Virus record (IMG/VR): IMGVR_UViG_3300032268_000986
Location: 110,259 to 174,258 of that record
Reading direction: 5' to 3' (one strand)
Length of the DNA stretch: 64,000 nucleotides
Source: a virus
Positions 1-64,000 of this stretch are shown here, in pieces (position 1 is the stretch's first letter; each line of letters begins with the position of its first letter). Below the pieces are notes generated by a model. That model saw only the letters and a list, made by a program, of their open reading frames with translations, did no database searches and was not told where the DNA came from. Both the position numbers and the translations under genes were made by a program.

Positions 1-91
1 ACTTTTTAGGATCAAAGATATCGTAAACAACACCATCACCACCAAAATGAGCACCAGCCTCAACCAGCAGTTTATCAATTTGTTTATTCAT
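1..91 (-). CDS. Small phage protein, 3' end outside window (partial)
   Basis: An ATG at 91 on the minus strand opens a frame reading MNKQIDKLLVEAGAHFGGDG and continuing to the window edge without a stop. It overlaps the stop of the next upstream gene by 8 bases, the same coupling seen across the window. Short proteins that begin M-N-x-x-I/L with an early EAG motif are common in T4-like marine phages; their function is unknown. The assignment rests on start, frame and coupling only. Confidence 0.55.
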   Translation of the reverse strand, partial: MNKQIDKLLVEAGAHFGGDGVVYDIFDPKK

Positions 92-275
92 ACAATTCCA
101 ATTCTTCAATGCAGTATTCAAGCCTGTCACCGTATTCCTGCAAGCACCATTCTATGTGCTTTTCAGCCGCAAGCCGTGTCGTATAGGCTCGTTTCGCTTC
201 CCAAAAATCTGGCGCCCATGATAAGGTCGTTATTTCTGGTCCCATATTAATTTCAATTACGTAGATGGTTTTCAT
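84..275 (-). CDS. Small hypothetical phage protein (63 aa)
   Basis: An acidic 63-residue protein with several aromatic residues and an E-L-E-L-Y-E tail. No domain is recognised. It lies between the 76-aa gene upstream and the partial gene downstream, with which it overlaps, so it is probably translated in the same early transcript. No membrane segment or signal peptide is visible. Function unknown. Confidence 0.55.
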   Translation of the reverse strand: MKTIYVIEINMGPEITTLSWAPDFWEAKRAYTTRLAAEKHIEWCLQEYGDRLEYCIEELELYE

Positions 276-278
276 TCT

Positions 279-509
279 TCAATCCCAGTCTTTTTTGTTA
301 CCACTGGCTTCGTTGTCACGATAGCCGGCCATGTATTCTGCAATTTCCTCATCACTGTGTGCAGCCATGCGATCACCATGATAACTGCCCTGGGGGTACC
401 AGTGCGGACTGGGATCACGATGATAATAGGAATCTGCTGAGCCACGGTCATACAGTGAGCCATGGCGGTTGCGATCAAACTGTGGAAGGTGTTCAAGAGT
501 AACAGTCAT
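279..509 (-). CDS. Small conserved phage protein with Gly-Tyr-rich centre (76 aa)
   Basis: The start is set at the ATG at 509, preceded by a GGAG Shine-Dalgarno about 7 bases upstream; a longer reading from 617 would run inside the neighbouring gene. The protein has a GSADSYYHRDPSPHWYPQGSY-type centre and an E-E-I-A-E-Y-x-A-G-Y acidic helix ending in K-K-D-W. This layout recurs in small T4-like marine phage proteins of unknown function. It lies downstream of the 124-aa gene in what looks like one early transcript. Confidence 0.6.
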   Translation of the reverse strand: MTVTLEHLPQFDRNRHGSLYDRGSADSYYHRDPSPHWYPQGSYHGDRMAAHSDEEIAEYMAGYRDNEASGNKKDWD

Positions 510-519
510 TGTCGTCTCC

Positions 520-894
520 TCAAGCCGCTTTGCGGAAGTAACCATAGGGCAAGCCCTGGGTAAAACAAAAATATTCAAAGTCGCCATGGGCGCCTTCGGC
601 GTCCATGAGCCATGCAATCACACGCTCACGATTGGTACCGGTGTGCATGAGATTCAGCACACGATCTTCGAATTCAACAACAGCACGAGCTTCGGCGGCC
701 TTGCGAGCAACATCTTCACGCTGGATAATTTCTTCCAACTGCTTGAACTCAGCAACATAGTCAGCTTCGGTCCAAGACGAAGTGTCAATGCCACGTGGAC
801 GGATACCAAACGCATCCTTGTACATATCCCAATGGATGCAGGCATACTGCTCAAGAGTTGTCATCTGTTCCCAAGATTTAAATTCTGTAGTCAT
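520..894 (-). CDS. Hypothetical early protein (124 aa)
   Basis: The start at 894 (MTTEFKSW) is chosen because AAGGAGCC lies just upstream and a strong sigma70-type promoter sits at 925-953; the longer frame would start inside that promoter. The protein is acidic and mostly helical, with W-rich N- and C-terminal segments and a long charged central helix. It resembles no enzyme family I recognise. It is the first gene of a short transcript that continues into the 76-aa and 63-aa genes. Probably an early host-interaction protein, by position only. Confidence 0.65.
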   Translation of the reverse strand: MTTEFKSWEQMTTLEQYACIHWDMYKDAFGIRPRGIDTSSWTEADYVAEFKQLEEIIQREDVARKAAEARAVVEFEDRVLNLMHTGTNRERVIAWLMDAEGAHGDFEYFCFTQGLPYGYFRKAA

Positions 895-924
895 TTGTGG
901 CTCCTTGTTGCTTACTATACTCAT

Positions 925-953
925 ATTATAACAAATTGGCCTTTATTGGTCAA
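925..953 (-). promoter_or_regulatory. Sigma70-type early promoter
   Basis: On the minus strand TTGACC (948-953) and TATAAT (925-930) are separated by exactly 17 bases. The -35 box lies in an extended GGTTGACCAA that is shared with the promoters at 1319-1347 and 1722-1750. It drives the gene starting at 894. Confidence 0.85.
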
Positions 954-973
954 CCAAGAACGCAGTGTTGCAT

Positions 974-1312
974 TCAAGCAACACCACGCACATCGGTGTT
1001 CAAGTTGGGCTTCATTGCACGGATCATGTCACGTTCCAAGGTGTGTGCTTGAGTCTTGCCACGCACCACAGCCAGAACACGAACTGTAAATGACTCAGTA
1101 CCGCGCTCGCGCATGCACTCATACAGTGCCCAAGACTTGTCTTCGCTACGTGAGCGATACAGGTGCTTCATGCAACGAGTCATAACACTCAGCTTCACAG
1201 TCGAAGCAGTCTTGGCAGTGACTCCAATGTAGAAGTCTGCACCCGACTCAATCTGGTAAATGATGTGAGTGCGATCTGAGCGTTTTTTGCGGGTCAGTGT
1301 TTTTGTGTTCAT
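974..1312 (-). CDS. GIY-YIG family nuclease-like protein (112 aa)
   Basis: A compact GIY-YIG domain: I-I-Y near residue 18 and F-Y-I-G near residue 28 form the first strand pair. Then come an Arg in M-T-R-C-M-K-H, a late Glu in L-E-R-D-M-I, and a K-P-x-L-N ending typical of the family. These nucleases cut or nick DNA; phages carry them as homing endonucleases or host-DNA-degrading enzymes. No extra DNA-binding module is present, so it is a stand-alone domain. The start at 1312 is only 6 bases from the -10 box and has no Shine-Dalgarno, suggesting a leaderless transcript. Confidence 0.72.
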   Translation of the reverse strand: MNTKTLTRKKRSDRTHIIYQIESGADFYIGVTAKTASTVKLSVMTRCMKHLYRSRSEDKSWALYECMRERGTESFTVRVLAVVRGKTQAHTLERDMIRAMKPNLNTDVRGVA

Positions 1313-1318
1313 GTGTAT

Positions 1319-1347
1319 ATTATAACCGATTTCGCCATTTTGGTCAA
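1319..1347 (-). promoter_or_regulatory. Sigma70-type promoter of the GIY-YIG gene
   Basis: TTGACC (1342-1347), 17-base spacer, TATAAT (1319-1324) on the minus strand. The -35 lies in TTGGTTGACCAA, an inverted repeat around TG. The -10 ends 6 bases before the ATG at 1312. Confidence 0.85.
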
Positions 1348-1360
1348 CCAAGATCAACAG

Positions 1361-1386
1361 AAAACCCCAGAATTTCTGGGGTTTTT
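1361..1386 (-). terminator. Intrinsic terminator hairpin
   Basis: A near-perfect inverted repeat (CCCCAGAA / TTCTGGGG) is flanked by A and T runs, so it could work in both directions. On the minus strand it follows the 88-aa gene and precedes the GIY-YIG promoter, separating the two transcripts. Confidence 0.8.
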
Positions 1387-1427
1387 GGTGTTGTATTTTT
1401 ACAACACCTGGGCATTATCGGATAATA

Positions 1428-1694
1428 TTAAACAAACTCAATATTATCAGTGCGTAGTTGTTGTTTTGCATGTTCAATAATACGAATTTTATCATTTTCG
1501 ATTGTTTCGTAAGCAATATCCCCTGAAACAAAATCGCATTTTACTTGAGTGGGAAATGGATATACAATATCTCCTTGATCATTTTCCCGAGGAAATACAT
1601 TAAACGCAATAATGATTTTGTAAGTTTCTTTATTTTTATTATAGATAATCTTTGCTCGTGCAATGTTTGCAACACGAATATTTGATGTAGACAT
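1428..1694 (-). CDS. Hypothetical early protein (88 aa)
   Basis: The start at 1694 (MSTSNIRV) has AAGGAGCC upstream and a sigma70-type promoter at 1722-1750; the longer frame would include the promoter. The sequence is basic at the N-terminus and beta-rich (KETYKIIIAFNVF, VKCDFVSGDIAYE), then helical. No family recognised. It is a single-gene transcript ended by the hairpin at 1361-1386. Its base composition is more A+T-rich than that of most neighbours. Confidence 0.6.
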   Translation of the reverse strand: MSTSNIRVANIARAKIIYNKNKETYKIIIAFNVFPRENDQGDIVYPFPTQVKCDFVSGDIAYETIENDKIRIIEHAKQQLRTDNIEFV

Positions 1695-1721
1695 AGCAGG
1701 CTCCTTTGTGACTGGACTGTA

Positions 1722-1750
1722 ATTATAACGCATCAGGGTTTTTTGGTCAA
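1722..1750 (-). promoter_or_regulatory. Sigma70-type early promoter
   Basis: TTGACC (1745-1750), 17-base spacer, TATAAT (1722-1727) on the minus strand. It shares the GGTTGACCAA extended -35 with the two promoters at 925-953 and 1319-1347. Confidence 0.85.
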
Positions 1751-1764
1751 CCGGATTCCCGGGC

Positions 1765-1772
1765 TATAAGTA
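1765..1772 (+). promoter_or_regulatory. Late-promoter-like box TATAAGTA, 5 bases before a start
   Basis: TATAAGTA differs from the T4 late box TATAAATA at one base and is followed by 5 bases and the ATG at 1778. No Shine-Dalgarno is visible. Confidence 0.5.
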
Positions 1773-1777
1773 ACAGC

Positions 1778-2851
1778 ATGACACAAGACCTTTACCACGA
1801 TATCTACACTTCCGAAGTGTTTGAAGCCAGTCAATGCATCTGGCACGAAAACAATCTCATGAATTTCTTGCACAGCATGTTGATCAAGCTGGGCTATGAA
1901 CCTGTGAAAGATGGTCACAAGACCTGGCGCCGGGGCGACAAAACAGTGGTGGTGTGCCTGGTGGACGACTATATCTCCACCACAGAAAATTATGATGTGC
2001 CAGTGGCCTATCGCTTTGATCGCAACACCACAGTGATCACTGACAACTTTGTCACCAGTCCCACCTTGTACCGAGTATTTCAATTGCCCTCGTCATGGTT
2101 TGGTATCTACAACTATGAGCCCAAGCAAACAGACTACAATCCCACACGCAGATTCAACTTTTCAGTGAATCGCATTGACAGCAAACGACTTTTGTTGTTG
2201 CTGGAAATTGCTCTGCGCAGTGAAAAATACCCAGACCGAGACACCCTGGATTTCGTCAACTTCAACTGCTGGTCTTGGGAAGGTGACAATGCCACACCCG
2301 AGGGCTTGCGTGACAGCTTTGTTCGAGTGTACGAGGCCCTGGAACCGCAGTACCGAGAAGTATATCAAGAAACATTCCAGCGTCTGTTGGAAAACATGCC
2401 ATTTCGCAATCATGACATGACCATGGAACAAGCACACTTGTCGGCCTATGTGAACATGGTGGCCGAAACCTACAGCTCGGACACATCCATTGCACTAAGT
2501 GAAAAAACATTTCGTGCCTTGGTGACCGCGGCACCCTGGCAATTGTACGCCGGCAAACATGCCGTGGCATACCTGGAAAGTCTGGGGTTTGATACCTTAC
2601 GTGATGTTGTGAATCACAATTATGACACCATCATTGAAAACAAGACCGCAGCCTATGGTGACAAACTGGTGGAGTGGATCTTTTCTGGTGCCGACACATT
2701 CACACGCTTGAGCAGCATGGATCGCACTGAACTGCGCCATCGTTGTTTGACCGCAGCCAGAACCAATCAAGCAGTGCTGGAAAGCATGAGTCGTCGTTGG
2801 CCCACTGAGTTTGCGGCCTGGCTGCCCGCAGTGATTGATCACATCCGGTAA
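1778..2851 (+). CDS. Glycosyltransferase-like phage protein, paralogue A (357 aa)
   Basis: One of four related proteins in this window. The C-terminal third carries an E-K-T-x-R-A-L helix, a pocket segment, then L-G-F-D-T-L-R-D-V-V and N-Y-D, the same order as in the genes at 5546, 6851 and 41254. The E-K-T helix and following G/P-rich loop recall the C-terminal nucleotide-sugar-binding half of GT-B enzymes such as GT10 fucosyltransferases. The N-terminal half is not recognised. Its stop overlaps the start of asparagine synthetase, so both belong to one plus-strand cargo operon. Confidence 0.5.
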   Translation: MTQDLYHDIYTSEVFEASQCIWHENNLMNFLHSMLIKLGYEPVKDGHKTWRRGDKTVVVCLVDDYISTTENYDVPVAYRFDRNTTVITDNFVTSPTLYRVFQLPSSWFGIYNYEPKQTDYNPTRRFNFSVNRIDSKRLLLLLEIALRSEKYPDRDTLDFVNFNCWSWEGDNATPEGLRDSFVRVYEALEPQYREVYQETFQRLLENMPFRNHDMTMEQAHLSAYVNMVAETYSSDTSIALSEKTFRALVTAAPWQLYAGKHAVAYLESLGFDTLRDVVNHNYDTIIENKTAAYGDKLVEWIFSGADTFTRLSSMDRTELRHRCLTAARTNQAVLESMSRRWPTEFAAWLPAVIDHIR

Positions 2852-4356
2852 TGTGCGGCGTCCTGTTGATTCAAGGCGCAGTATCGCCTGAACGCCAGCA
2901 GGCTGCACTGTCTAGATTGCGCCAACGTGGTCCTGATTTTGAAGTAGTGCATCAAACAGGATCATGTTTGCTGGCGCAGTCGGTGTTGCACATCACCGGC
3001 ACTAGAGATTTTTATCACCAACCTCGAGACGACGCCTTTGTGTACAACGGCGAAATTTACAACTGGCGTGATTTTGGTGACACAGCCAACGACACTGAAA
3101 CTGCATGGATGGCAGCCCGGCAGGATCCGGGCATGTTTGCCAAGTTTCACGGTCCCTGGGCCTGGGCCAGAGCCACTCAAGATCATGTTTGGTATGCCAC
3201 AGATCCACAGGGAGAACGCTATCTTTATCGATATCACACCCGAGACCTCACAGTGGTGGCCAGTGAAGCCGCAGTGGTGCAGGACATAGTGGCAAGTCTG
3301 CATCAGGACTGTGAGTACAACAACAAGTGCTGGACCCTGCAAGATCAAACTCCCTGGCAAGATATTCATCGCTTAGAGCCCGGCAGACTCTACTGTGATC
3401 ATGAGCCACAGCAGAGCCTGGACACAGTATGGAATTGGATCAGCCCAGTTGACTGCACTGCTCAGGAAGCACAACAAGAGTTTCAGCGACTGTGGCATCA
3501 GGTCATCAGCGACATGACGCCCACGTGTGACTTTGCCATCAGTTATTCCGGCGGTGTTGACAGCAGTCTGATCTTGAGTCAGTTGCCCAATGCTGAATTG
3601 GTCACGGTCAACATGCTGGGCAAAGACCCCATTGTGGATCGAGTCACTGAATTCCTTGCCTCGGTACAACTGCAAAATCTCAATCAAATCGATGTAGACG
3701 TTGAACAATATGCAGGCGAATACCGGGCCCTGATTGAACGCACACAGATGCCGGCACAGAGCTGGAGTTTTGTGGGCAAATGGTTGGTGGCCAAACACAC
3801 ACAATCTCGGGTGTTGTTCACTGGCCTGGCCGCAGACGAGTTGTTTGGCGGCTATGGCATCTATCAACAACTTGAGTATTCCACACAAGGCAGCACCAGT
3901 CCCTACAGCAGCGACGACCATGCAGGATTATGGGATCAGTGCTTGTCGGTGTACCAGGGCGATCCTAGACCGGCCACCTTGCTCATGGACTATTGGTATC
4001 AAGTAGTGGGGTGCGATGCCCCGGGTCAGGATAGAATTGCCGGTGCCTGGGGACGGGAAACACGCAACCCATTCATGCATCAATCAATCATGCGGTTTGC
4101 ATTGAACCTGCCCTGGCATTTGAGAGTAAATACAACATGCAAGCCTGTGCTGATAAATGAGTTCTTGCAGCATTGGCCCAGAGAGTTGCTGTTGCCCAAA
4201 CAGGGATTTGCAGGTCATGCAAATGACAGTCTGCCCTGGATGGCAGTAGATGTGGCAAACACTGGTGATCGCTATCGGGATTGGAAACAAATTGCTAAAA
4301 CGACTTATTACAACTACACACAAACACCAACAGCCCTGGCGCCACTGGATAACTGA
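2851..4356 (+). CDS. asnB: Asparagine synthetase, glutamine-hydrolysing (AsnB-like)
   Basis: This enzyme amidates aspartate or a related carboxylate using glutamine and ATP. The N-terminal nucleophile Cys2 directly follows the Met (MCGV), YNGEIYN lies in the glutaminase domain, SGGVDSS is the PP-loop of the synthetase domain, and G-L-A-A-D-E-L-F-G-G-Y follows. At 501 residues it is near the usual length. The start overlaps the previous stop (TAATG). Placed between a glycosyltransferase-like gene and an oxygenase-like gene, it more likely amidates a sugar acid or modified residue than feeds protein synthesis; that is inference. Confidence 0.88.
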   Translation: MCGVLLIQGAVSPERQQAALSRLRQRGPDFEVVHQTGSCLLAQSVLHITGTRDFYHQPRDDAFVYNGEIYNWRDFGDTANDTETAWMAARQDPGMFAKFHGPWAWARATQDHVWYATDPQGERYLYRYHTRDLTVVASEAAVVQDIVASLHQDCEYNNKCWTLQDQTPWQDIHRLEPGRLYCDHEPQQSLDTVWNWISPVDCTAQEAQQEFQRLWHQVISDMTPTCDFAISYSGGVDSSLILSQLPNAELVTVNMLGKDPIVDRVTEFLASVQLQNLNQIDVDVEQYAGEYRALIERTQMPAQSWSFVGKWLVAKHTQSRVLFTGLAADELFGGYGIYQQLEYSTQGSTSPYSSDDHAGLWDQCLSVYQGDPRPATLLMDYWYQVVGCDAPGQDRIAGAWGRETRNPFMHQSIMRFALNLPWHLRVNTTCKPVLINEFLQHWPRELLLPKQGFAGHANDSLPWMAVDVANTGDRYRDWKQIAKTTYYNYTQTPTALAPLDN

Positions 4357-4882
4357 CGATTTTCTCACTGTAGAAGCCTTGGCCGAGTTAAAAGCCATAC
4401 CAGTAAAGGCTCAACAAGCACAACCAGGACGCAGGGTTGGCAGTGAACGATTTGTGATAACTCCGGGTGTTCACAGCAAAACATTGCCCTATTTGTGCAG
4501 ACTGTATGATGACTTGTGTTCAGGACCTGTGCGCCAGTTCTTTGAAGTCTGCACAGGAAAAAACTTCAGCGGACTTTACCTGCGCCTGGAAGTCATTTCC
4601 GACTGGGGCGATTTTTCGCTGACTCCACACCATGATCACTTGGAAAAGAAACTGTCAGCAATGATCTACACTGATCATCAACAGCTTTATCCGGGCACAG
4701 CACTCAGTGACGGATCTCGAGTGGAGTCTCGAGACAATCGTTGTTTCTTTTTTGTTCCGGACACTGACACTGTTCACAGCTATCCTGCCACGCACTTTGA
4801 TCAGGTGCGCAGGTGCTTGATGATCAATTACTGGACCTATAACGATCCCATTCGATTGCCTGATCAAACCATTCAGGCGTGA
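4250..4882 (+). CDS. 2OG-Fe(II) oxygenase-like protein (about 196-210 aa)
   Basis: An H-H-D segment (HxD iron triad) near the middle, a distal H in D-T-V-H-S-Y and an R-R-C-L-M-I-N-Y strand fit the double-stranded beta-helix of 2-oxoglutarate-dependent oxygenases, including the prolyl-hydroxylase-like type. A W-x-x-W-I-T-D-D-F-L opening is typical. The start is uncertain: the ATG at 4250 overlaps asnB by 107 bases, while a TTG at 4292 after GGAAACAAA would shorten it to 196 aa. It overlaps the opposing gene's end by 59 bases. Confidence 0.6.
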   Translation: MWQTLVIAIGIGNKLLKRLITTTHKHQQPWRHWITDDFLTVEALAELKAIPVKAQQAQPGRRVGSERFVITPGVHSKTLPYLCRLYDDLCSGPVRQFFEVCTGKNFSGLYLRLEVISDWGDFSLTPHHDHLEKKLSAMIYTDHQQLYPGTALSDGSRVESRDNRCFFFVPDTDTVHSYPATHFDQVRRCLMINYWTYNDPIRLPDQTIQA

Positions 4883-5528
4883 TCTGTGTGCCTGGATGTT
4901 GTTGCATGTATTGCACAAACATGTCAACTGCCTGATCCTGCCCAGGGGTCACTGCTCGAGTCAACTCACTGTTGTACTCATACCAGAACAATCCGTAAGG
5001 TGCATCGGCATCAGTGAATCTAAACAAGAACTGTTGCCCTGGCACGGCACCGCACAACTGAGCAAATTGATCAAATGTCATCACTGGTTCTAGATTGGCA
5101 TACAAGTGAGCACGATCTTGGCGTGTGCTCACAAACGCCGACACAGTGACAATTTCAGGCATGCGTTCAAGACATTTCAATCTTGAGTCTCCGGTACCAG
5201 CCTGGAAAGTACCGTCACCGCGATCTTGCAACAACCAAGGTTTCACAATGCCCTGACGTCGAATATCATGCAGCCACATGTTGAGTTTGACCAGGTTGGC
5301 TATGTCATAATGACACCGAGGCTCTGCCGCAAACCCTGCAAGCCCGTCATGGTTCAACCACTGCATGGCCCACTCACAGAGATCTGCCAGCTTTTGATTG
5401 GTCACCACATGATCTAGACCAGCAACAGGGTTATAGAACAAACAGTGTGTGAGATTGTGTTCCACAAACGGATCAGCCTCAGTGGGCCATGTGATTTGAG
5501 TGAGAGGATTATTCCAGTACATGCTCAT
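4824..5528 (-). CDS. ParB-like-motif hypothetical protein (234 aa)
   Basis: The middle carries I-V-K-P-W-L, then D-G-T-F-x-A-G-T-G-D-S-R-L-K-C-L-E, then an I-V-T-V-x-A-F-V strand. This matches the pattern of a ParB/sulfiredoxin-fold core (a G-x-x-R-x-x-A-L type loop between two strands). The ends are not recognised. The 17-base gap to the divergent gene at 5546 leaves little room for a leader. A second protein with a similar core is at 44545-44946. Function not known; the fold call is inferred from motif order. Confidence 0.45.
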   Translation of the reverse strand: MSMYWNNPLTQITWPTEADPFVEHNLTHCLFYNPVAGLDHVVTNQKLADLCEWAMQWLNHDGLAGFAAEPRCHYDIANLVKLNMWLHDIRRQGIVKPWLLQDRGDGTFQAGTGDSRLKCLERMPEIVTVSAFVSTRQDRAHLYANLEPVMTFDQFAQLCGAVPGQQFLFRFTDADAPYGLFWYEYNSELTRAVTPGQDQAVDMFVQYMQQHPGTQITPEWFDQAIEWDRYRSSN

Positions 5529-5532
5529 ACTT

Positions 5533-5540
5533 AGTAAATA
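5533..5540 (+). promoter_or_regulatory. Late-promoter-like box AGTAAATA, 5 bases before a start
   Basis: A TAAATA box followed by 5 bases and the ATG at 5546, with no Shine-Dalgarno between. It fits the window-wide box-to-ATG spacing of 4-7 bases. Confidence 0.5.
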
Positions 5541-5545
5541 TCAAC

Positions 5546-6520
5546 ATGGATTACAGTGTTTTGTTCAATCAGACTTTGCATGCCCTGGGCTTTGACGACT
5601 TGCATTGTGTGTACAACTGCTACGATGTCCCAGTTGATCCCAAATCGGGATGGCCGCTCAAACTGCCCGATATTGAGTTTGGGCCCAGGACCCTGTTGTT
5701 GTTGCACTTTCAAGATTTTGTCAACATCCGGGATGGACGAGTGCTGGAACTGGAACAGGTTGAAGCCCGTTACGGTGCCAATTGTGACCGTGTGGTGGTG
5801 ACTTATTGGAATCATGGCCTGGACAAAATTTATTCAGGGCCTGTGCGTCTTGTGGAGTTCAGCAATCACAACTATGACATCTGCCTGGCCCTGCACCGAA
5901 GAAGTGCGGAATGGCTACCGGCCATGCAGAATTCACGTGAACAAGCCTGGCAATGTCTCAACGGAAGAACCTGCAGACATCGACAACGTGCCTACTGGGC
6001 CTTGAGAGATCTTCCCAATGGCACAGTCACTTATGGCACTGAACGTCCCTTGAGTCACTGGAATTATAGTTGTTATCGTGGCACTGAGAATGATGACAAT
6101 TTCATTGCCTTGTCTTGGTTGTATGGTCACAATGCGGTGAACATTGTGACTGAGACTGAATACGACACTGCTCCGGGCATTGTGACTGAAAAAACCTTGA
6201 TGGCCATTGCAGCTGGTCAGATCCCCATTGTGATTGGACATCAGGGCATTGTACAACATTGTCGCGAACTGGGGTTTGACATGTTTGATGATTTGGTGGA
6301 CACCAGTTACGACACCTTGCCCAATGATGTTAGAGTAGAAGAAGCTGTACGTCGAAACCAAGATCTAATTGTGGGCAATCGAGATCTTGTTCCCTATCAA
6401 GATCGTATCCGGGCCAATCGTGATTACATGCTGAATGACTGGCCTACCCTGATGGAGTTGAGATTTATTCGCGATTGTGAACGCTTGGCTAGCGACTTAT
6501 TGCCTGTACAAACCGTTTGA
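5546..6520 (+). CDS. Glycosyltransferase-like phage protein, paralogue B (324 aa)
   Basis: The C-terminal domain has P-G-I-V-T-E-K-T-L-M-A-I-A-A-G-Q-I-P-I-V-I-G, then L-G-F-D-M-F-D-D-L-V and S-Y-D. This is the clearest GT-B-like acceptor/donor pocket of the four paralogues, close in pattern to GT10-type fucosyltransferases (V-T-E-K followed by A-x-x-x-G-x-x-P-V). The N-terminal half is probably the other Rossmann-like lobe. It is a single plus-strand gene that overlaps the end of the minus-strand gene at 6489 by 32 bases. Confidence 0.6.
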   Translation: MDYSVLFNQTLHALGFDDLHCVYNCYDVPVDPKSGWPLKLPDIEFGPRTLLLLHFQDFVNIRDGRVLELEQVEARYGANCDRVVVTYWNHGLDKIYSGPVRLVEFSNHNYDICLALHRRSAEWLPAMQNSREQAWQCLNGRTCRHRQRAYWALRDLPNGTVTYGTERPLSHWNYSCYRGTENDDNFIALSWLYGHNAVNIVTETEYDTAPGIVTEKTLMAIAAGQIPIVIGHQGIVQHCRELGFDMFDDLVDTSYDTLPNDVRVEEAVRRNQDLIVGNRDLVPYQDRIRANRDYMLNDWPTLMELRFIRDCERLASDLLPVQTV

Positions 6521-6854
6521 TATCACCATAGAGTGCATACATGGTAGCTTCTCGACTGCCAAACAATGTGATGCTGGGAGTTTTTCCCATGCGCAGAAAA
6601 TACGGGCAAGTAACATGTCTACTCAAAGCAATCAACTGAGCTGGACTGGCCGGTGTGTTGGCTGCTACGCTAAACACATACTTTTCAATTTTTAATTCTT
6701 CAAACACATGGTAGCCATGTTGGCTCAATCTCAATCCACCATCATCTCTAAGGTCTTGCCACCAAAGTTCATTGGCAGCCGCCAGTGTTACTTGGTCGCG
6801 CTGAGACGCTGGTAATTGATCATAAATGCTTTGAGTCAACTTGGCACGGTTCAC
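6489..6854 (-). CDS. Conserved phage hypothetical protein (121 aa)
   Basis: The start is a GTG at 6854 whose bases overlap the previous stop (GTGA), implying translational coupling. The protein has W-W-Q-D-L-R-D-D-G-G-L-R-L-S, a V-F-E-E-L strand, and C-P-Y-F-L followed by a strand and a short A-L-Y-G-D helix. It reads like a compact alpha/beta phage protein. No catalytic motif recognised. Confidence 0.55.
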   Translation of the reverse strand: MNRAKLTQSIYDQLPASQRDQVTLAAANELWWQDLRDDGGLRLSQHGYHVFEELKIEKYVFSVAANTPASPAQLIALSRHVTCPYFLRMGKTPSITLFGSREATMYALYGDIKRFVQAISR

Positions 6855-8083
6855 AGCAGTGCATCATGTATCATCTGTGTGTGATTTCGTTCCCAAAACA
6901 AGCGTTGGTTGTATTTGAGTTTTTCCTGAACAGGTGCGCTCTGTAGTATTTCCAGAGCATCGGCACGATCACAGAAAGATTTCAAGTTTTGACCAATATG
7001 CATGACCGGACCAATGCCGGCATTCATGTCATCATAACCTTCTTCAAACAGTTCAGGAAAGGTTTGATACCCACATTGTCTCAACGTATGCAGGCTACCG
7101 CGGCATCCATTGATCATGAAAGGCATACCGTACAGTATGGGCCTGTAGGTTTTTTCAGTCAAGAATGTGCAATTCCACATGGCGTGATGTGTTTCGTTGA
7201 CCACTTCAATCATGCACTGTCGTTGCATTGAATCTGTGTTGAACCACCCCACAGTGTGTGAGTTGTTGTGTCGGTCGTTACTGTTTAGGTACGTGCCACT
7301 GAGTACTTTGTTTTTTTCCAAAAACAACTTGAAGTTGGGATTACAACTGATACCATAGTGAAAAACTGATCCTTTTTCAACATAGTGATTCCAGGGCAAT
7401 TGACTAGGCTGAAAAGTGATCAACCCATCTCCTTGAACGTCCAAGTATTCAAGATACAATGCCAGCACCAGTCGATGCACACGTAGCACACCACCTAGAA
7501 ACAAAAACTTGTGTTTGCGGTCTGCAAAGTCTGTACCAGGAAGTTCTTGATTGTGAAAAAACTTTTGTGCCTGTTGTTGAAACATGGCCTCGCAAAACGG
7601 ATGATAGATCCATTTCACACGCCAGTCTCTGTGCTGGCTCATTTCCAAACTATTGGTGCCCAAGAGAACTTTTACTGAATCAGATCTGGTAATACCTATT
7701 CGATTCAATCTAGTGCAGAACTGATCTTGCCACTCTTTGAGAGTACGGTCGTCAAAACTTTCGTGCGTGAACACCACCAGTAGATCCAGCATGCCTTCGT
7801 TGACTTTATCACGTACATCAACTGGTATCACAGACAATGCAGCATGATCCTGCAAATGATGTATGGTTCCGCAAAACATCAAGTACTGGCCTGGCCGCTT
7901 GATGTCCGGGGTATATTCACGAACTTCAAAATACTGGCCAGAGTCTCGGAATCCCAACAGCTGATTGATAAAAATTTCAGTGTTCCACCCATGTGGTTTG
8001 GTAGTGGGCCATAGTTTGTAAAACTCATCGGGGCTTTGCCAAGCCATGGTGGCAGGATCTTGGTGTGAATAGATTCGAATCAT
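6851..8083 (-). CDS. Glycosyltransferase-like phage protein, paralogue C (410 aa)
   Basis: The longest of four paralogues. The C-terminal part has F-L-T-E-K-T-Y-R-P-I-L-Y-G-M-P-F-M-I, then L-R-Q-C-G-Y-Q-T-F-P-E-L-F and Y-D. T-E-K-T-x-R-P-I-x-x-x-x-P is also found in exostosin-like and GT10-like transferases. The roughly 250-residue N-terminal region is alpha/beta and unassigned. ATGA coupling joins it to the 96-aa gene upstream and a GTGA overlap to the 121-aa gene downstream. Confidence 0.55.
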   Translation of the reverse strand: MIRIYSHQDPATMAWQSPDEFYKLWPTTKPHGWNTEIFINQLLGFRDSGQYFEVREYTPDIKRPGQYLMFCGTIHHLQDHAALSVIPVDVRDKVNEGMLDLLVVFTHESFDDRTLKEWQDQFCTRLNRIGITRSDSVKVLLGTNSLEMSQHRDWRVKWIYHPFCEAMFQQQAQKFFHNQELPGTDFADRKHKFLFLGGVLRVHRLVLALYLEYLDVQGDGLITFQPSQLPWNHYVEKGSVFHYGISCNPNFKLFLEKNKVLSGTYLNSNDRHNNSHTVGWFNTDSMQRQCMIEVVNETHHAMWNCTFLTEKTYRPILYGMPFMINGCRGSLHTLRQCGYQTFPELFEEGYDDMNAGIGPVMHIGQNLKSFCDRADALEILQSAPVQEKLKYNQRLFWERNHTQMIHDALL

Positions 8084-8370
8084 GGAAAAATAGTATTGCC
8101 TTGCTGTAATAAAACCACAGTGAATTTTTCAGTTTTGAATTGGCTATTGAGCTTGCGAGCAAGATTCCTGGCATGGCCAGGATTGCTAAAACTGACTTTT
8201 TTATACTTGGGCCCTGGGTACTGCGTGAGCATGTTGGTGGTTTTTAAGTTAATGGGTTTGGAGTCGTAGAACACTGCCCACACACCTTCAGAGGCCAAGA
8301 CCTGTTCAGTCTTGTAGGTCTGTTTGTTGGTGTGTTCGATTAATATTTGCGGCTTGGGTCTACTCATCAT
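8080..8370 (-). CDS. Small basic phage protein (96 aa)
   Basis: A Lys-rich alpha/beta protein with a K-K-V-S-F-S-N-P-G-H-A-R-N-L-A-R-K-L-N segment. Two in-frame ATGs stand together; TAGGAG is better spaced for the second (8367), so the true length may be 95 aa. A TAAATA box lies further upstream. Function unknown; it precedes the glycosyltransferase-like gene with which it overlaps (ATGA). Confidence 0.55.
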   Translation of the reverse strand: MMSRPKPQILIEHTNKQTYKTEQVLASEGVWAVFYDSKPINLKTTNMLTQYPGPKYKKVSFSNPGHARNLARKLNSQFKTEKFTVVLLQQGNTIFP

Positions 8371-8394
8371 TAACTCCTAGTATTATTTATGTCA

Positions 8395-8616
8395 TTAACT
8401 AGGGTTTTTAAAACTACCACCATTGACCACAATGTCCAGGATTTCTTGTGATTCTTGCTGATGTGTTGGCTGGTGTACATTTTGCAAGGCCAACAGCAAT
8501 TTTGTAATGTCTGCATGCAGATCCTTGGCATCACGCAAGGTCATCACAAAGTCACGTTGACCACGTGCTTCATGTGATTTGATGGCATCTACAAACCGAT
8601 TGATGTGTAGGCTCAT
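8395..8616 (-). CDS. Small helical phage protein (73 aa)
   Basis: Predominantly helical with R-D-A-K-D-L-H-A-D-I-T-K-L-L-L-A-L in the centre and a V-V-N-G-G-S-F tail. It overlaps the stop of the BAX-inhibitor-like gene (ATGA). No family recognised; proteins of this shape often flank membrane or nucleotide-metabolism genes in T4-like phages. Confidence 0.55.
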   Translation of the reverse strand: MSLHINRFVDAIKSHEARGQRDFVMTLRDAKDLHADITKLLLALQNVHQPTHQQESQEILDIVVNGGSFKNPS

Positions 8617-9311
8617 TCTTTTCTTTCGCCAAACAACTGCAACAGATTCAAAAACAAGTTGATAAAGTCCATGTACAATGTCAATGCGCCGCGTACTTCT
8701 GCAGCCGCACTGGTCTCTACCGAGAGTTCTTCACGAATCTTTTGTGTGTCATAGGCAGTGAGTCCCAGAAAGATTATGATGGCCAGGGCTGAAATCACCA
8801 TCTGCATCACAGTTGAGCCAATAAAGATGTTCACGATGCTGGCAATCACAATGGCAATCAAGCCCACAAACAAGAACTTGCCCAGGCTGTCTAAACTCTG
8901 TTTGGTAAAGTAGCCATAGCCACTCATCACACCAAACAGGATGGCAGCACCCATGAACGCACTCACAATTGATCCCATGTTGAACACAGCAAAGATCATT
9001 GAAAAGCTCAAGCCCATCAGCGCGGCAAATCCCCACAGGCATAACTCTGCCACACGTTTGCTGGGATTATTGCCCAGCACATAACTGACACCAAAAATGG
9101 CGGCCAAGGGTGCAAAGATCACGATCCACTTTAGTACACCGGTAAAAAAGAACTGCAATAGTTCGGGTGTGGTGCCCACAAAGTAGCTGATCATCATTGA
9201 TATGATGACAGCAAAACTCATGTGTCCGTACACACGACCCATGGCCGAGTTGATTTCGCTTGCGCTGCGATAGTTTATCACGCTACCGTCTGTATAATTT
9301 GCACCAAACAT
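8613..9311 (-). CDS. BAX inhibitor-1 / YccA (TMBIM) family membrane protein
   Basis: A 232-residue protein with about seven hydrophobic helices from residue 30 to 215 and the family's I-N-x-x-M-x-x-V-Y-x-x-M-x-x-A start. It has an F-G-V-M-S-G-Y-G-Y-F-T loop, and A-L-A-I-I-I-F-L-G-L-T-A-Y-D-T-Q-K-I near the C-terminus, whose acidic pair is the family hallmark. Bacterial members sit in the inner membrane and conduct calcium or modulate membrane proteases such as FtsH. Phage copies are uncommon; a role in delaying membrane damage or tuning FtsH is possible. AAGGGG precedes the start. Confidence 0.88.
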   Translation of the reverse strand: MFGANYTDGSVINYRSASEINSAMGRVYGHMSFAVIISMMISYFVGTTPELLQFFFTGVLKWIVIFAPLAAIFGVSYVLGNNPSKRVAELCLWGFAALMGLSFSMIFAVFNMGSIVSAFMGAAILFGVMSGYGYFTKQSLDSLGKFLFVGLIAIVIASIVNIFIGSTVMQMVISALAIIIFLGLTAYDTQKIREELSVETSAAAEVRGALTLYMDFINLFLNLLQLFGERKE

Positions 9312-9314
9312 GAT

Positions 9315-9674
9315 TTACCCCTTAGTTAAAAATGTATTTAATACCGGCGCGGTCCAGCCCAGGGGCTTGAGAACTTTGCCATCTTCACGTTTGCGTACCT
9401 TGCCTGTTTCTGGATCAATCTTGGCAAAGTTGGTACGCATGACTTCTTTCCATGCACCTTCGGCATCGGCACCCATGCTGTGGATGGCACCAATTGTGAC
9501 CACCAAGATATCAATCAAGGCATCAAGATCACCTTCCATGGTGGTGCTCTCTTCAAGCTCTTTGACTTCCTCTTGTATTAGGTTGTAGTAAAGACGATAC
9601 TGGTCAATGTTTTCAACGTCTGTGGTTTGATCACAGGCCTTCATGAATTTTTCTTGATCTCTAAACGGATTCAT
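9315..9674 (-). CDS. MazG-like nucleotide pyrophosphohydrolase (119 aa)
   Basis: All-alpha NTP pyrophosphohydrolase fold: Q-E-E-V-K-E-L-E-E early, then a D-x-D-A-L-I-D-I-L-V-V helix supply the acidic Mg-binding ligands. The M-R-T-N-F-A-K-I-D and G-K-V-L-K-P-x-G-W ending is typical of phage members. Such enzymes hydrolyse non-canonical or selected (d)NTPs to monophosphates, here perhaps to steer nucleotide pools for modified DNA. AGAGG precedes the start, which lies inside the upstream gene's end. Confidence 0.82.
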   Translation of the reverse strand: MNPFRDQEKFMKACDQTTDVENIDQYRLYYNLIQEEVKELEESTTMEGDLDALIDILVVTIGAIHSMGADAEGAWKEVMRTNFAKIDPETGKVRKREDGKVLKPLGWTAPVLNTFLTKG

Positions 9675-10095
9675 AAATTTCCTCTTCTAAATAGCGTTTT
9701 AATTCTTTATCAGTGGGTTCTACACTGTAGTTCTGCTTGAAAAATATTTCATAGCTATCACTACCGTATTTGCCAATGCCATGTAACTTGGTGGCATCAT
9801 CCAAGTTCCATTCCAGGAAGTCTTGGGTCATACGGCACAGTCTTTCGTAACGTCGATTGACCATGCCTAGACTCCGTATCACATTCTTGACCTCTTGTTC
9901 CTTTTGATGTATCCAGAACGTGGATGGAGTTGGCCAGCGATCCATGAATATAGGGAATACTGTTTTAACTGGTTTACGTCCGGTTTGGTTCAGCATGATC
10001 ACGGCCACCATGTGTTGCCAGGCCGCTACCCGACCTTCGAGGCCTGCAGGCAACTGCTGTTGTACCATGAGATCATCGCGCAATGGATTTGTCAC
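9661..10095 (-). CDS. MBD4/EndoIII-like DNA glycosylase (144 aa)
   Basis: An HhH-GPD DNA glycosylase core: M-L-N-Q-T opening helix, L-H-G-I-G-K-Y-G-S-D-S-Y hairpin, then T-D-K-E-L-K-R-Y carrying the catalytic Asp position. The K-Y-G-x-D-S-Y pattern is closer to MBD4 thymine/uracil glycosylase than to EndoIII, and no Fe-S cysteine cluster follows. It would excise mismatched or deaminated bases. The GTG start at 10095 is supported by AAGGAG. The presence of such an enzyme in a phage with modified guanine is notable. Confidence 0.72.
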   Translation of the reverse strand: MTNPLRDDLMVQQQLPAGLEGRVAAWQHMVAVIMLNQTGRKPVKTVFPIFMDRWPTPSTFWIHQKEQEVKNVIRSLGMVNRRYERLCRMTQDFLEWNLDDATKLHGIGKYGSDSYEIFFKQNYSVEPTDKELKRYLEEEIYESV

Positions 10096-10525
10096 GAGCT
10101 TCTCCTTCGGTATGAAATGGGCCCTGGTACGGGTAACGTTGAAGTGAAATCAACTTGGGGTTTTGAACTGCTTTCCAGTTCTTGTGTTGTTTGACTATAT
10201 ACCAGCCTGCGGCATACCAGGACTTGGACTTGGAGTCACGAGTAAACAACGGCAAACGATGCTTGACGTCCCATAGTGGGTTGTAAACACGACCTGATAC
10301 TTGGTAACCGTGTACATGATTGACTGATTGTTTGACAGGCCGGTTGGCTTTTTCAAATTCAATATTGGCCGCTCGCCCGGCCATTTTGATGGTCTTGTAT
10401 CTAACCACTTGGTCTTGAATACGAACTACTACCCCATCGTCTTCGGCTTCAACTTGTCCAATCTTGCGATCGTCTTTTTTGAGAATCCAAAATCTGTTAG
10501 CTACCACTGGTAGTGCTTGAATCAT
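10073..10525 (-). CDS. Conserved phage hypothetical protein (150 aa)
   Basis: Basic beta-rich protein starting V-V-A-N-R-F-W-I-L-K, with V-H-G-Y-Q-V-S-G-R-V-Y-N-P-L-W-D-V in the middle and A-A-G-W-Y-I-V later. Similar proteins accompany replication genes in T4-like marine phages, but no function is established. GGAG lies 6 bases before the ATG. It overlaps the RNase H end by 29 bases and the glycosylase start by 23, so it is co-translated with DNA-processing genes. Confidence 0.6.
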   Translation of the reverse strand: MIQALPVVANRFWILKKDDRKIGQVEAEDDGVVVRIQDQVVRYKTIKMAGRAANIEFEKANRPVKQSVNHVHGYQVSGRVYNPLWDVKHRLPLFTRDSKSKSWYAAGWYIVKQHKNWKAVQNPKLISLQRYPYQGPFHTEGEARDKSIAR

Positions 10526-11555
10526 CTAATACTCCTTGATATGTTTTGTTGAGCCAGTGTCCAATGGTGTCGGCATGGTCACTGAGTTTGATTAAATCGT
10601 ATCGGCCACAGAACTTCATGAAGTGTGCGCCCACCATGCCGATGTCACGATGGCTGATTTGTTCACGTATTACTGAATCCACTGTGCGTTTGATGTCATC
10701 GGGCTGTGCAGTGAGATCAATCAACACACAATTGCGTTCATAATCTTCCAAGACCTTGTGTTCAGTCTGGTTATGGTCCAGCCAACGCTGAAGCATGAGA
10801 TTGTTCCAGGCATATCCTTTTCTGTCACGATCTTCAAACGCTTCTGTGAGTCCCACTTGATTTTTTGTGCCCTTGACTCGCACACCTGGATAGGCCGAGA
10901 ACACATTGTCACCGGGATCGCCGCGCATGCATTTCATGAACAGCACCCATTTCTGATAGTTGGCAGGAGTTTCAAAATCTGCATTGGCCTTGCCTACCTT
11001 GATCTTGCTGTTGCTTTCAATAGAGAATGCCAACTTGCGACCTTTGTCGTCAAACACGCCATCGGGTGTAAACAAGTGGTCATTGATGCCATTGAATAAT
11101 TGCACATTGGGCGCAACCAGTTGCACGAAATCAGAGTCACTGCTGACAATAACATGTTCATCTTGGGGGTGCAGGGCAATCCATCGAGCAATCAAATCAT
11201 CAGCTTCGGCGGTGGCACAACGGAGCACACTGCAATTTGTTTTGGTGGACAAATATTTAGTCAGCTCATCATAGGTCTCCCAAAACAGTTTGTCCTCTTC
11301 TGCTTCGGTTTCGCTCATGGTTTGTCGCGCCACTGTGCGATTTTTCTTGTAGGGCTCATAGTGATCTTTGCGCCAGCTGCGCCCCTCTAGACAGAAAACC
11401 ACGTGATCTGCACCAAATTTTCTAGCAACTTTGTTGGCGCTCATCATGGTCAGATGTATAGCAAAGCCCAATTTGGTCCATGTGTCACTGGCTCTGTGTG
11501 CCTGATGACGAGCACGGAAAAACATGTTACTAGTGTCAATCAGTAGATAGCGCAT
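10497..11555 (-). CDS. T4 RNase H-like 5'-3' exonuclease (FEN-1 superfamily)
   Basis: A 352-residue PIN/FEN-type nuclease that removes RNA primers and flaps during lagging-strand synthesis. The acidic metal site is visible as L-L-I-D-T-S near the start, then A-E-A-D-D-L-I-A-R, and S-S-D-S-D-F-V-Q-L. Helix-hairpin-helix-like M-R-G-D-P-G-D-N-V-F-S-A-Y-P-G-V follows. The length is near T4 Rnh (305 aa) with a slightly extended C-terminus. The start at 11555 lies in the end of the SGNH-like gene. Confidence 0.88.
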   Translation of the reverse strand: MRYLLIDTSNMFFRARHQAHRASDTWTKLGFAIHLTMMSANKVARKFGADHVVFCLEGRSWRKDHYEPYKKNRTVARQTMSETEAEEDKLFWETYDELTKYLSTKTNCSVLRCATAEADDLIARWIALHPQDEHVIVSSDSDFVQLVAPNVQLFNGINDHLFTPDGVFDDKGRKLAFSIESNSKIKVGKANADFETPANYQKWVLFMKCMRGDPGDNVFSAYPGVRVKGTKNQVGLTEAFEDRDRKGYAWNNLMLQRWLDHNQTEHKVLEDYERNCVLIDLTAQPDDIKRTVDSVIREQISHRDIGMVGAHFMKFCGRYDLIKLSDHADTIGHWLNKTYQGVLDDSSTTSGS

Positions 11556-12255
11556 TGTAGGTTACCAAGTTGTGTTTGTTGATGTATTGTAACAGATACT
11601 TGGACCAAAAGCAATGGCCTTTGGCATCAAAATGGTACCATTTTGTAGGCACATGCCCGTTTTGTTGTAAAATTGCATTGTAAGAACTAGATTGGGCATA
11701 TGGGTCTAGGTAACTAGCACCCCAATCGTGGCGATTTTGGATATCACTAAAGGTGCTGTGACCGCTGTAGAACAAGTGGGGTATATTTAGGTTTTGTAAT
11801 TCACAATGCAATTCCCAAATTTTTTCATGACATTCTTGAGTTTTGATTTCCCAATCTACGTCAATCACAAACTGTCGGTATTGCTGTTGCAGTTCTGCAG
11901 GTACCCAGTCCACGCCCGATGCATTGACCTGATACCAAGTTCCGCGGTGCAACCACTCTTCTCTTTCCCATGTGGTCCACTGTATGGCCATGAACACATT
12001 GTTTAGTTGATCGGGATTGTTGGCAATCCATTGTCTAGTGGTTCTGATGATACGATCGTTGCTGCTGGCCGATTCTGCATCACACCACAGTGTCATGCCA
12101 AGATCTTTGGACAACTGTGTACACCAACTGGCTGCTAGGTTCAGAGGATGCGGACTGCGGTCTATGCCAAGTTTCCCGTCATCCACAGCAAAGCAATCGG
12201 GCACCACTGCTTCAGCAGCCGCTGTGTGGCTGCAACCGTTGGCGTATAGTATCAT
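11536..12255 (-). CDS. SGNH-hydrolase-like phage protein, copy 1 (239 aa)
   Basis: Begins M-I-L-Y-A-N-G-C-S-H-T, matching block I of SGNH/GDSL hydrolases with Ser after G-C, and has A-S-S-N-D-R-I-I-R-T (Asn block) and a late H-F-D-A-K-G-H, the catalytic D-x-x-H block. Such enzymes hydrolyse or transfer acyl groups on sugars or lipids. It is a close paralogue of the next gene upstream, with which it is coupled by ATGA, so the pair arose by tandem duplication. Confidence 0.6.
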   Translation of the reverse strand: MILYANGCSHTAAAEAVVPDCFAVDDGKLGIDRSPHPLNLAASWCTQLSKDLGMTLWCDAESASSNDRIIRTTRQWIANNPDQLNNVFMAIQWTTWEREEWLHRGTWYQVNASGVDWVPAELQQQYRQFVIDVDWEIKTQECHEKIWELHCELQNLNIPHLFYSGHSTFSDIQNRHDWGASYLDPYAQSSSYNAILQQNGHVPTKWYHFDAKGHCFWSKYLLQYINKHNLVTYNALSTD

Positions 12256-12974
12256 GATTTTAAATTGTTTTCAATATATGGCTTCAATTCCCGAGCCCAG
12301 GCCAGATGTGCATCTTTTCCATAATGACCATCTTTGTCCGGTAAAAACCCACGAGATCGGCACCAAAGACAGAATTGATCAGTGCTGTCGTGTAGACCGT
12401 ATGGTTGATAGTAACTGTGACCCCAGTCATACTCTTCAAATCTTCCGTCCAAGCTGAACATTTGTGCAGTGTTGAAAAACAAATGTTTGACTGAATGTGC
12501 ATTTAGCCACTCATGAAATTTGATCAAGGTAGCATGATGTTGTTTCTGAATGTGATAGTAACCGGTTGAACTAACACTCCAATCAATCACCCATTGACGA
12601 TATTTTTCTTGCATGGCATACGGTAATTTTTCGTAGCCACTGGAGTTTATGGGCCACCAGTGTCCATGATTGTCTGCCCATTCTTCTCGTTCAAAGCTGG
12701 GCATGCCAATTAGCACAAACACCTTTCCTTGAGTTTGATAAACAAACTGCTTGGTAGTTCTAATTGCTCGAGCAATGCTGCCACCTGATCTAGCCTGGCA
12801 CACCAGGTCCATGCCCATGTCACGTGCCAGGACTGCGCCGTAACTGTGTGGTAGATTGTCTGGATGCGGTGCTTCGTCTATGTGATGGAACTGGTTATCA
12901 TTTGTAGTCATGCCGGCTGTGCTGCCTGTGCCATGCCCTAGACTGTGACTATCACCATTTACATACAATATCAT
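12252..12974 (-). CDS. SGNH-hydrolase-like phage protein, copy 2 (240 aa)
   Basis: M-I-L-Y-V-N-G-D-S-H-S is a canonical GDS block. R-S-G-G-S-I-A-R-A-I-R-T-T matches the second block, and D-K-D-G-H-Y-G-K-D-A-H gives the D-x-x-H triad end. It shares P-H-P-x-N-L, F-E-R-E-E-W and W-G-x-S-Y with the downstream copy. A role as an O-acetyl or acyl esterase/transferase on glycans would fit the surrounding sugar genes. ATGA overlap with the cytidylyltransferase gene upstream. Confidence 0.62.
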   Translation of the reverse strand: MILYVNGDSHSLGHGTGSTAGMTTNDNQFHHIDEAPHPDNLPHSYGAVLARDMGMDLVCQARSGGSIARAIRTTKQFVYQTQGKVFVLIGMPSFEREEWADNHGHWWPINSSGYEKLPYAMQEKYRQWVIDWSVSSTGYYHIQKQHHATLIKFHEWLNAHSVKHLFFNTAQMFSLDGRFEEYDWGHSYYQPYGLHDSTDQFCLWCRSRGFLPDKDGHYGKDAHLAWARELKPYIENNLKS

Positions 12975-13447
12975 CGTTGTAACAATACTTTTTCTGTTTC
13001 AGCAGCTACAACACGTTTGCGTAGGCTTGAACTGGAGAACGAGTGATCTCTGCCGTTGAATATAATCTCAATACCGCGATCATAACATTCGTCGCGTCCT
13101 GAAAAATCTTTGTTTTCATACTCTACTCCCAGTACCCGAACATCTAATGGAAGGATCAGGAGAAGGTCACGTAGATCTTGTTCGGTTTGATACACCACAA
13201 CCTCGTCTACATAACGGCATGCGGCCAACTGTATCTGTCGCTCAACAATGCTTTGTACCGGTCGGTTCTTGGTGCCAGGACGATCAATTGTGGGATCAGT
13301 TTGCAATCCACATATCAAGTAGTCGCAGTGATTTTTTGCTTCACTCAGCATGGCAATGTGGCCTGCATGCAGCATGTCAAATGTGGAGAAAGTGATACCA
13401 ATCTTTTTACCATCAGCTTTGAGTTGTTTGACATGGTTGAATATCAT
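12971..13447 (-). CDS. Cytidylyltransferase-like nucleotidyltransferase (158 aa)
   Basis: I-T-F-S-T-F-D-M-L-H-A-G-H-I is the HxGH nucleotide-binding motif; R-P-V-Q-S-I-V-E-R-Q matches the region after it, and a late S-S-S-L-R-K-R replaces the ISSTxIR-type motif. This is the glycerol-3-phosphate cytidylyltransferase / HldE C-domain family, which activates small phosphorylated alcohols or sugars as CDP/ADP derivatives. The start at 13447 has AGGAGC upstream; the longer reading overlaps the neighbour out of frame. It fits the sugar-activation role of the region. Confidence 0.8.
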   Translation of the reverse strand: MIFNHVKQLKADGKKIGITFSTFDMLHAGHIAMLSEAKNHCDYLICGLQTDPTIDRPGTKNRPVQSIVERQIQLAACRYVDEVVVYQTEQDLRDLLLILPLDVRVLGVEYENKDFSGRDECYDRGIEIIFNGRDHSFSSSSLRKRVVAAETEKVLLQR

Positions 13448-13872
13448 GATACTTCGCTCCTGCCATCTCCTATATCTCGAGTGCTTACATATATGCCAGA
13501 TTGACGCATGGCCTGTTCTTGTTCCCAGGTTTCCATCACTACGTGTCTGCACACATTTTGGAACCACCGATCCACAATGTCTGAATCAGTGTCTGTGGGC
13601 TTCATCATGTAACCGGACTTGACCAGGCGAGCAACAAACAATTCATTCCAGTCTAACTCAAAAGCACCCTGATGTAAATTTTCGGGATCCACATCAATTC
13701 TCAGTACCTGCACCCAAGGGTCTCCACGTTCGGTGGCCAATTGTTTTTCAGTCTTGACTGGATCTCGGGGCTTCTTGACAGGAGGTGCCGGCTGCGCATC
13801 AGGTTGGGGAGCAGCAGGTGCAGGGTTTACGTTGGCATTCTTACCAAACCATCCCTTGATTGATTCAAACAT
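13444..13872 (-). CDS. Conserved T4-like phage hypothetical protein (142 aa)
   Basis: N-terminal M-F-E-S-I-K-G-W-F-G-K amphipathic helix, a Pro/Ala-rich linker (residues 16-40), then Q-L-A-T-E-R-G-D-P-W-V-Q-V-L and F-E-L-D-W-N-x-x-F-V, a block I associate with conserved proteins of T4-like cyanophages. Function unknown. GGGGAAAATAA precedes the ATG, which overlaps the queE stop region, so it is co-expressed with queE. Confidence 0.68.
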   Translation of the reverse strand: MFESIKGWFGKNANVNPAPAAPQPDAQPAPPVKKPRDPVKTEKQLATERGDPWVQVLRIDVDPENLHQGAFELDWNELFVARLVKSGYMMKPTDTDSDIVDRWFQNVCRHVVMETWEQEQAMRQSGIYVSTRDIGDGRSEVS

Positions 13873-14760
13873 TTATTTTCCCCATCCATTGCCCCAGAGA
13901 TCCACATGCAATCTTGGGCTGTAGTTGTAGCCACGCTCCAGGGCCCAGTTAGCCACATTCACACGATTCTTCTCATAAGGCACAGCTACGCCGCCCTGGG
14001 GCATGACAAAAACTTTACCTTTGAATCCTGCCTCACGATACTCAGACACAGCCTGATCAACTTCTTCAAAGTGTGCCGCACTGTCAACAACAAACTTGAG
14101 ATACACTGTGCCAACCCACTCATAGTCCACGACAATCTTGGGTCGGATGGCGTCTGCCCATGATTCGCCACTGGCACTCAACTTTGGACTCACACTGAAT
14201 GTGAGTGCTGCCGGTGTTCTTTTTTGCGCCAAGGAGTTGTGTTTGCTGTTCAAGGTCCAGTTCAACAAGTATTGTCTAAACGCAGGTTGTAGTTCCTGAG
14301 TGCCATTGGTTTCAAATGTTAAATTTTGCAAATTCAACATGTCAGGATGTGACAGCAATTCTTCATACGCACGTTGCCAACCCAGCAACGGCTCACCACC
14401 CGTGATCACAAGATGTACATCGTTACCATTGCGTTGTAACCATGTATGATTGGGAGTAAGCGCCAACATGCGCTCTACTACTTCACCAGTATTATAATTG
14501 GGACTTAGATGTTTGTAAGCCGGATGCCATGATGCATAGCTGTCACATCCGGTTTCTACCAGGGGTAGATCTTCAAACCGATTATACATGTGAACAACTT
14601 CGGCCACTTCATCTGCACCAGTGGATCGTTCTCCAGGTTTGCATCCAAACCCTGCACAGGTAAAGTTACATCCAAATGTTCTCAAAAACACACTGGGCAC
14701 GCCAACAAATCGGCCTTCGCCCTGTGCAGAATAAAATAGTTCGCTGATTTTTAATTTCAT
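13873..14760 (-). CDS. queE: 7-carboxy-7-deazaguanine synthase QueE
   Basis: Radical SAM enzyme converting 6-carboxy-tetrahydropterin to 7-carboxy-7-deazaguanine. It opens with F-Y-S-A-Q-G-E-G-R-F-V-G-V-P-S-V-F-L-R, the QueE signature, and later shows V-I-T-G-G-E-P-L-L and F-E-T-N-G-T. The cluster Cys spacing is unusual: C31-x3-C35-x4-C40, with another at C72 in T-G-C-D-S-Y. Bacterial enzymes use C-x3-C-x2-C or C-x14-C-x2-C. Length (295 aa) exceeds the usual 210-250. It has its own promoter at 14766-14794 and no Shine-Dalgarno. Confidence 0.9.
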   Translation of the reverse strand: MKLKISELFYSAQGEGRFVGVPSVFLRTFGCNFTCAGFGCKPGERSTGADEVAEVVHMYNRFEDLPLVETGCDSYASWHPAYKHLSPNYNTGEVVERMLALTPNHTWLQRNGNDVHLVITGGEPLLGWQRAYEELLSHPDMLNLQNLTFETNGTQELQPAFRQYLLNWTLNSKHNSLAQKRTPAALTFSVSPKLSASGESWADAIRPKIVVDYEWVGTVYLKFVVDSAAHFEEVDQAVSEYREAGFKGKVFVMPQGGVAVPYEKNRVNVANWALERGYNYSPRLHVDLWGNGWGK

Positions 14761-14765
14761 ACTGT

Positions 14766-14794
14766 ATTGTACAATAAATTTAATGTCAAGTCAA
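14766..14794 (-). promoter_or_regulatory. Sigma70-type promoter of queE
   Basis: TTGACT (14789-14794), 17-base spacer, TACAAT (14766-14771) on the minus strand. The -10 ends 5 bases before the queE ATG, and the promoter lies partly inside the 3' end of the upstream radical SAM gene. Confidence 0.7.
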
Positions 14795-16753
14795 TGCCGC
14801 AGTTTGCCCACGACGTGCAAAAGTGTCAGTACTGCCCACACGCTCAATTGATGCTTTGCCAAAGTTACGTCGTCGAGCAAAATAAAACAGCTCTAGGAAT
14901 CGCGGAAAACTCATGGTTTTTTCTTCGGGAAAGTCCAAGTGATAGGTCACTGTTGCTTTTTCAAGTTTGGCATCAGTGGTGATGTATTCCCAAATGTTGT
15001 AGTCAAGTTTGAGCTGTTGCGGATAAGACGATATGGAATCATACGCCACTAGATATCTGCGTTGGAATCGCATGACATCGGCCAACAAGTCTTGTGGTAG
15101 ATCGTAGCGTTGCATGAACTGTTCCAGTCTTTCAAATATGTTGTCATACTGATGATGCACATGCATGTTCAAGATTGAACGATGAATCAAGTTCCAGCCA
15201 TGTATCTCAATGCCGCCAATGTCGGGGTGGCGTATTTGGCCTTGAGTCATCCAGTTTTTGTAATACTGTCTTACTTCTTGCATCTCTTGCACGAACCATG
15301 AGTCCTGTTGCAAGAACTCAAACAGATCATCATAGAACTTGCTGTAATCCACGCCCTGATACTTGTAGACCAGTCGGCTCAGCAGTGTGCTCACACCATT
15401 GATATGGAATGTGTTGATGTACCATGAAAACACTTCGGCATCCAGCATGATTTCGTCGGGCAGATCCTTGGTGGCAGTGATGATGTCAATGCCTTCTTCA
15501 ATGTGTTCGTTTGAATAACTGCCTGAGAAGTAGTCAGTCACTCGTGCTGACTTGATCTGAAACAGTTTTTTCTGCAACAGATTCATTTCTGCGTTTTCCA
15601 GCAGTTGTGCTTGGAACACAGTGAGGCCAGTGTGATTGCCCATGCGGAACAAGCGCCAGAAGTTGTCTTTCCATGTGGTAAGACTTTCGCCGGGCAATCC
15701 CAGAATCAGTTCGGTATAAGTGGGAATGTTGCGCTGTTCACAAAGTTCAAACACTTCTTCCAGCTTGTTCATTTCCATGTTTTTGCGTCGAATGTTTTCC
15801 AACACATCCACGTCAAGACTCTGCACCGACAAAGTAAGTCCTTGGTTGAACCCCGGGGCATCCAAGAGTTTCTTCACAATGTCTACTACTTCTTTTTTTT
15901 GATTCTTGGCCCAGGCCACTGAGAAAGTCTTGGGGTAACCGTATTTTTCTTGAACTTCAATGATCTTGTCAGCAATCATATTGTCACGCTCGGGAAACAT
16001 ACCAAAGTTGGCATCTGTGATGGATATAAACCCACAACGATGCTTGGCCATCCATTCCAGTTCGTCAAACACTCGTTCCAGTCCAAAGTGCTTGACCTTG
16101 TTGTAGGTCAAGCTGCCCCAGTCGCAAAAGGTACAGGCAAACGGACAACCACGATTGGTCTCCAGAGTGCCGTTCCATTCCACGTCGGGATTGTCAGCCA
16201 TGATCTGATCAAATATTCCTGTTAGATACGGACTGGGCACTTCTCCCAGGGTTTCTATTCGTTTGGCGTCCGGCGTTTTTACTGCTTCTCCGCCGCGATT
16301 GATCAACAGGCCTGGAATATCTTCCCAGCGTTGATTTTCAAAGTTACGCAGTATTTCGCGAAATGTGATCTCGCCTTCAAAACAGATCACAAGATCCATG
16401 TAGGGCTCTTTGCGAAAAATATCAGGATCAGTCACAGCAGGTTCGGGCCCACCAAACACAATCAAACAATTGGGATTGAGTTCTTTGACCATGCGAGCCA
16501 GGGTGTAGTTGTACTGGTGATTCCACACATAGGTGCTGAATGCTACTACATGATTCTGCGCCAACTGTTGTGCCAAGGGCTCCACAGCATCTCGACGCCA
16601 CACCATGTCAGTACATTCAAAGTTTTGTCCAATCCACTCATCGGCCCGGGCATAACTCCAGATCACTCCGGCAGAATAAGGCAAGTAATGGGCATTGAAT
16701 TCTTTTGGCCCCTGTTGAAAGTTGGGTTGTACCCATGCAATTTTATATGTCAT
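14786..16753 (-). CDS. B12-binding-type radical SAM protein (655 aa)
   Basis: N-terminal cobalamin-binding-like Rossmann region (residues 1-150; I-V-F-G-G-P-E-P followed by a conserved E-G-E), then a radical SAM core with C-P-F-A-C-T-F-C (CxxxCxxC), and a long C-terminal helical domain. No D-x-H-x-x-G cobalamin motif is visible, so B12 may not be bound through His. Related proteins in T4-like phages are often annotated as putative methyltransferases; the substrate is unknown. The ATG lies 4 bases after a TAAATA box that also forms the previous stop. Confidence 0.8.
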   Translation of the reverse strand: MTYKIAWVQPNFQQGPKEFNAHYLPYSAGVIWSYARADEWIGQNFECTDMVWRRDAVEPLAQQLAQNHVVAFSTYVWNHQYNYTLARMVKELNPNCLIVFGGPEPAVTDPDIFRKEPYMDLVICFEGEITFREILRNFENQRWEDIPGLLINRGGEAVKTPDAKRIETLGEVPSPYLTGIFDQIMADNPDVEWNGTLETNRGCPFACTFCDWGSLTYNKVKHFGLERVFDELEWMAKHRCGFISITDANFGMFPERDNMIADKIIEVQEKYGYPKTFSVAWAKNQKKEVVDIVKKLLDAPGFNQGLTLSVQSLDVDVLENIRRKNMEMNKLEEVFELCEQRNIPTYTELILGLPGESLTTWKDNFWRLFRMGNHTGLTVFQAQLLENAEMNLLQKKLFQIKSARVTDYFSGSYSNEHIEEGIDIITATKDLPDEIMLDAEVFSWYINTFHINGVSTLLSRLVYKYQGVDYSKFYDDLFEFLQQDSWFVQEMQEVRQYYKNWMTQGQIRHPDIGGIEIHGWNLIHRSILNMHVHHQYDNIFERLEQFMQRYDLPQDLLADVMRFQRRYLVAYDSISSYPQQLKLDYNIWEYITTDAKLEKATVTYHLDFPEEKTMSFPRFLELFYFARRRNFGKASIERVGSTDTFARRGQTAALT

Positions 16754-16757
16754 TGGG

Positions 16758-16763
16758 TATTTA
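16758..16763 (-). promoter_or_regulatory. Late-promoter-like TAAATA box, 4 bases before a start
   Basis: TAAATA ends 4 bases before the ATG at 16753. It contains the TAA stop of the preceding gene, so part of the match is forced by the stop codon. Confidence 0.4.
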
Positions 16764-17594
16764 TTTTGATTTACTGTGTGGATATTTGAATTGCATCATC
16801 TGGCTGTTGATATCATTTTGTGCTAATTTCTCCCAGGGGTCCTGTGTGCCTTTGAATATATTTTGAAAGAATTCCACACTCATGCCAATGTTGTGCATGT
16901 GATTGGCCAACTTGATACAATCCTTGTGTCGCAATTCAATCATACCGGCGCTATGGAAATCGTTGGGGTCATCAGGCTTGCCCTCTAACATGGGACGATT
17001 GCGGAACACATCATCGTTGTTGTTGCCTGTTAGATCATAACGATCGTGCAACACATGTACGTCAATGCGCTGGTAAATGTCCAACATATAAGCCTGCTGG
17101 CTCACCCAGCCATCTTGTGTGGGATGTGGTGATATGTAGCCCAGTAACTCATACCACTTGCGCGGTACAATGGGAAAAATGCTATAGGGATGATCTCTGT
17201 GAGTGCGGAAAGACAAAAGTTTAAACTGATCAGTATAGCCGGCAATGACCTGATCCCAGTCCTGTGTTTCCATCACAGCATCATCATTCCACACTATCAA
17301 CCAGTCAGCATCAGCATGTTTGGCCAAGGCATTGCTGTATTTGTGCAGGTTCACATAGCCCATGCGACGAAATTGCATGGCAATGAACTGAATGTGGTGT
17401 TGTTCCAACCAAGGTTTTAGGTGATCATGGAAATAAGTCAGGCCCACTTGATCATCATCATCAAACGCAAACAGCAGTTGAATTCGTTCTGGGCAGTCAG
17501 CAAGTTCAATCAAACTGCGAACACTGCGACCCAACATGTTGTCAGTACGTCCACGAGTAGCCAGCAGCACAGCAATGTCAAATCTAGATGTCAT
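16761..17594 (-). CDS. GT-A glycosyltransferase, family 2-like (277 aa)
   Basis: The start at 17594 has GAGGAG upstream and follows the previous stop by one base. I-A-V-L-L-A-T-R-G-R near the N-terminus is the nucleotide-binding strand. L-F-A-F-D-D-D-D and a later W-L-I-V-W-N-D-D-A-V provide the DxD-like metal site. The protein should transfer a sugar from a nucleotide-sugar donor; the acceptor is unknown. It is embedded between two deazaguanine genes, so glycosylation of a modified base is conceivable but unsupported. Confidence 0.75.
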   Translation of the reverse strand: MTSRFDIAVLLATRGRTDNMLGRSVRSLIELADCPERIQLLFAFDDDDQVGLTYFHDHLKPWLEQHHIQFIAMQFRRMGYVNLHKYSNALAKHADADWLIVWNDDAVMETQDWDQVIAGYTDQFKLLSFRTHRDHPYSIFPIVPRKWYELLGYISPHPTQDGWVSQQAYMLDIYQRIDVHVLHDRYDLTGNNNDDVFRNRPMLEGKPDDPNDFHSAGMIELRHKDCIKLANHMHNIGMSVEFFQNIFKGTQDPWEKLAQNDINSQMMQFKYPHSKSK

Positions 17595-17595
17595 G

Positions 17596-18135
17596 TTACT
17601 CCTCGTAGGTTGCACTGTTTCCGGCATGTTCAAATACTTCAACTGAACGCAGACGAACTTGTTCATTCATGAGATAACCAATGCTGTAGCCTTGTGATTG
17701 ACCAGTGCGGTGGTTTGTGAATTCATAACGTTCGTCATCTTGAAATTTACGCAAGATACGAGCCATTTCTTCATATGCCAGTTTGGCAAATTTTTCACAA
17801 CCCACACCATTGTCGAATATGCGTATATCACAAATGCCACCTCGATCTTGTATCCCAAGATCGGCCATGCTCTTGAACAGATCCACATGAGGATCATCAC
17901 GTGCCACCAGTAGAGTATGATCAAACATGTTTTTAGCCCAGTCATGGAAGGACTTTAGCACGTCCGAATCTATGACCCAGTTGCAAACATCTAGAGACTC
18001 AGACTCAAACACCAAACGAAAGCCAATGGAATAACCATGAAGCAGACTACGGTGACTGTGGCGACTACGCCACTGTCTAAACACGCAGGAAAATCCTTGA
18101 TCAGTGCCGTAGGTTTTTGTACTAGTATATTTCAT
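17596..18135 (-). CDS. QueD/PTPS-like protein, divergent copy (179 aa)
   Basis: A 6-pyruvoyl-tetrahydropterin synthase-fold protein paralogous to the next gene upstream. It keeps H-S-H-x-x-L-L-H-G-Y-S, F-D-H-T-L (Asp-His pair) and the final V-E-V-F-E-H. But the position of the catalytic Cys (C30 in the sister) is Arg29, and the third zinc His of the usual HGH is Tyr35. It may be a structural partner in a hetero-oligomer or have a new activity. The start at 18135 (MKYTSTKTYG) follows GAGGA and overlaps the sister gene by 14 bases. Confidence 0.75.
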   Translation of the reverse strand: MKYTSTKTYGTDQGFSCVFRQWRSRHSHRSLLHGYSIGFRLVFESESLDVCNWVIDSDVLKSFHDWAKNMFDHTLLVARDDPHVDLFKSMADLGIQDRGGICDIRIFDNGVGCEKFAKLAYEEMARILRKFQDDERYEFTNHRTGQSQGYSIGYLMNEQVRLRSVEVFEHAGNSATYEE

Positions 18136-18610
18136 CCAACAAGTCCTCGTTCCAGTTGTTATGACCTTCGTAGATGGCGCTGTTGGCACCGTGTTCAGCG
18201 CACTCAACTCGTACACAATAACAACGATCGTTGGTCTTTTGTCGAATCAAGTCATCAGCAAAGTTAAAGGCATGTTCAGCAAACTTCTCTGCACCCACGC
18301 CATCAAAAATTCTAATCTCAGCTAGATCCAATGCTTCCAGTTCTTGGAATTTGGCCAAGTGTGGATCATTTTGATCCAAGGCTAGCTTGTGATCAAAGTG
18401 ATCTTCCAGCCATGCTTTCAGCGGTTTGAGTCCGCCAAAGTCCACAGCCCAGTTCTTGTTGTCTAATTGATCACATCCAAATGTGAATGTAAACGCCAGA
18501 CTGTAGCCATGTAGCAAATGACAGTGTGAATGATCTGCGTTGGGTTGACGGAACACCGCTGACAGACCAATGTTGTGTCCGTAATGTTTTGTTGAGTAAT
18601 ATTTTGCCAT
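18122..18610 (-). CDS. queD: 6-carboxytetrahydropterin synthase-like QueD (162 aa)
   Basis: T-fold enzyme making 6-carboxy-5,6,7,8-tetrahydropterin from dihydroneopterin triphosphate. Visible: the C30-x3-H34-G-Y block with catalytic Cys, D-F-x-x-L-K, the F-D-H-K-L Asp-His pair, and V-E-C-A-E-H near the end. The usual H-G-H is H-G-Y, so one zinc ligand is missing or replaced by a nearby His (H27, H29, H31). It has its own promoter (18630-18658) and a GGGG Shine-Dalgarno. The next gene is a diverged duplicate. Confidence 0.82.
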   Translation of the reverse strand: MAKYYSTKHYGHNIGLSAVFRQPNADHSHCHLLHGYSLAFTFTFGCDQLDNKNWAVDFGGLKPLKAWLEDHFDHKLALDQNDPHLAKFQELEALDLAEIRIFDGVGAEKFAEHAFNFADDLIRQKTNDRCYCVRVECAEHGANSAIYEGHNNWNEDLLDEIY

Positions 18611-18629
18611 TGTGATTCCCCTATGTTAG

Positions 18630-18658
18630 ATTATAGCATAGGCAGCAGAGTTTGTATA
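18630..18658 (-). promoter_or_regulatory. Probable sigma70-type promoter of queD
   Basis: TATACA (18653-18658), 17-base spacer, TATAAT (18630-18635) on the minus strand. The -10 is perfect and the -35 matches 4 of 6 bases. It lies in the 80-base gap between the HIT-family gene and queD. Confidence 0.6.
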
Positions 18659-18690
18659 GCGGGATGAAGCCAAAGACCGCTTAAAAATAC

Positions 18691-19086
18691 TTATGCAGGC
18701 AGTTGATAGCCGTCTGCTTTGTAGTTGGCTTGCCCGGCAATAACTCCACGCACACCGCCAATGGGATCAGCACAGTCACCCACACGGCGTGGTATCAAAT
18801 GCACATGTGGGTACATCACAGTTTGCCCTGCTTCTCGACCCATGTTGATGCCAATGTTAAATGCCGCACATTCACCTGTGGCTACCATTCTACGACCATG
18901 CCGCATGGCTGATTCAAAACATTCTATGATTACATCATCGGTATTGTACTTGGGCACAAACAACAAGTGTCCATGCGTGACTGGAAACCGGTCCTGAAAC
19001 ACCGAGACATGATAGTCTGATAATTCACCTACCAACAGATCCCAGGGTGCAACACCATCTTTTTGTGCTTGTTCTAGGTCGGTCAT
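18691..19086 (-). CDS. HIT-family nucleotide hydrolase/transferase-like protein (131 aa)
   Basis: G-Q-T-V-M-Y-P-H-V-H-L-I-P-R-R is the histidine-triad block, with the first His replaced by Tyr and the catalytic H-x-H retained; G-H-L-L-F-V-P-K and N-x-G-x-N-x-G-x-x-A precede it as usual. HIT proteins cleave nucleoside phosphoramidates or dinucleotide polyphosphates. The start at 19086 is preferred over an upstream TTG because AGAGG precedes it. It lies directly after folE and may act on nucleotide by-products. Confidence 0.8.
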   Translation of the reverse strand: MTDLEQAQKDGVAPWDLLVGELSDYHVSVFQDRFPVTHGHLLFVPKYNTDDVIIECFESAMRHGRRMVATGECAAFNIGINMGREAGQTVMYPHVHLIPRRVGDCADPIGGVRGVIAGQANYKADGYQLPA

Positions 19087-19088
19087 GT

Positions 19089-19772
19089 TTAACCTCTGGT
19101 ACAAGCATTGACAATGTTCATGAACTCAGTGCGCACTGATGGGTCACTGCGGAACACACCACCTAGTCGACTGGTCACAGTGCTGGATCCTGTGTCCTCA
19201 ACACCACGACTTTTCACACAGTAGTGTTGAGCATTGATTACCACGCCAATGTCATCAGTTTCCAAGATGTATTGCAAGGCATGATACACTTGTTCAGTCA
19301 GTCGTTCTTGAATTTGAGGACGCTTGGAGAAGTACTCTACGATGCGATTGATCTTGCTGAGTCCCAGAACTTTTTGCTTGGGAATATAGCCCACAGTGGC
19401 CAAGCCGTCTATGACAACAAAGTGATGTTCACAGTTGCTTTGTACCGAAACGTTGCGTTCCACAACCATTTCATCATACTTCATTTTGTTGTCTACTGTG
19501 GTACACTTGGGAAACGCCTCGTAGTCCAGACCCCAGAAGATTTCGTTTACATACATCTTGGCCACACGCTTGGGTGTGTCACGCAGGCTGTCGTCATCTA
19601 GATCCAGACCCAGTACTTCCATGATGTGTTTGAAATCTTTTTCAATCAGTTCAATTTTATCTTTGCGATCAACTGAATGTTGAAATGTTGGAGTTTCCAC
19701 ACCACACTTGATCAAGTGCTGATGTACTAGTTGACCCAACTCGGGGTCGCATTTGGTTTTGTTATAGCTCAT
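19089..19772 (-). CDS. folE: GTP cyclohydrolase I FolE
   Basis: Converts GTP to 7,8-dihydroneopterin triphosphate, the first step to 7-deazaguanines. Family blocks are intact: N-C-E-H-H-F (zinc Cys/His), G-Y-I-P-x-x-K-V-L-G-L-S-K-I-N-R, R-P-Q-x-Q-E-R-L-T-E-Q, and the second zinc Cys in H-Y-C-V-K-S-R-G-V. At 227 aa the length is normal. GGAAGG precedes the ATG. A short hairpin (GCTAC/GTAGC) lies in the roughly 60-base leader. Genes for HIT, queD and its copy follow. Confidence 0.94.
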   Translation of the reverse strand: MSYNKTKCDPELGQLVHQHLIKCGVETPTFQHSVDRKDKIELIEKDFKHIMEVLGLDLDDDSLRDTPKRVAKMYVNEIFWGLDYEAFPKCTTVDNKMKYDEMVVERNVSVQSNCEHHFVVIDGLATVGYIPKQKVLGLSKINRIVEYFSKRPQIQERLTEQVYHALQYILETDDIGVVINAQHYCVKSRGVEDTGSSTVTSRLGGVFRSDPSVRTEFMNIVNACTRG

Positions 19773-19836
19773 TTTGATATCCTTCCTTACACGGATGTTA
19801 ATTTTGAAGTTTGCTACCGTTGTGTAGCATGTTTAT

Positions 19837-20418
19837 TTAGTCAGTGATTGTGATGGTTCTACAATCTGGATACATAACATGCTTGGGTGGCTCACTAACA
19901 TATTTTGCCAGCAACTCACTGCCATGCTGGGCTTCTTCTATTGTGGGTTTGTAGTGATAGCCCACGCGGAAAACACGTTGGTCCTGCCAAGGGGCAATAT
20001 TCAAATCCCTGCCATCATAACGCATGCGGATAATATCCTCATAGGCCTGGTGGTCATCAAGTAGTATAGCACCACCGCGGCCTATTTGTAAAGGCTTAGT
20101 GTGTCCAAAACTCAAGCACTGCATGGCACCACCCTTGTACATGTCCTGCTCTAGCCTGCGAGCACTATCCCAGATTCTAGTGCCCACAAACTCATATTCG
20201 CCTTGCCAGGACGTTGCCGTCAACTCATAATCAATGCCCAGTCGATGCATGATCATGGGCACACTCAAATAAGTGTAGCAGGTAAATGAACACTGCTTGA
20301 CTTGATCATATCTCATGCACAGTTCAATTGCATGTGTGCAGCAATCGGTCATGATGGCATAGGGGGCGCCAGTGAACTTGGCCAGGCTTTTTTCAAATTT
20401 TAATATTTCGTCAAACAC
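19837..20418 (-). CDS. Short DegT/DnrJ-type PLP sugar aminotransferase-like protein (193 aa)
   Basis: The GTG at 20418 is chosen as start because GGAGAG precedes it and it overlaps the previous stop. Visible are F-E-K-S-L-A-K-F-T-G-A-P-Y-A, a Y-T-Y-L-S-V-P block, and S-F-G-H-T-K-P-L-Q-I-G-R-G-G, where the Lys should bind PLP. This is the large-domain core of DegT-family enzymes, but the protein is half the normal length and ends soon after the core. It may be a reduced enzyme or need a partner; 3-amino sugar formation is the family reaction. Confidence 0.68.
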   Translation of the reverse strand: MFDEILKFEKSLAKFTGAPYAIMTDCCTHAIELCMRYDQVKQCSFTCYTYLSVPMIMHRLGIDYELTATSWQGEYEFVGTRIWDSARRLEQDMYKGGAMQCLSFGHTKPLQIGRGGAILLDDHQAYEDIIRMRYDGRDLNIAPWQDQRVFRVGYHYKPTIEEAQHGSELLAKYVSEPPKHVMYPDCRTITITD

Positions 20419-21409
20419 AATTTCTCTCCGGAAAAAAATCTTGTTTCTCTCCCTGTCGGGCAAGATCCAATGTAATGCAGTGTATGCCACCGTCCCAGAA
20501 ATATCTATGTCTAAATGGGACAATGTGAGGGGTGATGCCATGACGATCAAACGCCTCGAACACTTTTTCATTATAGTTATTGACAATCACATTGGTTGGA
20601 TCGATGGTCAGCATGTTGACATCAAACACTGTTTCTTCAACATAGCCCACCCAATGACTCAACCAGGTTTCCACGCAATCAATTACATCTTGGTCCTGTT
20701 CAAAGCCTGGAATCCACCAACGGCCTTGGTTCTTTTGTTTGAGAGTCATGAAACCTTGTACCTTGGCCCAGCTTTGGTCAGGCAAGTATACAACTTCCCA
20801 ATCAGGGAATGTTTCTGTATAAGTGGGTATGTCATGCAGACTTACAATCAATCCCGGAGCCACTGGACAAAATGTACCATCAGTGTGACCAAAAGTTTCA
20901 ATCACATGGGATCGATAACCAGGAAACTGTGCAGCCGCATATTTTTTCATCTCTGCGTATGGCTCTGCTTGATAGCTACCAAAGTACAAGTCCTTGCCGA
21001 TGCGACTGACCATGGCACCATTGGTCCATGAGTTTTGCATCAAGTGGGCGTTGTTGCCTTGTTGCTTGACAAGATTCAAAATTGGAGACCAGGTAGTTTG
21101 GTCATAGTAACTGTGATAAAACTCATTACCAATCATGATGGCATTATCACGTGGCTGCATTGGTGGGCGAGTAATAGTTCCGTATTGGTTAAACGGTTCA
21201 GCCGGTAATTCGGGCCTAACCACTGTGACATCAAACTCTTGAAGTTTGTTGATTATGGCTTGGTAGTCTTCTTCGGTCTCTTGAGCTATTTTTTCAAACA
21301 ACTCACGAACATGCGGAACCTTGATCCATGAATAAAACTCAGGTGGATAACTACGGCCCACTGCACACACCTGCAATGGATCCCAGGGTTGATGTACGCT
21401 GTAAGTCAT
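20411..21409 (-). CDS. Amidinotransferase-like protein (332 aa)
   Basis: A beta/alpha-propeller guanidino-group enzyme: G-H-T-D-G-T-F (catalytic His and Asp), and F-W-D-G-G-I-H-C-I-T-L-D-L with the nucleophilic Cys near the C-terminus, as in glycine or inosamine amidinotransferase. R-P-x-M-x-P-R-D and an M-x-x-S-W-x-N-G block fit. It would move an amidino group from arginine to an amine, possibly an amino sugar made by the DegT-like neighbour. The start at 21409 overlaps the epimerase stop (ATGA). Confidence 0.8.
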   Translation of the reverse strand: MTYSVHQPWDPLQVCAVGRSYPPEFYSWIKVPHVRELFEKIAQETEEDYQAIINKLQEFDVTVVRPELPAEPFNQYGTITRPPMQPRDNAIMIGNEFYHSYYDQTTWSPILNLVKQQGNNAHLMQNSWTNGAMVSRIGKDLYFGSYQAEPYAEMKKYAAAQFPGYRSHVIETFGHTDGTFCPVAPGLIVSLHDIPTYTETFPDWEVVYLPDQSWAKVQGFMTLKQKNQGRWWIPGFEQDQDVIDCVETWLSHWVGYVEETVFDVNMLTIDPTNVIVNNYNEKVFEAFDRHGITPHIVPFRHRYFWDGGIHCITLDLARQGEKQDFFPERNCV

Positions 21410-22365
21410 CGCTGATACCAGGCCCATGCATGGCGAATCATGTCATCTAATTCAAACTGTCGCCAACTTCCGGCAACCTGGGAAAATTTGGCAGCACTGG
21501 CTGTGAGCACAGCCGGGTCTCCGGGCCTAGCATTACCTAGCACAACTTTTAATTTTCGCCCGGTTACACGTTCAGCTGCGGCAATGATTTCTCTATTGCT
21601 AATACCGTTGTTGGAACCCAGATTGTAGACACCAGAAGGCAGTACTGGATTCAATGCCATGACATGTGCCTGGGCTATGTCTGCCACATGCACGTAGTCA
21701 CGTACACATGTGCCATCCAGTGTGGGATAGTCTACACCATTTAATATAAATTCACGATCATCTCTCATGGCTTCCAACACTCTGGCAATGATGTGTGTAG
21801 CACCGGGCCTTTGCCCATGACGTTGTTGTGGATCAGCACTGCAAGCATTGAAATAACGGAATGCCACATACTCAAGCCCATAAGCACGATGATAACTTTT
21901 CAACATCATTTCAGTCATGTACTTGCTTTCGCCGTAAGGTGAGATTGGTTGAGCCACGTCAACTTCATGACAGGGATTCATCATGGGTTCACCATATACT
22001 GCGGCCGATGAACTAAAAATAAATCGAGTACGGGGCATGGCCTGACGAATAATGTCTAGTAAGATCTTGGTCTTGATCACATTGTTTTCGTAGTATGAAG
22101 ATGGATCTGCAATGCTGGGACCTACCAAACTGGTACCACCACAATGAATCACAGCAGAGGGCCGTGCCACAACAATATGTTTCAGTGCATCGTCGCTGGC
22201 AAAGTCAGCTAACAAAAATTCGTACCGGTCTGAAGGCTCTATCTGTAGAGTTGATGGCATTTTTTGATTGTCAATACCCAGAACACTGTGACCAGCGTCG
22301 AGCAATGCCATTACAATTTGTCCGCCAATGTAGCCAGCGGCCCCTGTTACAATTATTTTATTCAT
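21406..22365 (-). CDS. galE: UDP-glucose 4-epimerase-like NAD-dependent sugar epimerase
   Basis: Extended SDR: N-terminal V-T-G-A-A-G-Y-I-G-G NAD motif, S-S-S-A-A-V-Y-G, the Y-G-E-S-K catalytic Tyr/Lys, and a GalE-type R-Y-F-N block followed by H-I-I-A-R-V-L. G-T-C-V-R-D-Y-V-H-V-x-D is the GalE signature. At 319 aa it is slightly shorter than E. coli GalE. The ATG at 22365 follows the previous stop TAA by one base. It interconverts UDP-hexose epimers and supplies donors to the local transferases. Confidence 0.9.
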   Translation of the reverse strand: MNKIIVTGAAGYIGGQIVMALLDAGHSVLGIDNQKMPSTLQIEPSDRYEFLLADFASDDALKHIVVARPSAVIHCGGTSLVGPSIADPSSYYENNVIKTKILLDIIRQAMPRTRFIFSSSAAVYGEPMMNPCHEVDVAQPISPYGESKYMTEMMLKSYHRAYGLEYVAFRYFNACSADPQQRHGQRPGATHIIARVLEAMRDDREFILNGVDYPTLDGTCVRDYVHVADIAQAHVMALNPVLPSGVYNLGSNNGISNREIIAAAERVTGRKLKVVLGNARPGDPAVLTASAAKFSQVAGSWRQFELDDMIRHAWAWYQR

Positions 22366-22366
22366 A

Positions 22367-23212
22367 TTATCCACAATGTTTAATACATTTTTGATTGGTC
22401 AAATCAGTGTCAACTTCTTGAATGTGTATTACATTTTGAAATTTTTCACTTTTTTCTAAATAACAACATCTACTAATACTACCGTCAGCTGACACGTACA
22501 CACTTGGAATAGACAAATGCATACAATTTTTAGCTTCAACAGTAGTTTTGACTCGATTAACTGTTGCTTGCATAAAAGTAGCCGGCAACAATTCAAACTC
22601 TTCGCCTGTTTGATAATGCCTGGCTTTTTTATTTGTACGATAGGTGTGCGCTAGACAAAACTTTTTAAAATTCATCTTTTGGCTCAACATTAGGCATTCA
22701 GGAATCTGGTGCTCGTTATGCCGGTAAGGGATAAACTGCCAAATTGCATTTCCACCGTGATCAATAAATGCTTGTGCATTTTTTATGATCTTGTTAAAAT
22801 CTGTGCCTTGCCTGTAGATTTCATGTACGCCAGCTAGTCCATCAATACCAAACCAAACTTCATGATTCATGTCGGCAAGTTGTTGTGCAAACTCGGTCCA
22901 CCAACTTTCGTTACGTAAACTACCATTGGTATGAAGTTGTATTTTTTTACCGTATTTTTTTGAAATTGCAATCAAGTCAGTAATGTAGTCAGACGCAATG
23001 GGGTCACCGTAATTTCCACACAGTTGTACAGTATGAGAGTTTGGGAATTGTACAATAATCTCCTCATAGCGTTCCGGCATCAAATCCTGCTTGACAAGAT
23101 TCGGATTGACACCAAATCCGTTTAGAGTTCGTGGACATGCTGGGCACCATGCATTGCATTTTGAGCTTGCTTCTACATGTATCCATCCAACGTCCTTGAC
23201 AGATAGCGTCAC
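22367..23212 (-). CDS. Radical SAM / SPASM-like protein, copy 1 (281 aa)
   Basis: C-N-A-W-C-P-A-C-P-R gives CxxxCxxC near the N-terminus; L-H-T-N-G-S and G-I-D-G-L follow the radical SAM barrel order. The C-terminus (A-D-G-S-I-S-R-C-C-Y and a final C-I-K-H-C) looks like a reduced SPASM auxiliary-cluster region. A GTG start at 23212 is preferred: AAGGA is 7 bases upstream and GTGA overlaps the previous stop. It shares H-E-x-Y-R-Q-x-T-D, A-Q-A-F-I and W-x-F-I-P with the gene at 38734. Substrate unknown. Confidence 0.75.
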   Translation of the reverse strand: MTLSVKDVGWIHVEASSKCNAWCPACPRTLNGFGVNPNLVKQDLMPERYEEIIVQFPNSHTVQLCGNYGDPIASDYITDLIAISKKYGKKIQLHTNGSLRNESWWTEFAQQLADMNHEVWFGIDGLAGVHEIYRQGTDFNKIIKNAQAFIDHGGNAIWQFIPYRHNEHQIPECLMLSQKMNFKKFCLAHTYRTNKKARHYQTGEEFELLPATFMQATVNRVKTTVEAKNCMHLSIPSVYVSADGSISRCCYLEKSEKFQNVIHIQEVDTDLTNQKCIKHCG

Positions 23213-23937
23213 TCTTCTATCCTTCTCGGTTTTTCCCATATCAGTCTCAACGATCCATTGAGATCCCCCAATGTTTGTCCTACATGATTTTCTACTACCA
23301 GCCAATGAAACGGCAATTGACGAATTGTTTGGTCAAAAAACTCAGCCAACTGCCAACTGGTTGGTTCAGCAGTTCCGAGATATTCAATAAACTGATCTGG
23401 GCGATTGGTTCTATTAACCATGCCTTGCACTGGTAGTGTCACACATGCCCGTCCACCAGGTGCCAACAAAAGATCAACGTCTAACAAGGATGCAGTAAGC
23501 GATCCTACATGATCATGATAGAGACTGTTAAAAGCAGCAACTGAATCAAACATGCCTGCATGTTCCACAGCGTACTGGTGATCGAAAGCAACAATTTCAT
23601 CAGCATGCCCTGCAAACTTTTGGTCTATATCTATACCATGCACTTGCGGATAAAATTTCTTAAAAATATTCATACCACATCCAATGTCAAGTATGGTAGC
23701 TGGTGACTTTTCTGCCACAATGTCGTAATATCGAAAAATTCCCATACCAAACATAGGTGTAAGAAATCGATCTCTAGGATTAATACCACGCATATCAGCA
23801 TCGGCAAAAGTAGAATAACCAAATTGTATTCGATCCCCGGTATTAAATGCATTACGAACACGTTCTTCGTATTGTTGTTTCTTGGCCGGAGTCCAGAACT
23901 CAATTTCGTTATAAGGGTTGATACATAACAATGACAT
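23209..23937 (-). CDS. Class I SAM-dependent methyltransferase (242 aa)
   Basis: I-L-D-I-G-C-G-M-N-I-F-K-K-F is motif I, V-H-G-I-D-I-D is motif II, and F-D-S-V-A-A-F-N-S-L follows; L-L-A-P-G-G-R-A is the post-core strand. The N-terminal 70 residues are helical and unassigned. Immediately downstream is a radical SAM gene in a GTGA overlap; a similar radical SAM/methyltransferase pair occurs at 38734-40397. AAAGG precedes the start. Acceptor unknown, probably a small sugar-linked molecule or peptide. Confidence 0.8.
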   Translation of the reverse strand: MSLLCINPYNEIEFWTPAKKQQYEERVRNAFNTGDRIQFGYSTFADADMRGINPRDRFLTPMFGMGIFRYYDIVAEKSPATILDIGCGMNIFKKFYPQVHGIDIDQKFAGHADEIVAFDHQYAVEHAGMFDSVAAFNSLYHDHVGSLTASLLDVDLLLAPGGRACVTLPVQGMVNRTNRPDQFIEYLGTAEPTSWQLAEFFDQTIRQLPFHWLVVENHVGQTLGDLNGSLRLIWEKPRRIEE

Positions 23938-23948
23938 TGATTACCTTT

Positions 23949-25196
23949 TTATGATTCAATTTTTACCACTTGATATTTTTCATGGGCCACGTGATCACGA
24001 TAGCGAGCACCTGAACGATTCCATGGTGTTGCTCGACACTCCATGCCACCTTCGGCTATGGTTCCAGCAGTCTGCATGATGTCAATCACACGATCAACAG
24101 TGGCATTGTTCCAGTCTGAGATCAAGCCCATGTTGTGATGAGGTTCACGCAACAACAACTGCATCTTGTGGTAGGCATCATCTATGCTCCAAGGGACATA
24201 AAGCCTGTTTGGATCGTTGGCAAAGGTTTCGGGGAAACTACGATAGGCAGGATAAAGCACGTTACAGCCAAGAGTGTCAGCCTCGGAAACTGTGTTAGAG
24301 ACCCAGTCTTGTAAAGCACAATTAAACAACACACGAGTATTATTGAGATGAGCATAGTATTCGTTCTTGCCAATGTTGTCGTAAATCTTTAGCTTGCCTT
24401 CAGCTTCCATGCGGCGGGCACGTTCAACAAACTCGGGATTGTTGCTTCGCAAAGGGCCGCCTGAGTATACTGCAAACTCACAGGGCTCACTGGTAAGTTC
24501 GCCATACATCTCAATCAGGTCCATGAAAAAGCCCGGTTGCTTCTCTTGGTCAAAGCGAGCTGCAAACCCCACTCTCCGAGGACGCTGATCAAACGGCTGG
24601 ATATTTTCTACTCCACCAATACGTTCTAACACTTCCTCTTTGCCAAATGCCAGGCCAGATATGTTGTAGATGGGAGCCGTCCAACCAGCAATACGCATGT
24701 GGGCAACCATTTCTTCGTTTGTGGCAAGAACCGCACCACCAGAGAATGCCACCATCTCATTGACCATTTTTTCATACAGGTCCATCCACCGGTTCATGCC
24801 CCAGACATGCACAAAGTCATCAGGATCAATGGCCTGTGCTAGACAACGCACAAAGATTCGTGGGCACTGCTCGCGAGGAATCTGATTCATGATGTAACCA
24901 AGACTTTCAAAGCCTGGTTGGAACATGTCTTCAAAGTAGATCACATCGTCACCGGCGATGTCTCCGTTCTTCATCAGCTGAACCAGGTTCATCATTTGAC
25001 TCATGGCAAAGTAACTGCGACCATGTGCGTCTAACACTTGCCCAACTGAGATGGCCTGTGTGTTGTCAATTGTAGTTCCGGGAACATACACAACATCAAG
25101 ACCTCTACGATCAAACACGCGGCGGTTCCACTCTGTGAGTTGTAGAGTGTAGCGAGCTTCGTAACTTTCCAAGCCCATGTAAAATAGTTTTCTCAT
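23949..25196 (-). CDS. GT-B glycosyltransferase-like protein (415 aa)
   Basis: Two-lobed layout: the N-terminal half has M-G-L-E-S-Y and a D-D-V-I-Y-F-E-D strand. The C-terminal half has R-V-G-F-A-A-R-F-D-Q-E-K-Q-P, F-A-V-Y-S-G-G-P, and V-L-F-N-C-A-L-Q-D-W-V-S-N-T-V-S-E-A-D-T-L-G-C-N, the usual donor-site glutamate region of GT4-like enzymes. The family occurs in T4-like marine phages. AAGGAC precedes the ATG. It could modify phage DNA, virion proteins or glycans; the sequence does not say which. Confidence 0.7.
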   Translation of the reverse strand: MRKLFYMGLESYEARYTLQLTEWNRRVFDRRGLDVVYVPGTTIDNTQAISVGQVLDAHGRSYFAMSQMMNLVQLMKNGDIAGDDVIYFEDMFQPGFESLGYIMNQIPREQCPRIFVRCLAQAIDPDDFVHVWGMNRWMDLYEKMVNEMVAFSGGAVLATNEEMVAHMRIAGWTAPIYNISGLAFGKEEVLERIGGVENIQPFDQRPRRVGFAARFDQEKQPGFFMDLIEMYGELTSEPCEFAVYSGGPLRSNNPEFVERARRMEAEGKLKIYDNIGKNEYYAHLNNTRVLFNCALQDWVSNTVSEADTLGCNVLYPAYRSFPETFANDPNRLYVPWSIDDAYHKMQLLLREPHHNMGLISDWNNATVDRVIDIMQTAGTIAEGGMECRATPWNRSGARYRDHVAHEKYQVVKIES

Positions 25197-25197
25197 C

Positions 25198-26082
25198 TCA
25201 GTCCTTTAGTAACCTAATAGTATTATTATACAACGTATTAAACAAATGTCTAGTGTTGGATGAATTGTATTTGCTCATACTCTCATTGTATTCTTGAATA
25301 ATTTTGTTTTTCTCGTATGACATCTTGCCATGCGGTGATTGATAGTGTTCAATTACATATTCTGTGGGCATGATCAACACAGATTTTTTTAAAACATATT
25401 TAAAAAACAACGAATGATCAAGCACCAACTTGGACATATTGGTCCAATCGTTATCAATCCAGGTTTGAGTAATAGCAGGCACCTGGAAGTCATAGTTATC
25501 CAGGGGGCTTCCTTTTACGTTGTGGAGCACACGATTTGATGCTATCATTATCCACAAACTACTGGCGCACTCCCATTGGTCTTCTCTCCAATTTAACACA
25601 GACGATTCAGCATTTAGAAATCGTTGATCAATACGTCTTGTATGTTCAAAACTTTTTTTCCCTTGTGCTTTCCAGGCTTGCTCTAGGTGAGAACTTGCGG
25701 TTCTACCGGTAGTAATGATAACACACTCGGCAACAGAATTTGTGGGCAATACAAAGTCGCACACAATCTCATCTGAAAAACAAAGGTTATTCACCACAGC
25801 ATTGTTTAACCAAGTAACTTGATCATACGGGTGACACTCGGGCAACAAGTTTGCTAGATCGTCGGCATGCGTGGATATATGTCTCACAATCCGCACTCCT
25901 AGCTCTCGTGCCTGTTGCAGATTTTCTGTAGAAGCGTCTGCGTGGCAAATTTCATACAGCCCCGGTTTAATATGGTACTTGGCCGACTCTGCCCAGTTAC
26001 CATGAAACTGCAAATAACTAAATTTGTTTTTGTAAAATTCAACTATTCTGCGGTTGCCGTTATGAAAAATGCAAACACTCAT
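25198..26082 (-). CDS. Sulfotransferase-like P-loop protein (294 aa)
   Basis: V-I-I-T-T-G-R-T-A-S-S-H-L around residue 120 resembles the 5'-phosphosulfate-binding loop of sulfotransferases. I-M-I-A-S-N-R-V-L-H-N and S-V-L-I-M-P-T-E-Y-V may match the 3'-phosphate-binding and core strands. The first 110 residues are alpha/beta and unassigned. ATGA overlap with the 75-aa gene upstream. Assignment rests on the loop pattern and order only; a distant glycosyltransferase cannot be excluded. Its codons are more A+T-rich than its neighbours. Confidence 0.4.
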   Translation of the reverse strand: MSVCIFHNGNRRIVEFYKNKFSYLQFHGNWAESAKYHIKPGLYEICHADASTENLQQARELGVRIVRHISTHADDLANLLPECHPYDQVTWLNNAVVNNLCFSDEIVCDFVLPTNSVAECVIITTGRTASSHLEQAWKAQGKKSFEHTRRIDQRFLNAESSVLNWREDQWECASSLWIMIASNRVLHNVKGSPLDNYDFQVPAITQTWIDNDWTNMSKLVLDHSLFFKYVLKKSVLIMPTEYVIEHYQSPHGKMSYEKNKIIQEYNESMSKYNSSNTRHLFNTLYNNTIRLLKD

Positions 26083-26306
26083 GCAGGGCGGTATCCTGCA
26101 AAGCGGCGTAGATCTTCACTCCACATGTTCTTGGCGTTCTTGCCTTGTGAGAACTTGTTGTACTGTTGCCAGGCATAGGCCTTGAAATTGTAGAGATCGG
26201 CTTCGTTGTAGCGATAGCCGTGATCTACACAGAACTCTCGAAGTTTGTCCAAGTCGTCAAACAGGTCACGCACACGAGGATTGGGTTTGATAGTAAATTT
26301 TGCCAT
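26079..26306 (-). CDS. Conserved T4-like phage protein (75 aa)
   Basis: Basic helical protein with K-P-N-P-R-V-R-D-L-F-D-D-L, E-F-C-x-x-H-G-Y-R-Y-N-E, a W-Q-Q-Y-N-K-F-S-Q-G-K-N core, and M-W-x-E-D-L-R-R-F at the end. This arrangement is conserved in T4-like cyanophage small proteins of unknown role. The start lacks a clear Shine-Dalgarno. It follows the possible third T-fold protein and precedes the sulfotransferase-like gene (ATGA). Confidence 0.68.
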   Translation of the reverse strand: MAKFTIKPNPRVRDLFDDLDKLREFCVDHGYRYNEADLYNFKAYAWQQYNKFSQGKNAKNMWSEDLRRFAGYRPA

Positions 26307-26308
26307 GA

Positions 26309-26758
26309 TTAAATTTTAATTGAAAGATTGGGACGAGTGAGTTCATATTTAATAAAGCAGCCGTTCTCACCATCTTCGGCTATTTCAATCCAGACTGTAC
26401 GTCCGGGATACTTTTGCACAATCTGATCATATAGATCGTCTGCGATCATTTCACATGATTTGTAGTCTAACGACAATACACCTTGGTCGCTATGATACAG
26501 TCTTTCCAACCAGCGTTTGAATTGTATAAACTCCACATCTCGGTCATTGTGGAATACGTCAATCCAAACCCTAAAATGAAAAATATGGCGATGAGGATAG
26601 CCCAAAAACGAAACATCATATTCATCTCCTGTTGCTAGTTGTGGGTCTTGTGAGGCTGCTGGATACTTATGGATACCTTCTTTGCGGAACGTGATCCAGA
26701 TTTTTCGTTCAGCATGTTGTTTGATTCGGTCAACTGTTTCTCGTTCTTGTTGGTTCAT
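26309..26758 (-). CDS. Possible T-fold (PTPS/QueD-like) phage protein (149 aa)
   Basis: After an N-terminal helix come I-T-F-R-K-E-G-I-H-K-Y-P-A-A, a Y-P-H-R-H-I-F-H-F-R-V-W-I-D-V strand with three His, E-F-I-x-F-K-R-W-L, D-Y-K-S-C-E-M-I-A-D-D-L, and V-W-I-E-I-A-E-D. This order (His cluster on a strand, helix, S/T-x-E-x-I-A helix, final E strand) matches PTPS/QueD and QueF T-folds. It sits two genes from dpdA, so a deazaguanine role is plausible. Catalytic residues do not align cleanly; the call is inference. Confidence 0.5.
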   Translation of the reverse strand: MNQQERETVDRIKQHAERKIWITFRKEGIHKYPAASQDPQLATGDEYDVSFLGYPHRHIFHFRVWIDVFHNDRDVEFIQFKRWLERLYHSDQGVLSLDYKSCEMIADDLYDQIVQKYPGRTVWIEIAEDGENGCFIKYELTRPNLSIKI

Positions 26759-27252
26759 AATGGTTCATCCTTGCTGTAATCATCCCATGATGTAAATGCA
26801 TCACGACTCATTAGACTGTGTAGACTGTGACACCAAACACCAGGATTGGTGGCATCAAAGTCTTTGTCGTCTATTTTTAACATTGTATTATAATTCCACA
26901 ACTTTGTATACGGTACACTTACTCGAATCTGTGGAATAAAGTTGCGGTACTCGCAAAGTGAGCCATCATTGAATTCTTCCACATGCGTGACGGGAATGTC
27001 CAGACTGCACAAATAACCCTGGGCCAAGAACGGCTCAATCATGCTTTCCCACCTCTGCCACTCTAGACGATCATCAGGATGAAAACTGTGATTGGCACCA
27101 AAGAAAATGTGCTCTGCCCCATTCAGGTTCAATGCAATTGCATCGGCGGATTGAACACCAACCACAAACAATGTGCGCCGGCCAAATGCTGGGGTTCGTT
27201 CTACTTCGGTTCCGGTAAAGAAATTGACATTGCCATGACCTTCTCGATTCAT
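26755..27252 (-). CDS. Conserved phage protein next to dpdA (165 aa)
   Basis: Opens N-F-F-T-G-T-E-V-E-R-T-P-A-F-G, followed by T-L-F-V-V-G-V-Q-S and H-I-F-F-G-A-N-H-S-F, a block I associate with T4-like marine phages, near queuosine-type genes. D-I-P-V-T-H-V-E-E-F and a Cys/Trp-rich end follow. No known domain fits confidently. AGAGG precedes the ATG, which overlaps the dpdA stop, so it should be made together with DpdA and may assist it. Confidence 0.65.
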   Translation of the reverse strand: MNREGHGNVNFFTGTEVERTPAFGRRTLFVVGVQSADAIALNLNGAEHIFFGANHSFHPDDRLEWQRWESMIEPFLAQGYLCSLDIPVTHVEEFNDGSLCEYRNFIPQIRVSVPYTKLWNYNTMLKIDDKDFDATNPGVWCHSLHSLMSRDAFTSWDDYSKDEPL

Positions 27253-28793
27253 ATGCTATCCTCTAATTCATCTAGTTTGTCAGTATCCAACTCATCGGGG
27301 TCAATGGTCACAGGTTCATCAAAACTGAACAACACATCAAACATGGGTCTTGCTGACACCAGTTTTTTGCCGGTAAATCCACGTGTGCCAATGATCAGGT
27401 CCAGGACTTTTTCATAGTGAGTGATACGGTCCATTCTGCTAGTATAGCTGGGTTGGCTAAAGATGTCATCCACTATGGCACGGAAATCATGATCAGGAGT
27501 GGTACGCCCGGCCAACATTCCAGGCTTGCTGCCCAGATCATATTGCTCGTTGGCAGTTTGCACAGCATTGATGTGCTGCCACACATTGTGGCCCATGAGC
27601 AATGCATAACTGAAACTGTCCCATGATGTTTTGCCTTCTTTGCCAATCTTGTTGAGATCACCGGGTCCGTAAACACAAACATCAGAAACCTTGAGCCTGG
27701 CCGAAATTGGAGAATCATCAAACTCGGTATGAATACCATCTTGAATCACTGCATCTCGGAAACTGCGTTGGTCTGTCTTGTACTTTTTGTTGTCGGCAGT
27801 GGGTGCCATGCGATAGGTCCACTTGTCACGATTGGGATAACTGCTTTGATAATACAGTTGACCATTTGCTGTGGCCAGGAACGGTGATGCACAGTCAAAC
27901 GAAATTGTGAACTGTGGATTGTGATACTTGCGCACCGCACGTTGGATGTCTGTGAGCAAACACGCCCACTCCAGTTTGCTGGTGCCCAAGAAGTGCATCC
28001 AGTCATGTACGCCAGGTTCCAGCAACCGGTCACGCATGAGTGTGACTATTCTACGCAACACCAAGTGAACATCGCACATGTTCTGTCCGCCCATGCCCCA
28101 ACCATTGAAGTGGCGTCCGGGGTATTGCACAGGATCAGAATACTTCTTCATGGTCTCGTACCAGGAGTCTGCTTCCACATGATTGGCACCTTGCAACACA
28201 TTGAGCAGTCGTGCTCCACCGTTGTCTATGCCGCGACGATTGGCAATAAAGTAATCGTTGTTGTAGATTGTGGCATCCACCGCATCTTGGTAGTTGCGGA
28301 TACCGGTCTTTTCACTGCTGCCAGGCCACTTTGATGTCCATGTAGGGATATCCAAGGTCAAGCCATATGTGGCCAGGCCGTCTTGCCATTTGAGCACGGC
28401 TTCTCGTTTTTTCTGTGCCCGGGGACAACCTGAATTGGCCTTCCAGTCACCGTCCCACACACCCTTGGCAATTTGGAATCCACCCGAGTCACACAACAAT
28501 ACAGTATTGGGGTCGCGACTGCGCAACATGTCCTCTTTGGGATTGTGCTTGGTCAAGTCTAAGTCAGCATGTCCAGCCGAATACAATGCCCAACGATATG
28601 GGAACAGTCCTTGCTGTGCATTGAGAAAATTCATGCTCTCCATGTCAGGCATGTTCTTGGGCATGCGGGCAGCTTCTACATAGGGTTCAAATCGTTGACG
28701 CCCAATGTAGGTACTGTAGAAACTGCTGATGGCCGGCAAGAACACAGCATAGTCATGCTGTCTTGCAGTTAGATCATGTTGCTCTATGGTCAT
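27249..28793 (-). CDS. dpdA: DpdA-like DNA 7-deazaguanine transglycosylase (TGT family)
   Basis: A tRNA-guanine transglycosylase-fold protein of the phage DNA type. L-L-C-D-S-G-G-F-Q has the general acid/base Asp102, T-L-D-I-P-T-W follows, G-W-G-M-G-G (231-236) is the base pocket, and S-F-D-C-A-S-P-F has the nucleophile candidate Asp300. It would exchange guanine in DNA for a 7-deazaguanine. At 514 aa it is longer than bacterial TGT, and no C-x-C-x-x-C zinc site is visible. The clamp gene is directly upstream and queE, queD and folE are in the same strand run. Confidence 0.85.
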   Translation of the reverse strand: MTIEQHDLTARQHDYAVFLPAISSFYSTYIGRQRFEPYVEAARMPKNMPDMESMNFLNAQQGLFPYRWALYSAGHADLDLTKHNPKEDMLRSRDPNTVLLCDSGGFQIAKGVWDGDWKANSGCPRAQKKREAVLKWQDGLATYGLTLDIPTWTSKWPGSSEKTGIRNYQDAVDATIYNNDYFIANRRGIDNGGARLLNVLQGANHVEADSWYETMKKYSDPVQYPGRHFNGWGMGGQNMCDVHLVLRRIVTLMRDRLLEPGVHDWMHFLGTSKLEWACLLTDIQRAVRKYHNPQFTISFDCASPFLATANGQLYYQSSYPNRDKWTYRMAPTADNKKYKTDQRSFRDAVIQDGIHTEFDDSPISARLKVSDVCVYGPGDLNKIGKEGKTSWDSFSYALLMGHNVWQHINAVQTANEQYDLGSKPGMLAGRTTPDHDFRAIVDDIFSQPSYTSRMDRITHYEKVLDLIIGTRGFTGKKLVSARPMFDVLFSFDEPVTIDPDELDTDKLDELEDSI

Positions 28794-28799
28794 GCGTGA

Positions 28800-29522
28800 T
28801 TACTTGCTTTGTGCCGGCAGTGTGTAATCGTACACAGCAATACCTGAATCCACAGTGATTTGCATGGCACCGTCATCGCTGATGCGCATGATCTTGTTGC
28901 CACTCAAGGCCAAGATACTCATGACCTGCACAGCTGGCCACGACAGTGGTCGTTTGAGAGAATTTTTTACACCGCTGTGAAACACAAAGTTACCGGCATG
29001 TGTGCTATGATCACCAAAGAAGAACTTGAGATCACCATTGTCAGTCTTGACCTGAAAGTTGGCTTGTTCAGAGTTGGCCTGAGCCTGCATACGCAATCTC
29101 AGGATAGCAGCCGCGGCAGGCTCAAATTCAATGTGCCAGTTGACTCCGTTGAACTTGGGAGTCTTGAGCTTGTCAGTGATGATTTGACTGGCCATGAATC
29201 GATAACTGTTACGAAAGTCGCCAGCGGCATTTTCAAAGTCAATGCCCTCAAGATCACCGCTGGCCTGTTTCTTAATGGCCAACTTGGCGTTTTCCTTGTA
29301 TTCGGGCAAGTTCAGCAAAATCTTTAATTTGGCCAAGTTTGGCATACCAAACGTGCCCACAAATTCTGCCACTGGGTTATGGAATCTAGCGTCCAGTACC
29401 ACACTGAGGTCTGTGGCCAGGCCAACCACAGAAGTTTTGTCAGCTGTGCCAACAATTTTGATTAGGTCAATACAACCAAGATCAAGAGTATGACCCACTA
29501 GGTCCAATAAACAATCACGCAT
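28800..29522 (-). CDS. T4 gp45-like sliding clamp
   Basis: Trimeric clamp that tethers polymerase and, in T4, activates late transcription. Blocks seen: M-P-N-L-A-K-L-K-I-L-L, D-F-R-N-S-Y-R-F-M, W-H-I-E-F-E-P, V-K-T-D-N-G-D-L-K-F-F-F-G-D-H-S-T-H-A-G-N-F-V-F, and I-T-V-D-S-G-I-A-V-Y-D-Y near the C-terminus. Length (240 aa) matches T4 gp45 (228). AAGGAG precedes the ATG, and a CTAAATA box lies about 35 bases upstream. It shares a transcript with dpdA just below. Confidence 0.93.
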   Translation of the reverse strand: MRDCLLDLVGHTLDLGCIDLIKIVGTADKTSVVGLATDLSVVLDARFHNPVAEFVGTFGMPNLAKLKILLNLPEYKENAKLAIKKQASGDLEGIDFENAAGDFRNSYRFMASQIITDKLKTPKFNGVNWHIEFEPAAAAILRLRMQAQANSEQANFQVKTDNGDLKFFFGDHSTHAGNFVFHSGVKNSLKRPLSWPAVQVMSILALSGNKIMRISDDGAMQITVDSGIAVYDYTLPAQSK

Positions 29523-29552
29523 AATTTCTCCTTGTTTAACAGTATATGCTTT

Positions 29553-30497
29553 TTATTTAGATCGCGCAAGAATTTTGGCCAAACTTTGGCCTCCTCGAAT
29601 GCTGTGCATTTCTCCAGGTTTACGAAATGCTAGCCAACACACATCACCGCTACCACGATGTCGATCTGTTACTGTCAAACCGGCCACATGTGCCTGTTCC
29701 ACTAGACAGTGTCCTGGTACATAGCTCATGAATGACTGTTCGGCCAAGGCCACACCATGTGCCCAGTCGCAGTCGTTGTATGTGATGATAGCTTCGCCGC
29801 CGGGTCTCAATTTGTCCGCAATTTCTGTAATGTATTGCTTTACCACTTCCAACGGCTTGTAGTTCATGTAGTTGTAGGCCAAAATCAACCCAAACTGATT
29901 GGCAGGAAAATTTTTAAGATAAGGTTCAGGGGCATGATCGTTCACAGTGTATCGTCGCAAACGCCGTTGATACTCAAGAGTGAATTTGTTCACACATGGC
30001 TCCAACAATTCATTTCGTTCATCTACAATGTAGAGTGGATCCCAATTTACCATGTTGTCAACAAATGTATCTAGGCCTGGCCGTATTACCATGGCTGGCA
30101 TGCGCCAGTCAGAGATATTGTTGACTCTGCCAACTAGCTTTTCACGATCTTCGCTGTCAATCAACAGTTGACGTTGCAAAATTTGATCTGACTTGTCGGT
30201 CAAGGGTTGCATGCGGTGAACTTCGCGACTGTTTTCTAACATAGCTGGTTCACGGTCCTGGATCATGGATTCAAGTTGCATGTCCATGGCCCGCATGGTT
30301 TCTAGAAAATTAGTCACGCCAGACCGCACAGATTCCAAATGCACCACAAGATCTTCCACTCGGTTGGGCAACCTTATGTTGTGCCCATCAACCTGATGTA
30401 TCAATGACTCCAAGTGCCGAGCAGTGGAATAACACTTGGGGTCAGGGGAGAACTCGCCTAGCAAATTCTTGAGGTGTACAATTTCACTTAATCTCAT
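29553..30497 (-). CDS. Helical N-domain plus methyltransferase-like protein (314 aa)
   Basis: Residues 1-130 are helical and charged. The second half reads as a class I SAM-methyltransferase: L-Y-I-V-D-E-R, F-G-L-I-L-A-Y-N-Y-M-N-Y, and I-A-D-K-L-R-P-G-G-E-A-I-I-T-Y-N-D. A glycine-rich motif I is weak. The N-terminus MRLSEIVHLK slightly resembles the capsid-targeting-like starts noted elsewhere. It overlaps the DNA polymerase stop (ATGA) and precedes the clamp gene. Acceptor unknown. Confidence 0.6.
   Translation of the reverse strand: MRLSEIVHLKNLLGEFSPDPKCYSTARHLESLIHQVDGHNIRLPNRVEDLVVHLESVRSGVTNFLETMRAMDMQLESMIQDREPAMLENSREVHRMQPLTDKSDQILQRQLLIDSEDREKLVGRVNNISDWRMPAMVIRPGLDTFVDNMVNWDPLYIVDERNELLEPCVNKFTLEYQRRLRRYTVNDHAPEPYLKNFPANQFGLILAYNYMNYKPLEVVKQYITEIADKLRPGGEAIITYNDCDWAHGVALAEQSFMSYVPGHCLVEQAHVAGLTVTDRHRGSGDVCWLAFRKPGEMHSIRGGQSLAKILARSK
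29554..29560 (-). promoter_or_regulatory. Late-promoter-like CTAAATA box upstream of the clamp gene
   Basis: CTAAATA on the minus strand, with about 31 bases to the clamp ATG and an AAGGAG site in between, so this gene would have a normal short leader. The box overlaps the stop codon of the preceding gene. Confidence 0.4.
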
Positions 30498-33160
30498 TCG
30501 AATGTAAACAATAAACTAAATGTGTTTTCAGTGTTGGTGGCCGCGGCTAAATCCCAGTCCAACACGCCCAATAGGTTGTCAACTTTTTTGTCCACCACTG
30601 TGGCCTCCATGGCGTCACTGTCAAACGGCAATTCAGTAAACCAAGTAGGCAGCCGCTGCTCGTCAGTGGGATAGCCAATTGATGTCCAGCCCAGGGGATT
30701 GTCTTTGAGTTTGCACACAATGGTTTTCATGCCATCGACGATTTGCATGCTGTAGTTGTCTGAGTTCATTCTGCGCATTTGATTCCAGTTCATTGCGGCT
30801 CTAACATGTCCTGGCATGTTGGCTTTGCCTTGTTGTTTTTCTTTCTTGCCATACATGGTCAAGTTGTTCACACGCTTGGGTGATCCTTTTTCCCAGGCTG
30901 GACGTTCTTTGAACAAGTATTTGAATTCACGAATCTTTGAAACAACATCATCACGTGGCACGCCGCACAACACATCATGTAACACGTCGCTGAGAAAATC
31001 CTGAATTACCTTGGGTGTGTCACTGCGTTTGAGATCCAAGCCCATGGCCTTGACCTTGCCAGGTTTGCCATCTCGATCCAAGCGCCGCCCTTCCTTGTCA
31101 ATGATCATCACAGCATAGCGTTTCTTGGTGATGAACAGGCCTTTTGACGCCACAATTTCACGGCCACCTTTGATCACACTGCCCATTTCTCTAGGACAGT
31201 GAAATGCCTGCTCCATGAATCCAGGAAAGCTCTTGTTGACTTCTTCGGCAATACCGTCATACAGGCTGATACAAGTTTCCTTGTTCCATTCCATACGGCC
31301 TTCTTCAACTTCTTTCTTGAGCACAGGCCATGCTGAGAAATAGCACGAGTCAGTGTCACCATAGATAATGGTTTCACCAGTGTGATCATATTTGCCAGTG
31401 ATACACTCGTTGACATGAGCATCCATGTGACGGGCAATTGCACGGCCTGTGAGTGTGGTACTCTGTCCGATACGTTTGTCAAAGAATCTACATCCTGCAT
31501 TGAGGATAGCGCCATACAACGAGTTCAAGTTGATCTTCTTGACCAACTGACGTTTGTCCCAGTACTCGTATTGAGTCTTGTCAACACCCTCTACTTCCTT
31601 GGATTTCTTCTGCATGTCTTTGCGTTCAGCGTACCAACGCTTGAGCAGGCCGGGAATGATACCTTCCTTCTCATAGGTAAAAATTGTACCGTTGGCACTG
31701 AGTATCCAAGGGCGGTTGCTGTTGAATATGACATCCCAGAGTTCGGCAGCTGAGTGTACGGTCTCTTCGCCATTTTCCCAGTCAACAGTGATTTCGGTAC
31801 CACGCTGTTGTTCCATCACAGCAGTGTATTCAAGACTGCCAAACAGGCCTTCCCAGGCACCGGCAAAACTTTCGCCTTTGGCCATGTTTTCTTTGATCAA
31901 TCGATCTGTCATGATAGGGCGCAGTTGCCCCACAATGGTTTCTGGACCCATGTTCAGCGCACGAATTGCACTGGGATACAAACTGTTGATGTCAATGCTG
32001 CCAATGTATTCATGAATACCTTTTTTGGGGTATGCCACATAGGCACCGGCAGCTTGAGTGTCCTCGTCGGTGAGTCGCTCACGTCGATTGGGCACCACAA
32101 ATCCTCGTTCATGTGCTTCGTTGATAATGGCCTGTTCGGTCACAGCCACGGCACCCATGGTGGTCTGGAGCAACACAGTGTTCTCATGCGCCAGGGTACT
32201 GGCCAAATCCAGAAACTTGAGTTTCTTGTCCAGCTTGTGTACCAGTAATGTATCTTGGCGGTTGTATTCAATAAACTTTTTAAAGTGTTGATTGTACAGT
32301 TGATCCAAGGTACCTTCAAACTGAGTCTTGCGTTCGTCCAGTTCGTATTCGCCAATGGCATCCAAGCTGTAGCTGTGACGTTCTTCATAGGTGTACTTGC
32401 GATACAGTTGCATATAGTCCATATGCACACGACCCACTAGGTCAAATGTGATCTGTTCAGCACCGTACCGTTCAAATGTTCTTGGTTTGGGCAGTTGTCC
32501 CCACAAACAAAACTTGCGAGTATCGTCTTTGCTGAGTATGCGTATGGTACGATTCACAGTGTAGGGTATGTCATAGCCTTCTGAGTTCCAGCCACTGATG
32601 ACATCAGCGTCATCAATCAGGTCCAGAAACGATTTGACCATGTCCTCTTCACGTTCAAACAATATGGTGTTGTCAAACTCACTCACCAGTTCCTGTGCAG
32701 TTTCCCAGCTCAAGCCACGTGGAGGAACTGCCAAGGTCACTAGTTGATCCAGCCAGTCCAGGTAAACAGAAATTGCTGTGATAGGATTGAATGGATCATC
32801 TGTGGGCGAGAACCCTCGCTCTTGGTCAAAGGCCACTTCAATGTCAAAGAATGCTGTTTGTAGTTTGGGCGCATCTTGTCCTTTGTAGTTGTCTTCAAAG
32901 CAACGAAACACAGGATTGATATCGCTCTCATACAATTTCTTGCCCGAGTGCATGCGAAGTTCTTTGCGGAACTCTTTGTTGTTGCGAGTTGAAAATCTGC
33001 TGACTGGTGTTCCATGTATTGACTGAAACTTGCCTCGCGGATCGTCATAATAGAACACATACTGTGCTGGATATTCGCGGTATACTCGTTCGCCATTGCA
33101 GCGTTCAACCACGTGAATACGATCGTGTTCACGATCAAAAAGTGCGTCTACGTAACTCAT
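30494..33160 (-). CDS. Family B DNA polymerase (T4 gp43-like)
   Basis: Replicative polymerase with 3'-5' exonuclease. Exo I is F-F-D-I-E (D106, E108), Exo II S-G-W-N-S-E-G-Y-D, Exo III E-Y-N-R-Q-D. The polymerase motifs are S-I-D-I-N-S-L-Y-P, K-K-I-N-L-N-S-L-Y-G and I-Y-G-D-T-D-S. The C-terminal F-S-L-L-F-T-F-E is a likely clamp-binding peptide. Length (888 aa) equals that of T4 gp43 (898) within a few residues. CGGAG precedes the ATG. A TATAAATA box and two small hairpins lie in the leader. Confidence 0.97.
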   Translation of the reverse strand: MSYVDALFDREHDRIHVVERCNGERVYREYPAQYVFYYDDPRGKFQSIHGTPVSRFSTRNNKEFRKELRMHSGKKLYESDINPVFRCFEDNYKGQDAPKLQTAFFDIEVAFDQERGFSPTDDPFNPITAISVYLDWLDQLVTLAVPPRGLSWETAQELVSEFDNTILFEREEDMVKSFLDLIDDADVISGWNSEGYDIPYTVNRTIRILSKDDTRKFCLWGQLPKPRTFERYGAEQITFDLVGRVHMDYMQLYRKYTYEERHSYSLDAIGEYELDERKTQFEGTLDQLYNQHFKKFIEYNRQDTLLVHKLDKKLKFLDLASTLAHENTVLLQTTMGAVAVTEQAIINEAHERGFVVPNRRERLTDEDTQAAGAYVAYPKKGIHEYIGSIDINSLYPSAIRALNMGPETIVGQLRPIMTDRLIKENMAKGESFAGAWEGLFGSLEYTAVMEQQRGTEITVDWENGEETVHSAAELWDVIFNSNRPWILSANGTIFTYEKEGIIPGLLKRWYAERKDMQKKSKEVEGVDKTQYEYWDKRQLVKKINLNSLYGAILNAGCRFFDKRIGQSTTLTGRAIARHMDAHVNECITGKYDHTGETIIYGDTDSCYFSAWPVLKKEVEEGRMEWNKETCISLYDGIAEEVNKSFPGFMEQAFHCPREMGSVIKGGREIVASKGLFITKKRYAVMIIDKEGRRLDRDGKPGKVKAMGLDLKRSDTPKVIQDFLSDVLHDVLCGVPRDDVVSKIREFKYLFKERPAWEKGSPKRVNNLTMYGKKEKQQGKANMPGHVRAAMNWNQMRRMNSDNYSMQIVDGMKTIVCKLKDNPLGWTSIGYPTDEQRLPTWFTELPFDSDAMEATVVDKKVDNLLGVLDWDLAAATNTENTFSLLFTFE

Positions 33161-33195
33161 TGTTCTCCGTTTATGGCCGGTAAGCCGTGATTCAT

Positions 33196-33230
33196 GTTCC
33201 TTACGGGAACGACTCGCTGTTGTAAACAGT
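33196..33230 (-). promoter_or_regulatory. Hairpin pair in the DNA polymerase leader
   Basis: On the minus strand CTGTT/AACAG and GTTCC/GGAAC form two 5-bp stems between the TATAAATA box and the polymerase start. T4 gp43 represses its own translation by binding a leader hairpin, so these stems are candidates for a similar operator; nothing here proves binding. Confidence 0.35.
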
Positions 33231-33237
33231 ATTTATA
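33230..33237 (-). promoter_or_regulatory. T4-like late/middle box TATAAATA upstream of DNA polymerase
   Basis: A perfect TATAAATA on the minus strand about 70 bases before the polymerase ATG. It overlaps the TAA stop of the 86-aa gene upstream. Confidence 0.5.
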
Positions 33238-33493
33238 GGGTCTTGCCCACGGTCTCAAGGATAGTTTCCAATAACTCATGATCTTGTTTGGCTTTGCCAA
33301 ACTCGGCCTTGTGTGCCAGTTTGATGGCTTTCTTCAACACCGCAGGTTTGATTTCCAGCTCTTCTGCAATGGCCTTGATGGTGTCGTTTAATCCACCCTG
33401 CAAGGTTTCAATTTCTTGGGTAACTTGCATGCCCTCATTGATGATTTGAGTGAGCTTGATCTTTTGATCGCCGTTGAAAGTTTTGGTTTCCAT
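33233..33493 (-). CDS. DsbA-like small DNA-associated phage protein (86 aa)
   Basis: Helical: L-N-D-T-I-K-A-I-A-E-E-L-E-I-K-P-A-V-L-K-K-A-I-K-L-A-H-K-A in the centre, then E-L-L-E-T-I-L-E-T-V-G-K. The layout resembles the T4 DsbA family of small double-strand DNA-binding proteins linked to late transcription. GGAGAG precedes the ATG. It is directly upstream of the polymerase. The assignment is by helix pattern and size, so moderate at best. Confidence 0.5.
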   Translation of the reverse strand: METKTFNGDQKIKLTQIINEGMQVTQEIETLQGGLNDTIKAIAEELEIKPAVLKKAIKLAHKAEFGKAKQDHELLETILETVGKTL

Positions 33494-33528
33494 GATCTCT
33501 CCGTTAAAAAATTAGTATAACACAATTG

Positions 33529-34308
33529 TCAACGTTTTGCAATTTGATGTTGCTCAAACTGACGACGCTGTTGCAATAACCATTCTGTTGTATTGGTCAC
33601 ACGGGTACGTTCTTGCCACTCTTGCCACATCACTTGTTGAAACGGCTCAGTACTGTGTGCAAGGTTAACAATGTTTTCTAGCCCCAGTCTGCCTGCACCG
33701 CCTAGTCCATAGTTGATGTGAATACTTTCTCGAATCCGTCCAGGTGGTACTGGCAAAGTTTTGTGGACTTTTGGGTATCGATTGTCATTGATGTAGCCCC
33801 AGTTTGATTTAAACGGCACTGTGAAATACTGATCTTCTGGTATGTCCAGATCAATCCGGTGTGAATCAAACATGGTAAAACAATGTTGATTGATTTCAGA
33901 ATTCAAACAGAATTGTGTTCCCATGGCCGGCTCGTCAAAGTCTATCATGTACAACTGCACATTGACCAAGAATTCTGAGCTGTCAAAGTGTTTGAAGAAA
34001 AAACTGTTGCTGAAATCTTTGTAGCCACGCACTGAAGCAATGGCCAACTCACAACCAGTCAATTGGTTTAGCTTGGGAATCAAACTGCCCCCAAAATTGA
34101 TAGCGTTGACCCAATTTTCAGATTCGCACACCAATCGATTGCCGTACCGGCTGCTCCACAAACTTTCAGTGCATCGCATTTCGCGACAGAGAACATCAAA
34201 GTATTCTGGAGACAAGAAATCTTGCAGCACCCAAAGGCTGGGAGAAACTTGCGTTTTGTTTTCCCAGTTGTACCGGGGTTCCACAATATCAGTAGCGGTA
34301 GAGATCAC
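33529..34308 (-). CDS. 2OG-Fe(II) oxygenase-like protein (about 259 aa)
   Basis: F-K-H-F-D (HxD), a distal H in K-V-H-K-T-L, and [10 protein letters not shown] supply the iron and 2-oxoglutarate ligands of a double-stranded beta-helix oxygenase. W-V-L-Q-D-F-L at the start is the usual opening. No ATG fits: candidate starts are TTG 34338, GTG 34308 or GTG 34284; 34308 is used because it keeps overlap with the SAH hydrolase end small. Its phage-encoded substrate is unknown; a similar protein lies at 4250. Confidence 0.6.
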
Positions 34309-35590
34309 TCTTGAAAGGTCCGTTGCGGGCAATGCCAATGTAGCTGGCCTGACGATCAGTCAACATGGTCAATTGCACACCCAGTTGGTCCAGATGCAGT
34401 CTAGCAACTTCTTCGTCGATGTGCTTGGGCAACAGATGCACTTGGCCTGAAACATAGTCAGCGGTGCGATTGAACATTTCAATCTGAGCCAAGACCTGAT
34501 TGGTAAAACTATTGCTCATGACAAAACTAGGATGCCCGGTAGCACAGCCCAAATTTACCAAGCGACCTTCGGCCAAGAGTATGATCTTGCGGCCATTGGG
34601 CATGTGAATCAAATCCACTTGAGGTTTGATGTTTTCCCAGCGATATGGTTTGAGGCTGGCCACATCAATTTCAGTATCAAAGTGACCAATGTTGCACACA
34701 ATGGCATTGTTTTTCATGGCATGCATGTGTTCGAACTTGATCACATCCACGTTGCCTGTGGCAGTTACAAAGATGTCTGCTTTGTCGGCAGCATATTCCA
34801 TTGTGACCACACGATAGCCTTCCATGGCAGCTTGCAGGGCACAGATGGGATCAACTTCAGTGACCCAGACCTGGGCACTGAGAGCCTTCAAGGCCTGAGC
34901 TGAACCTTTGCCCACATCACCATAGCCGGCTACCACAGCCACCTTACCGGCAATCATGAAATCGGTTGCACGTTTGATGGCATCCACAAGGCTTTCACGA
35001 CAACCATAGAGATTGTCAAACTTGGTCTTGGTCACAGAATCGTTCACATTGATTGCTGGAATTTTCAGTGTGCCTGCTGCCACACGTTCTAGTAGTTTGT
35101 GAACACCAGTGGTGGTTTCCTCTGTCACTCCAAGAATACCAGGCAACAAATCAGGACGACGATCATGCACATAAGCAGTAAGGTCATGTCCGTCATCCAG
35201 CAGCATGTTGGGCTGCCAGTTGTTGGGACCTTGCAGTGTTTGCTCAATGCACCACCAGTATTCTTCTTCAGTCTCGCCTTTCCAGGCAAACACCGGAATG
35301 CCATTAACAGCCAGTGCTGCCGCGGCATGATCTTGTGTGGAAAAGATATTACATGAGCTCCAGCGTACTTCAGCACCCAGAGCAATCAAGGTTTCAATCA
35401 GTACAGCAGTTTGGATTGTCATGTGCAGGCTACCGGCAATGCGAGCACCTTTTAGTGGTTGTTCGCCGCGATAACGTTCACGTATTGCCATCAAGCCAGG
35501 CATTTCACCTTCGGCAATGACAATTTCTCTTTGGCCCCATTCGGCCAGGCCAATGTCGGCCACTCGGTAGTCTTGGGTTTGTGTGTTCAT
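34289..35590 (-). CDS. ahcY: S-adenosyl-L-homocysteine hydrolase
   Basis: Reversibly splits SAH to adenosine and homocysteine with bound NAD. Blocks: [33 protein letters not shown] with the catalytic Lys/Asp/Asn, [10 protein letters not shown] (NAD loop), and a C-terminal D-L-Y-R-Y tail providing the second NAD contact. The 433-aa length is normal. The ATG is 5 bases after TATAAT with no Shine-Dalgarno. It would clear SAH made by the several phage methyltransferases. Confidence 0.95.
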
Positions 35591-35595
35591 AGACT

Positions 35596-35601
35596 ATTAT
35601 A
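35596..35601 (-). promoter_or_regulatory. TATAAT box 5 bases before the SAH hydrolase start
   Basis: A perfect -10 hexamer on the minus strand with a weak TTGCAT -35 candidate 18 bases upstream. The distance of 5 bases to the ATG implies transcription starts at or next to the start codon. Confidence 0.5.
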
Positions 35602-35628
35602 TATGTTTCTACAAACACCATGCAAGGA

Positions 35629-36033
35629 TTATTTTTGGAAATATCCCCAGATCAAGAACCAAGCAATAACTGGGCCAAGATACAGCATCTGATATTGATG
35701 TCCGGTTCGGGCAAACAACTCGTCTCGTGTACATGCTCTACAGGTCCAGTTGTCAAACCACCAACCATCAGCTTCGCCAACCACATGATACCCATTGGTG
35801 GATTTTACCCGATGCAACCGATAGCGATGCAGAATCAACACGTTCCAGATAAAAGACCATATGTTGCTGCCGCACAGTAACCACAGCACGGTGATGCTGT
35901 AGTCATCGCAGTCACCGCGCAGCTGACCATCTTTCTCCTGCATCACAAACCAGTAGTCGGTGAAGAAGCTCCTGGGATCACTTTGATAGTGAAACTTTTG
36001 ATTCACTGTGTCAATTGCGTGTTCAAGTTGCAT
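35629..36033 (-). CDS. Transglutaminase-like cysteine peptidase with C-terminal membrane segment (134 aa)
   Basis: R-G-D-C-D-D-Y-S places a Cys at 42, G-Y-H-V-V-G at His83 and W-W-F-D-N-W at Asp94: the Cys-His-Asp order and spacing of bacterial transglutaminase-like cysteine peptidases (LapG/BTLCP type). A hydrophobic W-L-L segment follows the Cys and the last 20 residues are a likely membrane helix. LapG enzymes cleave surface adhesins, so a role at the cell envelope is possible. No clear Shine-Dalgarno; start at 36033. Confidence 0.6.
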   Translation of the reverse strand: MQLEHAIDTVNQKFHYQSDPRSFFTDYWFVMQEKDGQLRGDCDDYSITVLWLLCGSNIWSFIWNVLILHRYRLHRVKSTNGYHVVGEADGWWFDNWTCRACTRDELFARTGHQYQMLYLGPVIAWFLIWGYFQK

Positions 36034-36146
36034 GATGTTGTTTGATAGTGCTCACTTCCGGGATTCTGAGTAGCGAATTCAGCCGTCCCGCGCCAGCAGC
36101 CTGCGCACACTAGTGGTAACAAGTACCAGTCCTAAGGTGTGTTCTT
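36034..36146. other. 113-base gap with a GC-rich inverted repeat
   Basis: No ORF or tRNA recognised. On the minus strand GTGCGCAGGCTGCTGGCGCG could form a short GCGC stem. It is the largest gap of the 33-38 kb run. It may hold a terminator-like or small-RNA element, but no T tract is present. Confidence 0.35.
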
Positions 36147-37049
36147 TTAAACCATGCGGCGCTTGATGGCACCTACCAAGGTAATTTGTTCCAACAAGGC
36201 CTTGCGGAAGTTGCGTTGAGCTTCGGTCATCTTGGCAGGGAACTGCGCATTCACAAATGTCTTGACTCCGTTGAAGTCTTTTGCTGTTTTTGCTCGACGT
36301 ACCATGTCAACGACTTTTTTCATCGCTTGTGGGCTAAATGCAGGACGTTGTGATGTCTGCGCGGTAGGCGCAGTCCAAGTTTTGTTGGCAGTCTTTTCTC
36401 GGGCAGCACGTTTGCGAATGGCATTGGGAGTCATGCTGACTTTACCGGCGACCTTGCCACCAGTTCGTTGTTTGACCGGTGTTGTGGCAGCGGCAGTAGT
36501 AGTTGCGGCAGTTTTGAGATTGGGGTTGTTGGGGTTAGAGGTATGGCGAACTACTCCGCTGCCCACGCCCGAAACTCCTGTGGTAGTACCACCAGTGCTA
36601 GACGTAGTGGGTCTTGACGCCAACTGACTTGCCATGTTGCCAAATACACCTGCACCAGCACCTGGCTCCACAGTAGAAGTTGCAGCAGGCGCAGCAACTG
36701 AAGTAGCCCTGGTGGTAAATGCCGGGGTTGACATGTTTGGCATGTTACTGGTTGGAACATTGTATGTTGTTGACTTGTACCCAGTAGTGGCTGCCGGTGC
36801 GCGGTTCAAGGGACGAATACCTTTGTTGGGAGTCTTGGGCAAATACGGGGTGTTGGCAGATCCATCGGCCTTGGTCGTATCGGCCTTGGTCGTATCAGCC
36901 TTGGCTGTATCATTCCAGGTTGGTTCAACACGACCGTATGCATCTGCACCATCGGCAAAATCATCACTGGTGTACAATTTTTTGGTGCGAGGATTGATTG
37001 ACGCAGTCTGTGTGGTAATGGCTTCGTTGAATAATTCTGAAACAATCAT
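36147..37049 (-). CDS. Thr/Ala-rich probable virion protein with capsid-targeting-like start (300 aa)
   Basis: Begins MIVSELFNEA, which resembles the T4 capsid-targeting sequence (M-K-T-Y-Q-E-F-I-A-E followed by A). Residues 45-200 are low-complexity, Thr, Ala, Pro and Gly-rich, including three A-D-T-T-K-type repeats near residue 50. The C-terminal 90 residues are basic and helical (A-M-K-K-V-V-D-M-V-R-R-A). No enzymatic domain. It follows the 251-aa gene by one base and probably is a structural or internal head protein. Confidence 0.6.
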   Translation of the reverse strand: MIVSELFNEAITTQTASINPRTKKLYTSDDFADGADAYGRVEPTWNDTAKADTTKADTTKADGSANTPYLPKTPNKGIRPLNRAPAATTGYKSTTYNVPTSNMPNMSTPAFTTRATSVAAPAATSTVEPGAGAGVFGNMASQLASRPTTSSTGGTTTGVSGVGSGVVRHTSNPNNPNLKTAATTTAAATTPVKQRTGGKVAGKVSMTPNAIRKRAAREKTANKTWTAPTAQTSQRPAFSPQAMKKVVDMVRRAKTAKDFNGVKTFVNAQFPAKMTEAQRNFRKALLEQITLVGAIKRRMV

Positions 37050-37050
37050 G

Positions 37051-37806
37051 TTATTTTTCTTCCAGGTAATCTTGGTTTTGTTGTTCTGGCTGTTGACGGC
37101 GCTGGAACAACTTTACAGCCATGTCGGCATGTGATAATTTGGGAAATCGTGTGGGCAGTTGACGTTGGCCATGACGAATTTCAAATCCTTGATCCTCATT
37201 GCCCCAGCACTCAAGCACTGTGCCATCTTCCATGGCATAGGTTTTGACCGGCTGCTGTGCAGCCACGACTGAGGTGGCCACTTGATCTTCAACATCATGT
37301 GCAACTTCACTGTCCATGGCAGAACCTTCTTCAGAGTCCCAGCCTTCTTCTACATCCTCTTCGGCTTGTTTCTGTTTCACAGCCGACTTGGCTTTGTCAA
37401 TCAAATCACGGTCAACCCGAGCTTTCTTGGCCAGTTTATCTAGTTCAGGAGTTGAACGTTCACGACGGCCATCATCTCGATGGCTTATGGAATCTTCCAA
37501 ACTATCCAAGTATGCATTGAGATCTTTCTTGACCTTGCTCAGCATGTCTTCTTCAACTTCTTGCATGGCTTCTTCGAGGCTGGACTTCTTGGGCTCCACT
37601 GAGTCGCCTACCATGTAACCGGCCATGGGATGTTTTTGATAGGGCTTCTTGGTCAATGTGGTAGAAATGTTCTTGGGCTTGAACAATGCCGGCAACTGAG
37701 GCACATCTCGTTGCTGTTGATTGAGTCCGTGCTTGACCGACACCGGGGTAGTCTTACCCTCAATCAAGGCCAATCTCTCAATTATCTTGTAGATTGGATC
37801 ACTCAT
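37051..37806 (-). CDS. Charged coiled-coil phage protein (251 aa)
   Basis: Begins M-S-D-P-I-Y-K-I-I-E-R-L-A-L-I-E-G and continues through a Pro-rich stretch to long acidic and basic helices (L-N-A-Y-L-D-S-L-E-D-S-I-S-H-R-D-D-G-R-R-E-R, residues 95-130), a block found in other T4-like marine phages. A small beta domain (T-Y-A-M-E-D-G-T-V-L-E-C-W-G) ends it. The start at 37806 overlaps the Dps stop (ATGA). Likely virion-associated; function unknown. Confidence 0.6.
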   Translation of the reverse strand: MSDPIYKIIERLALIEGKTTPVSVKHGLNQQQRDVPQLPALFKPKNISTTLTKKPYQKHPMAGYMVGDSVEPKKSSLEEAMQEVEEDMLSKVKKDLNAYLDSLEDSISHRDDGRRERSTPELDKLAKKARVDRDLIDKAKSAVKQKQAEEDVEEGWDSEEGSAMDSEVAHDVEDQVATSVVAAQQPVKTYAMEDGTVLECWGNEDQGFEIRHGQRQLPTRFPKLSHADMAVKLFQRRQQPEQQNQDYLEEK

Positions 37807-38243
37807 GCTCTGGCGTCTTTCAAATAACTGCGCAGTTGCCAATGATATTTTCCGTGTTGACTCAGGCGCTGACTCACAAAGTCTGCAATGCCTTGTTGAT
37901 TTTCTTGTTCAGCGTCAGCAAAGCATTGATTTAAAATTTCAATCATCTGTTGATTGTTGGCCAGCAGTTCTTCCAGCATGAGCCTGGCACGAGGTATCTT
38001 GGTTTGTCCAGATATCTTTGTCAATTCGGCAAAACGTTCAAAACTTCCTGGAGCATATTCATCTAGGTATCTGATGTATTCTGCGGTGGGGTCTATGGCC
38101 GAATAGGCATCTTCATAGATATTTTGAAAAAACTCATGCAATTCACCAAAGTCAGGTCCTTCCACATTCCAATGGAACTGCTGAGCCTTTAGGTAATAGG
38201 CAAAATTACTTGCCAGGAGAGTTTTTAAAGTGTCCGCTAACAT
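37803..38243 (-). CDS. dps: Dps/ferritin-like DNA-protecting protein (146 aa)
   Basis: Ferroxidase-site ligands are conserved in register with bacterial Dps: H24-W in Q-F-H-W-N-V-E-G-P, H36, D51 and E55 in D-x-x-A-E; Dps Asp67 is replaced by Gln40. The four-helix pattern and 146-residue length fit. Dps assembles 12-mers that store iron and shield DNA from peroxide. AAGGAAC precedes the start at 38243. No basic N-terminal tail is visible. It sits among likely virion proteins, so it could act in the capsid or protect replicating DNA. Confidence 0.82.
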   Translation of the reverse strand: MLADTLKTLLASNFAYYLKAQQFHWNVEGPDFGELHEFFQNIYEDAYSAIDPTAEYIRYLDEYAPGSFERFAELTKISGQTKIPRARLMLEELLANNQQMIEILNQCFADAEQENQQGIADFVSQRLSQHGKYHWQLRSYLKDARA

Positions 38244-38406
38244 TCTTGTTCCTTTTGTATTCCCGAGGCGTATTAGGCGTAGGATCAGTTGTATATTTAC
38301 CATTTAGTAGAGAACCGCCTGATCTTGATACCATGCCCATGGGTTGTGCCACAGTGGCAATTGATCCTGAAGTAGTAGTCTCTGTCACAATGTCATGTAC
38401 TTTCAT
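38206..38406 (-). CDS. Small conserved phage protein with capsid-targeting-like start (66 aa)
   Basis: Starts MKVHDIVTETT, similar in charge and spacing to the T4 capsid-targeting peptide, with a V-T-E that could be a protease site. It continues G-S-I-A-T-V-A-Q-P-M-G, a block I have associated with small conserved proteins of T4-like marine phages, and ends basic (R-E-Y-K-R-N-K-N). GGAG precedes the ATG. Probably an internal head protein or peptide; unproven. Confidence 0.55.
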   Translation of the reverse strand: MKVHDIVTETTTSGSIATVAQPMGMVSRSGGSLLNGKYTTDPTPNTPREYKRNKNVSGHFKNSPGK

Positions 38407-38692
38407 GCCATATCTCCACAATGTTATCATTGACAATACGACCTGGGCCATGATCTACGCGAATATTTCGTATTTTTAATCGAGCACCAACATCGTCAAC
38501 AAACTCAAATCGAATGGGATATTGTCCTGGCACGGCCTCAATTTGAAGATTCTCTTCAAGATACATGCCCTGCCAGATCCAGGTGCGTTCGGCAAACAGT
38601 TCGTCATTGACATAACATCGATATGTTGGCTCAACTTCATACCACTTGCAGTAGACGTCACAGATTACTCGGACATAATTGCGCTTGTTCAT
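38393..38692 (-). CDS. Beta-sandwich-like phage protein (99 aa)
   Basis: Beta-rich: V-R-V-I-C-D-V-Y-C, Y-R-C-Y-V-N-D-E-L-F-A-E-R, Y-L-E-E-N-L-Q-I-E-A-V-P-G-Q-Y, I-R-F-E-F-V, L-K-I-R-N-I-R-V. This looks like a carbohydrate-binding-module-type sandwich with a conserved W-I-W-Q-G. The ATG follows a CTAAATA box by 5 bases, and no Shine-Dalgarno is seen. Its divergent neighbour (38734) has its own TATAAATA box, so one 41-base region launches both directions. Confidence 0.55.
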   Translation of the reverse strand: MNKRNYVRVICDVYCKWYEVEPTYRCYVNDELFAERTWIWQGMYLEENLQIEAVPGQYPIRFEFVDDVGARLKIRNIRVDHGPGRIVNDNIVEIWHEST

Positions 38693-38697
38693 AAGAA

Positions 38698-38704
38698 TAT
38701 TTAG
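38698..38704 (-). promoter_or_regulatory. Late-promoter-like CTAAATA box, 5 bases before a start
   Basis: CTAAATA on the minus strand, 5 bases from the ATG at 38692; no Shine-Dalgarno between. Confidence 0.5.
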
Positions 38705-38718
38705 CCAAAATCTACGTC

Positions 38719-38726
38719 TATAAATA
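38719..38726 (+). promoter_or_regulatory. T4 late promoter box TATAAATA, 7 bases before a start
   Basis: A perfect TATAAATA on the plus strand, 7 bases before the ATG at 38734. In T4 the transcript begins about 5-7 bases past this box, so the mRNA would be leaderless or nearly so. Confidence 0.65.
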
Positions 38727-38733
38727 TCTCTAT

Positions 38734-39777
38734 ATGATCAAGTTCAATCAAATCACACGAGTACAGGTTGAGTTAACCACACGATGCAATGCTCGGTGTC
38801 CCATGTGTCCACGAAACTATCGTGGGTCAGACTACAACAGCGGATATCCCGTGACAGAGTTGTTGCTAGAAGATTTTAAAAAGATTTTTACTCCAAAGTT
38901 TTTACAACAATTGCGAGAACCTGCGGCTCCTCAGGATGGATTCAAGCATCGGTCATTCAAGTTCTACGGAGTGATGTTCAATGGAAATCTAGGTGACTTT
39001 GGCCTGGCTCGGGACGGAGTAGAAATTGTAGAATATCTTGTGGCACACAATGTACGTGTGATGATTAACACAAATGGCAGCATGCGAACTCCTGCTTGGT
39101 GGAGCCGCTTGGCCTTGCCCGGAGTAGAGATTGGGTTTGCCCTAGATGGGCTTGCTGACACCCATGGTCTGTATCGTCAAGACACTGACTGGAATCGTGT
39201 GATAGAAAACGCCCAAGCATTTATTGCAGCCGGTGGTCAAGCAGTGTGGAGATTTATTCCGTTTGATCATAACCGACATCAAGAACAACAGTGTCGTGAC
39301 CTGGCCCAAGAATACGGCTTTGTTAAATTTGAAAACATATATGATGGTAGAGACACCGGACCAGTGTTTACACGATCAGGTGAATTCAGTCACCAAATTG
39401 GGCATGATCCTTCGGGGGTGACTCCCACACTACAGCCCTTGCTGGAAAGTCATCAATCATGGTTCAATCACAAGACCATACGCATTGCCAAGGACAAACC
39501 TGACCTTGAATTGACCTGCATACACAAGGTCAATGAAGAAATATACGTGGCAGCAGATGGCACTGTGTACCCTTGTTGTTTCTTGGGATTTTATCCCACA
39601 CAAATGCATCATCCCGGCAACGAACAAGTAAAAAACATTGTGCAGGAAAACTCAGCACTGAAGCATGGACTGGAACATGCCATGGCCTGGTTTGAACGTG
39701 TAGAACAATCTTGGAGTCATGGCAGCATTGCTGAAGGCAGACTCTATAATTGTGTGAACAGTTGTGGAAAAATATGA
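38734..39777 (+). CDS. Radical SAM / SPASM-like protein, copy 2 (347 aa)
   Basis: [10 protein letters not shown] (CxxxCxxC) at about residue 18; M-I-N-T-N-G-S and F-A-L-D-G-L follow. A C-terminal [10 protein letters not shown] and C-V-N-S-C look like auxiliary-cluster Cys. It is a paralogue of the protein at 22367 with a 60-residue longer middle. The next gene, overlapping by ATGA, is a methyltransferase. Substrate unknown; peptide or sugar modification is likely by family. Confidence 0.78.
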
Positions 39778-40397
39778 ACTCAGACTTACAAAAATTATTT
39801 ACTAGATTTTACAATCCAAAAGACCAAGAACCAGAACCCACGCGAGGGCCCAGCAGCATAGAAGGGACCAAAAAGATTTGTGATGAGCTGTGGCCATTGT
39901 TTGAACGGCACGGCATTTGCAGTATGTTTGACGCTGGATGTAATGACTGTGTCTGGGCACAAGCAATTGATGCTAGGATTATCTACAGCGGCGGGGATAT
40001 CAGTGCCGAGATCATTGCCGAAGCACAACGTTGTTACCCCCATCTAAACGTCCAGGTGTTTGACATCACAACTGATCCAATTCCTGCAGTGGATGTGCTG
40101 TTCATGCGTGATGTTGCAATTCATCTTTGCAATGCAGACAAACTTAAGATGTTACAAAACTGGCTTGACAGCGAAATTCCCTGGCTGTTGACCACGACAG
40201 AACCTGCGCACCCAGAAAATTTAGAAATTGAATACAACGCTGATGGTTTCCCTTGGGCAGGAATAAATTGGCAGCTGCCACCATGGAACTTTCCCGAACC
40301 TAGAGACTGCATTGTCGAACAATCACATGAAAGCCGAAGACTGGCACTATGGCACCGAGATCAACTCAAGGACCTGATATGGCAGTTGCCCGAGTAA
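39774..40397 (+). CDS. Class I SAM-dependent methyltransferase (207 aa)
   Basis: [12 protein letters not shown] is motif [12 protein letters not shown] motif II, and V-D-V-L-F-M-R-D-V follows as the catalytic-face strand. L-T-T-T-E-P and a Pro/Trp-rich loop end the core. The ATG at 39774 overlaps the previous stop and GGAAAAAT precedes it. Paired with the radical SAM protein upstream, as at 22367-23937. Confidence 0.78.
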
Positions 40398-41257
40398 TGT
40401 TCCTGGCCAAGTATCGTGTGCCACATGCGTGTTTTAGTTTGCAGTGGGATCAACACATTCTAGGCATAGACAAAACCATTGTTGCCAGTCCAGTACCCCG
40501 AGATGAACTGTGGCGTGCGTTTGACTCTTACAACATTGATACTTCTCGGTTTGAATATGTCAATGATGACATCATTTATCGGCTGTATCCCGAAGTCAAC
40601 AACTGGGTATTTGAAAATGACTATCGTATATGGTGGCTGCGCCAACAAGCAATCAAATTAAGTTACATTGATTATCTTGGCGAAGATGTGATGTTGATGT
40701 ATGATCCTGACACATTCATGATTGAAGATTACCGTTGTTACAATCCTGACACTGACACATTGAATTTTATGGCCTTGTTGAATACCACTCAAGGCAGTTA
40801 CAACCGTGTGTTTGAGTGCATCACTGGTTTGAACAAAGTAACTCCGCATTGCTTTGTAACCGAACTGGTGCCAGTGCGCCGCACCGACTGGTTGGCTCTT
40901 AGAGAACACCTTGCTCGGCGTTGGCCAGGCAAACACTGGTTGGATGCCATAATTGATCCTGTGCCAGGTTGGCCTGCTGTGCCGCCTTGGCACTTTGAAG
41001 GGCATATTAAGTGGTTTTCTGAGTACGAGTTTGTGGGCAATTGGGCAGCACGCCGAGGCAACGTCACCTATCAGGCACAACGCAGATTTGAATACGATGA
41101 GTTAGACAAGTTGGTTCAACTGGATCCCGCACAACATAATGCTGTGTGCGATGCTATGACCGACCTATCACGCAGCATGATCATGGACTGGGATACCTAT
41201 ACTATTCACAATTTTGATCGATATCGCAACATGGTCTTGGAGGCCTTGGCAAAATGA
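40379..41257 (+). CDS. Glycosyltransferase-like protein (292 aa)
   Basis: GT-A-like: L-M-Y-D-P-D-T-F-M (DxD-type metal site) around residue 108, T-P-H-C-F-V-T-E-L and F-S-E-Y-E-F-V-G-N later. The S-E-Y-E-x-x-G-N block and E-L-x-P pair recall DUF6492-like transferases; the minus-strand gene at 43727 shows a related plan. The start at 40379 has AAGGA 6 bases upstream. Donor and acceptor are unknown. Confidence 0.6.
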   Translation: MAVARVMFLAKYRVPHACFSLQWDQHILGIDKTIVASPVPRDELWRAFDSYNIDTSRFEYVNDDIIYRLYPEVNNWVFENDYRIWWLRQQAIKLSYIDYLGEDVMLMYDPDTFMIEDYRCYNPDTDTLNFMALLNTTQGSYNRVFECITGLNKVTPHCFVTELVPVRRTDWLALREHLARRWPGKHWLDAIIDPVPGWPAVPPWHFEGHIKWFSEYEFVGNWAARRGNVTYQAQRRFEYDELDKLVQLDPAQHNAVCDAMTDLSRSMIMDWDTYTIHNFDRYRNMVLEALAK

Positions 41258-42369
41258 GATTCTGTTATCCTGTATATGATCCAGTGGGCACAGCATTTGG
41301 TGTGCATCGTCAGGCACACTGGGATTGTGATTTGACCACAGACCTAGATCTAGTATCACAGCAGCCATTTCGTGTGGCCACAGTGCCAGTATTTTTTAAC
41401 AGTGAGACATTTTGGCCCGGGATCAACTTATTAAAGATCAATCCTGACCTGGCCGCAGTGAGGTTAGATGAATTTGATCTAGTACTGGTTCATGATGTAG
41501 AATGTTGCCGTTGGCCAGATGTTGAAGACTGGTTGCAGTCAGTGGGCATTGTGCGTTATCTATTTGTGGCCAATAATTTAACAGCCACGAGAAATTTGCC
41601 CAGTGAGAAATTCTTTTTTAAACCGCATTGGATGATCAAAACAGTAGACGACAATCTATCTGTGCCAACCAACCAGTCTGGTGATAAACCATACATGTTT
41701 GAAGCCATGATGGGAGCTCGACGGCCGCACCGTGACTACATCATGTTGGCCATGACTTGCAGTGGACAACTTGAACATAACATAGTCAACTATCGTGGAT
41801 TTCCCGGCGGATCTACAGATGTTCACACCGAGGAGTTTCAAAACATTTTTCCTGGCACACAGTTGAATTTTCCCTATATCAGTCCCAAGTATGATCCTGC
41901 CTGGGAACCAGTCAGCACCGTGCTCAGTAGCAATATCAGTTTTCCAGTGCCATCGGGAATCTATCAGAAAACACATTATAGCATAGTGCCCGAATCCCAG
42001 TACACTGGAGACACATTCTTTGCCACAGAAAAGACCGCCAAGGTATTGTTGGCACAACGACTGGCAGTGTGGTTTGCTCCTGAAAACTTTTTGCAAAATC
42101 TTCGCAGCCTGGGGTTTGAAACGTTTGGAGATGTCATAGACGAAAGCTATGATCAAGATGACTATCATCGTGATTGGAAACGATTTGAACGTGCCTGGCA
42201 CACTGTAGAGCACATGGCCAGGTTTGAAGATCCTGTGTTGCTGTATCAAAAGCTACGCCCAAGACTGGAACACAATCGCAATCACATGCTGACCTTGGAA
42301 CAACGCACACTGGCAGCTTGGCAACAGCGCCTGCAGGAATTGATTCCTGCCGAACACTGGTCAGTTTAA
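41254..42369 (+). CDS. Glycosyltransferase-like phage protein, paralogue D (371 aa)
   Basis: The C-terminal domain has F-A-T-E-K-T-A-K-V-L-L-A-Q-R-L-A-V-W-F, then L-R-S-L-G-F-E-T-F-G-D-V-I-D-E-S-Y-D, the shared pattern of four paralogues (with 1778, 5546 and 6851). The N-terminal lobe includes F-D-L-V-L-V-H-D-V-E and a P-H-W-M-I strand. It is joined to the transferase before it by ATGA and ends convergent with an SGNH-like gene, overlapping by 9 bases. Confidence 0.58.
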   Translation: MRFCYPVYDPVGTAFGVHRQAHWDCDLTTDLDLVSQQPFRVATVPVFFNSETFWPGINLLKINPDLAAVRLDEFDLVLVHDVECCRWPDVEDWLQSVGIVRYLFVANNLTATRNLPSEKFFFKPHWMIKTVDDNLSVPTNQSGDKPYMFEAMMGARRPHRDYIMLAMTCSGQLEHNIVNYRGFPGGSTDVHTEEFQNIFPGTQLNFPYISPKYDPAWEPVSTVLSSNISFPVPSGIYQKTHYSIVPESQYTGDTFFATEKTAKVLLAQRLAVWFAPENFLQNLRSLGFETFGDVIDESYDQDDYHRDWKRFERAWHTVEHMARFEDPVLLYQKLRPRLEHNRNHMLTLEQRTLAAWQQRLQELIPAEHWSV

Positions 42370-43188
42370 ACCAAAGTCATCACGCATTCTCTGCAGGAAG
42401 TTTTCGGCAATTTCCACCTGCCCCGATGGTGCCATGTGATAGCCGGGATCTTGGCCCACATGTTCGTGACGAGCACTGATGGGCAAGTAACTTTGTTTTT
42501 CATTCAACATGATGTTGCGGTCTGGAATCATAGAGGGGAATGCCGTACGCCACTGTGTTTGGTTGGCAGGATCAAACGGCCACAGCAGTATGGGAACCAC
42601 TATGAAATTGATACCATCTAGATGCAGTTGCATGATGCCTTCGCGAATGATCCACTCGTCTTGTTGCTTCTTCCAGTCTGAATCATACAGGTTGTTGATG
42701 TAGTGCTTGACCGCAGTCTGCGCATCGTGACTGATTTTTTGTGACCTGTATTGGTGTGGATAGTTTTCAGCCAAGCTGAAAATGGTTTCACAAATCATGC
42801 GATAGGGATTGTTGCCATAGTTGACATTGTCAATGCCAGCTGCTCGATCGTATCCATTTTTCAATTGGGTATTCTGTAGGTGACGCTGTAGGTCTGAACC
42901 TCTGCCGCCCCAACCTCTGCCTTTGTCTTCACTATCACTGGGTTGATACGGAGCCGCTGAAGCAGGTATTTCCATTCTGTCCCAGAACGTGGGAGTGATT
43001 ATTGCAAAGTCTGGACGCTGGCGTCTTATTTCTTCTATCTGCACACGCACACCACCGTTGCTGCACCCCTGACGTGCTAGATTAACAAGGTTCCAGCCCA
43101 AGCGTTGAGACATGACTTCGCTCCAGGCTGTGCCGGGCAGGGTTTGACTGGGTGCTGAATAACTACAGCCTGCTACCATTAACTTCAT
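42361..43188 (-). CDS. SGNH-hydrolase-like phage protein, copy 3 (275 aa)
   Basis: M-V-A-G-C-S-Y-S is block I, N-L-A-R-Q-G-C-S-N-G-G-V-R is block II and III, and a late H-V-G-Q-D-P-G-Y-H-M-A-P-S-G could supply the D-x-x-H block. It is more distant from the copies at 11536 and 12252. AAGGATC precedes the ATG, which overlaps the deacetylase stop (TAATG). Its role may be esterification or de-esterification of sugars together with the PIG-L-like deacetylase upstream. Confidence 0.55.
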   Translation of the reverse strand: MKLMVAGCSYSAPSQTLPGTAWSEVMSQRLGWNLVNLARQGCSNGGVRVQIEEIRRQRPDFAIITPTFWDRMEIPASAAPYQPSDSEDKGRGWGGRGSDLQRHLQNTQLKNGYDRAAGIDNVNYGNNPYRMICETIFSLAENYPHQYRSQKISHDAQTAVKHYINNLYDSDWKKQQDEWIIREGIMQLHLDGINFIVVPILLWPFDPANQTQWRTAFPSMIPDRNIMLNEKQSYLPISARHEHVGQDPGYHMAPSGQVEIAENFLQRMRDDFGLN

Positions 43189-43730
43189 TAGTGATCCTTG
43201 AGAAATTCTTTGACTGATGTGGGGATGGTGTACTCGTTGATGTGTCCCAGACTGTGAAAACCAGCCACAATGTCCTTGTGCATGGGCAGTTCGCTGGAAT
43301 CATACACGCCCGGGGGAATTACAAAACGATTTGTTCCTTGTCCGTGTGGTGCAAATGTTGCCAAGTTTGAGTGATTGGCCACTGCGTCATGCACCAAGCG
43401 ATGGTGTATGTGTCCGTAATCACCTTCAGCATCATGAGTCAACACAAGATCAAATCCTTGGGCCAGGTCATACATGCGTCTTTGTGCTTCGGTACTGCTC
43501 CAACGAGTGAACTGTTGTTGTTGCTGATCTGCATAGTCATCTTCAAATCCCAGGAACACTGTTTTGATCCCACGTCGACGCCAAAATGCAGCAACTTCAC
43601 TGCCGCGTGGACTGGTTTCAGTATAGGTCAAATAACCAATGGTCCAGTCCAGTCGCTGATAGCGATGGATAAAACTGTATCCAAATATCACACAATCATC
43701 AGGATGTGCAACTAGGCATAGTGCTTTCAT
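43188..43730 (-). CDS. PIG-L/LmbE-family deacetylase (180 aa)
   Basis: L-V-A-H-P-D-D is the metal-binding A-H-P-D-D block at the N-terminus, and T-H-D-A-E-G-D-Y-G-H-I-H-H holds the second His pair. These zinc enzymes remove N-acetyl groups from GlcNAc-linked substrates. The start at 43730 has AAGGG upstream; an ATGA overlap joins it to the transferase gene. It probably prepares or edits an amino sugar within the local glycan pathway. Confidence 0.85.
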   Translation of the reverse strand: MKALCLVAHPDDCVIFGYSFIHRYQRLDWTIGYLTYTETSPRGSEVAAFWRRRGIKTVFLGFEDDYADQQQQQFTRWSSTEAQRRMYDLAQGFDLVLTHDAEGDYGHIHHRLVHDAVANHSNLATFAPHGQGTNRFVIPPGVYDSSELPMHKDIVAGFHSLGHINEYTIPTSVKEFLKDH

Positions 43731-44548
43731 TTGATTCCCTTTGTAACTAAAAAGTCTAGGTAACATTGTTGACGTTCACTGTCAAGATTTGACCAGGCAT
43801 TGCGATGCACACTCACAGTCATGCTGTTTTGCATTTCTGTAAACTTGCGATCAAATGATTCAACTTCACTGTGACACACATTGCACACCGGAACCGATTG
43901 AATCTGTGTGTTGTACAGTGTGTCAAAGTTGCCATGCATGGCATGCACAAATCCCGAATACAAAATAAATTCAGTCAGTCGACCGTGAGCTTGAAACCAC
44001 TGTGGGAACACCTGACCAGACTGTGTTTCCACAGCAGCAATCATGGCTCTAGCTGTGGCATTGTGTACAAAGAACGGCACCCCACCGGGACCAATCTGTT
44101 GTGGTAGATCAATCTTGAAAAAATCATTTACAATACTGCGACTGGCCTCAAACACTGGATAGATGTCCAGTGTGCCTACCTGCACTCGACCGTGCTGATC
44201 AAACAACTTGGCTAACTCAAGCTCATGTACAAATATGGTCTTGGCATCCAAGACCATGCTCCAGGTGTTGTAGCTCATGCCCGATGCCATGAGCTTGATG
44301 GCTTGTTGACTTACCCAACCAGTGGTGTGAAACGAGGTAGAGAATGCGCTGGCAGGTACAATTCGAACCCTGGACTGCATGCTGCCCCACCAAGCAGTGT
44401 CAATTTCTTGAGCCACTGCGTCGTCATCATTTACAAACACATAGATGCTGCTGGCACCAATGTTCCGACAGTAGAGGTCAAGGCTCTGAGCCTGCCGACG
44501 CAGCACATCAAGCTCGTCTCGAAAAACCACAGTAACAATATCAATCAT
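43727..44548 (-). CDS. DUF6492-like glycosyltransferase (273 aa)
   Basis: I-D-I-V-T-V-V-F-R-D-E-L opens a GT-A fold, W-S-M-V-L-D-A-K-T-I-F is the modified DxD region, and F-F-V-H-N then a helix and H-G-R-L-T-E-F-I-L-Y follow. The D-A-K-T and T-E-F-x-L-Y positions match the DUF6492 transferase type. Coupled by ATGA to the ParB-like gene upstream and the deacetylase downstream. Confidence 0.65.
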   Translation of the reverse strand: MIDIVTVVFRDELDVLRRQAQSLDLYCRNIGASSIYVFVNDDDAVAQEIDTAWWGSMQSRVRIVPASAFSTSFHTTGWVSQQAIKLMASGMSYNTWSMVLDAKTIFVHELELAKLFDQHGRVQVGTLDIYPVFEASRSIVNDFFKIDLPQQIGPGGVPFFVHNATARAMIAAVETQSGQVFPQWFQAHGRLTEFILYSGFVHAMHGNFDTLYNTQIQSVPVCNVCHSEVESFDRKFTEMQNSMTVSVHRNAWSNLDSERQQCYLDFLVTKGIK

Positions 44549-44946
44549 GCAGTATGTATGAGGTCAAACAGTGGGCCAGCGTGAAATTCTCCTGACTGGG
44601 CCGTGATGCCTTGAGACAAATCAGCATGATTAAGTGGTACAATATGTGTTTCCACTGGGACGTCACCCTGTAACTGCATCAAGGCCAACATGCGGTGCCG
44701 CCCATTGTGTGCAATCACTGCGGGAGGATCTTGGTTGTCAAGATACAACACAGGATATCCAATTCCGGGATAAACCAGTCTGTGCTTGATCCAGTCAATG
44801 GTGTTCTGTTCTTGTGCGGTAAGCTCAATTGGCCGGCACAACGATAGAAATACTGTAGGGCGCATGCTCACCAACAAACGATGCGTATCTGCAGGTAAAT
44901 GAGCAGCTCCTATACCATAGTCGTTGTTGATGGTGTACGTGGTCAT
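44545..44946 (-). CDS. ParB-like-motif hypothetical protein (133 aa)
   Basis: P-P-A-V-I-A-H-N-G-R-H-R-M-L-A-L-M followed by V-P-V-E-T-H-I-V is the ParB/sulfiredoxin-type pattern (G-R-H-R-x-x-A between strands). The protein is short and lacks a helix-turn-helix partner domain. Such stand-alone ParB-fold proteins can be nucleases or nucleotide-binding enzymes. It overlaps both neighbours by ATGA. A cousin with a similar core is at 4824. Confidence 0.55.
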   Translation of the reverse strand: MTTYTINNDYGIGAAHLPADTHRLLVSMRPTVFLSLCRPIELTAQEQNTIDWIKHRLVYPGIGYPVLYLDNQDPPAVIAHNGRHRMLALMQLQGDVPVETHIVPLNHADLSQGITAQSGEFHAGPLFDLIHTA

Positions 44947-46388
44947 TTGTTACGACCCGACTTCATGTTGGCGCACCAGTGATACATGCGGGCCTTCTCA
45001 CCTGATGCACGTTTGGCACGGGCACGTAGGTCAGTAACTGATCCGTCGCAGCTGGCACCTGCCCGTTTCACACGGCCCGGGCGACTCTTGCCTTGGACTT
45101 TGCCGTCTGCAAAGTTTTCATTCAAGCCATTTAATTCTTGTTCACCTTGAGGTGTTAGAAACCAGAACCCGTCACCTGGTGTAACAATCAAGCCGGCATT
45201 TTCTAAACTGTCGTATACATTTTGTTGTGCATCAGTTATACCACGTATGTCTTGTTGAAAATCCAATCCATGGTTGTTGGCTACATCAATTGCTTTCATT
45301 AATAGTAATTTACCGTAACCTTGTCCTTGCCAGCGTGATTCAACTTCTGCTTCATTGTTGACGTCATCTGTGTCAGCACTGCGTACAAAATTGAAATACC
45401 CTACATGTTTTCCATGCACTGCTAGTGTGATTTGAAAACTGTGTTTATATCCGTCAGGTGAAGTGACTGTGAATTTTACAGGGTTTCCGCCATCTGCAAA
45501 GTTTTCTGCCACAGCTGGTTGTACTCTACTCAATTCATATATAACTAAATCGCCAGTGTCTGCACGAAAAGCTCTATAACCCCAGGCCCGAGCATAACGT
45601 TGAACCAGTCTGTCATACAACTTGGCACGACTTTCAGGATTTGGTTGAGGCTGGTCAGGCTCATAATATATTGTTGGGTCAGTTGCTTTACTGGCTGAAA
45701 AACTCAATCTTGAAGGTTTGTATTTTTTAATGTACTTTTGTATGGAAGCCAACACTGTGGCAAAGATTCTCTGGGCATCGCCTTCGCCAGTGACTTCTTG
45801 ACTGTTGTTTCTATAAAATTCAACCTGCACTATTTCTTTGCCCTCGTCATCTTGTTGATTGTTGAACATGATGCTTAAATTTGTTCCGTCGGGCAATTTG
45901 GCCAACATATCAACATCACCATACTCACTTTTTTCTGATTTGGTTTTGTAGGGGTTGTTGAAAGCTTCTGGCACAGGTTCCCAGGCCATGTTTTTACTGC
46001 CCTTGACCGCAGGCCGGAATCCCTGTGATCGATAGAACTTCATCAGTTTGCTTTGACTGACTTGGCCCTTGTCCCAGGGGTATAATGTGAGTGCAATGTT
46101 ATCTTCTTGTGCCAGACGTTGCAGTTCCCGCATGGCACGTGATCCAACTCCGGCACGCAGGGGATAGGCCTGGAACCATTTGACTTCCACTGCGTCACGT
46201 TTGCTGTTGCTGGGTGTGAGTTCAAACATGGCAAACTGTTGATCCTCGCCTGAACCGCCCATGGGCATGACATGATTGTTTTGCCAGGTCTGTGGATATG
46301 CTGCATAGACTTTTTGAATCCAGTCATATGCTCGTTGCTGTGGACTCAGCTTGATTGTGTTGTCAACAATGAATTCCTGTGCTCTCAT
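44943..46388 (-). CDS. Modular GNAT protein, probably virion-packaged (481 aa)
   Basis: Two GNAT-like acetyltransferase domains: the first around residues 25-140 (L-R-A-G-V-G-S-R-A-M-R-E-L), the second around 305-405 (W-Q-G-Q-G-Y-G-K-L-L-L-M-K, a clear acetyl-CoA loop). The start MRAQEFIVDN resembles a capsid-targeting peptide. Linkers V-A-E-N-F-A-D-G and L-N-E-N-F-A-D-G flank the second domain, each with a V/L-x-E site. The last 45 residues form a basic Cys-containing module. Start 5 bases after a TAAATA box, no Shine-Dalgarno. Confidence 0.7.
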   Translation of the reverse strand: MRAQEFIVDNTIKLSPQQRAYDWIQKVYAAYPQTWQNNHVMPMGGSGEDQQFAMFELTPSNSKRDAVEVKWFQAYPLRAGVGSRAMRELQRLAQEDNIALTLYPWDKGQVSQSKLMKFYRSQGFRPAVKGSKNMAWEPVPEAFNNPYKTKSEKSEYGDVDMLAKLPDGTNLSIMFNNQQDDEGKEIVQVEFYRNNSQEVTGEGDAQRIFATVLASIQKYIKKYKPSRLSFSASKATDPTIYYEPDQPQPNPESRAKLYDRLVQRYARAWGYRAFRADTGDLVIYELSRVQPAVAENFADGGNPVKFTVTSPDGYKHSFQITLAVHGKHVGYFNFVRSADTDDVNNEAEVESRWQGQGYGKLLLMKAIDVANNHGLDFQQDIRGITDAQQNVYDSLENAGLIVTPGDGFWFLTPQGEQELNGLNENFADGKVQGKSRPGRVKRAGASCDGSVTDLRARAKRASGEKARMYHWCANMKSGRNK

Positions 46389-46392
46389 AAAA

Positions 46393-49300
46393 CTATTTAA
46401 CTACGCCTTCGTCTAGCTCGTCTTCGGTCATGATTGGCACAACAGACATTTCTGTGCCGTATGCATAACCGTTGTTCTGCATCCACTGAGTGGCCACACG
46501 ATTTGCATCACGTTGCTGATTACCAATACCTGAGAATCTATACAACTCATTACCATCAGCATCTAGAATCTGCCAAGCACCGGAGAATGTGCCCGGAGTG
46601 GCTCGTTGCTGTGCCAAGGCTGCTGTGCTTCCAGGGTAGACCACCTCTATATCTGGTTCAATGTCAATGATACCATTTTGAGAAGAATCTTGACCAGTCT
46701 GACGAGTTCTCACTTCAAACTCATTGGGATTGTGTCCGTTTTGGCTTAGCCAAGTTCGTGCTTCGGATTCTGCATTGCGTCGGTACGTGCTGGGCGGGTT
46801 GAAGTAAACTTGATTGTTGCTTCTGCTGGCCACTTCCCAGGGCCCAGGACCGGTGGGTCTCAGCGGGTTAGTATCTGTCTGAGTGTTGGTCACACCGGGG
46901 CCACGCCGCATGCCAAATGTTCTTATAGCATCCTGAGTGTTCAATCTATGCGGCCCGTGCGCACGATAATCATCTAGGCGAATCTGAGCTTCGTCATCGT
47001 TGCGTAGCTGTGCAGTGTCAACTACCGCACCAGTTTCTCTATTGTAGATTTCGTAATCAACACTGGTGTCCACACCTTGTGGCTCTGGTGCAGCAGGTTC
47101 AATCTCTTGAACTGTTAATTCAAGATCATTTCCAGGGTTCCTTATGTTGTAATCCTGTATCCAGGCTCGAGCAGCGGCCTGGTCTCTAAATCGTCTAGTC
47201 ACAGACTCGCCGTCAACATTCATTGTTGCAAAGCGATCAAGCACTGCTACCCAAATACCCCAATTGCCAGTTGGTGTGCTGTCTTGTTCTTCAGCTGGGC
47301 GAATGGGCTGAGCCTGCCAGCCTTTGTCTCTAAACCATTCTTGTTCAGTGGCACCGCCGGTGTTCAAATTCCATTGTTGTCGGGCTTGTTGCATGGCTTC
47401 AAATTTACTAGAAGCAATGACCTCTATGCCTTGACTTTGATATGGAGAATCACTTGCACCAGTGACCTTCCATACAAATGGTCTATCCAAACTTTTATTA
47501 TCAACAGGCTCTTCATACGGACGCACTGGCTTGGCCACAACTGATTGTCTGGTGTTGGCCCAGCTGGGATAGCCATCTGCACCCAAGGCTTTTTCAATGG
47601 CTTCTTCTTTAGTGGTGGCAACAACTTCTATACCGGCTAGACTTTGCGGGGGATTTGTCACGCTCCACCACATTTTTTTACCGCTAGTCGCGCCGCGTTT
47701 GACCTGTCGTGTCAGCTGAGCCTGCTTGACAAAACTGCGCAGGGCTGCCTTGGGAATCTTGCCGGCTACGTATTCGGAAAAATATCTTATAGTGTCAGCG
47801 TCATCCTTGTTGTTTTCAGTCAACAGCTTGTACAGCTTCTTGAGGTATTCTTCTCTGTATGCTGCAGGATTCAAGGCAGCACTCATGGCCACTGTGAATC
47901 GCAACAGGGTGTTTTCAATTTGATCAAAGTTTTCGTCCAGCCAGTCGCCACCAGGTGAGCGGAATTCAATGTGCCCGTCCTTGGTATTGATTGATGTGTA
48001 CTTGCTGGTCACACCCGAGTGTATGGCCTTGGAAGCCAGGCTGTCCAAGTTGCCTTTCATTTTTTCCAGCAGTTGTTGAGCCGAGTCTGGATCGTTGCGC
48101 ACCTTGCCCTTGACCATGTCCAGGGCAGACTTGGCATAGGTGTTGCCAGCTCGGCCAAACAGATCCAGCACATATTTGTCGCCCATCAGCAGGGCCAGTT
48201 TTACAAAGTCCAGATTCTCTCTGCTGTAGCCCGGCACTGAAATATTGATGTGCAGGCCTGTGGAGTCATTGGTATAGCAGCCATATTCCTTGGCCCAGGC
48301 CTTGACCTTGTTCAAGTCGCTGAGTATTTCGTCAATGGGCAAGGGCGGGCTCACAAACTCCAGGCCAGTGTCGCCAGGATTATCGCCATCCAAGCTGCCG
48401 TCTGGTTCCACAATATAGTGTTGTGATGTTGGGCTAGGACGCGGTACTCGTCCTGAATGATAGCTGCCACTGGCCTTGGTGTCACGACCAATGGCGTTTT
48501 CAAACTCCTGTGCCACATCTTCAATGCTGGCTTCGCCACCGCCTACAGTGGTCCAGTACGGCCAAGAAATCTCATAGGCATTTTCTACACCGCTCATGCG
48601 ATCCAAGTCTTCGGCATCCAGCCAGTCGCTTTCGTCGTAACTTTCAAAATTTTCTTCACGGAACTCTTCAAAAGCATCACTACTGCCGGGGTCGATATGC
48701 AGGTTGGCAATGTATACCTCTAGTGCTTCCTCACGAGCTTCGCCCTCCAAGCCGTCGGGATTCCACTCAGATTCGTCTACATTGTTGGGCACCCATTCTT
48801 CTAGGAATTCTTCGCCACTGCGTTCCCAGTCTCGATAGAGTTTGTCATCCAGCCATTCCTGGAAATCATTCTGCATTCTTTCACGCAGGCGTTCTACTTC
48901 TCTACGACCATTGTAGTCACCATCATGGAAGAAGGCCACAGCATCATCAATGCTGCGGCAGCGTTCGTCTTGGTCATAGTCTGGCTCCAGATCACCGTCA
49001 TCATCGTTTTCGGTGTTGGGCACAATCATTTCAAATTCCATGCCGGCAATGGCGCCGGTACGGGCAGCTTCCTGCCGCAGGCTTGACGGACTCATGTTGA
49101 TCTCACCCAGGAACTCATCTTCCAACAAGGCAAATTCCCAATGTAGGTCATTGGCAAGCTCTTCACGCAGGTTGGCAGTCTTCATCAACAGTGCCGGGCG
49201 GCCTTGACTGTCAGTGTCCAAGGCCAGCTTGTTGGCTTCTCGGCCCACTTGTCCAGGCTTGATATCCACAGTCAAGGCCATGCTGTAGCGCGGGTCACGT

Positions 49301-50514
49301 GCTTCTTTTTTGTTTCGGGGAATGTAGCCCGATGCACTTTCTTTGATGGGTGCATCATCAAACTGTTCAGGATGTGCGACGGCCCAGTCACGCATGATAA
49401 TGCCGGCTCTAGCATTGGCATCGTTTTCCCAGCGTGATCCAGTTTCTCCTGCGTCTGCAGGCAAGGGGCGAGTCTGATGCTGGGCGCAGTGTACCAGTTC
49501 ATGTGCCACGGTACGCAGTACATCCAGTATGTGTCGATTTGTCAAGCTCACATTCAGCGTGTGTGCTTCAGGATCGTAGCGACCAAAGCTGTGATTGCTG
49601 GTGCCCCAGTCAGGGTCAGTGTGCAACACCACACGTGGTAAAGGATCAATATCTAACCGGTTGGCCACATGTTGTATAAAATCATTGATAGTGTCTGGAT
49701 CCAAGTCATCTTCACAGAACATCTTGGTACTGGGGCTGACACCGTCGGGCGTGGATCCTGCATCTTCAGCAAAGCCATAACGGAAACGCTGACGCGGCTT
49801 GTTTTGTTCACGCAGACTCAGCTCATGATCACGAGCAGCAGTTCTAGCATCACGCAAGGCCTTGATGCAGCCCTTGGTTCTTAGAATTTTAAAAACAATG
49901 TTTTCGCAGCCAAACTCACCATGCTGGTCCAGCCCACTCTGGCGCATGTTTCTAATCTTGTCCCATAGCCGGCCCATGGCATCTGCATCACCCGACTGAA
50001 TGGCGCTGTGAATGCGAGCGTCTAGGTCTTCTACCTTGGCTCGCACACAGGTGTCATCAATACGAGCACGTTTTTTACGTGGTACTTGTATCCAACGGTC
50101 ATTCATGACCGAGTATTCGCCTTGGCTTACCGGAGCTTCGGCAGCATTTTGCACATAGAGTTCAACTGGTATCTTGCCAATGGACAATGTGTGTTCGTCA
50201 TTGTACTGATATTTCTTGGCGTTGAACAGTTCTTGATACACATCATCCTGGCTGGGAAAATCCACCACAAGATGTAGATCAATATCTGACTGCGGAGTAT
50301 AACTGAAAGCAGCATTGCTGCCGCTCACAGTTATGTCTTTTACCTGTAGGTCAGATACACCTAGAAACTCCCGAAAATCAGCAGCAATTTCCAGGAGTTT
50401 GTCACGTACCTCGGGCAACATGTTTTCATCTCGTGCCCAAATCACAGGATTGAGACGATTGTGAAATTTTACTGCGTCGGTTAATTTAAAAGAATCCAGC
50501 TCATGAATGTTCAT
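46393..50514 (-). CDS. Giant fusion: nucleotidyltransferase, zinc metallopeptidase, amidoligase and repeat modules (1373 aa)
   Basis: Domains in order: a MNT-type nucleotidyltransferase (G65-S66, S76-D77-I78-D79), a zinc metallopeptidase with H338-E-L-V-H342, a linker module, and an amidoligase-like GCS/ATP-grasp-type region from about residue 490 (G-M-E-F-E-M, G-L-E-F-V-S-P-P, G-L-H-I-N-I-S-V, H-I-E-F-R-S-P-G-G). Finally come about six tandem modules of 50-60 residues, each with an aromatic strand and an E-A-x-x-x-A helix. The start MNIHELDSFK is weakly capsid-targeting-like; the start lies 5 bases from a TAAATA box. It reads like a packaged effector polyprotein. Confidence 0.75.
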   Translation of the reverse strand: MNIHELDSFKLTDAVKFHNRLNPVIWARDENMLPEVRDKLLEIAADFREFLGVSDLQVKDITVSGSNAAFSYTPQSDIDLHLVVDFPSQDDVYQELFNAKKYQYNDEHTLSIGKIPVELYVQNAAEAPVSQGEYSVMNDRWIQVPRKKRARIDDTCVRAKVEDLDARIHSAIQSGDADAMGRLWDKIRNMRQSGLDQHGEFGCENIVFKILRTKGCIKALRDARTAARDHELSLREQNKPRQRFRYGFAEDAGSTPDGVSPSTKMFCEDDLDPDTINDFIQHVANRLDIDPLPRVVLHTDPDWGTSNHSFGRYDPEAHTLNVSLTNRHILDVLRTVAHELVHCAQHQTRPLPADAGETGSRWENDANARAGIIMRDWAVAHPEQFDDAPIKESASGYIPRNKKEARDPRYSMALTVDIKPGQVGREANKLALDTDSQGRPALLMKTANLREELANDLHWEFALLEDEFLGEINMSPSSLRQEAARTGAIAGMEFEMIVPNTENDDDGDLEPDYDQDERCRSIDDAVAFFHDGDYNGRREVERLRERMQNDFQEWLDDKLYRDWERSGEEFLEEWVPNNVDESEWNPDGLEGEAREEALEVYIANLHIDPGSSDAFEEFREENFESYDESDWLDAEDLDRMSGVENAYEISWPYWTTVGGGEASIEDVAQEFENAIGRDTKASGSYHSGRVPRPSPTSQHYIVEPDGSLDGDNPGDTGLEFVSPPLPIDEILSDLNKVKAWAKEYGCYTNDSTGLHINISVPGYSRENLDFVKLALLMGDKYVLDLFGRAGNTYAKSALDMVKGKVRNDPDSAQQLLEKMKGNLDSLASKAIHSGVTSKYTSINTKDGHIEFRSPGGDWLDENFDQIENTLLRFTVAMSAALNPAAYREEYLKKLYKLLTENNKDDADTIRYFSEYVAGKIPKAALRSFVKQAQLTRQVKRGATSGKKMWWSVTNPPQSLAGIEVVATTKEEAIEKALGADGYPSWANTRQSVVAKPVRPYEEPVDNKSLDRPFVWKVTGASDSPYQSQGIEVIASSKFEAMQQARQQWNLNTGGATEQEWFRDKGWQAQPIRPAEEQDSTPTGNWGIWVAVLDRFATMNVDGESVTRRFRDQAAARAWIQDYNIRNPGNDLELTVQEIEPAAPEPQGVDTSVDYEIYNRETGAVVDTAQLRNDDEAQIRLDDYRAHGPHRLNTQDAIRTFGMRRGPGVTNTQTDTNPLRPTGPGPWEVASRSNNQVYFNPPSTYRRNAESEARTWLSQNGHNPNEFEVRTRQTGQDSSQNGIIDIEPDIEVVYPGSTAALAQQRATPGTFSGAWQILDADGNELYRFSGIGNQQRDANRVATQWMQNNGYAYGTEMSVVPIMTEDELDEGVVK
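46394..46399 (-). promoter_or_regulatory. Late-promoter-like TAAATA box, 5 bases before a start
   Basis: TAAATA on the minus strand, 5 bases before the ATG at 46388. It overlaps the TAG stop of the preceding gene. Confidence 0.4.
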
Positions 50515-50519
50515 GGCTG

Positions 50520-50525
50520 TATTTA
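50520..50525 (-). promoter_or_regulatory. Late-promoter-like TAAATA box, 5 bases before a start
   Basis: C-TAAATA on the minus strand, 5 bases before the ATG at 50514. It does not overlap a stop codon and no Shine-Dalgarno is present. Confidence 0.55.
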
Positions 50526-50529
50526 GCTT

Positions 50530-51462
50530 TTATTCTGGAGCAACCGTGCTTTGTTCCACGGGCTCGATGTTGCTGGCAATCACAGTGGCTTCGGGTTCAA
50601 CATTGAGTTGTTCCGGAGCAATATCATGTCCACCTTGTGGAACCATGCCAGCGACGTCGGCTGCAGGTGCAGAATTCACGGGCGAAAACACCGCGGCAAG
50701 ATCTTGGTACAGTTTTTCTTGTGTGGTGCCATCAAACACATAGGTACCAGTGTGGCGCAACAGCACACGCTTGTCTACCCAGACTTGTCCGCCAAGGTCA
50801 CGCCAGTTTTCACAGAATGTCCAGTCTTCCGAGTAGTAGCGATTTTCACGCACTGCTGTGTCAAAATAGGTTTTCATGTACTGATTCAAACTGGCATCTA
50901 GGCCAATGTCATTGTTGAAATGACGCACAGCAGGATGGCTGTTGAGCTTTTCAAACACTTCACGCTTCATCAACAAGAAGCCTGTGCCAGTCTTGGTGAC
51001 TTCGATCAAGGGATTGTCGGGCGTCTCTACAAATCCAGGAAGTCCGTTCACACACCATTTCACTGGCAGGCTCTTCATGGGATACAAGCCGCCAATCACG
51101 TCTTTTTGTGCATCCAACAGCACCAACACATGCCAGGGTTCCCAGCCAATGTCTGCGTCAATAAACATCAAGTGTGTGCTGCCTTCAGTGGCCAAGAACT
51201 TGGCAGTGAGTGTGTTTCTAGCACGGCTGATCAAGCTCTCGTTGGTCATGGTTTCCACGGTCCAATCCAGCCCCAGTTGACGGGCTGTGTTGGCCCACTT
51301 GATAAAACTCATAAAAGTCTGCTCAGTGAGTTGACCACCATAACAAGGCATACAGAAGTGTACTCTTGTGGTTTTTAAATAGTCAAGGTTTACTTGAATA
51401 TTGGTCTGGTTGGTCTGTTGTGTGTCGCTTGGGGGCGTAGTAGTGGGTTGGGCGTCTGCCAT
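50530..51462 (-). CDS. GT-A glycosyltransferase-like protein (310 aa)
   Basis: V-H-F-C-M-P-C-Y-G-G is the nucleotide-binding start, S-R-A-R-N-T-L follows, and H-L-M-F-I-D-A-D-I-G-W is the DxD site near residue 100. A G-T-G-F-L-L-M-K and Y-S-E-D-W-T-F-C block complete the family 2 order. The last 70 residues are Pro/Glu/Val-rich and look disordered. ACGGAG precedes the ATG and a TAAATA box lies further up. It sits next to the giant fusion protein and may glycosylate virion parts. Confidence 0.72.
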   Translation of the reverse strand: MADAQPTTTPPSDTQQTNQTNIQVNLDYLKTTRVHFCMPCYGGQLTEQTFMSFIKWANTARQLGLDWTVETMTNESLISRARNTLTAKFLATEGSTHLMFIDADIGWEPWHVLVLLDAQKDVIGGLYPMKSLPVKWCVNGLPGFVETPDNPLIEVTKTGTGFLLMKREVFEKLNSHPAVRHFNNDIGLDASLNQYMKTYFDTAVRENRYYSEDWTFCENWRDLGGQVWVDKRVLLRHTGTYVFDGTTQEKLYQDLAAVFSPVNSAPAADVAGMVPQGGHDIAPEQLNVEPEATVIASNIEPVEQSTVAPE

Positions 51463-51486
51463 GTTTACTCCGTAAAAGTTGTGTAT

Positions 51487-51492
51487 TATTTA
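51487..51492 (-). promoter_or_regulatory. Late-promoter-like TAAATA box upstream of a glycosyltransferase
   Basis: TAAATA on the minus strand about 24 bases before the ATG at 51462, with ACGGAG in between; a conventional leader. Confidence 0.4.
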
Positions 51493-51525
51493 CAGAGTAT
51501 AGCATGCTGGATGATTTTTTCCTAG

Positions 51526-52104
51526 CTATTTGACGCCAATGATCATGAAACGAGTATATGCAGTTTCAGGATCTTCAAGAGATAGGCTGCCTGAATACAA
51601 TATCTGACTCAAGGGAAATTGTTGTTGAATATCTTTTGCACTGAAAAACGGGTTCTCTTCCACATGGTCACGTGCCTGCATGGCCACTAGTGTTCCCGGA
51701 GGAATATTCTGAAACCAGTCACTGCCCGCTATGTCGGTCAGGCTCAGATTGATCACACTGCCTTGGCCGTCCAGTTGTTGGTAGTCAAGACCATTGGCGT
51801 CTTTGCGCATGTGTTCAACGCCCTGATATCCCAGTTGATCCAGCATGGTTTTACCTGTGAACAAACGTTCACTGTTGGTTTCTACATTGATTATCTTGTC
51901 TACCTCCAGGGCAGACTGGCGTCTTATCAGCAGAGCCAGGTTACTGTACCAAGACCCCAGCACATACATCACAGAAACATAATCGGTAATCTTGGACAAC
52001 TCCTGGATCAACCACAACTTGCTGAATACCAGGTCTGGTGTAAAACTACCACTGAAGCTGTAGCCTGAGCTTTCGGCCAGGCCCACTACATCTTCCACAA
52101 TCAT
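51526..52104 (-). CDS. Methyltransferase-fold phage protein (192 aa)
   Basis: Y-V-S-V-M-Y-V-L-G-S-W-Y-S-N-L-A-L-L-I is a motif I-like strand-loop, D-K-I-I-N-V-E-T-N gives the acidic ribose-binding residue, and V-I-N-L-S-L-T-D-I matches the next strand. G-T-L-V-A-M-Q-A-R-D follows. This fits a small class I methyltransferase or spermidine-synthase-like fold. ATGA overlap with the large modular protein upstream. Substrate unknown. Confidence 0.55.
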   Translation of the reverse strand: MIVEDVVGLAESSGYSFSGSFTPDLVFSKLWLIQELSKITDYVSVMYVLGSWYSNLALLIRRQSALEVDKIINVETNSERLFTGKTMLDQLGYQGVEHMRKDANGLDYQQLDGQGSVINLSLTDIAGSDWFQNIPPGTLVAMQARDHVEENPFFSAKDIQQQFPLSQILYSGSLSLEDPETAYTRFMIIGVK

Positions 52105-53660
52105 TTTTTACGACCCTGACAGTGAGCTCGCTGACTGAATCCCCGGGGACTGGCGCAGTTGATTGAACTTTTGTATTTTTGACTCCACTTTTCATCAATG
52201 TAGTCTTCGTCCACGGGCTGATTTTCTCTACGTTGATAGCTGGCAGTCATGCCACCCACAAAGTTTTGTGCATCAACTTCGGTCATGTCAGGCTTGTCCA
52301 TCAGGGGACCACCTGTGACCCAGGCATCGCAGGTTCTGCGACTGGCACATTTGAACTTTAGAAACTTGCAGTATCCCAGGTCGCCGGCGTCAATCACACC
52401 TTCTGCATCTGCAGGCGAGTCAGCATCAATACCTTGCGCAATGCAGTCCAAGGTGTCTTGGCGTATGTCAAATGCCGCACAGTTGCCGCACAGGCTTTGT
52501 TTTGCTTCTTCTGCACTGTCAAGATTCCACTCGTCAACTTTTTTCATCCAGAACTTGCGGTTGGACATGTCTGGGTTGAGTGGGCCATATCCGTATTCGT
52601 CAATGGCTTTTTGTCTGTTCTTGAGATTCAGTGTGATGTCCTGTGTGGCAGGCGGACACTTCTTTTCAGCCTCCGCCACACCTTGTGATTCAAAATTATC
52701 TATATTTCTAGAAACTCTACGCTCACTGCCTTGAGCAGGGAATCCTGAACTTTGTGATTGCGGCGCAGGTCTTCCTGGGGCATACTTAGATAACTTTTCA
52801 GTGGCTTTTTCTCTAGCAATAGTCATCCACATTTGTTGTTGTCTGCGATCAATAGGCTGGCCACGTGTGGCAACTATTTGTTCATAGATTGCTCGTGCCA
52901 TTTCCTCTATGTCTTTATTGTGTTGCACACGAGGATCATCTTGACGCATGTTTTGGAATTCTCTTGAAACATCAACAGGACGTGATTGTGCTATTGCAGA
53001 TCCAGCTGCACCTGCCACAGCCGCCGCACCTAGTCCACGTAAGAATCCTCTACGGCTCAAGTCTTCGTCAAGTTCACCGCCAATGGCTGTGTCCAACAGT
53101 TTGACAACCGTGGCAGCTAGTCGGGGATTGGTTTGTGTCTTGGGATACAAGCTCATTACCAGAGCTGTTTTGCGTTGATCATTTAACCGGGGCCAGGCAG
53201 CGCGAATTTCTGTGGCCGATGTCATTCCGGGACCAAATTCCACAGTGGGCAAGTAGGCCATGTAGGCATGCCGGGCAAATGGTTCTAGTCGGCGAGCACC
53301 CATGAGTGGTTGCAGGTATGCAGGTGATCCGTCTTTTTTTACACCACCGGCCTGGGGTGGTTTGTTGGCGTCTTTTTCACTGCGTACAAAGATCAGTCGA
53401 TCCTGTGCAGGGTCAAATTGAGCAGTGATTTCCTCGGCACGAAATGGTGATTTGACCTGCACAAAATGTCCAGGCTCAACTCCAGCCAACTTGGCCAGTT
53501 TTTCTTTTACAGCAAATGGAAATGGTCTAGCCGATGTGTCATTTGTGGCTGCCACAAATACTTTGGCGTCGGGAAATGCTCTGCGGGCAGAGTTGTAAAG
53601 GGCTGCATGGCCAGCATGAAAAGGGTGAAACCCACCCGGTATAATAACAACGGTAGTCAT
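52101..53660 (-). CDS. Modular nucleotidyltransferase with internal Tat-like signal and Cys-rich modules (519 aa)
   Basis: Residues 1-175 form a cytidylyltransferase-like domain (P-G-G-F-H-P-F-H-A-G-H at 8-18, then M-T-S-A-T-E-I-R). At 201-225, directly after E-L-D-E-D, lies S-R-R-G-F-L-R-G-L-G-A-A-A-V-A-G, a twin-arginine signal-like stretch. The C-terminal 190 residues carry G-V-A-E linkers and Cys-rich modules (C-P-P-A-T-Q-D-I, C-G-N-C-A-A-F, final A-S-P-R-G-F-S-Q-R-A-H-C). Start 5 bases from a TAAATA box. Probably packaged in the virion. Confidence 0.7.
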   Translation of the reverse strand: MTTVVIIPGGFHPFHAGHAALYNSARRAFPDAKVFVAATNDTSARPFPFAVKEKLAKLAGVEPGHFVQVKSPFRAEEITAQFDPAQDRLIFVRSEKDANKPPQAGGVKKDGSPAYLQPLMGARRLEPFARHAYMAYLPTVEFGPGMTSATEIRAAWPRLNDQRKTALVMSLYPKTQTNPRLAATVVKLLDTAIGGELDEDLSRRGFLRGLGAAAVAGAAGSAIAQSRPVDVSREFQNMRQDDPRVQHNKDIEEMARAIYEQIVATRGQPIDRRQQQMWMTIAREKATEKLSKYAPGRPAPQSQSSGFPAQGSERRVSRNIDNFESQGVAEAEKKCPPATQDITLNLKNRQKAIDEYGYGPLNPDMSNRKFWMKKVDEWNLDSAEEAKQSLCGNCAAFDIRQDTLDCIAQGIDADSPADAEGVIDAGDLGYCKFLKFKCASRRTCDAWVTGGPLMDKPDMTEVDAQNFVGGMTASYQRRENQPVDEDYIDEKWSQKYKSSINCASPRGFSQRAHCQGRKK

Positions 53661-53665
53661 ACCGT

Positions 53666-53671
53666 TATTTA
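53666..53671 (-). promoter_or_regulatory. Late-promoter-like TAAATA box, 5 bases before a start
   Basis: C-TAAATA on the minus strand, 5 bases before the ATG at 53660, independent of the preceding stop codon; no Shine-Dalgarno. Confidence 0.55.
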
Positions 53672-53672
53672 G

Positions 53673-54038
53673 TTAGTATGTGATGGTGACAGAGTTGATG
53701 ACACCGCCTGAAAAGCCTTCAACTCGTAAGCGTATCCAGGTAAAGTTTCCGGCAATGGCAGCAGGGTGATAGTCAGTCAGTGGCACAGTGCTGCCATCCC
53801 CGTACACATAGGTGGTAAACCAAGCAGCACTATCAGCGGTGTCGTCCAGTGTGGCTTCCACATAGATGATTCCTTCAAAGTTCTGCACACTGAATGTCAG
53901 GGTTTGAATACTGCCGCGACCATGATAGTAGTCGGCCGCAGTCACAGCTGGTGATGACCAATCTTGACTGCTGCCATCATAATTGCCAGCAGCTTGACCA
54001 TATGTGGTGGTATCAAGAATGGTTTGTGTGGTGATCAT
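53673..54038 (-). CDS. Beta-rich virion-type protein (121 aa)
   Basis: A beta-sandwich protein: T-L-T-F-S-V-Q-N-F-E-G-I-I-Y-V-E-A-T-L-D, A-A-W-F-T-T-Y-V-Y-G, and F-T-W-I-R-L-R-V-E-G-F-x-x-G-V-I-N-S-V. This block I have associated with short structural or decoration proteins of T4-like marine phages. The start overlaps the 55-aa gene's stop (TAATG). No signal peptide. Confidence 0.62.
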   Translation of the reverse strand: MITTQTILDTTTYGQAAGNYDGSSQDWSSPAVTAADYYHGRGSIQTLTFSVQNFEGIIYVEATLDDTADSAAWFTTYVYGDGSTVPLTDYHPAAIAGNFTWIRLRVEGFSGGVINSVTITY

Positions 54039-54205
54039 TACGCTTGTTCAATTTCAACAATCACGCCGGCACCGGCCAACTCTTCGGCCACGGCCTGAAG
54101 CGCATCGCAGATGTCGCTGTTGGCAATCTGCTGATCTGCACTGTCTTTTTCCTTGATCAATTTTGAGAGTTTGATCACAACTACTTCTTCGTGTATTTTT
54201 GCCAT
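54038..54205 (-). CDS. Small acidic protein (55 aa)
   Basis: Starts MAKIHEEVVVIKLSKL and ends A-G-V-I-V-E-I-E-Q-A. The centre is helical and acidic (C-D-A-L-Q-A-V-A-E-E-L). The frame is open from ATG 54205 to TAA 54040-54038, fills the gap exactly and its stop overlaps the next ATG. The ATG is 7 bases from a CTAAATA box. Likely a small virion or chaperone-like protein; function unknown. Confidence 0.65.
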   Translation of the reverse strand: MAKIHEEVVVIKLSKLIKEKDSADQQIANSDICDALQAVAEELAGAGVIVEIEQA

Positions 54206-54211
54206 AGTGTG

Positions 54212-54877
54212 TTATTTAGCCTGTATTGGTAGTGTTTTTCTAATGATCCCGGGAGACACTAGATTCAACATTTGAATGTCACGCACATCGTCATGATCAA
54301 TAAAAAAGTGACTCTGCACATAAACATGCCGGGATGCGGCGAGCCGCTCGCGAAACCCCGGGGTCAAACGATAGCAATCGCCTCGATTCAGCAGAAATCT
54401 TCGCAGTGCATGCCCTTGCTCTTGCTCCAGCATGCGACCACGGAAATAACTGCGATACCGGTGTTGTGGTTTTTCCAGTATCACAACATCTCGGGGCAAT
54501 GCTACCCGAGCTCGAGTACCGTTTCCGTCTGGCTGTGCAGCCACCAGCCGGTCAAGATCTGCTAGACTGTTGGTGTACACGTACATCCAGTCACTGTAGA
54601 AAATACGCTTGTGGGGTTCTTCAAATGCCGCCAACACATCACACATGTCGTGCAATCGTGCCACCCAGTTGTCATCAATGACTCTAGCCGGGTTTGACCA
54701 GCTGTATTTCAACAGTAGAGTGTTTGTTGCACCAACGGCGGTACTCACAGCTTCATGGGTGAGAGTGTGCAAGCACCTGGCTCCACGCATGGCAAAGTTG
54801 TAGCCAAATTCGTACTGATCATAGAACAGCCGATCTCGCACACGATCTTCAAATGTTGTCAAGTCTAATGATGCCAT
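54212..54877 (-). CDS. Conserved phage hypothetical protein (221 aa)
   Basis: Aromatic-rich alpha/beta protein: Y-D-Q-Y-E-F-G-Y-N-F, R-I-F-Y-S-D-W-M-Y-V-Y, Y-R-S-Y-F-R-G-R-M-L, L-L-N-R-G-D-C-Y-R-L-T-P-G-F, F-F-I-D-H-D-D, and a final V-S-P-G-I-I-R-K-T-L-P-I. The R-G-R and D-H-D-D blocks are conserved-looking but no family is known to me. It overlaps the ClpA-like end by 29 bases. Confidence 0.55.
   Translation of the reverse strand: MASLDLTTFEDRVRDRLFYDQYEFGYNFAMRGARCLHTLTHEAVSTAVGATNTLLLKYSWSNPARVIDDNWVARLHDMCDVLAAFEEPHKRIFYSDWMYVYTNSLADLDRLVAAQPDGNGTRARVALPRDVVILEKPQHRYRSYFRGRMLEQEQGHALRRFLLNRGDCYRLTPGFRERLAASRHVYVQSHFFIDHDDVRDIQMLNLVSPGIIRKTLPIQAK
54213..54219 (-). promoter_or_regulatory. 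Late-promoter-like CTAAATA box, 7 bases before a start
   Basis: CTAAATA on the minus strand, 7 bases before the ATG at 54205; no Shine-Dalgarno. Confidence 0.5.
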
Positions 54878-57113
54878 CGCTGCCTACTGTTTGTGTGCTG
54901 GGGGAAATTACCACAAATTCAACTTGATCATCTACTAGATCAGCCACAACTTCGCAATCTCTAAGTTGATCAAACAAGATGCGTTTGCTGAGTGGCACAC
55001 GCAACAACTCGTCAATCTTGCGGCTCAAGGGTCTGGCACCCAACTTGCTGTCGTAGCCCTTTTTGGCCAACAAGTCCACGGCAGCTTCGCTCACAGTGAG
55101 TCGAATGTTGCGCTGGGCCAGGCTGGTTTTGAGATCGTCTACAAATTTTACCACGACCTTTTTAATGGACAAATTGTCCAGCTTTTGGAACTTGACCACT
55201 GAGTCAATACGGTTTCGCATTTCGGGCTTGAAAAACTCTTTTACTGCTCGATCATCTTCGCCGGTTTTCTCAAAGCTACCAAAGCCAATGTTGTTGGTTT
55301 CACTATCTCGGGCGCCCAGGTTTGATGTCATGATGATGATGCAGTTCTTGCAATTGGCTTTCTTGCCATTTGAACTGGTGATAACACCTTCGTCCAGCAT
55401 CTGCAACATGATGTTGGTGACGTCGGGGTGAGCCTTTTCAATCTCGTCAAACAGCACAATGGCAAAGGGATTTTTGCTGAGATCTGAAATCAGTTTGCCA
55501 CCGCCTATGTTGCCATCTTCAAAACCCACGTAGCCTGGCGGCGCACCAATCAAGCCGCTGACCGAGTGACGTTCTTGAAATTCACTCATGTCGTATTTCA
55601 GCAAGGGCATGTCAAGATTTGCACTCAACAATCGAGCCAGTTCAGTCTTGCCTGTGCCAGTGGGTCCTGTGAACAAGAAACTGGCCATGGGACGCTTGTC
55701 ATTGCCAATGCCAGCGAAGGAAATATACACACGTTCCAGCACTGTGTCCACAGCTGAATCTTGCCCGTATAACTTTTGTTTGATATTGCTTTCAAGTTCC
55801 ACAATTTTGGCTGATCGTTCGTTCTGCAGACGGTCTGTGGGCACACCGGTCACACGACTCAGTTGAGCTTCAATCAAGGCACGAGTAATGGTCACACAGC
55901 CTTGATCCCGCACACGTTCACGAGCACAGGCACCGTCAATCAAGTCAATTGATTTGTCGGGATTCTTTTTGTCATGAATGTAACGATTTGCCAGTTCCAC
56001 AGCAGTGGTCATGGCCTCGGTGTCAATCAACACATTGTGGAATGTTTCCAGGCGTGGTGAGAGACCAATCAGGATCTGTTCTGTGGTCACTGCATCGGGT
56101 TCATCAATGCTGAGCTTGTGAAAGCGGCGCATCAAGGCACGATCTTTTTCAAAGCTCTCGTAAAACTCTTCCCAGGTGGTTGATGCCACTACCTTGAGCA
56201 TGCCCTTGGTGATGGCCGGTTTCAGCATGTTGGCAAAGTCCAAGCTGGAGTTTGATCCAGAACCGGCGCCACGCATGGTGTGAGCCTCGTCGATGAACAA
56301 AATGGTCTTTTTCTTGGTCTCCAAGGCTGCAATCACCTGTTTGAATTTTTCTTCAAACTCACCGCGGTACTTTGACCCAGCCAGCAAACTACCAATTTCC
56401 AGGCTCCACACTTCGTGATCTTTGAGAAACTCGGGCACACGTCCTGCATGAATTTCCTGGGCCAGTCCATCCACAATGGCAGTTTTGCCCACGCCGGGAT
56501 CGCCCACCATGAGCACATTGGCTTTGAAGCGTCGAGCCAACACCGTGATCATGTCTGACAGTTCGGTGCTGCGACCAATCATGGGTTCCAGTTGATTTTT
56601 TGCAGCACGAGCAGACAAATTCATGCAGTATTCTTCCAGCACAGCATCGGCCTGTTGCTCAGACATCACTGCCGAAGATTCTTGACTGTAGTTTTTGCTC
56701 CAGAACTCAACAAATTCTGCTTTCTTCACTCCATACTTGAGCAAGAAATAGTGTGCATGACTGTTGGTTTCGGCCATGATAGACAGATACAAGTCAATCG
56801 TGGTCAATTGACGTCGTCCAGTAAACATCACTTGTACATTGGCGCGATTAAAAATGCGTTCCAGTGACTGTGTTTTTTTAGGTTGTGTGTCTGGAGTGTT
56901 GCTGATCATGCCCACTAGACTGCCAAGATATGCTGTTATGTCAGCATCCAGGTTGACCACGTCGGCACCAAAGCGTTCCAGAGTCTTACGGAATGGGTCA
57001 AATCGAATCATGCTCAACAACAGGTGTTCAGTCAGCACATACTCGTGTTTTTGGTCACGAGCAATTTTCACGGCCTGTTCAACAACAAATTCAATATCGG
57101 GGCTATTTTGCAT
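54849..57113 (-). CDS. clpA: ClpA-like AAA+ unfoldase with ClpP-docking loop (754 aa)
   Basis: An N-terminal Clp repeat domain (T-E-H-L-L-L-S-M-I), first ATPase domain (G-D-P-G-V-G-K-T, F-I-D-E-A-H), second ATPase domain (G-P-T-G-T-G-K-T, L-F-D-E-I-E-K-A-H) and the C-terminal small domain (K-L-G-A-R-P-L-S-R). I-G-F occurs at the position of the ClpP-binding IGL/IGF loop, before K-P-E-M-R-N-R-I-D. No ClpB coiled-coil insert, so it is ClpA/C type. It could direct host ClpP to chosen substrates. AAGGAACC precedes the start at 57113. Confidence 0.92.
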   Translation of the reverse strand: MQNSPDIEFVVEQAVKIARDQKHEYVLTEHLLLSMIRFDPFRKTLERFGADVVNLDADITAYLGSLVGMISNTPDTQPKKTQSLERIFNRANVQVMFTGRRQLTTIDLYLSIMAETNSHAHYFLLKYGVKKAEFVEFWSKNYSQESSAVMSEQQADAVLEEYCMNLSARAAKNQLEPMIGRSTELSDMITVLARRFKANVLMVGDPGVGKTAIVDGLAQEIHAGRVPEFLKDHEVWSLEIGSLLAGSKYRGEFEEKFKQVIAALETKKKTILFIDEAHTMRGAGSGSNSSLDFANMLKPAITKGMLKVVASTTWEEFYESFEKDRALMRRFHKLSIDEPDAVTTEQILIGLSPRLETFHNVLIDTEAMTTAVELANRYIHDKKNPDKSIDLIDGACARERVRDQGCVTITRALIEAQLSRVTGVPTDRLQNERSAKIVELESNIKQKLYGQDSAVDTVLERVYISFAGIGNDKRPMASFLFTGPTGTGKTELARLLSANLDMPLLKYDMSEFQERHSVSGLIGAPPGYVGFEDGNIGGGKLISDLSKNPFAIVLFDEIEKAHPDVTNIMLQMLDEGVITSSNGKKANCKNCIIIMTSNLGARDSETNNIGFGSFEKTGEDDRAVKEFFKPEMRNRIDSVVKFQKLDNLSIKKVVVKFVDDLKTSLAQRNIRLTVSEAAVDLLAKKGYDSKLGARPLSRKIDELLRVPLSKRILFDQLRDCEVVADLVDDQVEFVVISPSTQTVGSDGIIRLDNI

Positions 57114-57169
57114 ATGGTTCCTTGAAATACTTTCAATAATTTTAACACACTGGCCTGGCTGATGCAACC

Positions 57170-57970
57170 TTATTGGCAGTGTTCCTTGATGGCCTGTGTC
57201 ACAGCGTCGGGCACATGATCGGGTATGTATGCTGTCAGGCGCAGCATGAGATCGCCACGACCTGTGCCAGAATCTTGCAGTCCACGCTGTCGCAGCCGCA
57301 TCACAGTTCCAGGTTGGCTGGCAGCAGGTATGTTGATGGTCAGTTCATTGCCCAAAAAATCACTCAGGTCAACATCGCCGCCTGTGATCAATTTCCAGAT
57401 TGAAATCCTAAAATCAGTGTGCAAGTTCAAACCATCTCGGCGCCACGCAGGATCGGGCTGCACTCGATACTGCACCACAAGGTCTTGTCCCCCGGGCGCT
57501 ACACCACTGTATTGTACATTGTCCCCGTCCTGGATACCACGGGGCACTGAAATTTCCACAGTGGTGGTACCGGCACTGCTGCCAATGGACACACGTCGAG
57601 TGGATCCCAGTGCAACATCACGCAACTGTATAGTGACCGACATGCGAACATGACTGCGTCGAGGCTGTGCGCCACCGGGAAATCCTCCAGTGAATCCACC
57701 CTGACGAAACATGCTGAACAAGTCATTGATGTCCACTCCAGCCGGGTGAAACCCACCACCCCCGCCGCCCTGGAATGGCGAGGGATTGTCATAGGCTGCT
57801 CGTTTGTTGGGATCACTCAGGGTGTCATAGGCTACCTGAATTTCTTGAAATCGAGCTGTGTCGCCACCTTTGTCGGGATGATGCTGGCTGGCCAGTCGAC
57901 GGAAAGCACGTTTGATTTCATCGGCAGCAGCGGTTCGAGCAACTCCTAGAGTTGCATAGTGATCGGTCAT
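57170..57970 (-). CDS. DnaJ/CbpA-type J-domain co-chaperone (266 aa)
   Basis: J-domain at residues 1-65 with Y-x-x-L-G-V, H-H-P-D-K and the F-x-x-I-x-x-A-Y-x-x-L segment. A Gly/Phe-rich region follows (F-Q-G-G-G-G-G-G-F), then two substrate-binding beta domains, and no zinc-finger, like CbpA or class II DnaJ. The start at 57970 has GGACC upstream and a promoter at 57994-58022. It directly precedes the ClpA-like gene, so the pair probably acts together with host DnaK on phage or host proteins. Confidence 0.9.
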   Translation of the reverse strand: MTDHYATLGVARTAAADEIKRAFRRLASQHHPDKGGDTARFQEIQVAYDTLSDPNKRAAYDNPSPFQGGGGGGFHPAGVDINDLFSMFRQGGFTGGFPGGAQPRRSHVRMSVTIQLRDVALGSTRRVSIGSSAGTTTVEISVPRGIQDGDNVQYSGVAPGGQDLVVQYRVQPDPAWRRDGLNLHTDFRISIWKLITGGDVDLSDFLGNELTINIPAASQPGTVMRLRQRGLQDSGTGRGDLMLRLTAYIPDHVPDAVTQAIKEHCQ

Positions 57971-57993
57971 AGAAAAGGTCCAGTACAACATTA

Positions 57994-58022
57994 ATTATAC
58001 TGGACCTGCGGATGATAATCAA
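57994..58022 (-). promoter_or_regulatory. Sigma70-type promoter of the dnaJ/clpA operon
   Basis: TTGATT (58017-58022), 17-base spacer, TATAAT (57994-57999) on the minus strand, about 24 bases before the J-protein start. Confidence 0.65.
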
Positions 58023-58241
58023 TTATTTTTTGACTGGAACTGCTGTGGTGTCTTCGAGTTTTTTGTGAACTTTGACTTCTTTGCAATTCTGTTTGACTTT
58101 GCCAGTCTTGGCATCCTTGACTGGTTGACCTTGTTTGTCCTTGACATCCACACAGACTTGTTTGGTTTCTTTCTTGGGCTCGTCAGCAATGACAAATTGA
58201 CTACCTAGAGCTAGTGTTAATGCGATCAATAAGTGTTTCAT
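58023..58241 (-). CDS. Small secreted or periplasmic protein (72 aa)
   Basis: M-K-H-L-L-I-A-L-T-L-A-L-G-S-Q-F-V-I-A-D is a Sec-type signal peptide with likely cleavage after V-I-A. The mature part is very Lys-rich with two Cys (V-C-V-D and N-C-K). AGGAT precedes the ATG. Position upstream of the chaperone operon and downstream of the holin-like cassette suggests an envelope or lysis role, but no family is known. Confidence 0.62.
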   Translation of the reverse strand: MKHLLIALTLALGSQFVIADEPKKETKQVCVDVKDKQGQPVKDAKTGKVKQNCKEVKVHKKLEDTTAVPVKK

Positions 58242-58243
58242 GT

Positions 58244-58587
58244 TTAATCCTGTTTAAGTTTACCGACTGAGTTTTTTATACCTAATCGGTCCTCGAGTAT
58301 AGCAATGTGCTGACGATTTTCAGCAATCATGTCACGATTACGTTGAATCTCTTTTTCAAGATCTTGGCGTAGTTTTTCTCTAGCAAGTTCAGCACCGGTG
58401 TTTGTGGCCTGCTTGTTGTCCGTGGTCACTACCAGACTTACTTTCTGGTTGAGGATTGTGACATCGTGCTGTATTGCCCCAGGGCCGAAATCAAGTAACC
58501 TGTTGAACCAATCAGCAGTGGTAAGAGAGCAAACAACAGTTTCTCTATAAATGCACCCTTGGCGCTTTCTTTGTTTTCATCTGCCAT
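58244..58587 (-). pseudogene. Membrane-anchored coiled-coil gene split by a frameshift
   Basis: From ATG 58587 (AAGGAAAAT upstream) frame 1 encodes MADENKESAKGAFIEKLLFA with a membrane helix and stops at 58438 after 49 aa. A second frame gives a coiled coil (A-I-Q-H-D-V-T-I-L-N-Q-K-V-S-L-V-V) running to 58244. Reading back one base at the C4 run at 58477-58480 (G4 on the coding strand) joins them into a plausible 114-residue lysis-type membrane protein. It could be a real deletion, a sequencing error or a programmed -1 shift. Otherwise the coiled-coil part would need an internal GTG at 58429. Confidence 0.55.
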
Positions 58588-58611
58588 TTTATTTTCCTTT
58601 ATAGTTTTTGT

Positions 58612-59181
58612 TTACCGTTCTGGAAACGGTGGAATTATCGGGGCTGGTTTTCCGCCCCATCCGGCAACGACTTCTGTGAGCATAGGCGCTGGTGCTCCAA
58701 GGCCTGCACTACTACCATAGCCTGTTGTAGGTGCGCTTCCAAAGCCGCTTCCGCCGCCCAGGGGTTGTGTTCCCCAGGACTGTGTGACTGTGGTTGCTGT
58801 TGGTGTACCGAACATACTGGTTGTGGACTGTCCCACTGGCGGCGGTGGCGTGTATGTTGTTCCGACATTTGATGGTAGGGTGATTCCGCCATTGTTGGCT
58901 CCTGACATTTTTTCCTGTGTGCGACCATAGGCTGCGATACCCAGCACAGCACCCATGGCAATGTGGAACAAGCCGGCACCCTGCAAGGTAATGGGTTGCC
59001 ACTGTATGTTGACCTGGCCTTTGCTCACAGCCTGCAACAGACTCCACAGTATGGGAAACAACACAAAGTCCATGACACAAACCAGCATGTACATCCAACC
59101 CATCATGGGTCGCCATTTTGAGTTCATCCAGTCTTCTTTTTTCTTTTCTGACTCACTCATGGGTTTTTGTTCTTCTGTCAT
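58612..59181 (-). CDS. Holin-like membrane protein (189 aa)
   Basis: W-R-P-M-M-G-W-M-Y-M-L-V-C-V-M-D-F-V-L-F-P and A-G-L-F-H-I-A-M-G-A-V-L-G-I-A-A-Y-G-R-T-Q-E-K are two membrane helices separated by W-Q-P-I. The N-terminus is charged (E-S-E-K-K-K-E-D-W), and the C-terminal 90 residues are Gly/Thr/Pro-rich. This matches the plan of 3-TM type phage holins (S-x-W-R-P start). It is near the endolysin gene. AAGGAG precedes the ATG. Confidence 0.65.
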   Translation of the reverse strand: MTEEQKPMSESEKKKEDWMNSKWRPMMGWMYMLVCVMDFVLFPILWSLLQAVSKGQVNIQWQPITLQGAGLFHIAMGAVLGIAAYGRTQEKMSGANNGGITLPSNVGTTYTPPPPVGQSTTSMFGTPTATTVTQSWGTQPLGGGSGFGSAPTTGYGSSAGLGAPAPMLTEVVAGWGGKPAPIIPPFPER

Positions 59182-59207
59182 GCCAGCTCCTTGTGTAACA
59201 AAAGTAT

Positions 59208-59990
59208 TTACCGTCCAACGTAGATTTGGGGCAGAGCGTCTTGCGCACGTTGTTGTTCTGTGCGGGGGAACAGCCCTGGTCCATATTGAGGATACTTTTG
59301 CTGGCGGTCATGTGCTACCCACACAAACACTCCGCCCATGACAAATACTATTGTAATGATGGCAACACCTATTGTGAATTCTTCTCTGAGTTGTTTCAAT
59401 CTGGCCTGACGCCGTCGTTGCTGGGCTTCGTGTACCTTCATTTGTTTTATCACAAGAGTCTGTTGTTCTGCACTCATTTGTTTCATCATTTCTTCTACTT
59501 CGGTGTACAGCGCACCCAGTTCTGGCGGGCTTTGATAGATCATTAATTCCCGTAGTTCAACTTCCATTTGTTGCAGTTGTTTGCGCATGAGCACACGTTG
59601 TAGAGCACGTTTGCCCAGACTGTCATCGCCGGTGTAAATTTCACGCCGGGCTCGACGTTCTTGTTCGTCAAATATGGCCATGCACTTGTAGAAGTTGTCA
59701 TAGTATGTGCCCAGGTGATTGCCAATTTCTTGATAGACACTGCTGTGATCGCCTGCATTGGCTTTTTTGTTTAGATCTATTACACGATTCTTTTCTTCTA
59801 TGTAGGCATTCTTTTGTGCCACAGTGGCAGGTTTTTCAGGAGGATAGAGTTTTTGAAACTGACTGTCAAGATCCTTGAGGACATCACGGACTTCACCGGC
59901 AGCGCCTTTGATGTCTTTGTAAAGTTTACATCCTGCCTTGACAGCGGACACAGCCCCGTTGGCCAGGGCAAATAATGTTAAGGGATCCAT
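59208..59990 (-). CDS. Conserved phage protein with C-terminal membrane helix (260 aa)
   Basis: Starts M-D-P-L-T-L-F-A-L-A-N-G-A-V-S-A-V-K-A-G-C-K-L-Y-K-D, long helical/coiled-coil body (L-Y-P-P-E-K, G-K-R-A-L-Q-R-V-L-M-R-K-Q-L), and a hydrophobic segment around residue 207 (V-A-I-I-T-I-V-F-V-M-G-G-V-F-V). The layout recurs in T4-like marine phages next to lysis and tail genes. The ATG is 6 bases from a TATAAAAA box and has no Shine-Dalgarno. Possibly a spanin-like or lysis-associated protein; not proven. Confidence 0.65.
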   Translation of the reverse strand: MDPLTLFALANGAVSAVKAGCKLYKDIKGAAGEVRDVLKDLDSQFQKLYPPEKPATVAQKNAYIEEKNRVIDLNKKANAGDHSSVYQEIGNHLGTYYDNFYKCMAIFDEQERRARREIYTGDDSLGKRALQRVLMRKQLQQMEVELRELMIYQSPPELGALYTEVEEMMKQMSAEQQTLVIKQMKVHEAQQRRRQARLKQLREEFTIGVAIITIVFVMGGVFVWVAHDRQQKYPQYGPGLFPRTEQQRAQDALPQIYVGR

Positions 59991-59996
59991 TTTTGA

Positions 59997-60004
59997 TTTT
60001 TATA
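59997..60004 (-). promoter_or_regulatory. Late-promoter-like box TATAAAAA, 6 bases before a start
   Basis: One mismatch to TATAAATA on the minus strand, 6 bases before the ATG at 59990. It lies right after the terminator at 60023-60049, so it begins a new transcript. Confidence 0.5.
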
Positions 60005-60022
60005 TTCCCAGCAGCAGTCATG

Positions 60023-60049
60023 AAAAAGCCCTGTAAGTATTTACAGGGC
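60023..60049 (-). terminator. Intrinsic terminator
   Basis: On the minus strand a 9-bp stem (GCCCTGTAA / TTACAGGGC) with a 4-base loop is followed by TTTTT. It ends the transcript of the gene at 60077-60622. Confidence 0.85.
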
Positions 60050-60076
60050 CCGGGATTTATATTAAATGCAGGTTTA

Positions 60077-60622
60077 TTAAATTGCCGGGATCCACAGCCA
60101 ATAGCCCTGGGCCATCAGCACCAGTCCAACTGCGCCCACCGCCAGGCTGACATGATACATGCGATTGTTCACGGTCAAAATACTGGCACTCAGCAACACA
60201 ATGGCCAGTTGGAACAGCATGCCTGAAAATGTCAACCATGGGCCATGAGCTCTGGCAGCTTCACGTGCAGCTTCTTGTGCTCGTGCTTTGGCCAGCAGTT
60301 CCCGCTTGCCTTCGCCGGTGTCGGGTTCACTTTCGTAACGAGCAATTTTGGCTTCAAGTTTGGCAATGCGAGCAGTGTCTGTGCCTTTGCGAGCTTCTTC
60401 CAACTGTCCTTCGGCAAGAGTTTGTTTGATACTCTTGCTTTGATAGAATCCGTAAGTGTTGCTGGCCTGTAACAGATTGGTCTGTGCTGTGCTGCTGAAT
60501 CCGTTGGCAAGATAGGTATTGGCTGCTAAAAACAGCGCCATGAACACAATGACCAAGCCGGCCTTATCCTTGATCAGTGCTTCACGTTCACTGCGACTCA
60601 GATGTTTGTTTTCTTCTGTCAT
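60077..60622 (-). CDS. DUF4337-like membrane protein (181 aa)
   Basis: V-I-V-F-M-A-L-F-L-A-A-N-T-Y-L-A-N-G-F near the start is followed by Q-T-N-L-L-Q-A-S-N-T-Y-G-F-Y-Q-S-K-S-I-K-Q, the DUF4337 signature, a charged coiled coil (residues 75-125), and two more membrane helices. Function of the family is unknown. AAGGAAAAC precedes the ATG. Ends in a clear terminator. Confidence 0.72.
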   Translation of the reverse strand: MTEENKHLSRSEREALIKDKAGLVIVFMALFLAANTYLANGFSSTAQTNLLQASNTYGFYQSKSIKQTLAEGQLEEARKGTDTARIAKLEAKIARYESEPDTGEGKRELLAKARAQEAAREAARAHGPWLTFSGMLFQLAIVLLSASILTVNNRMYHVSLAVGAVGLVLMAQGYWLWIPAI

Positions 60623-60645
60623 TTTGTTTTCCTTTTTTGTATTTA

Positions 60646-60771
60646 TTAACCAGGTAAAAATCTAAAACCATCAACCAGCCATGAGGCAATGATCACGCCA
60701 CAAATGATTTTGAGTAATTTGTCAACGTTATCTTTGTAATCAAAGACTTCATATTTGTGTTCGGGCTTCAT
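60646..60771 (-). CDS. Small membrane protein (41 aa)
   Basis: Encodes MKPEHKYEVFDYKDNVDKLL followed by K-I-I-C-G-V-I-I-A-S-W-L-V-D-G, a single membrane helix with a charged N-terminal segment. The start overlaps the previous gene's stop (ATGA) and the stop TAA at 60648-60646 is followed by a TAAATA box 20 bases before the next gene. Possibly a lysis accessory or membrane anchor. Not detectable by long-ORF methods. Confidence 0.6.
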   Translation of the reverse strand: MKPEHKYEVFDYKDNVDKLLKIICGVIIASWLVDGFRFLPG

Positions 60772-61265
60772 CTACTGCAACTCCTAGATGTTTGGCAATA
60801 CTGCATGAGTTCATACAAACCCCAGGCCATGCCCACCAGTGCAACAATGGCCAAAAACACTGCAATGACTATTTCTGTAGTTTCCTCTATCTCTCTCTTG
60901 CGTTTTGCAGCAGCTTCCTTTTCTCTTCTGGCATCATGGGCAGCTTCAAGATCCATGGATTGCGACCTTGCTTTGATTTTATTCCATACGTCAACCTTGC
61001 CAGCTTGCATGAACAGCAGTTGCAATTCTTTTTCAAACCGGGCGGCCTGGTCCAAGGCCATTTCAATTTCAATTGCCGCTGCCATGCTGGACTTCTTGCC
61101 ACTGGTTTTGGCCTGTACTGCGGCCTTGGTTGCATTGCTTTTGGCATCAAAATACTTGCCCAACACCGGGCCCAGGGATGAAACATCATCCACGGTTTTT
61201 GATACTTTCTTGATTAACGCAACAGCGGATTGTATGCCTGCCAGTGCGGTGATTGGATCAATCAT
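60768..61265 (-). CDS. Conserved phage coiled-coil protein with C-terminal membrane helix (165 aa)
   Basis: M-I-D-P-I-T-A-L-A-G-I-Q-S-A-V-A-L-I-K-K opens a helical protein, S-L-G-P-V-L-G-K-Y-F-D-A-K and K-V-D-V-W-N-K-I-K follow, and a basic coiled coil runs to a C-terminal helix (I-A-V-F-L-A-I-V-A-L-V-G-M-A-W). This is a conserved protein of T4-like marine phages, paired with the 260-aa protein of similar start. AAGGAAAG precedes the ATG, which overlaps the previous stop. Confidence 0.68.
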   Translation of the reverse strand: MIDPITALAGIQSAVALIKKVSKTVDDVSSLGPVLGKYFDAKSNATKAAVQAKTSGKKSSMAAAIEIEMALDQAARFEKELQLLFMQAGKVDVWNKIKARSQSMDLEAAHDARREKEAAAKRKREIEETTEIVIAVFLAIVALVGMAWGLYELMQYCQTSRSCSR

Positions 61266-61486
61266 TTTTTTCTTTCCTTGTCAGGTTCTTTTTTGTGCCA
61301 CTCCAAGCAAACCACAGTTCTATTGTATACATCACCGGTCCAGGTCCATCTAATGCACCTGGGCGGTGGTTCAGATTTGTTGGCTAGCAATGGTTGTGCT
61401 GCCTGAGGTTGAGGCGGTGTAATGGTTTGTGATGACGTGTTGATAAACGCCATGACTGCAACAGCAGCAATGATGGGTTTATTCAT
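61262..61486 (-). CDS. Small secreted phage protein (74 aa)
   Basis: M-N-K-P-I-I-A-A-V-A-V-M-A-F-I-N is a signal-peptide-like start; the mature part has P-P-P-R-C-I-R-W-T-W-T-G-D-V-Y-N-R-T-V-V-C-L-E-W with two Cys. The start at 61486 has GGAG upstream; a longer reading would overlap the 39-aa gene. Probably exported, near endolysin and holin-like genes; could be a periplasmic lysis factor. Confidence 0.65.
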   Translation of the reverse strand: MNKPIIAAVAVMAFINTSSQTITPPQPQAAQPLLANKSEPPPRCIRWTWTGDVYNRTVVCLEWHKKEPDKERKK

Positions 61487-61565
61487 GGCTCCGGCCCTTT
61501 GTATACGCTCGATCTTTGCCGAGTCTATATACTTACAAGGGCCGGGGTTGAACTTTACAGTGTGT

Positions 61566-61685
61566 TTATTGATCTTTTCGAAATGCAGCAATCACACGTG
61601 CCTGTATGCGCTTGGCAAATTCGGGTTGAGGAAAATTCCATCCAATAAATGCGCCCAATACCAACCAAAATAGTGTTTCCAACAT
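61566..61685 (-). CDS. Small membrane protein (39 aa)
   Basis: MLETLFWLVLGAFIGWNFPQ, then basic F-A-K-R-I-Q-A-R-V. One membrane helix followed by a positive tail. The start at 61685 is 4 bases after the endolysin stop, with GGGAG and TATAAATC just upstream. Short proteins of this type recur beside endolysins in T4-like phages. Too short for standard ORF cut-offs. Confidence 0.65.
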   Translation of the reverse strand: MLETLFWLVLGAFIGWNFPQPEFAKRIQARVIAAFRKDQ

Positions 61686-61688
61686 GAT

Positions 61689-62309
61689 TTATACTCCCAG
61701 TACGTGTAATGCGTGTTCGGTGTGCTTGACACGATCTTCTAGACCAATGTATCCACCGTTGATGGCTCGTGTGAGGCCACGCACATCATTGGCGTCGGCA
61801 AAACGATTCAGGTTGTTTTGTTCCCAGTACCAACAGGCGCTTTGAGCAGCACCTTCAAATGTGTGCAGATATTCACTGGCTTCTTCTGTGGAGATTTCCA
61901 AGCTGCCGGCAAAGAATGTGTAGTTGTCCCGGCCTGTGAGCTGTATCAAGCCACGACCACAGTAGCGATATCCATCGCCTGATGCTTCGTCACCATTGCC
62001 CATGCGGCTGGCGTAGACTCGGTTGGCAATCTTTTCTGGTTTGTTGGCATATTGTGCCGCCAGTTCAGCTGTGGGAAAATACCGGGGAAATGTCTTTTGC
62101 AGGCTGGCAGCACGATAGTTGAGATTCTCTTTGATAAACACAAAGTTGCCCGACTCGTGTGCGCACTGTGCTACAAAATGTGCCACACGCAAGGGTGTGT
62201 TGATGTCATAGTCAGGCAGCAGTTGACTCAGTGCGTCATACCAGTTGTTGATATAAGGGTTCTTGACCATCTGCTTCAGCTGCGGTAGTGTTAGAATACA
62301 TTCACTCAT
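61689..62309 (-). CDS. GH19-type endolysin (206 aa)
   Basis: Chitinase-like lysozyme that cuts peptidoglycan: C-A-H-E-S-G-N-F (first catalytic Glu), K-E-N-L-N-Y, Y-A-S-R-M-G-N-G-D, and Y-C-G-R-G-L-I-Q-L-T-G-R-D-N-Y. The Glu pair and G-R-G-L-I-Q-L-T-G-R block are diagnostic. No signal peptide, so it needs a holin or spanin-type partner; the holin-like and small membrane genes lie just downstream. GGAGCCCACC precedes the ATG. Confidence 0.92.
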   Translation of the reverse strand: MSECILTLPQLKQMVKNPYINNWYDALSQLLPDYDINTPLRVAHFVAQCAHESGNFVFIKENLNYRAASLQKTFPRYFPTAELAAQYANKPEKIANRVYASRMGNGDEASGDGYRYCGRGLIQLTGRDNYTFFAGSLEISTEEASEYLHTFEGAAQSACWYWEQNNLNRFADANDVRGLTRAINGGYIGLEDRVKHTEHALHVLGV

Positions 62310-62339
62310 GGTGGGCTCCTTGTTTGATTTATTTTGTTA

Positions 62340-63455
62340 TCAGCAGTTCCACTTGCGCAGTGCCAGAGCCTTGCGAGTGGGTTTACCATTGGGCTTTTTC
62401 ATGGGGCCTTTGACGCCGCCCATTCTGGCACAAAATGATTTTCTGCGCTTGGCTGCTTTGGAACCTGGCTTGAGTTTTGAAGGCTTGGTGGTCACTGCCA
62501 TTTGCAGTTTGCTACCGGGATTCTCTCTGCGATAGCTGGCCACACCCTTGGCATTGAGTCCGCCCTTTTTGCTCTTGCCTTCTTTTCTGCGCCAGGCAGC
62601 AGTTTCATACAGCACGTTGTCTGGCAGGGCTTCAAACTGTTCCCATACTAGATCTTTACTCACACGATTTTTCACTGCCATTTCTTCGGCCAGTTGATCC
62701 ATGGCTTCAAACATCTCATCCACTTCAGGATCCACTTCGTCCGACGCTTCTTCAGAGTACATGTAGTCCCACACTGCGACCAGCATGCTCTTGGCCACAG
62801 CAATCTTTTCCTGGCACCATTCAGGCAAGTTGTCGCCTGAGTCAATCAAGTCGTCGATACCTCGAACAGCACGATCCAGGGTTTCTAGATTGTTGTCGGC
62901 CATGCCGGCTTCGTCGTCATACTCGGGATTGTAGTTTTCTGGCATGGTTTGTTCACCAAAACGTTGACGATAGCTGTTGGGGTTCATTGACGATCTGGTC
63001 CCGACCACAGCATTGCCTTCGCCACTTAATAACAAATCATACATGAGTTTGATTACTTTTAAGGGGCTATTCATTCTTTCCAGGGCGTTTTTAAACCATT
63101 CAACTTTTTCTGGTTTCATTGGCTTGGAACTGGGCTTGCTGATCAGCGCCAGGGCCTGAGCCTTTAGCGTGGACAAGTCTCTGATTTGTTCAAGACGTTT
63201 TAAATCCTCAATATCAAAGTTGTAATCGGCTTTGCCTTCCGCCACACCTTCTGACTTGTTGCCATAGTTGCCAGCGCCTTTTTTGCGGCACTGAACCAGG
63301 CGTCCTGATGCATAGGCTGACGGCCATACTTTTGCACTAGACTTGACCTTGTAGTAACAGGCGTCTTTCTTTTCCATCATCAGCATTTCGCTGAACATGG
63401 GGCCACCACAGTGTGGGCATGACTGTTTGGATTCAACCAAGTCTTTGAATTTCAT
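62340..63455 (-). CDS. Modular basic Cys-containing virion-type protein (371 aa)
   Basis: Start MKFKDLVESK has the capsid-targeting pattern with an L-V-E site. A C-P-H-C-G-G zinc-ribbon-like pair and a W-P-S-A-Y-A-S-G-R-L-V-Q-C-R-K module follow, then G-V-A-E-G linker, a helical module (F-K-N-A-L-E-R-M), an acidic middle, and a C-terminal K-S-F-C-A-R-M-G-G-V-K-G-P-M-K module resembling DUF6321. AAGGAAAAC precedes the start at 63455, which overlaps the upstream stop (ATGA). Function unknown; it looks packaged in the head. Confidence 0.68.
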   Translation of the reverse strand: MKFKDLVESKQSCPHCGGPMFSEMLMMEKKDACYYKVKSSAKVWPSAYASGRLVQCRKKGAGNYGNKSEGVAEGKADYNFDIEDLKRLEQIRDLSTLKAQALALISKPSSKPMKPEKVEWFKNALERMNSPLKVIKLMYDLLLSGEGNAVVGTRSSMNPNSYRQRFGEQTMPENYNPEYDDEAGMADNNLETLDRAVRGIDDLIDSGDNLPEWCQEKIAVAKSMLVAVWDYMYSEEASDEVDPEVDEMFEAMDQLAEEMAVKNRVSKDLVWEQFEALPDNVLYETAAWRRKEGKSKKGGLNAKGVASYRRENPGSKLQMAVTTKPSKLKPGSKAAKRRKSFCARMGGVKGPMKKPNGKPTRKALALRKWNC

Positions 63456-64000
63456 TTGCGTTTTCCTTTGGTACTTACATTTATGGCTGCGCCTGATCGA
63501 TTGGCATTGGGATCTTCTCGGCGCTTTCTTGCGGCTGCACTGGCACGACCCTTTTTGCCCAGGGCATGTGCCTTGGCCTGTGGCAAACACTTGGGCTTGC
63601 CTTCTTTGCTACTGCCTCTGGCACAGTCTCCACGTATTTTGCCGTCGGGTCCAAAACGAACCCATTTTTGTTTGAACCAGTCACGTAGATTTTCTTCCAG
63701 CTCTTGTGTGGACATTTTCTTTTCATATCCCTGCACAGAGGTGGTCTTGTCGGGGTCAGGCGCACCTTGCAATTTGGCAGCTGGCAAAAACTTCCGTATA
63801 CTCTGCAGGGTCAGCGGACCCATCACGCCATCCACATCCAGGTTGGCACGGTACTGTTGATTCAGCATCTGTTGTATTCTGCGAACTTGATCTGACGTCA
63901 TGTCTTGTTCTTCACTCACAGGCACACAATTGGGTACCATTCGGGAACCTTTTTTCTTCATGCCTTGACGACGATATCCGGTCCAGCAGGCTTCCAATAT
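63452..64000 (-). CDS. Modular protein with peptidoglycan-binding-like and DUF5872-like parts (partial, 5' end outside window)
   Basis: The frame is open to the window edge. It includes E-A-C-W-T-G-Y-R-R-Q-G-M-K-K-K-G and R-M-V-P-N-C-V-P, a PG-binding-like repeat (Q-V-R-R-I-Q-Q-M-L-N, D-G-V-M-G-P-L-T-L-Q-S-I-R-K-F), and L-R-D-W-F-K-Q-K-W-V-R-F then a basic K-P-K-C-L-P-Q module and R-E-D-P-N-A-N-R-S-G. It shares module types with 62340, 52101 and 44943. Probably another internal head protein. Ends by ATGA overlap into the next gene. Confidence 0.68.
   Translation of the reverse strand: MLEACWTGYRRQGMKKKGSRMVPNCVPVSEEQDMTSDQVRRIQQMLNQQYRANLDVDGVMGPLTLQSIRKFLPAAKLQGAPDPDKTTSVQGYEKKMSTQELEENLRDWFKQKWVRFGPDGKIRGDCARGSSKEGKPKCLPQAKAHALGKKGRASAAARKRREDPNANRSGAAINVSTKGKRK

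Follow-up and report, generated by a model that had tools for sequence, protein, structure and literature searches.

Prohead-protease-type motifs at the joints of predicted modular cargo polyproteins in a jumbo phage

Two short sequences, VAENFADG and LNENFADG, flank a GNAT domain in a protein of a large phage genome, and raise the question of what such repeated linkers are for. The first-pass annotation of this DNA had proposed that they resemble sites of the T4 prohead protease, cut after I/L-x-E, and might divide packaged polyproteins into free domains inside the head. The DNA analysed here (the window) is a stretch of 64,000 nucleotides, G000:C1:110259-174258, of a virus record of 342,865 bp. 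The large terminase of this record shares 52% identity, across 97% of its length, with its counterpart in Pseudomonas phage PA5oct and is also close to those of Atu_ph07, GAP32 and PBECO4, and its large tail sheath and tube protein match tail families. By this terminase kinship and these tail matches, the phage is classed as a T4-superfamily jumbo myovirus. Searches of cultured phages gave no DNA match for the region and no tblastn match for the protein in question or its tag. We propose, with a probability of about 85%, that proteins of this kind are modular cargo polyproteins which would be targeted to the prohead core by a leader, cut by a gp21-type protease at [I/L/V/M]-x-E joints, and ejected in parts with the DNA.

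The translation of positions 44943-46388 (minus strand; hereafter the 44943 protein) contains both sequences exactly as first described. VAE is residues 293-295, within RVQPAVAENFADGGNPVKF, LNE is residues 422-424, within ELNGLNENFADGKVQGK, and the GNAT domain between them (Pfam Acetyltransf_7/_1) lies at residues 322-376 (E about 1e-6). A third joint, PVPE/AFNNPYK (E141; the slash marks the predicted cut), had been overlooked and brings the total to three [VL]-x-E sites. Homologues divide the 481-aa protein into a leader and modules A, B, C and D:

44943..46388, minus strand: predicted four-module cargo polyprotein, 481 aa (leader, module A, module B, GNAT module C, basic tag D)
46362..46388, minus strand: capsid-targeting-type leader MRAQEFIVD, residues 1-9, Asp replacing Glu at the cut position
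45975..46361, minus strand: module A, residues 10-138, delimited by homologues in other contexts and by the model
45966..45974, minus strand: predicted prohead-protease site 1, VPE/A (E141); pLDDT<50 in residues 138-142
45513..45965, minus strand: module B, residues 142-292, AFNNPYK...YELSRVQPA; stand-alone relatives begin MRAHEFIAE/AFDQPYK
45504..45512, minus strand: predicted prohead-protease site 2, VAE/N (E295); pLDDT<50 in residues 291-301
45126..45503, minus strand: module C, GNAT acetyltransferase, residues 296-421; behind a leader in loci L393, L042 and L043
45117..45125, minus strand: predicted prohead-protease site 3, LNE/N (E424); pLDDT<50 in residues 424-436
44946..45116, minus strand: module D, residues 425-481, basic Cys-containing tag NFADGKVQGKSRPGRVKRAGASC...MYHWCANMKSGRNK, 57 aa, pI 11.0

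An AlphaFold model of the 44943 protein (41 sequences, mean pLDDT 80.7, pTM 0.46) has pLDDT values below 50 only in residues 1-16, 107-109, 138-142, 291-301 and 424-436, which correspond to the leader, one 3-residue loop and the three joints. Further [ILVM]xE occurrences at E56, E88 and E285 fall in folded parts and not at joints, so that accessibility must contribute to the choice of site. In the model, module A appears to have GNAT-like secondary structure. Foldseek searches with the whole model returned generic GNAT-type matches, in which the multidomain nature of the query made the rmsd large. AcrVA5, an anti-CRISPR acetyltransferase, is among the GNAT matches of this model (m186250e7fcd6; TM-score by target 0.67, E 3e-3), a match that seems too unspecific for a claim of function.

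Among all open reading frames of at least 60 aa in the 342,865-bp record, xxxExFADG occurs only twice, both times in the 44943 protein. FADG had been read as part of the linker, and this part of the claim does not stand: NFADG belongs to the downstream module, as its N-terminus, and it is [VL]-x-E that forms the joint. A protease site that includes FADG is ruled out, since ENFADG opens two different downstream modules and modules without FADG carry the same [ILVM]xE joint.

All four modules occur in relatives behind a short N-terminal leader that ends in [IV]xE at the same point, which places x-E at the predicted mature N-terminus. Module A reads MRAQEFVAE/ITISG (L032) and, in another relative, MRLYEFIDE/TVIKLSG; module B reads MRAHEFIAE/AFDQPYK (L021); module C MRANEFVTE/NFADGRNPVKFT (L393), a GNAT domain starting with NFADG; and module D MRAQEFVTE/NFADGKVKGKS (L080). 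Because the modules are found both at internal joints and behind leaders with the same Glu, the joint and the leader end represent the same signal. By a loose criterion a leader was recognised in 90 of 282 module proteins versus 428 of 5440 others, so many module proteins are without a recognisable leader. In T4 IPIII, Asp at position 10 of the capsid-targeting sequence, the last position of the leader, permits targeting and inhibits processing (PMC9026906). Given this precedent, the leader MRAQEFIVD, which also ends in Asp, may escape processing with targeting still allowed, and module A is predicted to keep its leader while modules B, C and D would be released. Elsewhere in the record, near the terminase gene, two adjacent small genes (306974-307719, minus strand) start with MRAREFVTE and MRAREFITE, and their products are probably simple internal head proteins.

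If the joints are protease sites, the Glu should be invariant while its flanks drift, a check that the first-pass annotation had itself suggested. The tag NFADGK.KGKSRPGRVKRAGASC...MYHWCANMKSG always follows Glu in 59 open reading frames of other viral contigs, and the sequence before it varies from protein to protein. With loci found solely through an E-containing pattern left out, 61 dissimilar sequences upstream of the NFADG tag were available: P1 is Glu in all 61, P3 is I, L, V or M in 50 (background 0.19, p=4e-26), and P2 is aliphatic in four. At 92 dissimilar joints before an unrelated module, xWSxKYKxSI[ND]C, the corresponding numbers are 83 for Glu at P1, 76 for I/L/V/M at P3 (p=2e-38) and two for aliphatic P2; both P-values are binomial and treat the non-redundant sequences as independent. 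About 18% of the joints are without I/L/V/M at P3. Positions P4-P12 of the 61 and 92 upstream sequences are near background and hold little or no information, so that the flanks do drift around a constant Glu. Module B, after six unrelated regex matches had been set aside by eye, gave Glu at P1 in 28 of 28 homologues and an aliphatic P3 in 24 of them. Conversely, the upstream domain that ends in ...VIYELSR has five different continuations (a Tat-like module, a GNAT module, a tag and two other sequences), each after VxE. The joints thus follow the L/I-x-E motif of gp21 substrates, with V and M frequent at P3 as well.

Three readings that need no cleavage can be weighed against these numbers. 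The joints could be fossils of gene fusion, in which neighbouring cargo genes with leaders merged and the tail of the second leader persisted uncut; the shared [ILVM]xE at leader ends and the existence of stand-alone versions would suit this. However, nothing of the leader is left except P3 and P1: MRAxEF has been lost, P4-P12 lie near background, and an aliphatic P3 persists at the joints of quite different modules; the fusion reading would require selection on exactly those two residues, and we consider it unlikely. Recombination sites at the DNA level, with the protein motif as a by-product of microhomology, would account for the free shuffling of modules and for ENFADG at the start of two different ones, but P3 is encoded by 13 different codons and the joint Glu by both of its codons, which means that selection acts on the protein. 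Moreover, P1' before the KWS module varies (K, E, G, A, D, S, T and R) while P1 stays Glu. Codon diversity at the conserved positions rules out a site of DNA microhomology, and we give this reading next to no weight.

The third reading, plain flexible linkers biased to E after an aliphatic residue, agrees with the disorder of the joints in the AlphaFold model and was set against an unsupervised all-against-all comparison of 6,135 proteins, in which the ends of local alignments (HSPs) served as module boundaries; the proteins are from loci gathered by module-based searches and do not represent a random sample of phages. The motif [ILVM]xE was observed at 620 HSP starts (278 expected) and 563 HSP ends (227 expected), at 35% and 39% of boundaries versus 13-17% in shifted windows, a 2.2-2.5-fold enrichment that may be somewhat inflated, as for all motifs, because alignment ends favour matched residues, an effect bounded by the control motifs. 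In the same test [ILVM]xD, [ILVM]xQ and [ILVM]xK showed no enrichment (about 0.9-1.2), and Glu at other spacings was weakly enriched (1.1-1.2 at spacing 0, [ILVM]E; 1.25-1.5 at spacings 2 and 3). Such exact spacing and restriction to Glu make uncut flexible linkers very improbable, and the prohead-protease reading of the joints is the one followed below.

The related V-A-E linkers that had been noted in two further proteins of the window are also present, QGVAE at residue 330 of the 52101 protein and EGVAE at residue 118 of the 62340 protein. Together with a large neighbour of the 44943 protein, these are predicted to be cargo proteins as well:

52101..53660, minus strand: second predicted cargo polyprotein, 519 aa (cytidylyltransferase/NMNAT-like module, Tat-like module, Cys-rich CPPATQ module, basic KWSxKYK tag)
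53064..53072, minus strand: predicted site ELDE/DLSRRGFL (E199)
52998..53063, minus strand: Tat-type signal DLSRRGFLRGLGAAAVAGAAGS directly behind the E199 site; Pfam TAT_signal 17.9 bits, below the cut-off of 22.7
52671..52679, minus strand: predicted site QGVAE/AEKKCPPATQ (E330); relatives have MRDLLNLFE/A...CPPATQ
52191..52214, minus strand: predicted sites PVDE/DYIDE/KWSQKYK (E485, E490)
52104..52190, minus strand: basic tag KWSQKYKSSINCASPRGFSQRAHCQGRKK, 29 aa, pI 10.7
62340..63455, minus strand: third predicted cargo polyprotein, revised start MKFKDLVE/SKQSCPHCGG, C-terminal DUF6321 tag
63237..63245, minus strand: predicted site EGVAE/GKADYNFD (E118); relative L021 has GMNE/GKADYNFD
62604..62612, minus strand: predicted site VLYE/TAAWRRKEGK before the DUF6321 module (E329)
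46393..50514, minus strand: fourth predicted cargo protein, 1373 aa, with nucleotidyltransferase, zinc-peptidase-like (HELVHC) and amidoligase regions

For the 52101 protein, 11 relatives have an aligned segment that extends to the first joint, and in each of these the nucleotidyltransferase module closes with [LMVI]xE. The Cys-rich module of the 52101 protein (CPPATQ...CGNCAAF, 52206-52670, minus strand) is labelled 'high potential iron-sulfur protein' in other phage records and is found alone behind MRDLLNLLEA-type leaders in relatives, and the KWS tag is present in T4-like cyanophages. The 62340 gene probably starts at 63455 (MKFKDLVE) and not at the GTG at 63590, since a related stand-alone module starts MNIKDIITE/SKHKCPHCGG. 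The joint before DUF6321 reads LNE/AAAW, ELDE/SAAW or MKITEVIVE/TAAW in relatives; many other contigs encode DUF6321 as a tiny separate protein without the joint Glu (MAK-TPAWQRKEGK), which provides a natural control. This basic domain (window 62343-62603, minus strand; L434-L550), with FCARM...ALRKWNC, is very common in viral contigs, either alone or as a C-terminal tag. The three C-terminal tags are all strongly basic (pI 11.0, 10.7 and 11.8) and may bind DNA. The 1373-aa protein has candidate sites SLRE/Q (E236) and PIKE/S (E392) near the ends of homologous segments, which are weaker than the sites of the other proteins. Just outside the window, a 633-aa protein (record 179650-181551, minus strand) has three more QGVAE or EGVAE joints and a Tat-type module, LEEIDRRGFLKG; its neighbour at record 179021-179653 starts with MRAQEFVTERKKRRGKK. 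Adjoining the cargo genes, those for a Clp-type double AAA+ ATPase and a DnaJ-like protein lie side by side (window 54849-57991, minus strand).

A protease of the required type is present in relatives. In T4, gp21 is the prohead protease that cleaves head proteins after L/I-x-E and also strips internal proteins of their capsid-targeting leaders (PMC9026906). A first set of 18 module-bearing contigs had its family, Peptidase_S77, on 11, and a second set of 16 had it on eight (one contig being shared); it was present on all 11 distinct module-bearing contigs of at least 260 kb, and at E 0.01 it was absent from all control genomes searched. Residues H85, S140 and D168 of T4 gp21 are invariant in five aligned homologues from relatives, in which the protease is thus intact. 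In 10 relatives the capsid protein has L-x-E before an AG-rich stretch initiated by [SN] at the T4-like maturation point; the shell of these phages thus seems to be processed by the same cutting rule. The T4 sequences fit this rule at what we take, from general knowledge of T4 and from the motif, to be the cut points: FLTE/AEI in gp23, ELLRE/STT in gp24 and MKTFKEF...ITE/ATL in IPI.

No protease, portal or capsid gene was found in the record itself (profile searches with PF03420 and PF07068 were negative). In the syntenic relative G005, however, the portal, protease, scaffold and capsid genes form a 9-kb block that sits exactly between genes that match record positions 2,543-3,373 and 341,210-342,403, near the two ends of the record. 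A phage without the protease was therefore set aside, as this synteny puts the missing block between the contig ends (record 1-3,373 and 341,210-342,865), in a gap of roughly 9 kb; the absence of the portal-protease-scaffold-capsid block is most likely an assembly gap.

Another protease might instead make the cut, after injection and not in the head; candidates are a host enzyme and the zinc-peptidase-like region of the 1373-aa protein. The adjoining 1373-aa protein does hold an HELVHC motif, without a Pfam peptidase match, and embedded peptidases have been proposed for polyvalent proteins (PMC5512222). No peptidase was found in the 44943 protein. Since the site rule equals that of gp21 and that of the phage capsid protein, and since leader and joint share it, another protease appears improbable. 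The suggestion that the joints are T4-type prohead-protease sites, which had been made from the I/L-x-E resemblance, gains strong comparative support from the Glu with aliphatic P3, from gp21 homologues in relatives and from leaders that end at the same Glu.

Some joints are followed by twin-arginine signals. In viral contigs (L389-L432), modules with RRGFL[KR]G have [ILVM]xE within 8 residues upstream in 39 of 43 cases; in 39 of 43 the module is internal, and it would be N-terminal only if the joint were cut. An internal signal of this kind directly behind a site would thus be made N-terminal by the cut. The Pfam TAT_signal score is above the cut-off for L390 and below it for the protein of the window. 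Behind Tat-type signals we found LysM and an SLT transglycosylase (L390) and a TonB C-terminal domain (L411). These Tat-type signals are suggestive of periplasmic delivery. Tentatively, the head protease may act as an export switch: its cut would expose Tat signals, the host Tat system would export the ejected parts to the periplasm, and lytic transglycosylase, LysM, TonB-like or other modules would act there early in infection. In the portions of the open-licence literature consulted, we found no prior description of such a use of Tat signals by phages.

The nearest known systems share single elements with this arrangement. T4 internal proteins are cargo that is packaged and ejected (PMC9026906), and IPI, IPII and IPIII likewise carry a short N-terminal leader cut after I/L-x-E (in IPI, MKTFKEF...ITE/A). 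However, they are single small proteins, whereas here two to many modules have a site at each joint. T4 Alt and head proteins of phiKZ and SPN3US are also cut after x-E inside the prohead by homologous proteases, the motifs of gp21-type proteases being L/I-x-E, S/A-x-E and A-x-E (PMC9026906, PMC10052503). Such proteases are known to remove propeptides (PMC10052503, PMC5694885); of the 14 sites in SPN3US, 13 remove N-terminal propeptides and the remaining one lies at the C-terminus of the protease itself (PMC10052503). In contrast, the protease is predicted here to part several functional modules, a role for which the papers searched gave no precedent. Polyvalent proteins of phages combine several domains, GNAT, nucleotidyltransferase and peptidase domains among them, and are believed to enter the cell along with the DNA (Iyer et al. 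2017; PMC5512222). Here, too, several unrelated biochemical domains occur in one phage polypeptide; the release of polyvalent proteins, however, has been ascribed to embedded peptidase domains, without a prohead-protease site code (PMC5512222). DarA and DdrB of phage P1 are cut before or during head packaging, according to what is cited in PMC5512222, but are without a repeated site between exchangeable modules. In the portions of the open-licence literature consulted, no prior description of prohead-protease sites as joints between exchangeable cargo modules was found, and searches of open-licence PMC literature for the joint-motif strings gave chance matches only. What is new is thus the polyprotein form, propeptide removal by gp21-type proteases and polyvalent proteins being already known.

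From the sequences we infer the following course of events. An N-terminal capsid-targeting leader would carry the precursor into the prohead core, where the gp21-type prohead protease (Peptidase_S77) would cut after [I/L/V/M]-x-E at every joint, in one maturation step with the trimming of the major capsid protein. The domains would thereby be freed inside the head as separate enzymes and small basic tags, and these would be ejected with the DNA. Evolution would add modules by recombination and keep only the short recognition signal.

Read in this way, the joint rule amounts to a code in the sequence: for a large group of uncultured jumbo phages, the ejected cargo could be read directly from the genomes, with every stretch from one [ILVM]xE joint to the next, or following a leader, as a predicted virion-delivered protein. 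It would account for the short linkers (QGVAE, ENFADG) common to many multidomain 'hypothetical' phage proteins, and it suggests natural parts for packaging several proteins in phage heads. It would also extend the T4 internal-protein system to true polyproteins.

Follow-up and report, generated by a model that had tools for sequence, protein, structure and literature searches.

The 519-amino acid open reading frame at 52101–53660 (-) of the window, i.e., the whole 64,000-nucleotide stretch of viral DNA analyzed here, encodes a polyprotein mosaic in which a twin-arginine (Tat)-type signal lies directly behind a predicted cleavage site. Comparison with related sequences confirmed that this polyprotein architecture is general among its relatives. 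We consider it probable, at roughly 0.6, that the precursor is cargo that would be cut in the prohead, ejected, and exported by the Tat pathway of the next host.

Modular Architecture of the 519-Amino Acid Protein

The N-terminus of the protein reads MTTVVIIPGG, and its modules follow each other in the order cytidylyltransferase-like domain, LDE, Tat-type signal with three-helix body, VAE, Cys-rich domain, IDE, and basic C-terminal module. The features are, from the N-terminus onward:

53073..53660 (-): module 1, cytidylyltransferase-like domain, residues 1–196 (Pfam CTP_transf_like, E 1.7e-4, residues 6–76)
53064..53072 (-): LDE junction, residues 197–199, predicted prohead-protease site ([LIVM]xE here in 18/18 anchored relatives)
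52989..53063 (-): Tat-type signal, residues 200–224, with RR at 203–204, hydrophobic stretch, and AIA at 222–224 (sub-threshold Pfam TAT_signal match and recurrence)
52671..52988 (-): Tat module body, residues 225–330, three helices and a low-confidence tail (AlphaFold2; block conserved as a unit)
52671..52679 (-): VAE junction, residues 328–330 (breakpoints of relatives at about residues 330–336 and 325–335)
52278..52670 (-): module 3, Cys-rich domain, residues 331–461 (block 325–467 common to many relatives)
52191..52277 (-): linker, residues 462–490, ending in PVDEDYIDE with VDE at 483–485 and IDE at 488–490 (final block of relatives starts at 488)
52104..52190 (-): module 4, basic Cys-containing C-terminal module, residues 491–519, KWSQKYKSS... 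(common to cyanophage late-operon proteins)

Searched against PHROGs, the protein gave only weak, cytidylyltransferase-like matches, and module 4 reached up to 77% identity to cyanophage late-operon proteins by tblastn. Pfam detected no peptidase domain in the 519 residues, and no capsid-targeting peptide ending in [LIV]xE was found at the N-terminus. By eye, the cytidylyltransferase-type proteins examined share a recurrent DY[ILVM]xE motif close to the C-terminus (52191–52208 in the window); it is a candidate C-terminal targeting motif for proteins of this type that lack an N-terminal capsid-targeting peptide.

Modules Are Exchanged at [LIV]xE Sites

Relatives from viral contigs matched the window protein as separate blocks (residues 1–196, 199–330, 325–467, and 488–519), the ends of which coincide with LDE, VAE, and IDE. 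Among relatives of the cytidylyltransferase domain, different modules follow the domain and the break lies at about residues 194–201. Anchoring in an alignment was possible for 18 distinct relatives, all of which had an [LIVM]xE tripeptide at the domain end, whatever module followed, compared to a frequency of 11.5% within the domain; the tripeptide itself varied between relatives (LDE, VTE, VAE, LAE, IDE, or VDE). Further [LIV]xE tripeptides occur inside the modules of the window protein at residues 51, 251, 258, 353, and 375.

An earlier test of alignment breakpoints over all open reading frames was diluted by tail-fiber repeats, and the test was therefore narrowed to 129 candidate polyproteins and to alignments of at least 75% identity. 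In this set, 56% of the left and 43% of the right breakpoints fell at [LIV]xE, compared to 13 and 6.5%, respectively, for random positions.

The Tat-Type Signal Recurs Behind Predicted Cleavage Sites

Pfam TAT_signal matched residues 200–220 of the window protein (E 0.0029) with 17.9 bits, which is below the cut-off of 22.7; the cut-off was exceeded in the relatives L123, L056, and L115 and equaled in L086. Twin arginine, hydrophobic stretch, and AxA are all present. A sequence-only reading of this DNA had placed a Tat-like signal mid-protein at residues 201–225; the signal is indeed there, although it runs from D200 to A224, one or two residues away from those limits, with ELDED immediately upstream. 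The same reading had called for both motifs to be followed through homologs, where both proved to be kept and a non-conserved arginine pair was not found.

When 2.9 million viral contigs were scanned with the motif RRGFLxGxGAAA, 70 stretches were returned, which together with the window and a second copy in the same genome (180502–180591 of its record, G000) make up 54 distinct contexts, partly related to one another. The motif was internal to the protein in 47 of these 54. An [LIV]xE tripeptide ended 2–4 residues before RR in 46/54 contexts, compared to 8.9% elsewhere in the same proteins, with a spacing of 2 residues in 26, 3 in 14, and 4 in 6 cases. Strict AxA followed in 42/54. When the RR requirement was dropped and more of the hydrophobic stretch was used, the scan returned 28 stretches, every one of them already in the RR set. 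No cultured phage carrying the Tat module was found, a search in which tblastn with the short signal was possibly blinded by low-complexity masking.

A second polyprotein is encoded in the same genome at G000 179653–181551 (L047 5395–7293), without a match among cultured phages. Behind [LIV]xE sites it has two leaders, one Sec-like (LTE/GWKSALGSAALAG) and one of the Tat type (LEEI/DRRGFLKG). A second type of leader beside the Tat one, in which [LV]xE is followed by GWKSALGAAALAG-like stretches and which was seen in the same genome too, looks Sec-type.

The Three-Helix Body Is the Most Likely Exported Unit

AlphaFold2 predicted the helical core of the Tat body with pLDDT >90, and gave low pLDDT for the junction and signal regions, as expected of accessible segments; the predicted structure of the body had no match in the PDB. 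Signal and body move as a unit of ~95% identity into proteins with unrelated neighbors (L027, L033, and L038). In L091, a 192-amino acid open reading frame consists of MRAQEFVNE, directly followed by a DLTRRGFL... signal, a body of 57–59% identity, and a short extra tail. A search with the body only, omitting the signal, found the whole signal at 5 loci, with RR in all of them, while in L143 and L145–L148 the body stands directly behind VAE, MAE, or VTE without a recognizable signal. As the body occurs both with and without it, the signal can be regarded as an address that is separable from the body, which itself starts at the cut site; export therefore is not needed in every phage. The three-helix body, residues 225–330, is most likely the exported unit. 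Beyond the sequence-only reading, these comparisons point to a general polyprotein architecture and to a Tat leader that is optional on this body.

The Cys-rich C-terminal part had instead been proposed to use the signal for export. This finds no support, because the VAE junction at residues 328–330 separates the domain from the signal and because the domain mostly lacks a Tat signal in relatives. Short open reading frames with the Cys-rich domain carry their own MRNFINLIEAV-like N-terminus, which resembles a capsid-targeting peptide. Module 3 has conserved cysteines in the alignment. Relatives are annotated as high potential iron-sulfur protein, a name that comes from annotation only. Module 3 had no Pfam match and no significant PDB sequence match, and its structure model was poor.

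Other domains were found behind the same signal in relatives by Pfam: GH19 in L101 (4e-8), Peptidase_M48 in L066 (8e-9), and TonB_2, a TonB/TolA C-terminal domain, in L080, L082, and L104 (~1e-17). Plausibly, these are envelope proteins.

Head Protease and Genomic Context

A Peptidase_S77 protease of the gp21 family was present in 7 of the 24 records of relatives, all 7 of them at least 200 kb in length, and in 4/4 relatives' records examined it sits in a T4-type head cluster. The major capsid proteins of those relatives contain LxE in the propeptide region, e.g., KYLAE and KYLKE. Searches of the G000 record for gp20, gp21, and gp23 found none, probably because the head operon falls in a break of the record. 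Its contig ends (L133 1–3588 and L134 14797–18000) match both flanks of the relatives' head cluster, and the cluster therefore probably lies in the unsequenced gap; the record, 343 kb long, probably represents a circular genome interrupted at gp20–gp23.

In S-CREM2, gp137 was detected in virions (PMC10665884). This protein has its C-terminal module in common with the protein encoded at 62340–63590 of the window, and S-CREM2 gp154 showed weak homology to module 1 (E 0.024).

Beside the 519-amino acid protein, a 1373-amino acid protein at 46393–50514 shows an amidoligase domain, a sub-threshold nucleotidyltransferase-like domain, and ELDEGVVK at the C-terminus; it is probably another cargo polyprotein. 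ClpA/B-like, DnaJ-like, ClpS-like, and ClpX-like proteins were recognized by eye at 54849–57991 and at L053 9579–11938, a set of chaperones and unfoldases that is unusually full for a phage. TctA/TctC-like transport proteins, also recognized by eye (L046 11799–13951, L047 2992–3951, and L133 11729–12712), hint at a betaproteobacterial host.

A Proposed Route From the Prohead to the Periplasm

We infer the following course of packaging, cutting at LDE, ejection, and export for the window protein. The 519-amino acid precursor, with its modules joined by [LIV]xE sites such as gp21-family prohead proteases cleave, would enter the prohead of a T4-type jumbo phage as polyprotein cargo. There, the prohead protease would cut it after LDE and leave DLSRRGFL... 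as a fresh N-terminus. Because the cut would happen in the prohead, the producing cell would only ever hold the Tat signal in an internal, silent form. The fragment would be ejected along with the DNA, refold in the cytoplasm of the next host, and be exported by that host's Tat pathway, with trimming after AIA. At the level of sequence, this route is supported by the architecture, the retention of both motifs, the exchange of modules at the sites, the envelope-type domains, and the gp21-family protease in relatives. Against it speak the lack of an N-terminal capsid-targeting sequence in the window protein, the absence of gp20, gp21, and gp23 from the broken G000 record, the bodies without a recognizable signal, the [LIV]xE tripeptides inside modules, and the partial conservation of the motifs as DNA. 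The suggestion that L-x-E marks a cleavage site gains from the breakpoints, the site kept where the cytidylyltransferase domain ends, and the relatives' protease; that cleavage may expose the Tat signal is likewise favored by the conserved RR and AxA and by the envelope-type cargo.

T4 provides precedent for the targeting, cutting, ejection, and refolding of head proteins (PMC9026906, PMC9958956). Its internal head proteins IPI, IPII, IPIII, and Alt combine a capsid-targeting sequence with gp21 processing (PMC9026906). The proteins described here resemble them as T4-type head cargo with [LIV]xE processing sites and the logic of ejected proteins, and relatives start with peptides similar to capsid-targeting sequences, e.g., MRAQEFVNE. 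Unlike the T4 proteins, they join several modules per chain by such sites and bear an export signal behind some of them, and the window protein itself lacks the N-terminal targeting peptide. Many head proteins of the giant phages phiKZ, 201phi2-1, and SPN3US are also cut after Glu by the prohead protease and then ejected, but their motifs belong to a different protease lineage, and no report of exposed export signals was found in the two sources (PMC9026906, PMC10052503).

Phages and conjugative elements also encode polyvalent proteins, such as P1 DarA and DdrB, which are similarly multidomain, delivered with the genome, and predicted to be separated by proteolysis (PMC5512222). However, these proteins use an embedded peptidase domain, while the cuts in the window protein fit a separate prohead protease; no mention of signal peptides in polyvalent proteins was found in PMC5512222. 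With bacterial twin-arginine signal peptides the window signal shares the RR motif, the hydrophobic stretch, AxA, and an M-x-RR-like start. Bacterial Tat signals normally stand at the primary N-terminus, whereas this one is internal in the precursor unless the chain is cut. Searches of the open-access literature turned up no description of phage cargo whose Tat signals are exposed by cleavage.

Alternative Explanations

Cleavage in the head could be real and the hydrophobic segment a membrane anchor, or an aid to an inner-membrane ejection channel, with no Tat export involved. Ejected head proteins of other phages build conduits through the envelope, as in P22 (PMC8402733), and the existence of the same body without any signal also fits this explanation. 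Yet RR together with AxA, which are kept in most contexts, typify exported and trimmed proteins rather than anchors, and GH19, M48, and TonB-type domains stand behind the signal. We regard such an anchor or channel as unlikely.

The Tat-like stretch and the LxE linker could also be joints for recombination at the DNA level, spread by homologous exchange and of little function in the protein. QGVAE recurs as a linker, in the window as QGVAEG at 52671–52685 (-), and this linker is conserved as DNA, with CAAGGTGTGGCGGAAGGC encoding QGVAEG in 37/54 distinct contexts; RRGFL is written as CGTAGAGGATTCTTA in 20/57. The QGVAEG DNA is possibly a recombination joint for module shuffling, and since the motif DNA is partly conserved as such, some of the conservation may reflect descent or recombination. 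Against a role in DNA only, LxE persists in all three spacing classes, whose residues differ, relatives vary in the residues of the LxE that follows the cytidylyltransferase domain, and AxA and the envelope-type cargo are kept as well. Little function in the protein is thus quite improbable in our judgment, and a recombination role is compatible with a cleavage role, neither excluding the other.

If translation in the infected cell started internally, the Tat leader could be used and cleavage would be unnecessary. The position two residues before RR does resemble a former start methionine, as in an ordinary M-x-RR start, being I, M, V, or L in 54/54 contexts. However, ATG, GTG, or TTG stands there in only 11/54, among them TTG in the window, and a Shine–Dalgarno-like site was present in 0/11 of these within the interval scanned; the adjacent LxE would also be left without explanation. 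Codons one base away from a start are over-represented at this position (ATA for 17 of 27 Ile, GTA for 7 of 9 Val), as if internal starts were avoided. On the start-codon and Shine–Dalgarno counts, we rejected an internal start as very unlikely. As the residue is shaped like an M-x-RR start and mostly lacks a start codon, we infer that the internal signals derive from Tat proteins, originally N-terminal in their signal, that were captured downstream of a cut site.

A chance motif in an ordinary fusion protein, for which the sub-threshold Pfam score of the window protein might speak, was rejected as exceedingly improbable: RRxFL alone occurred in 0.66% of shuffles of the window protein, but together with a preceding [LIV]xE at most 5 residues away and a following hydrophobic stretch in 0/200,000, and recurrence in 54 contexts makes a chance match very unlikely.

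Implications for Phage Biology

Returning to cleavage in the prohead followed by Tat export, the odds seem to us a little better than even that a widespread aquatic group of T4-type phages combines head targeting and prohead cleavage with an unmasked Tat- or Sec-like signal that would direct cargo to the periplasm of the next host, with modules swapped at the cleavage sites and GH19, M48, and TonB/TolA effectors riding along. If this is true, head proteins would be delivered past the host cytoplasm into the periplasm by the host's own export machinery, and cleavage by the head protease would be the switch by which the signal remains silent in the cell that makes the phage. It would open a route for early effects on the envelope, such as the exclusion of further phages or wall remodeling, and many unannotated phage proteins would gain a testable role.
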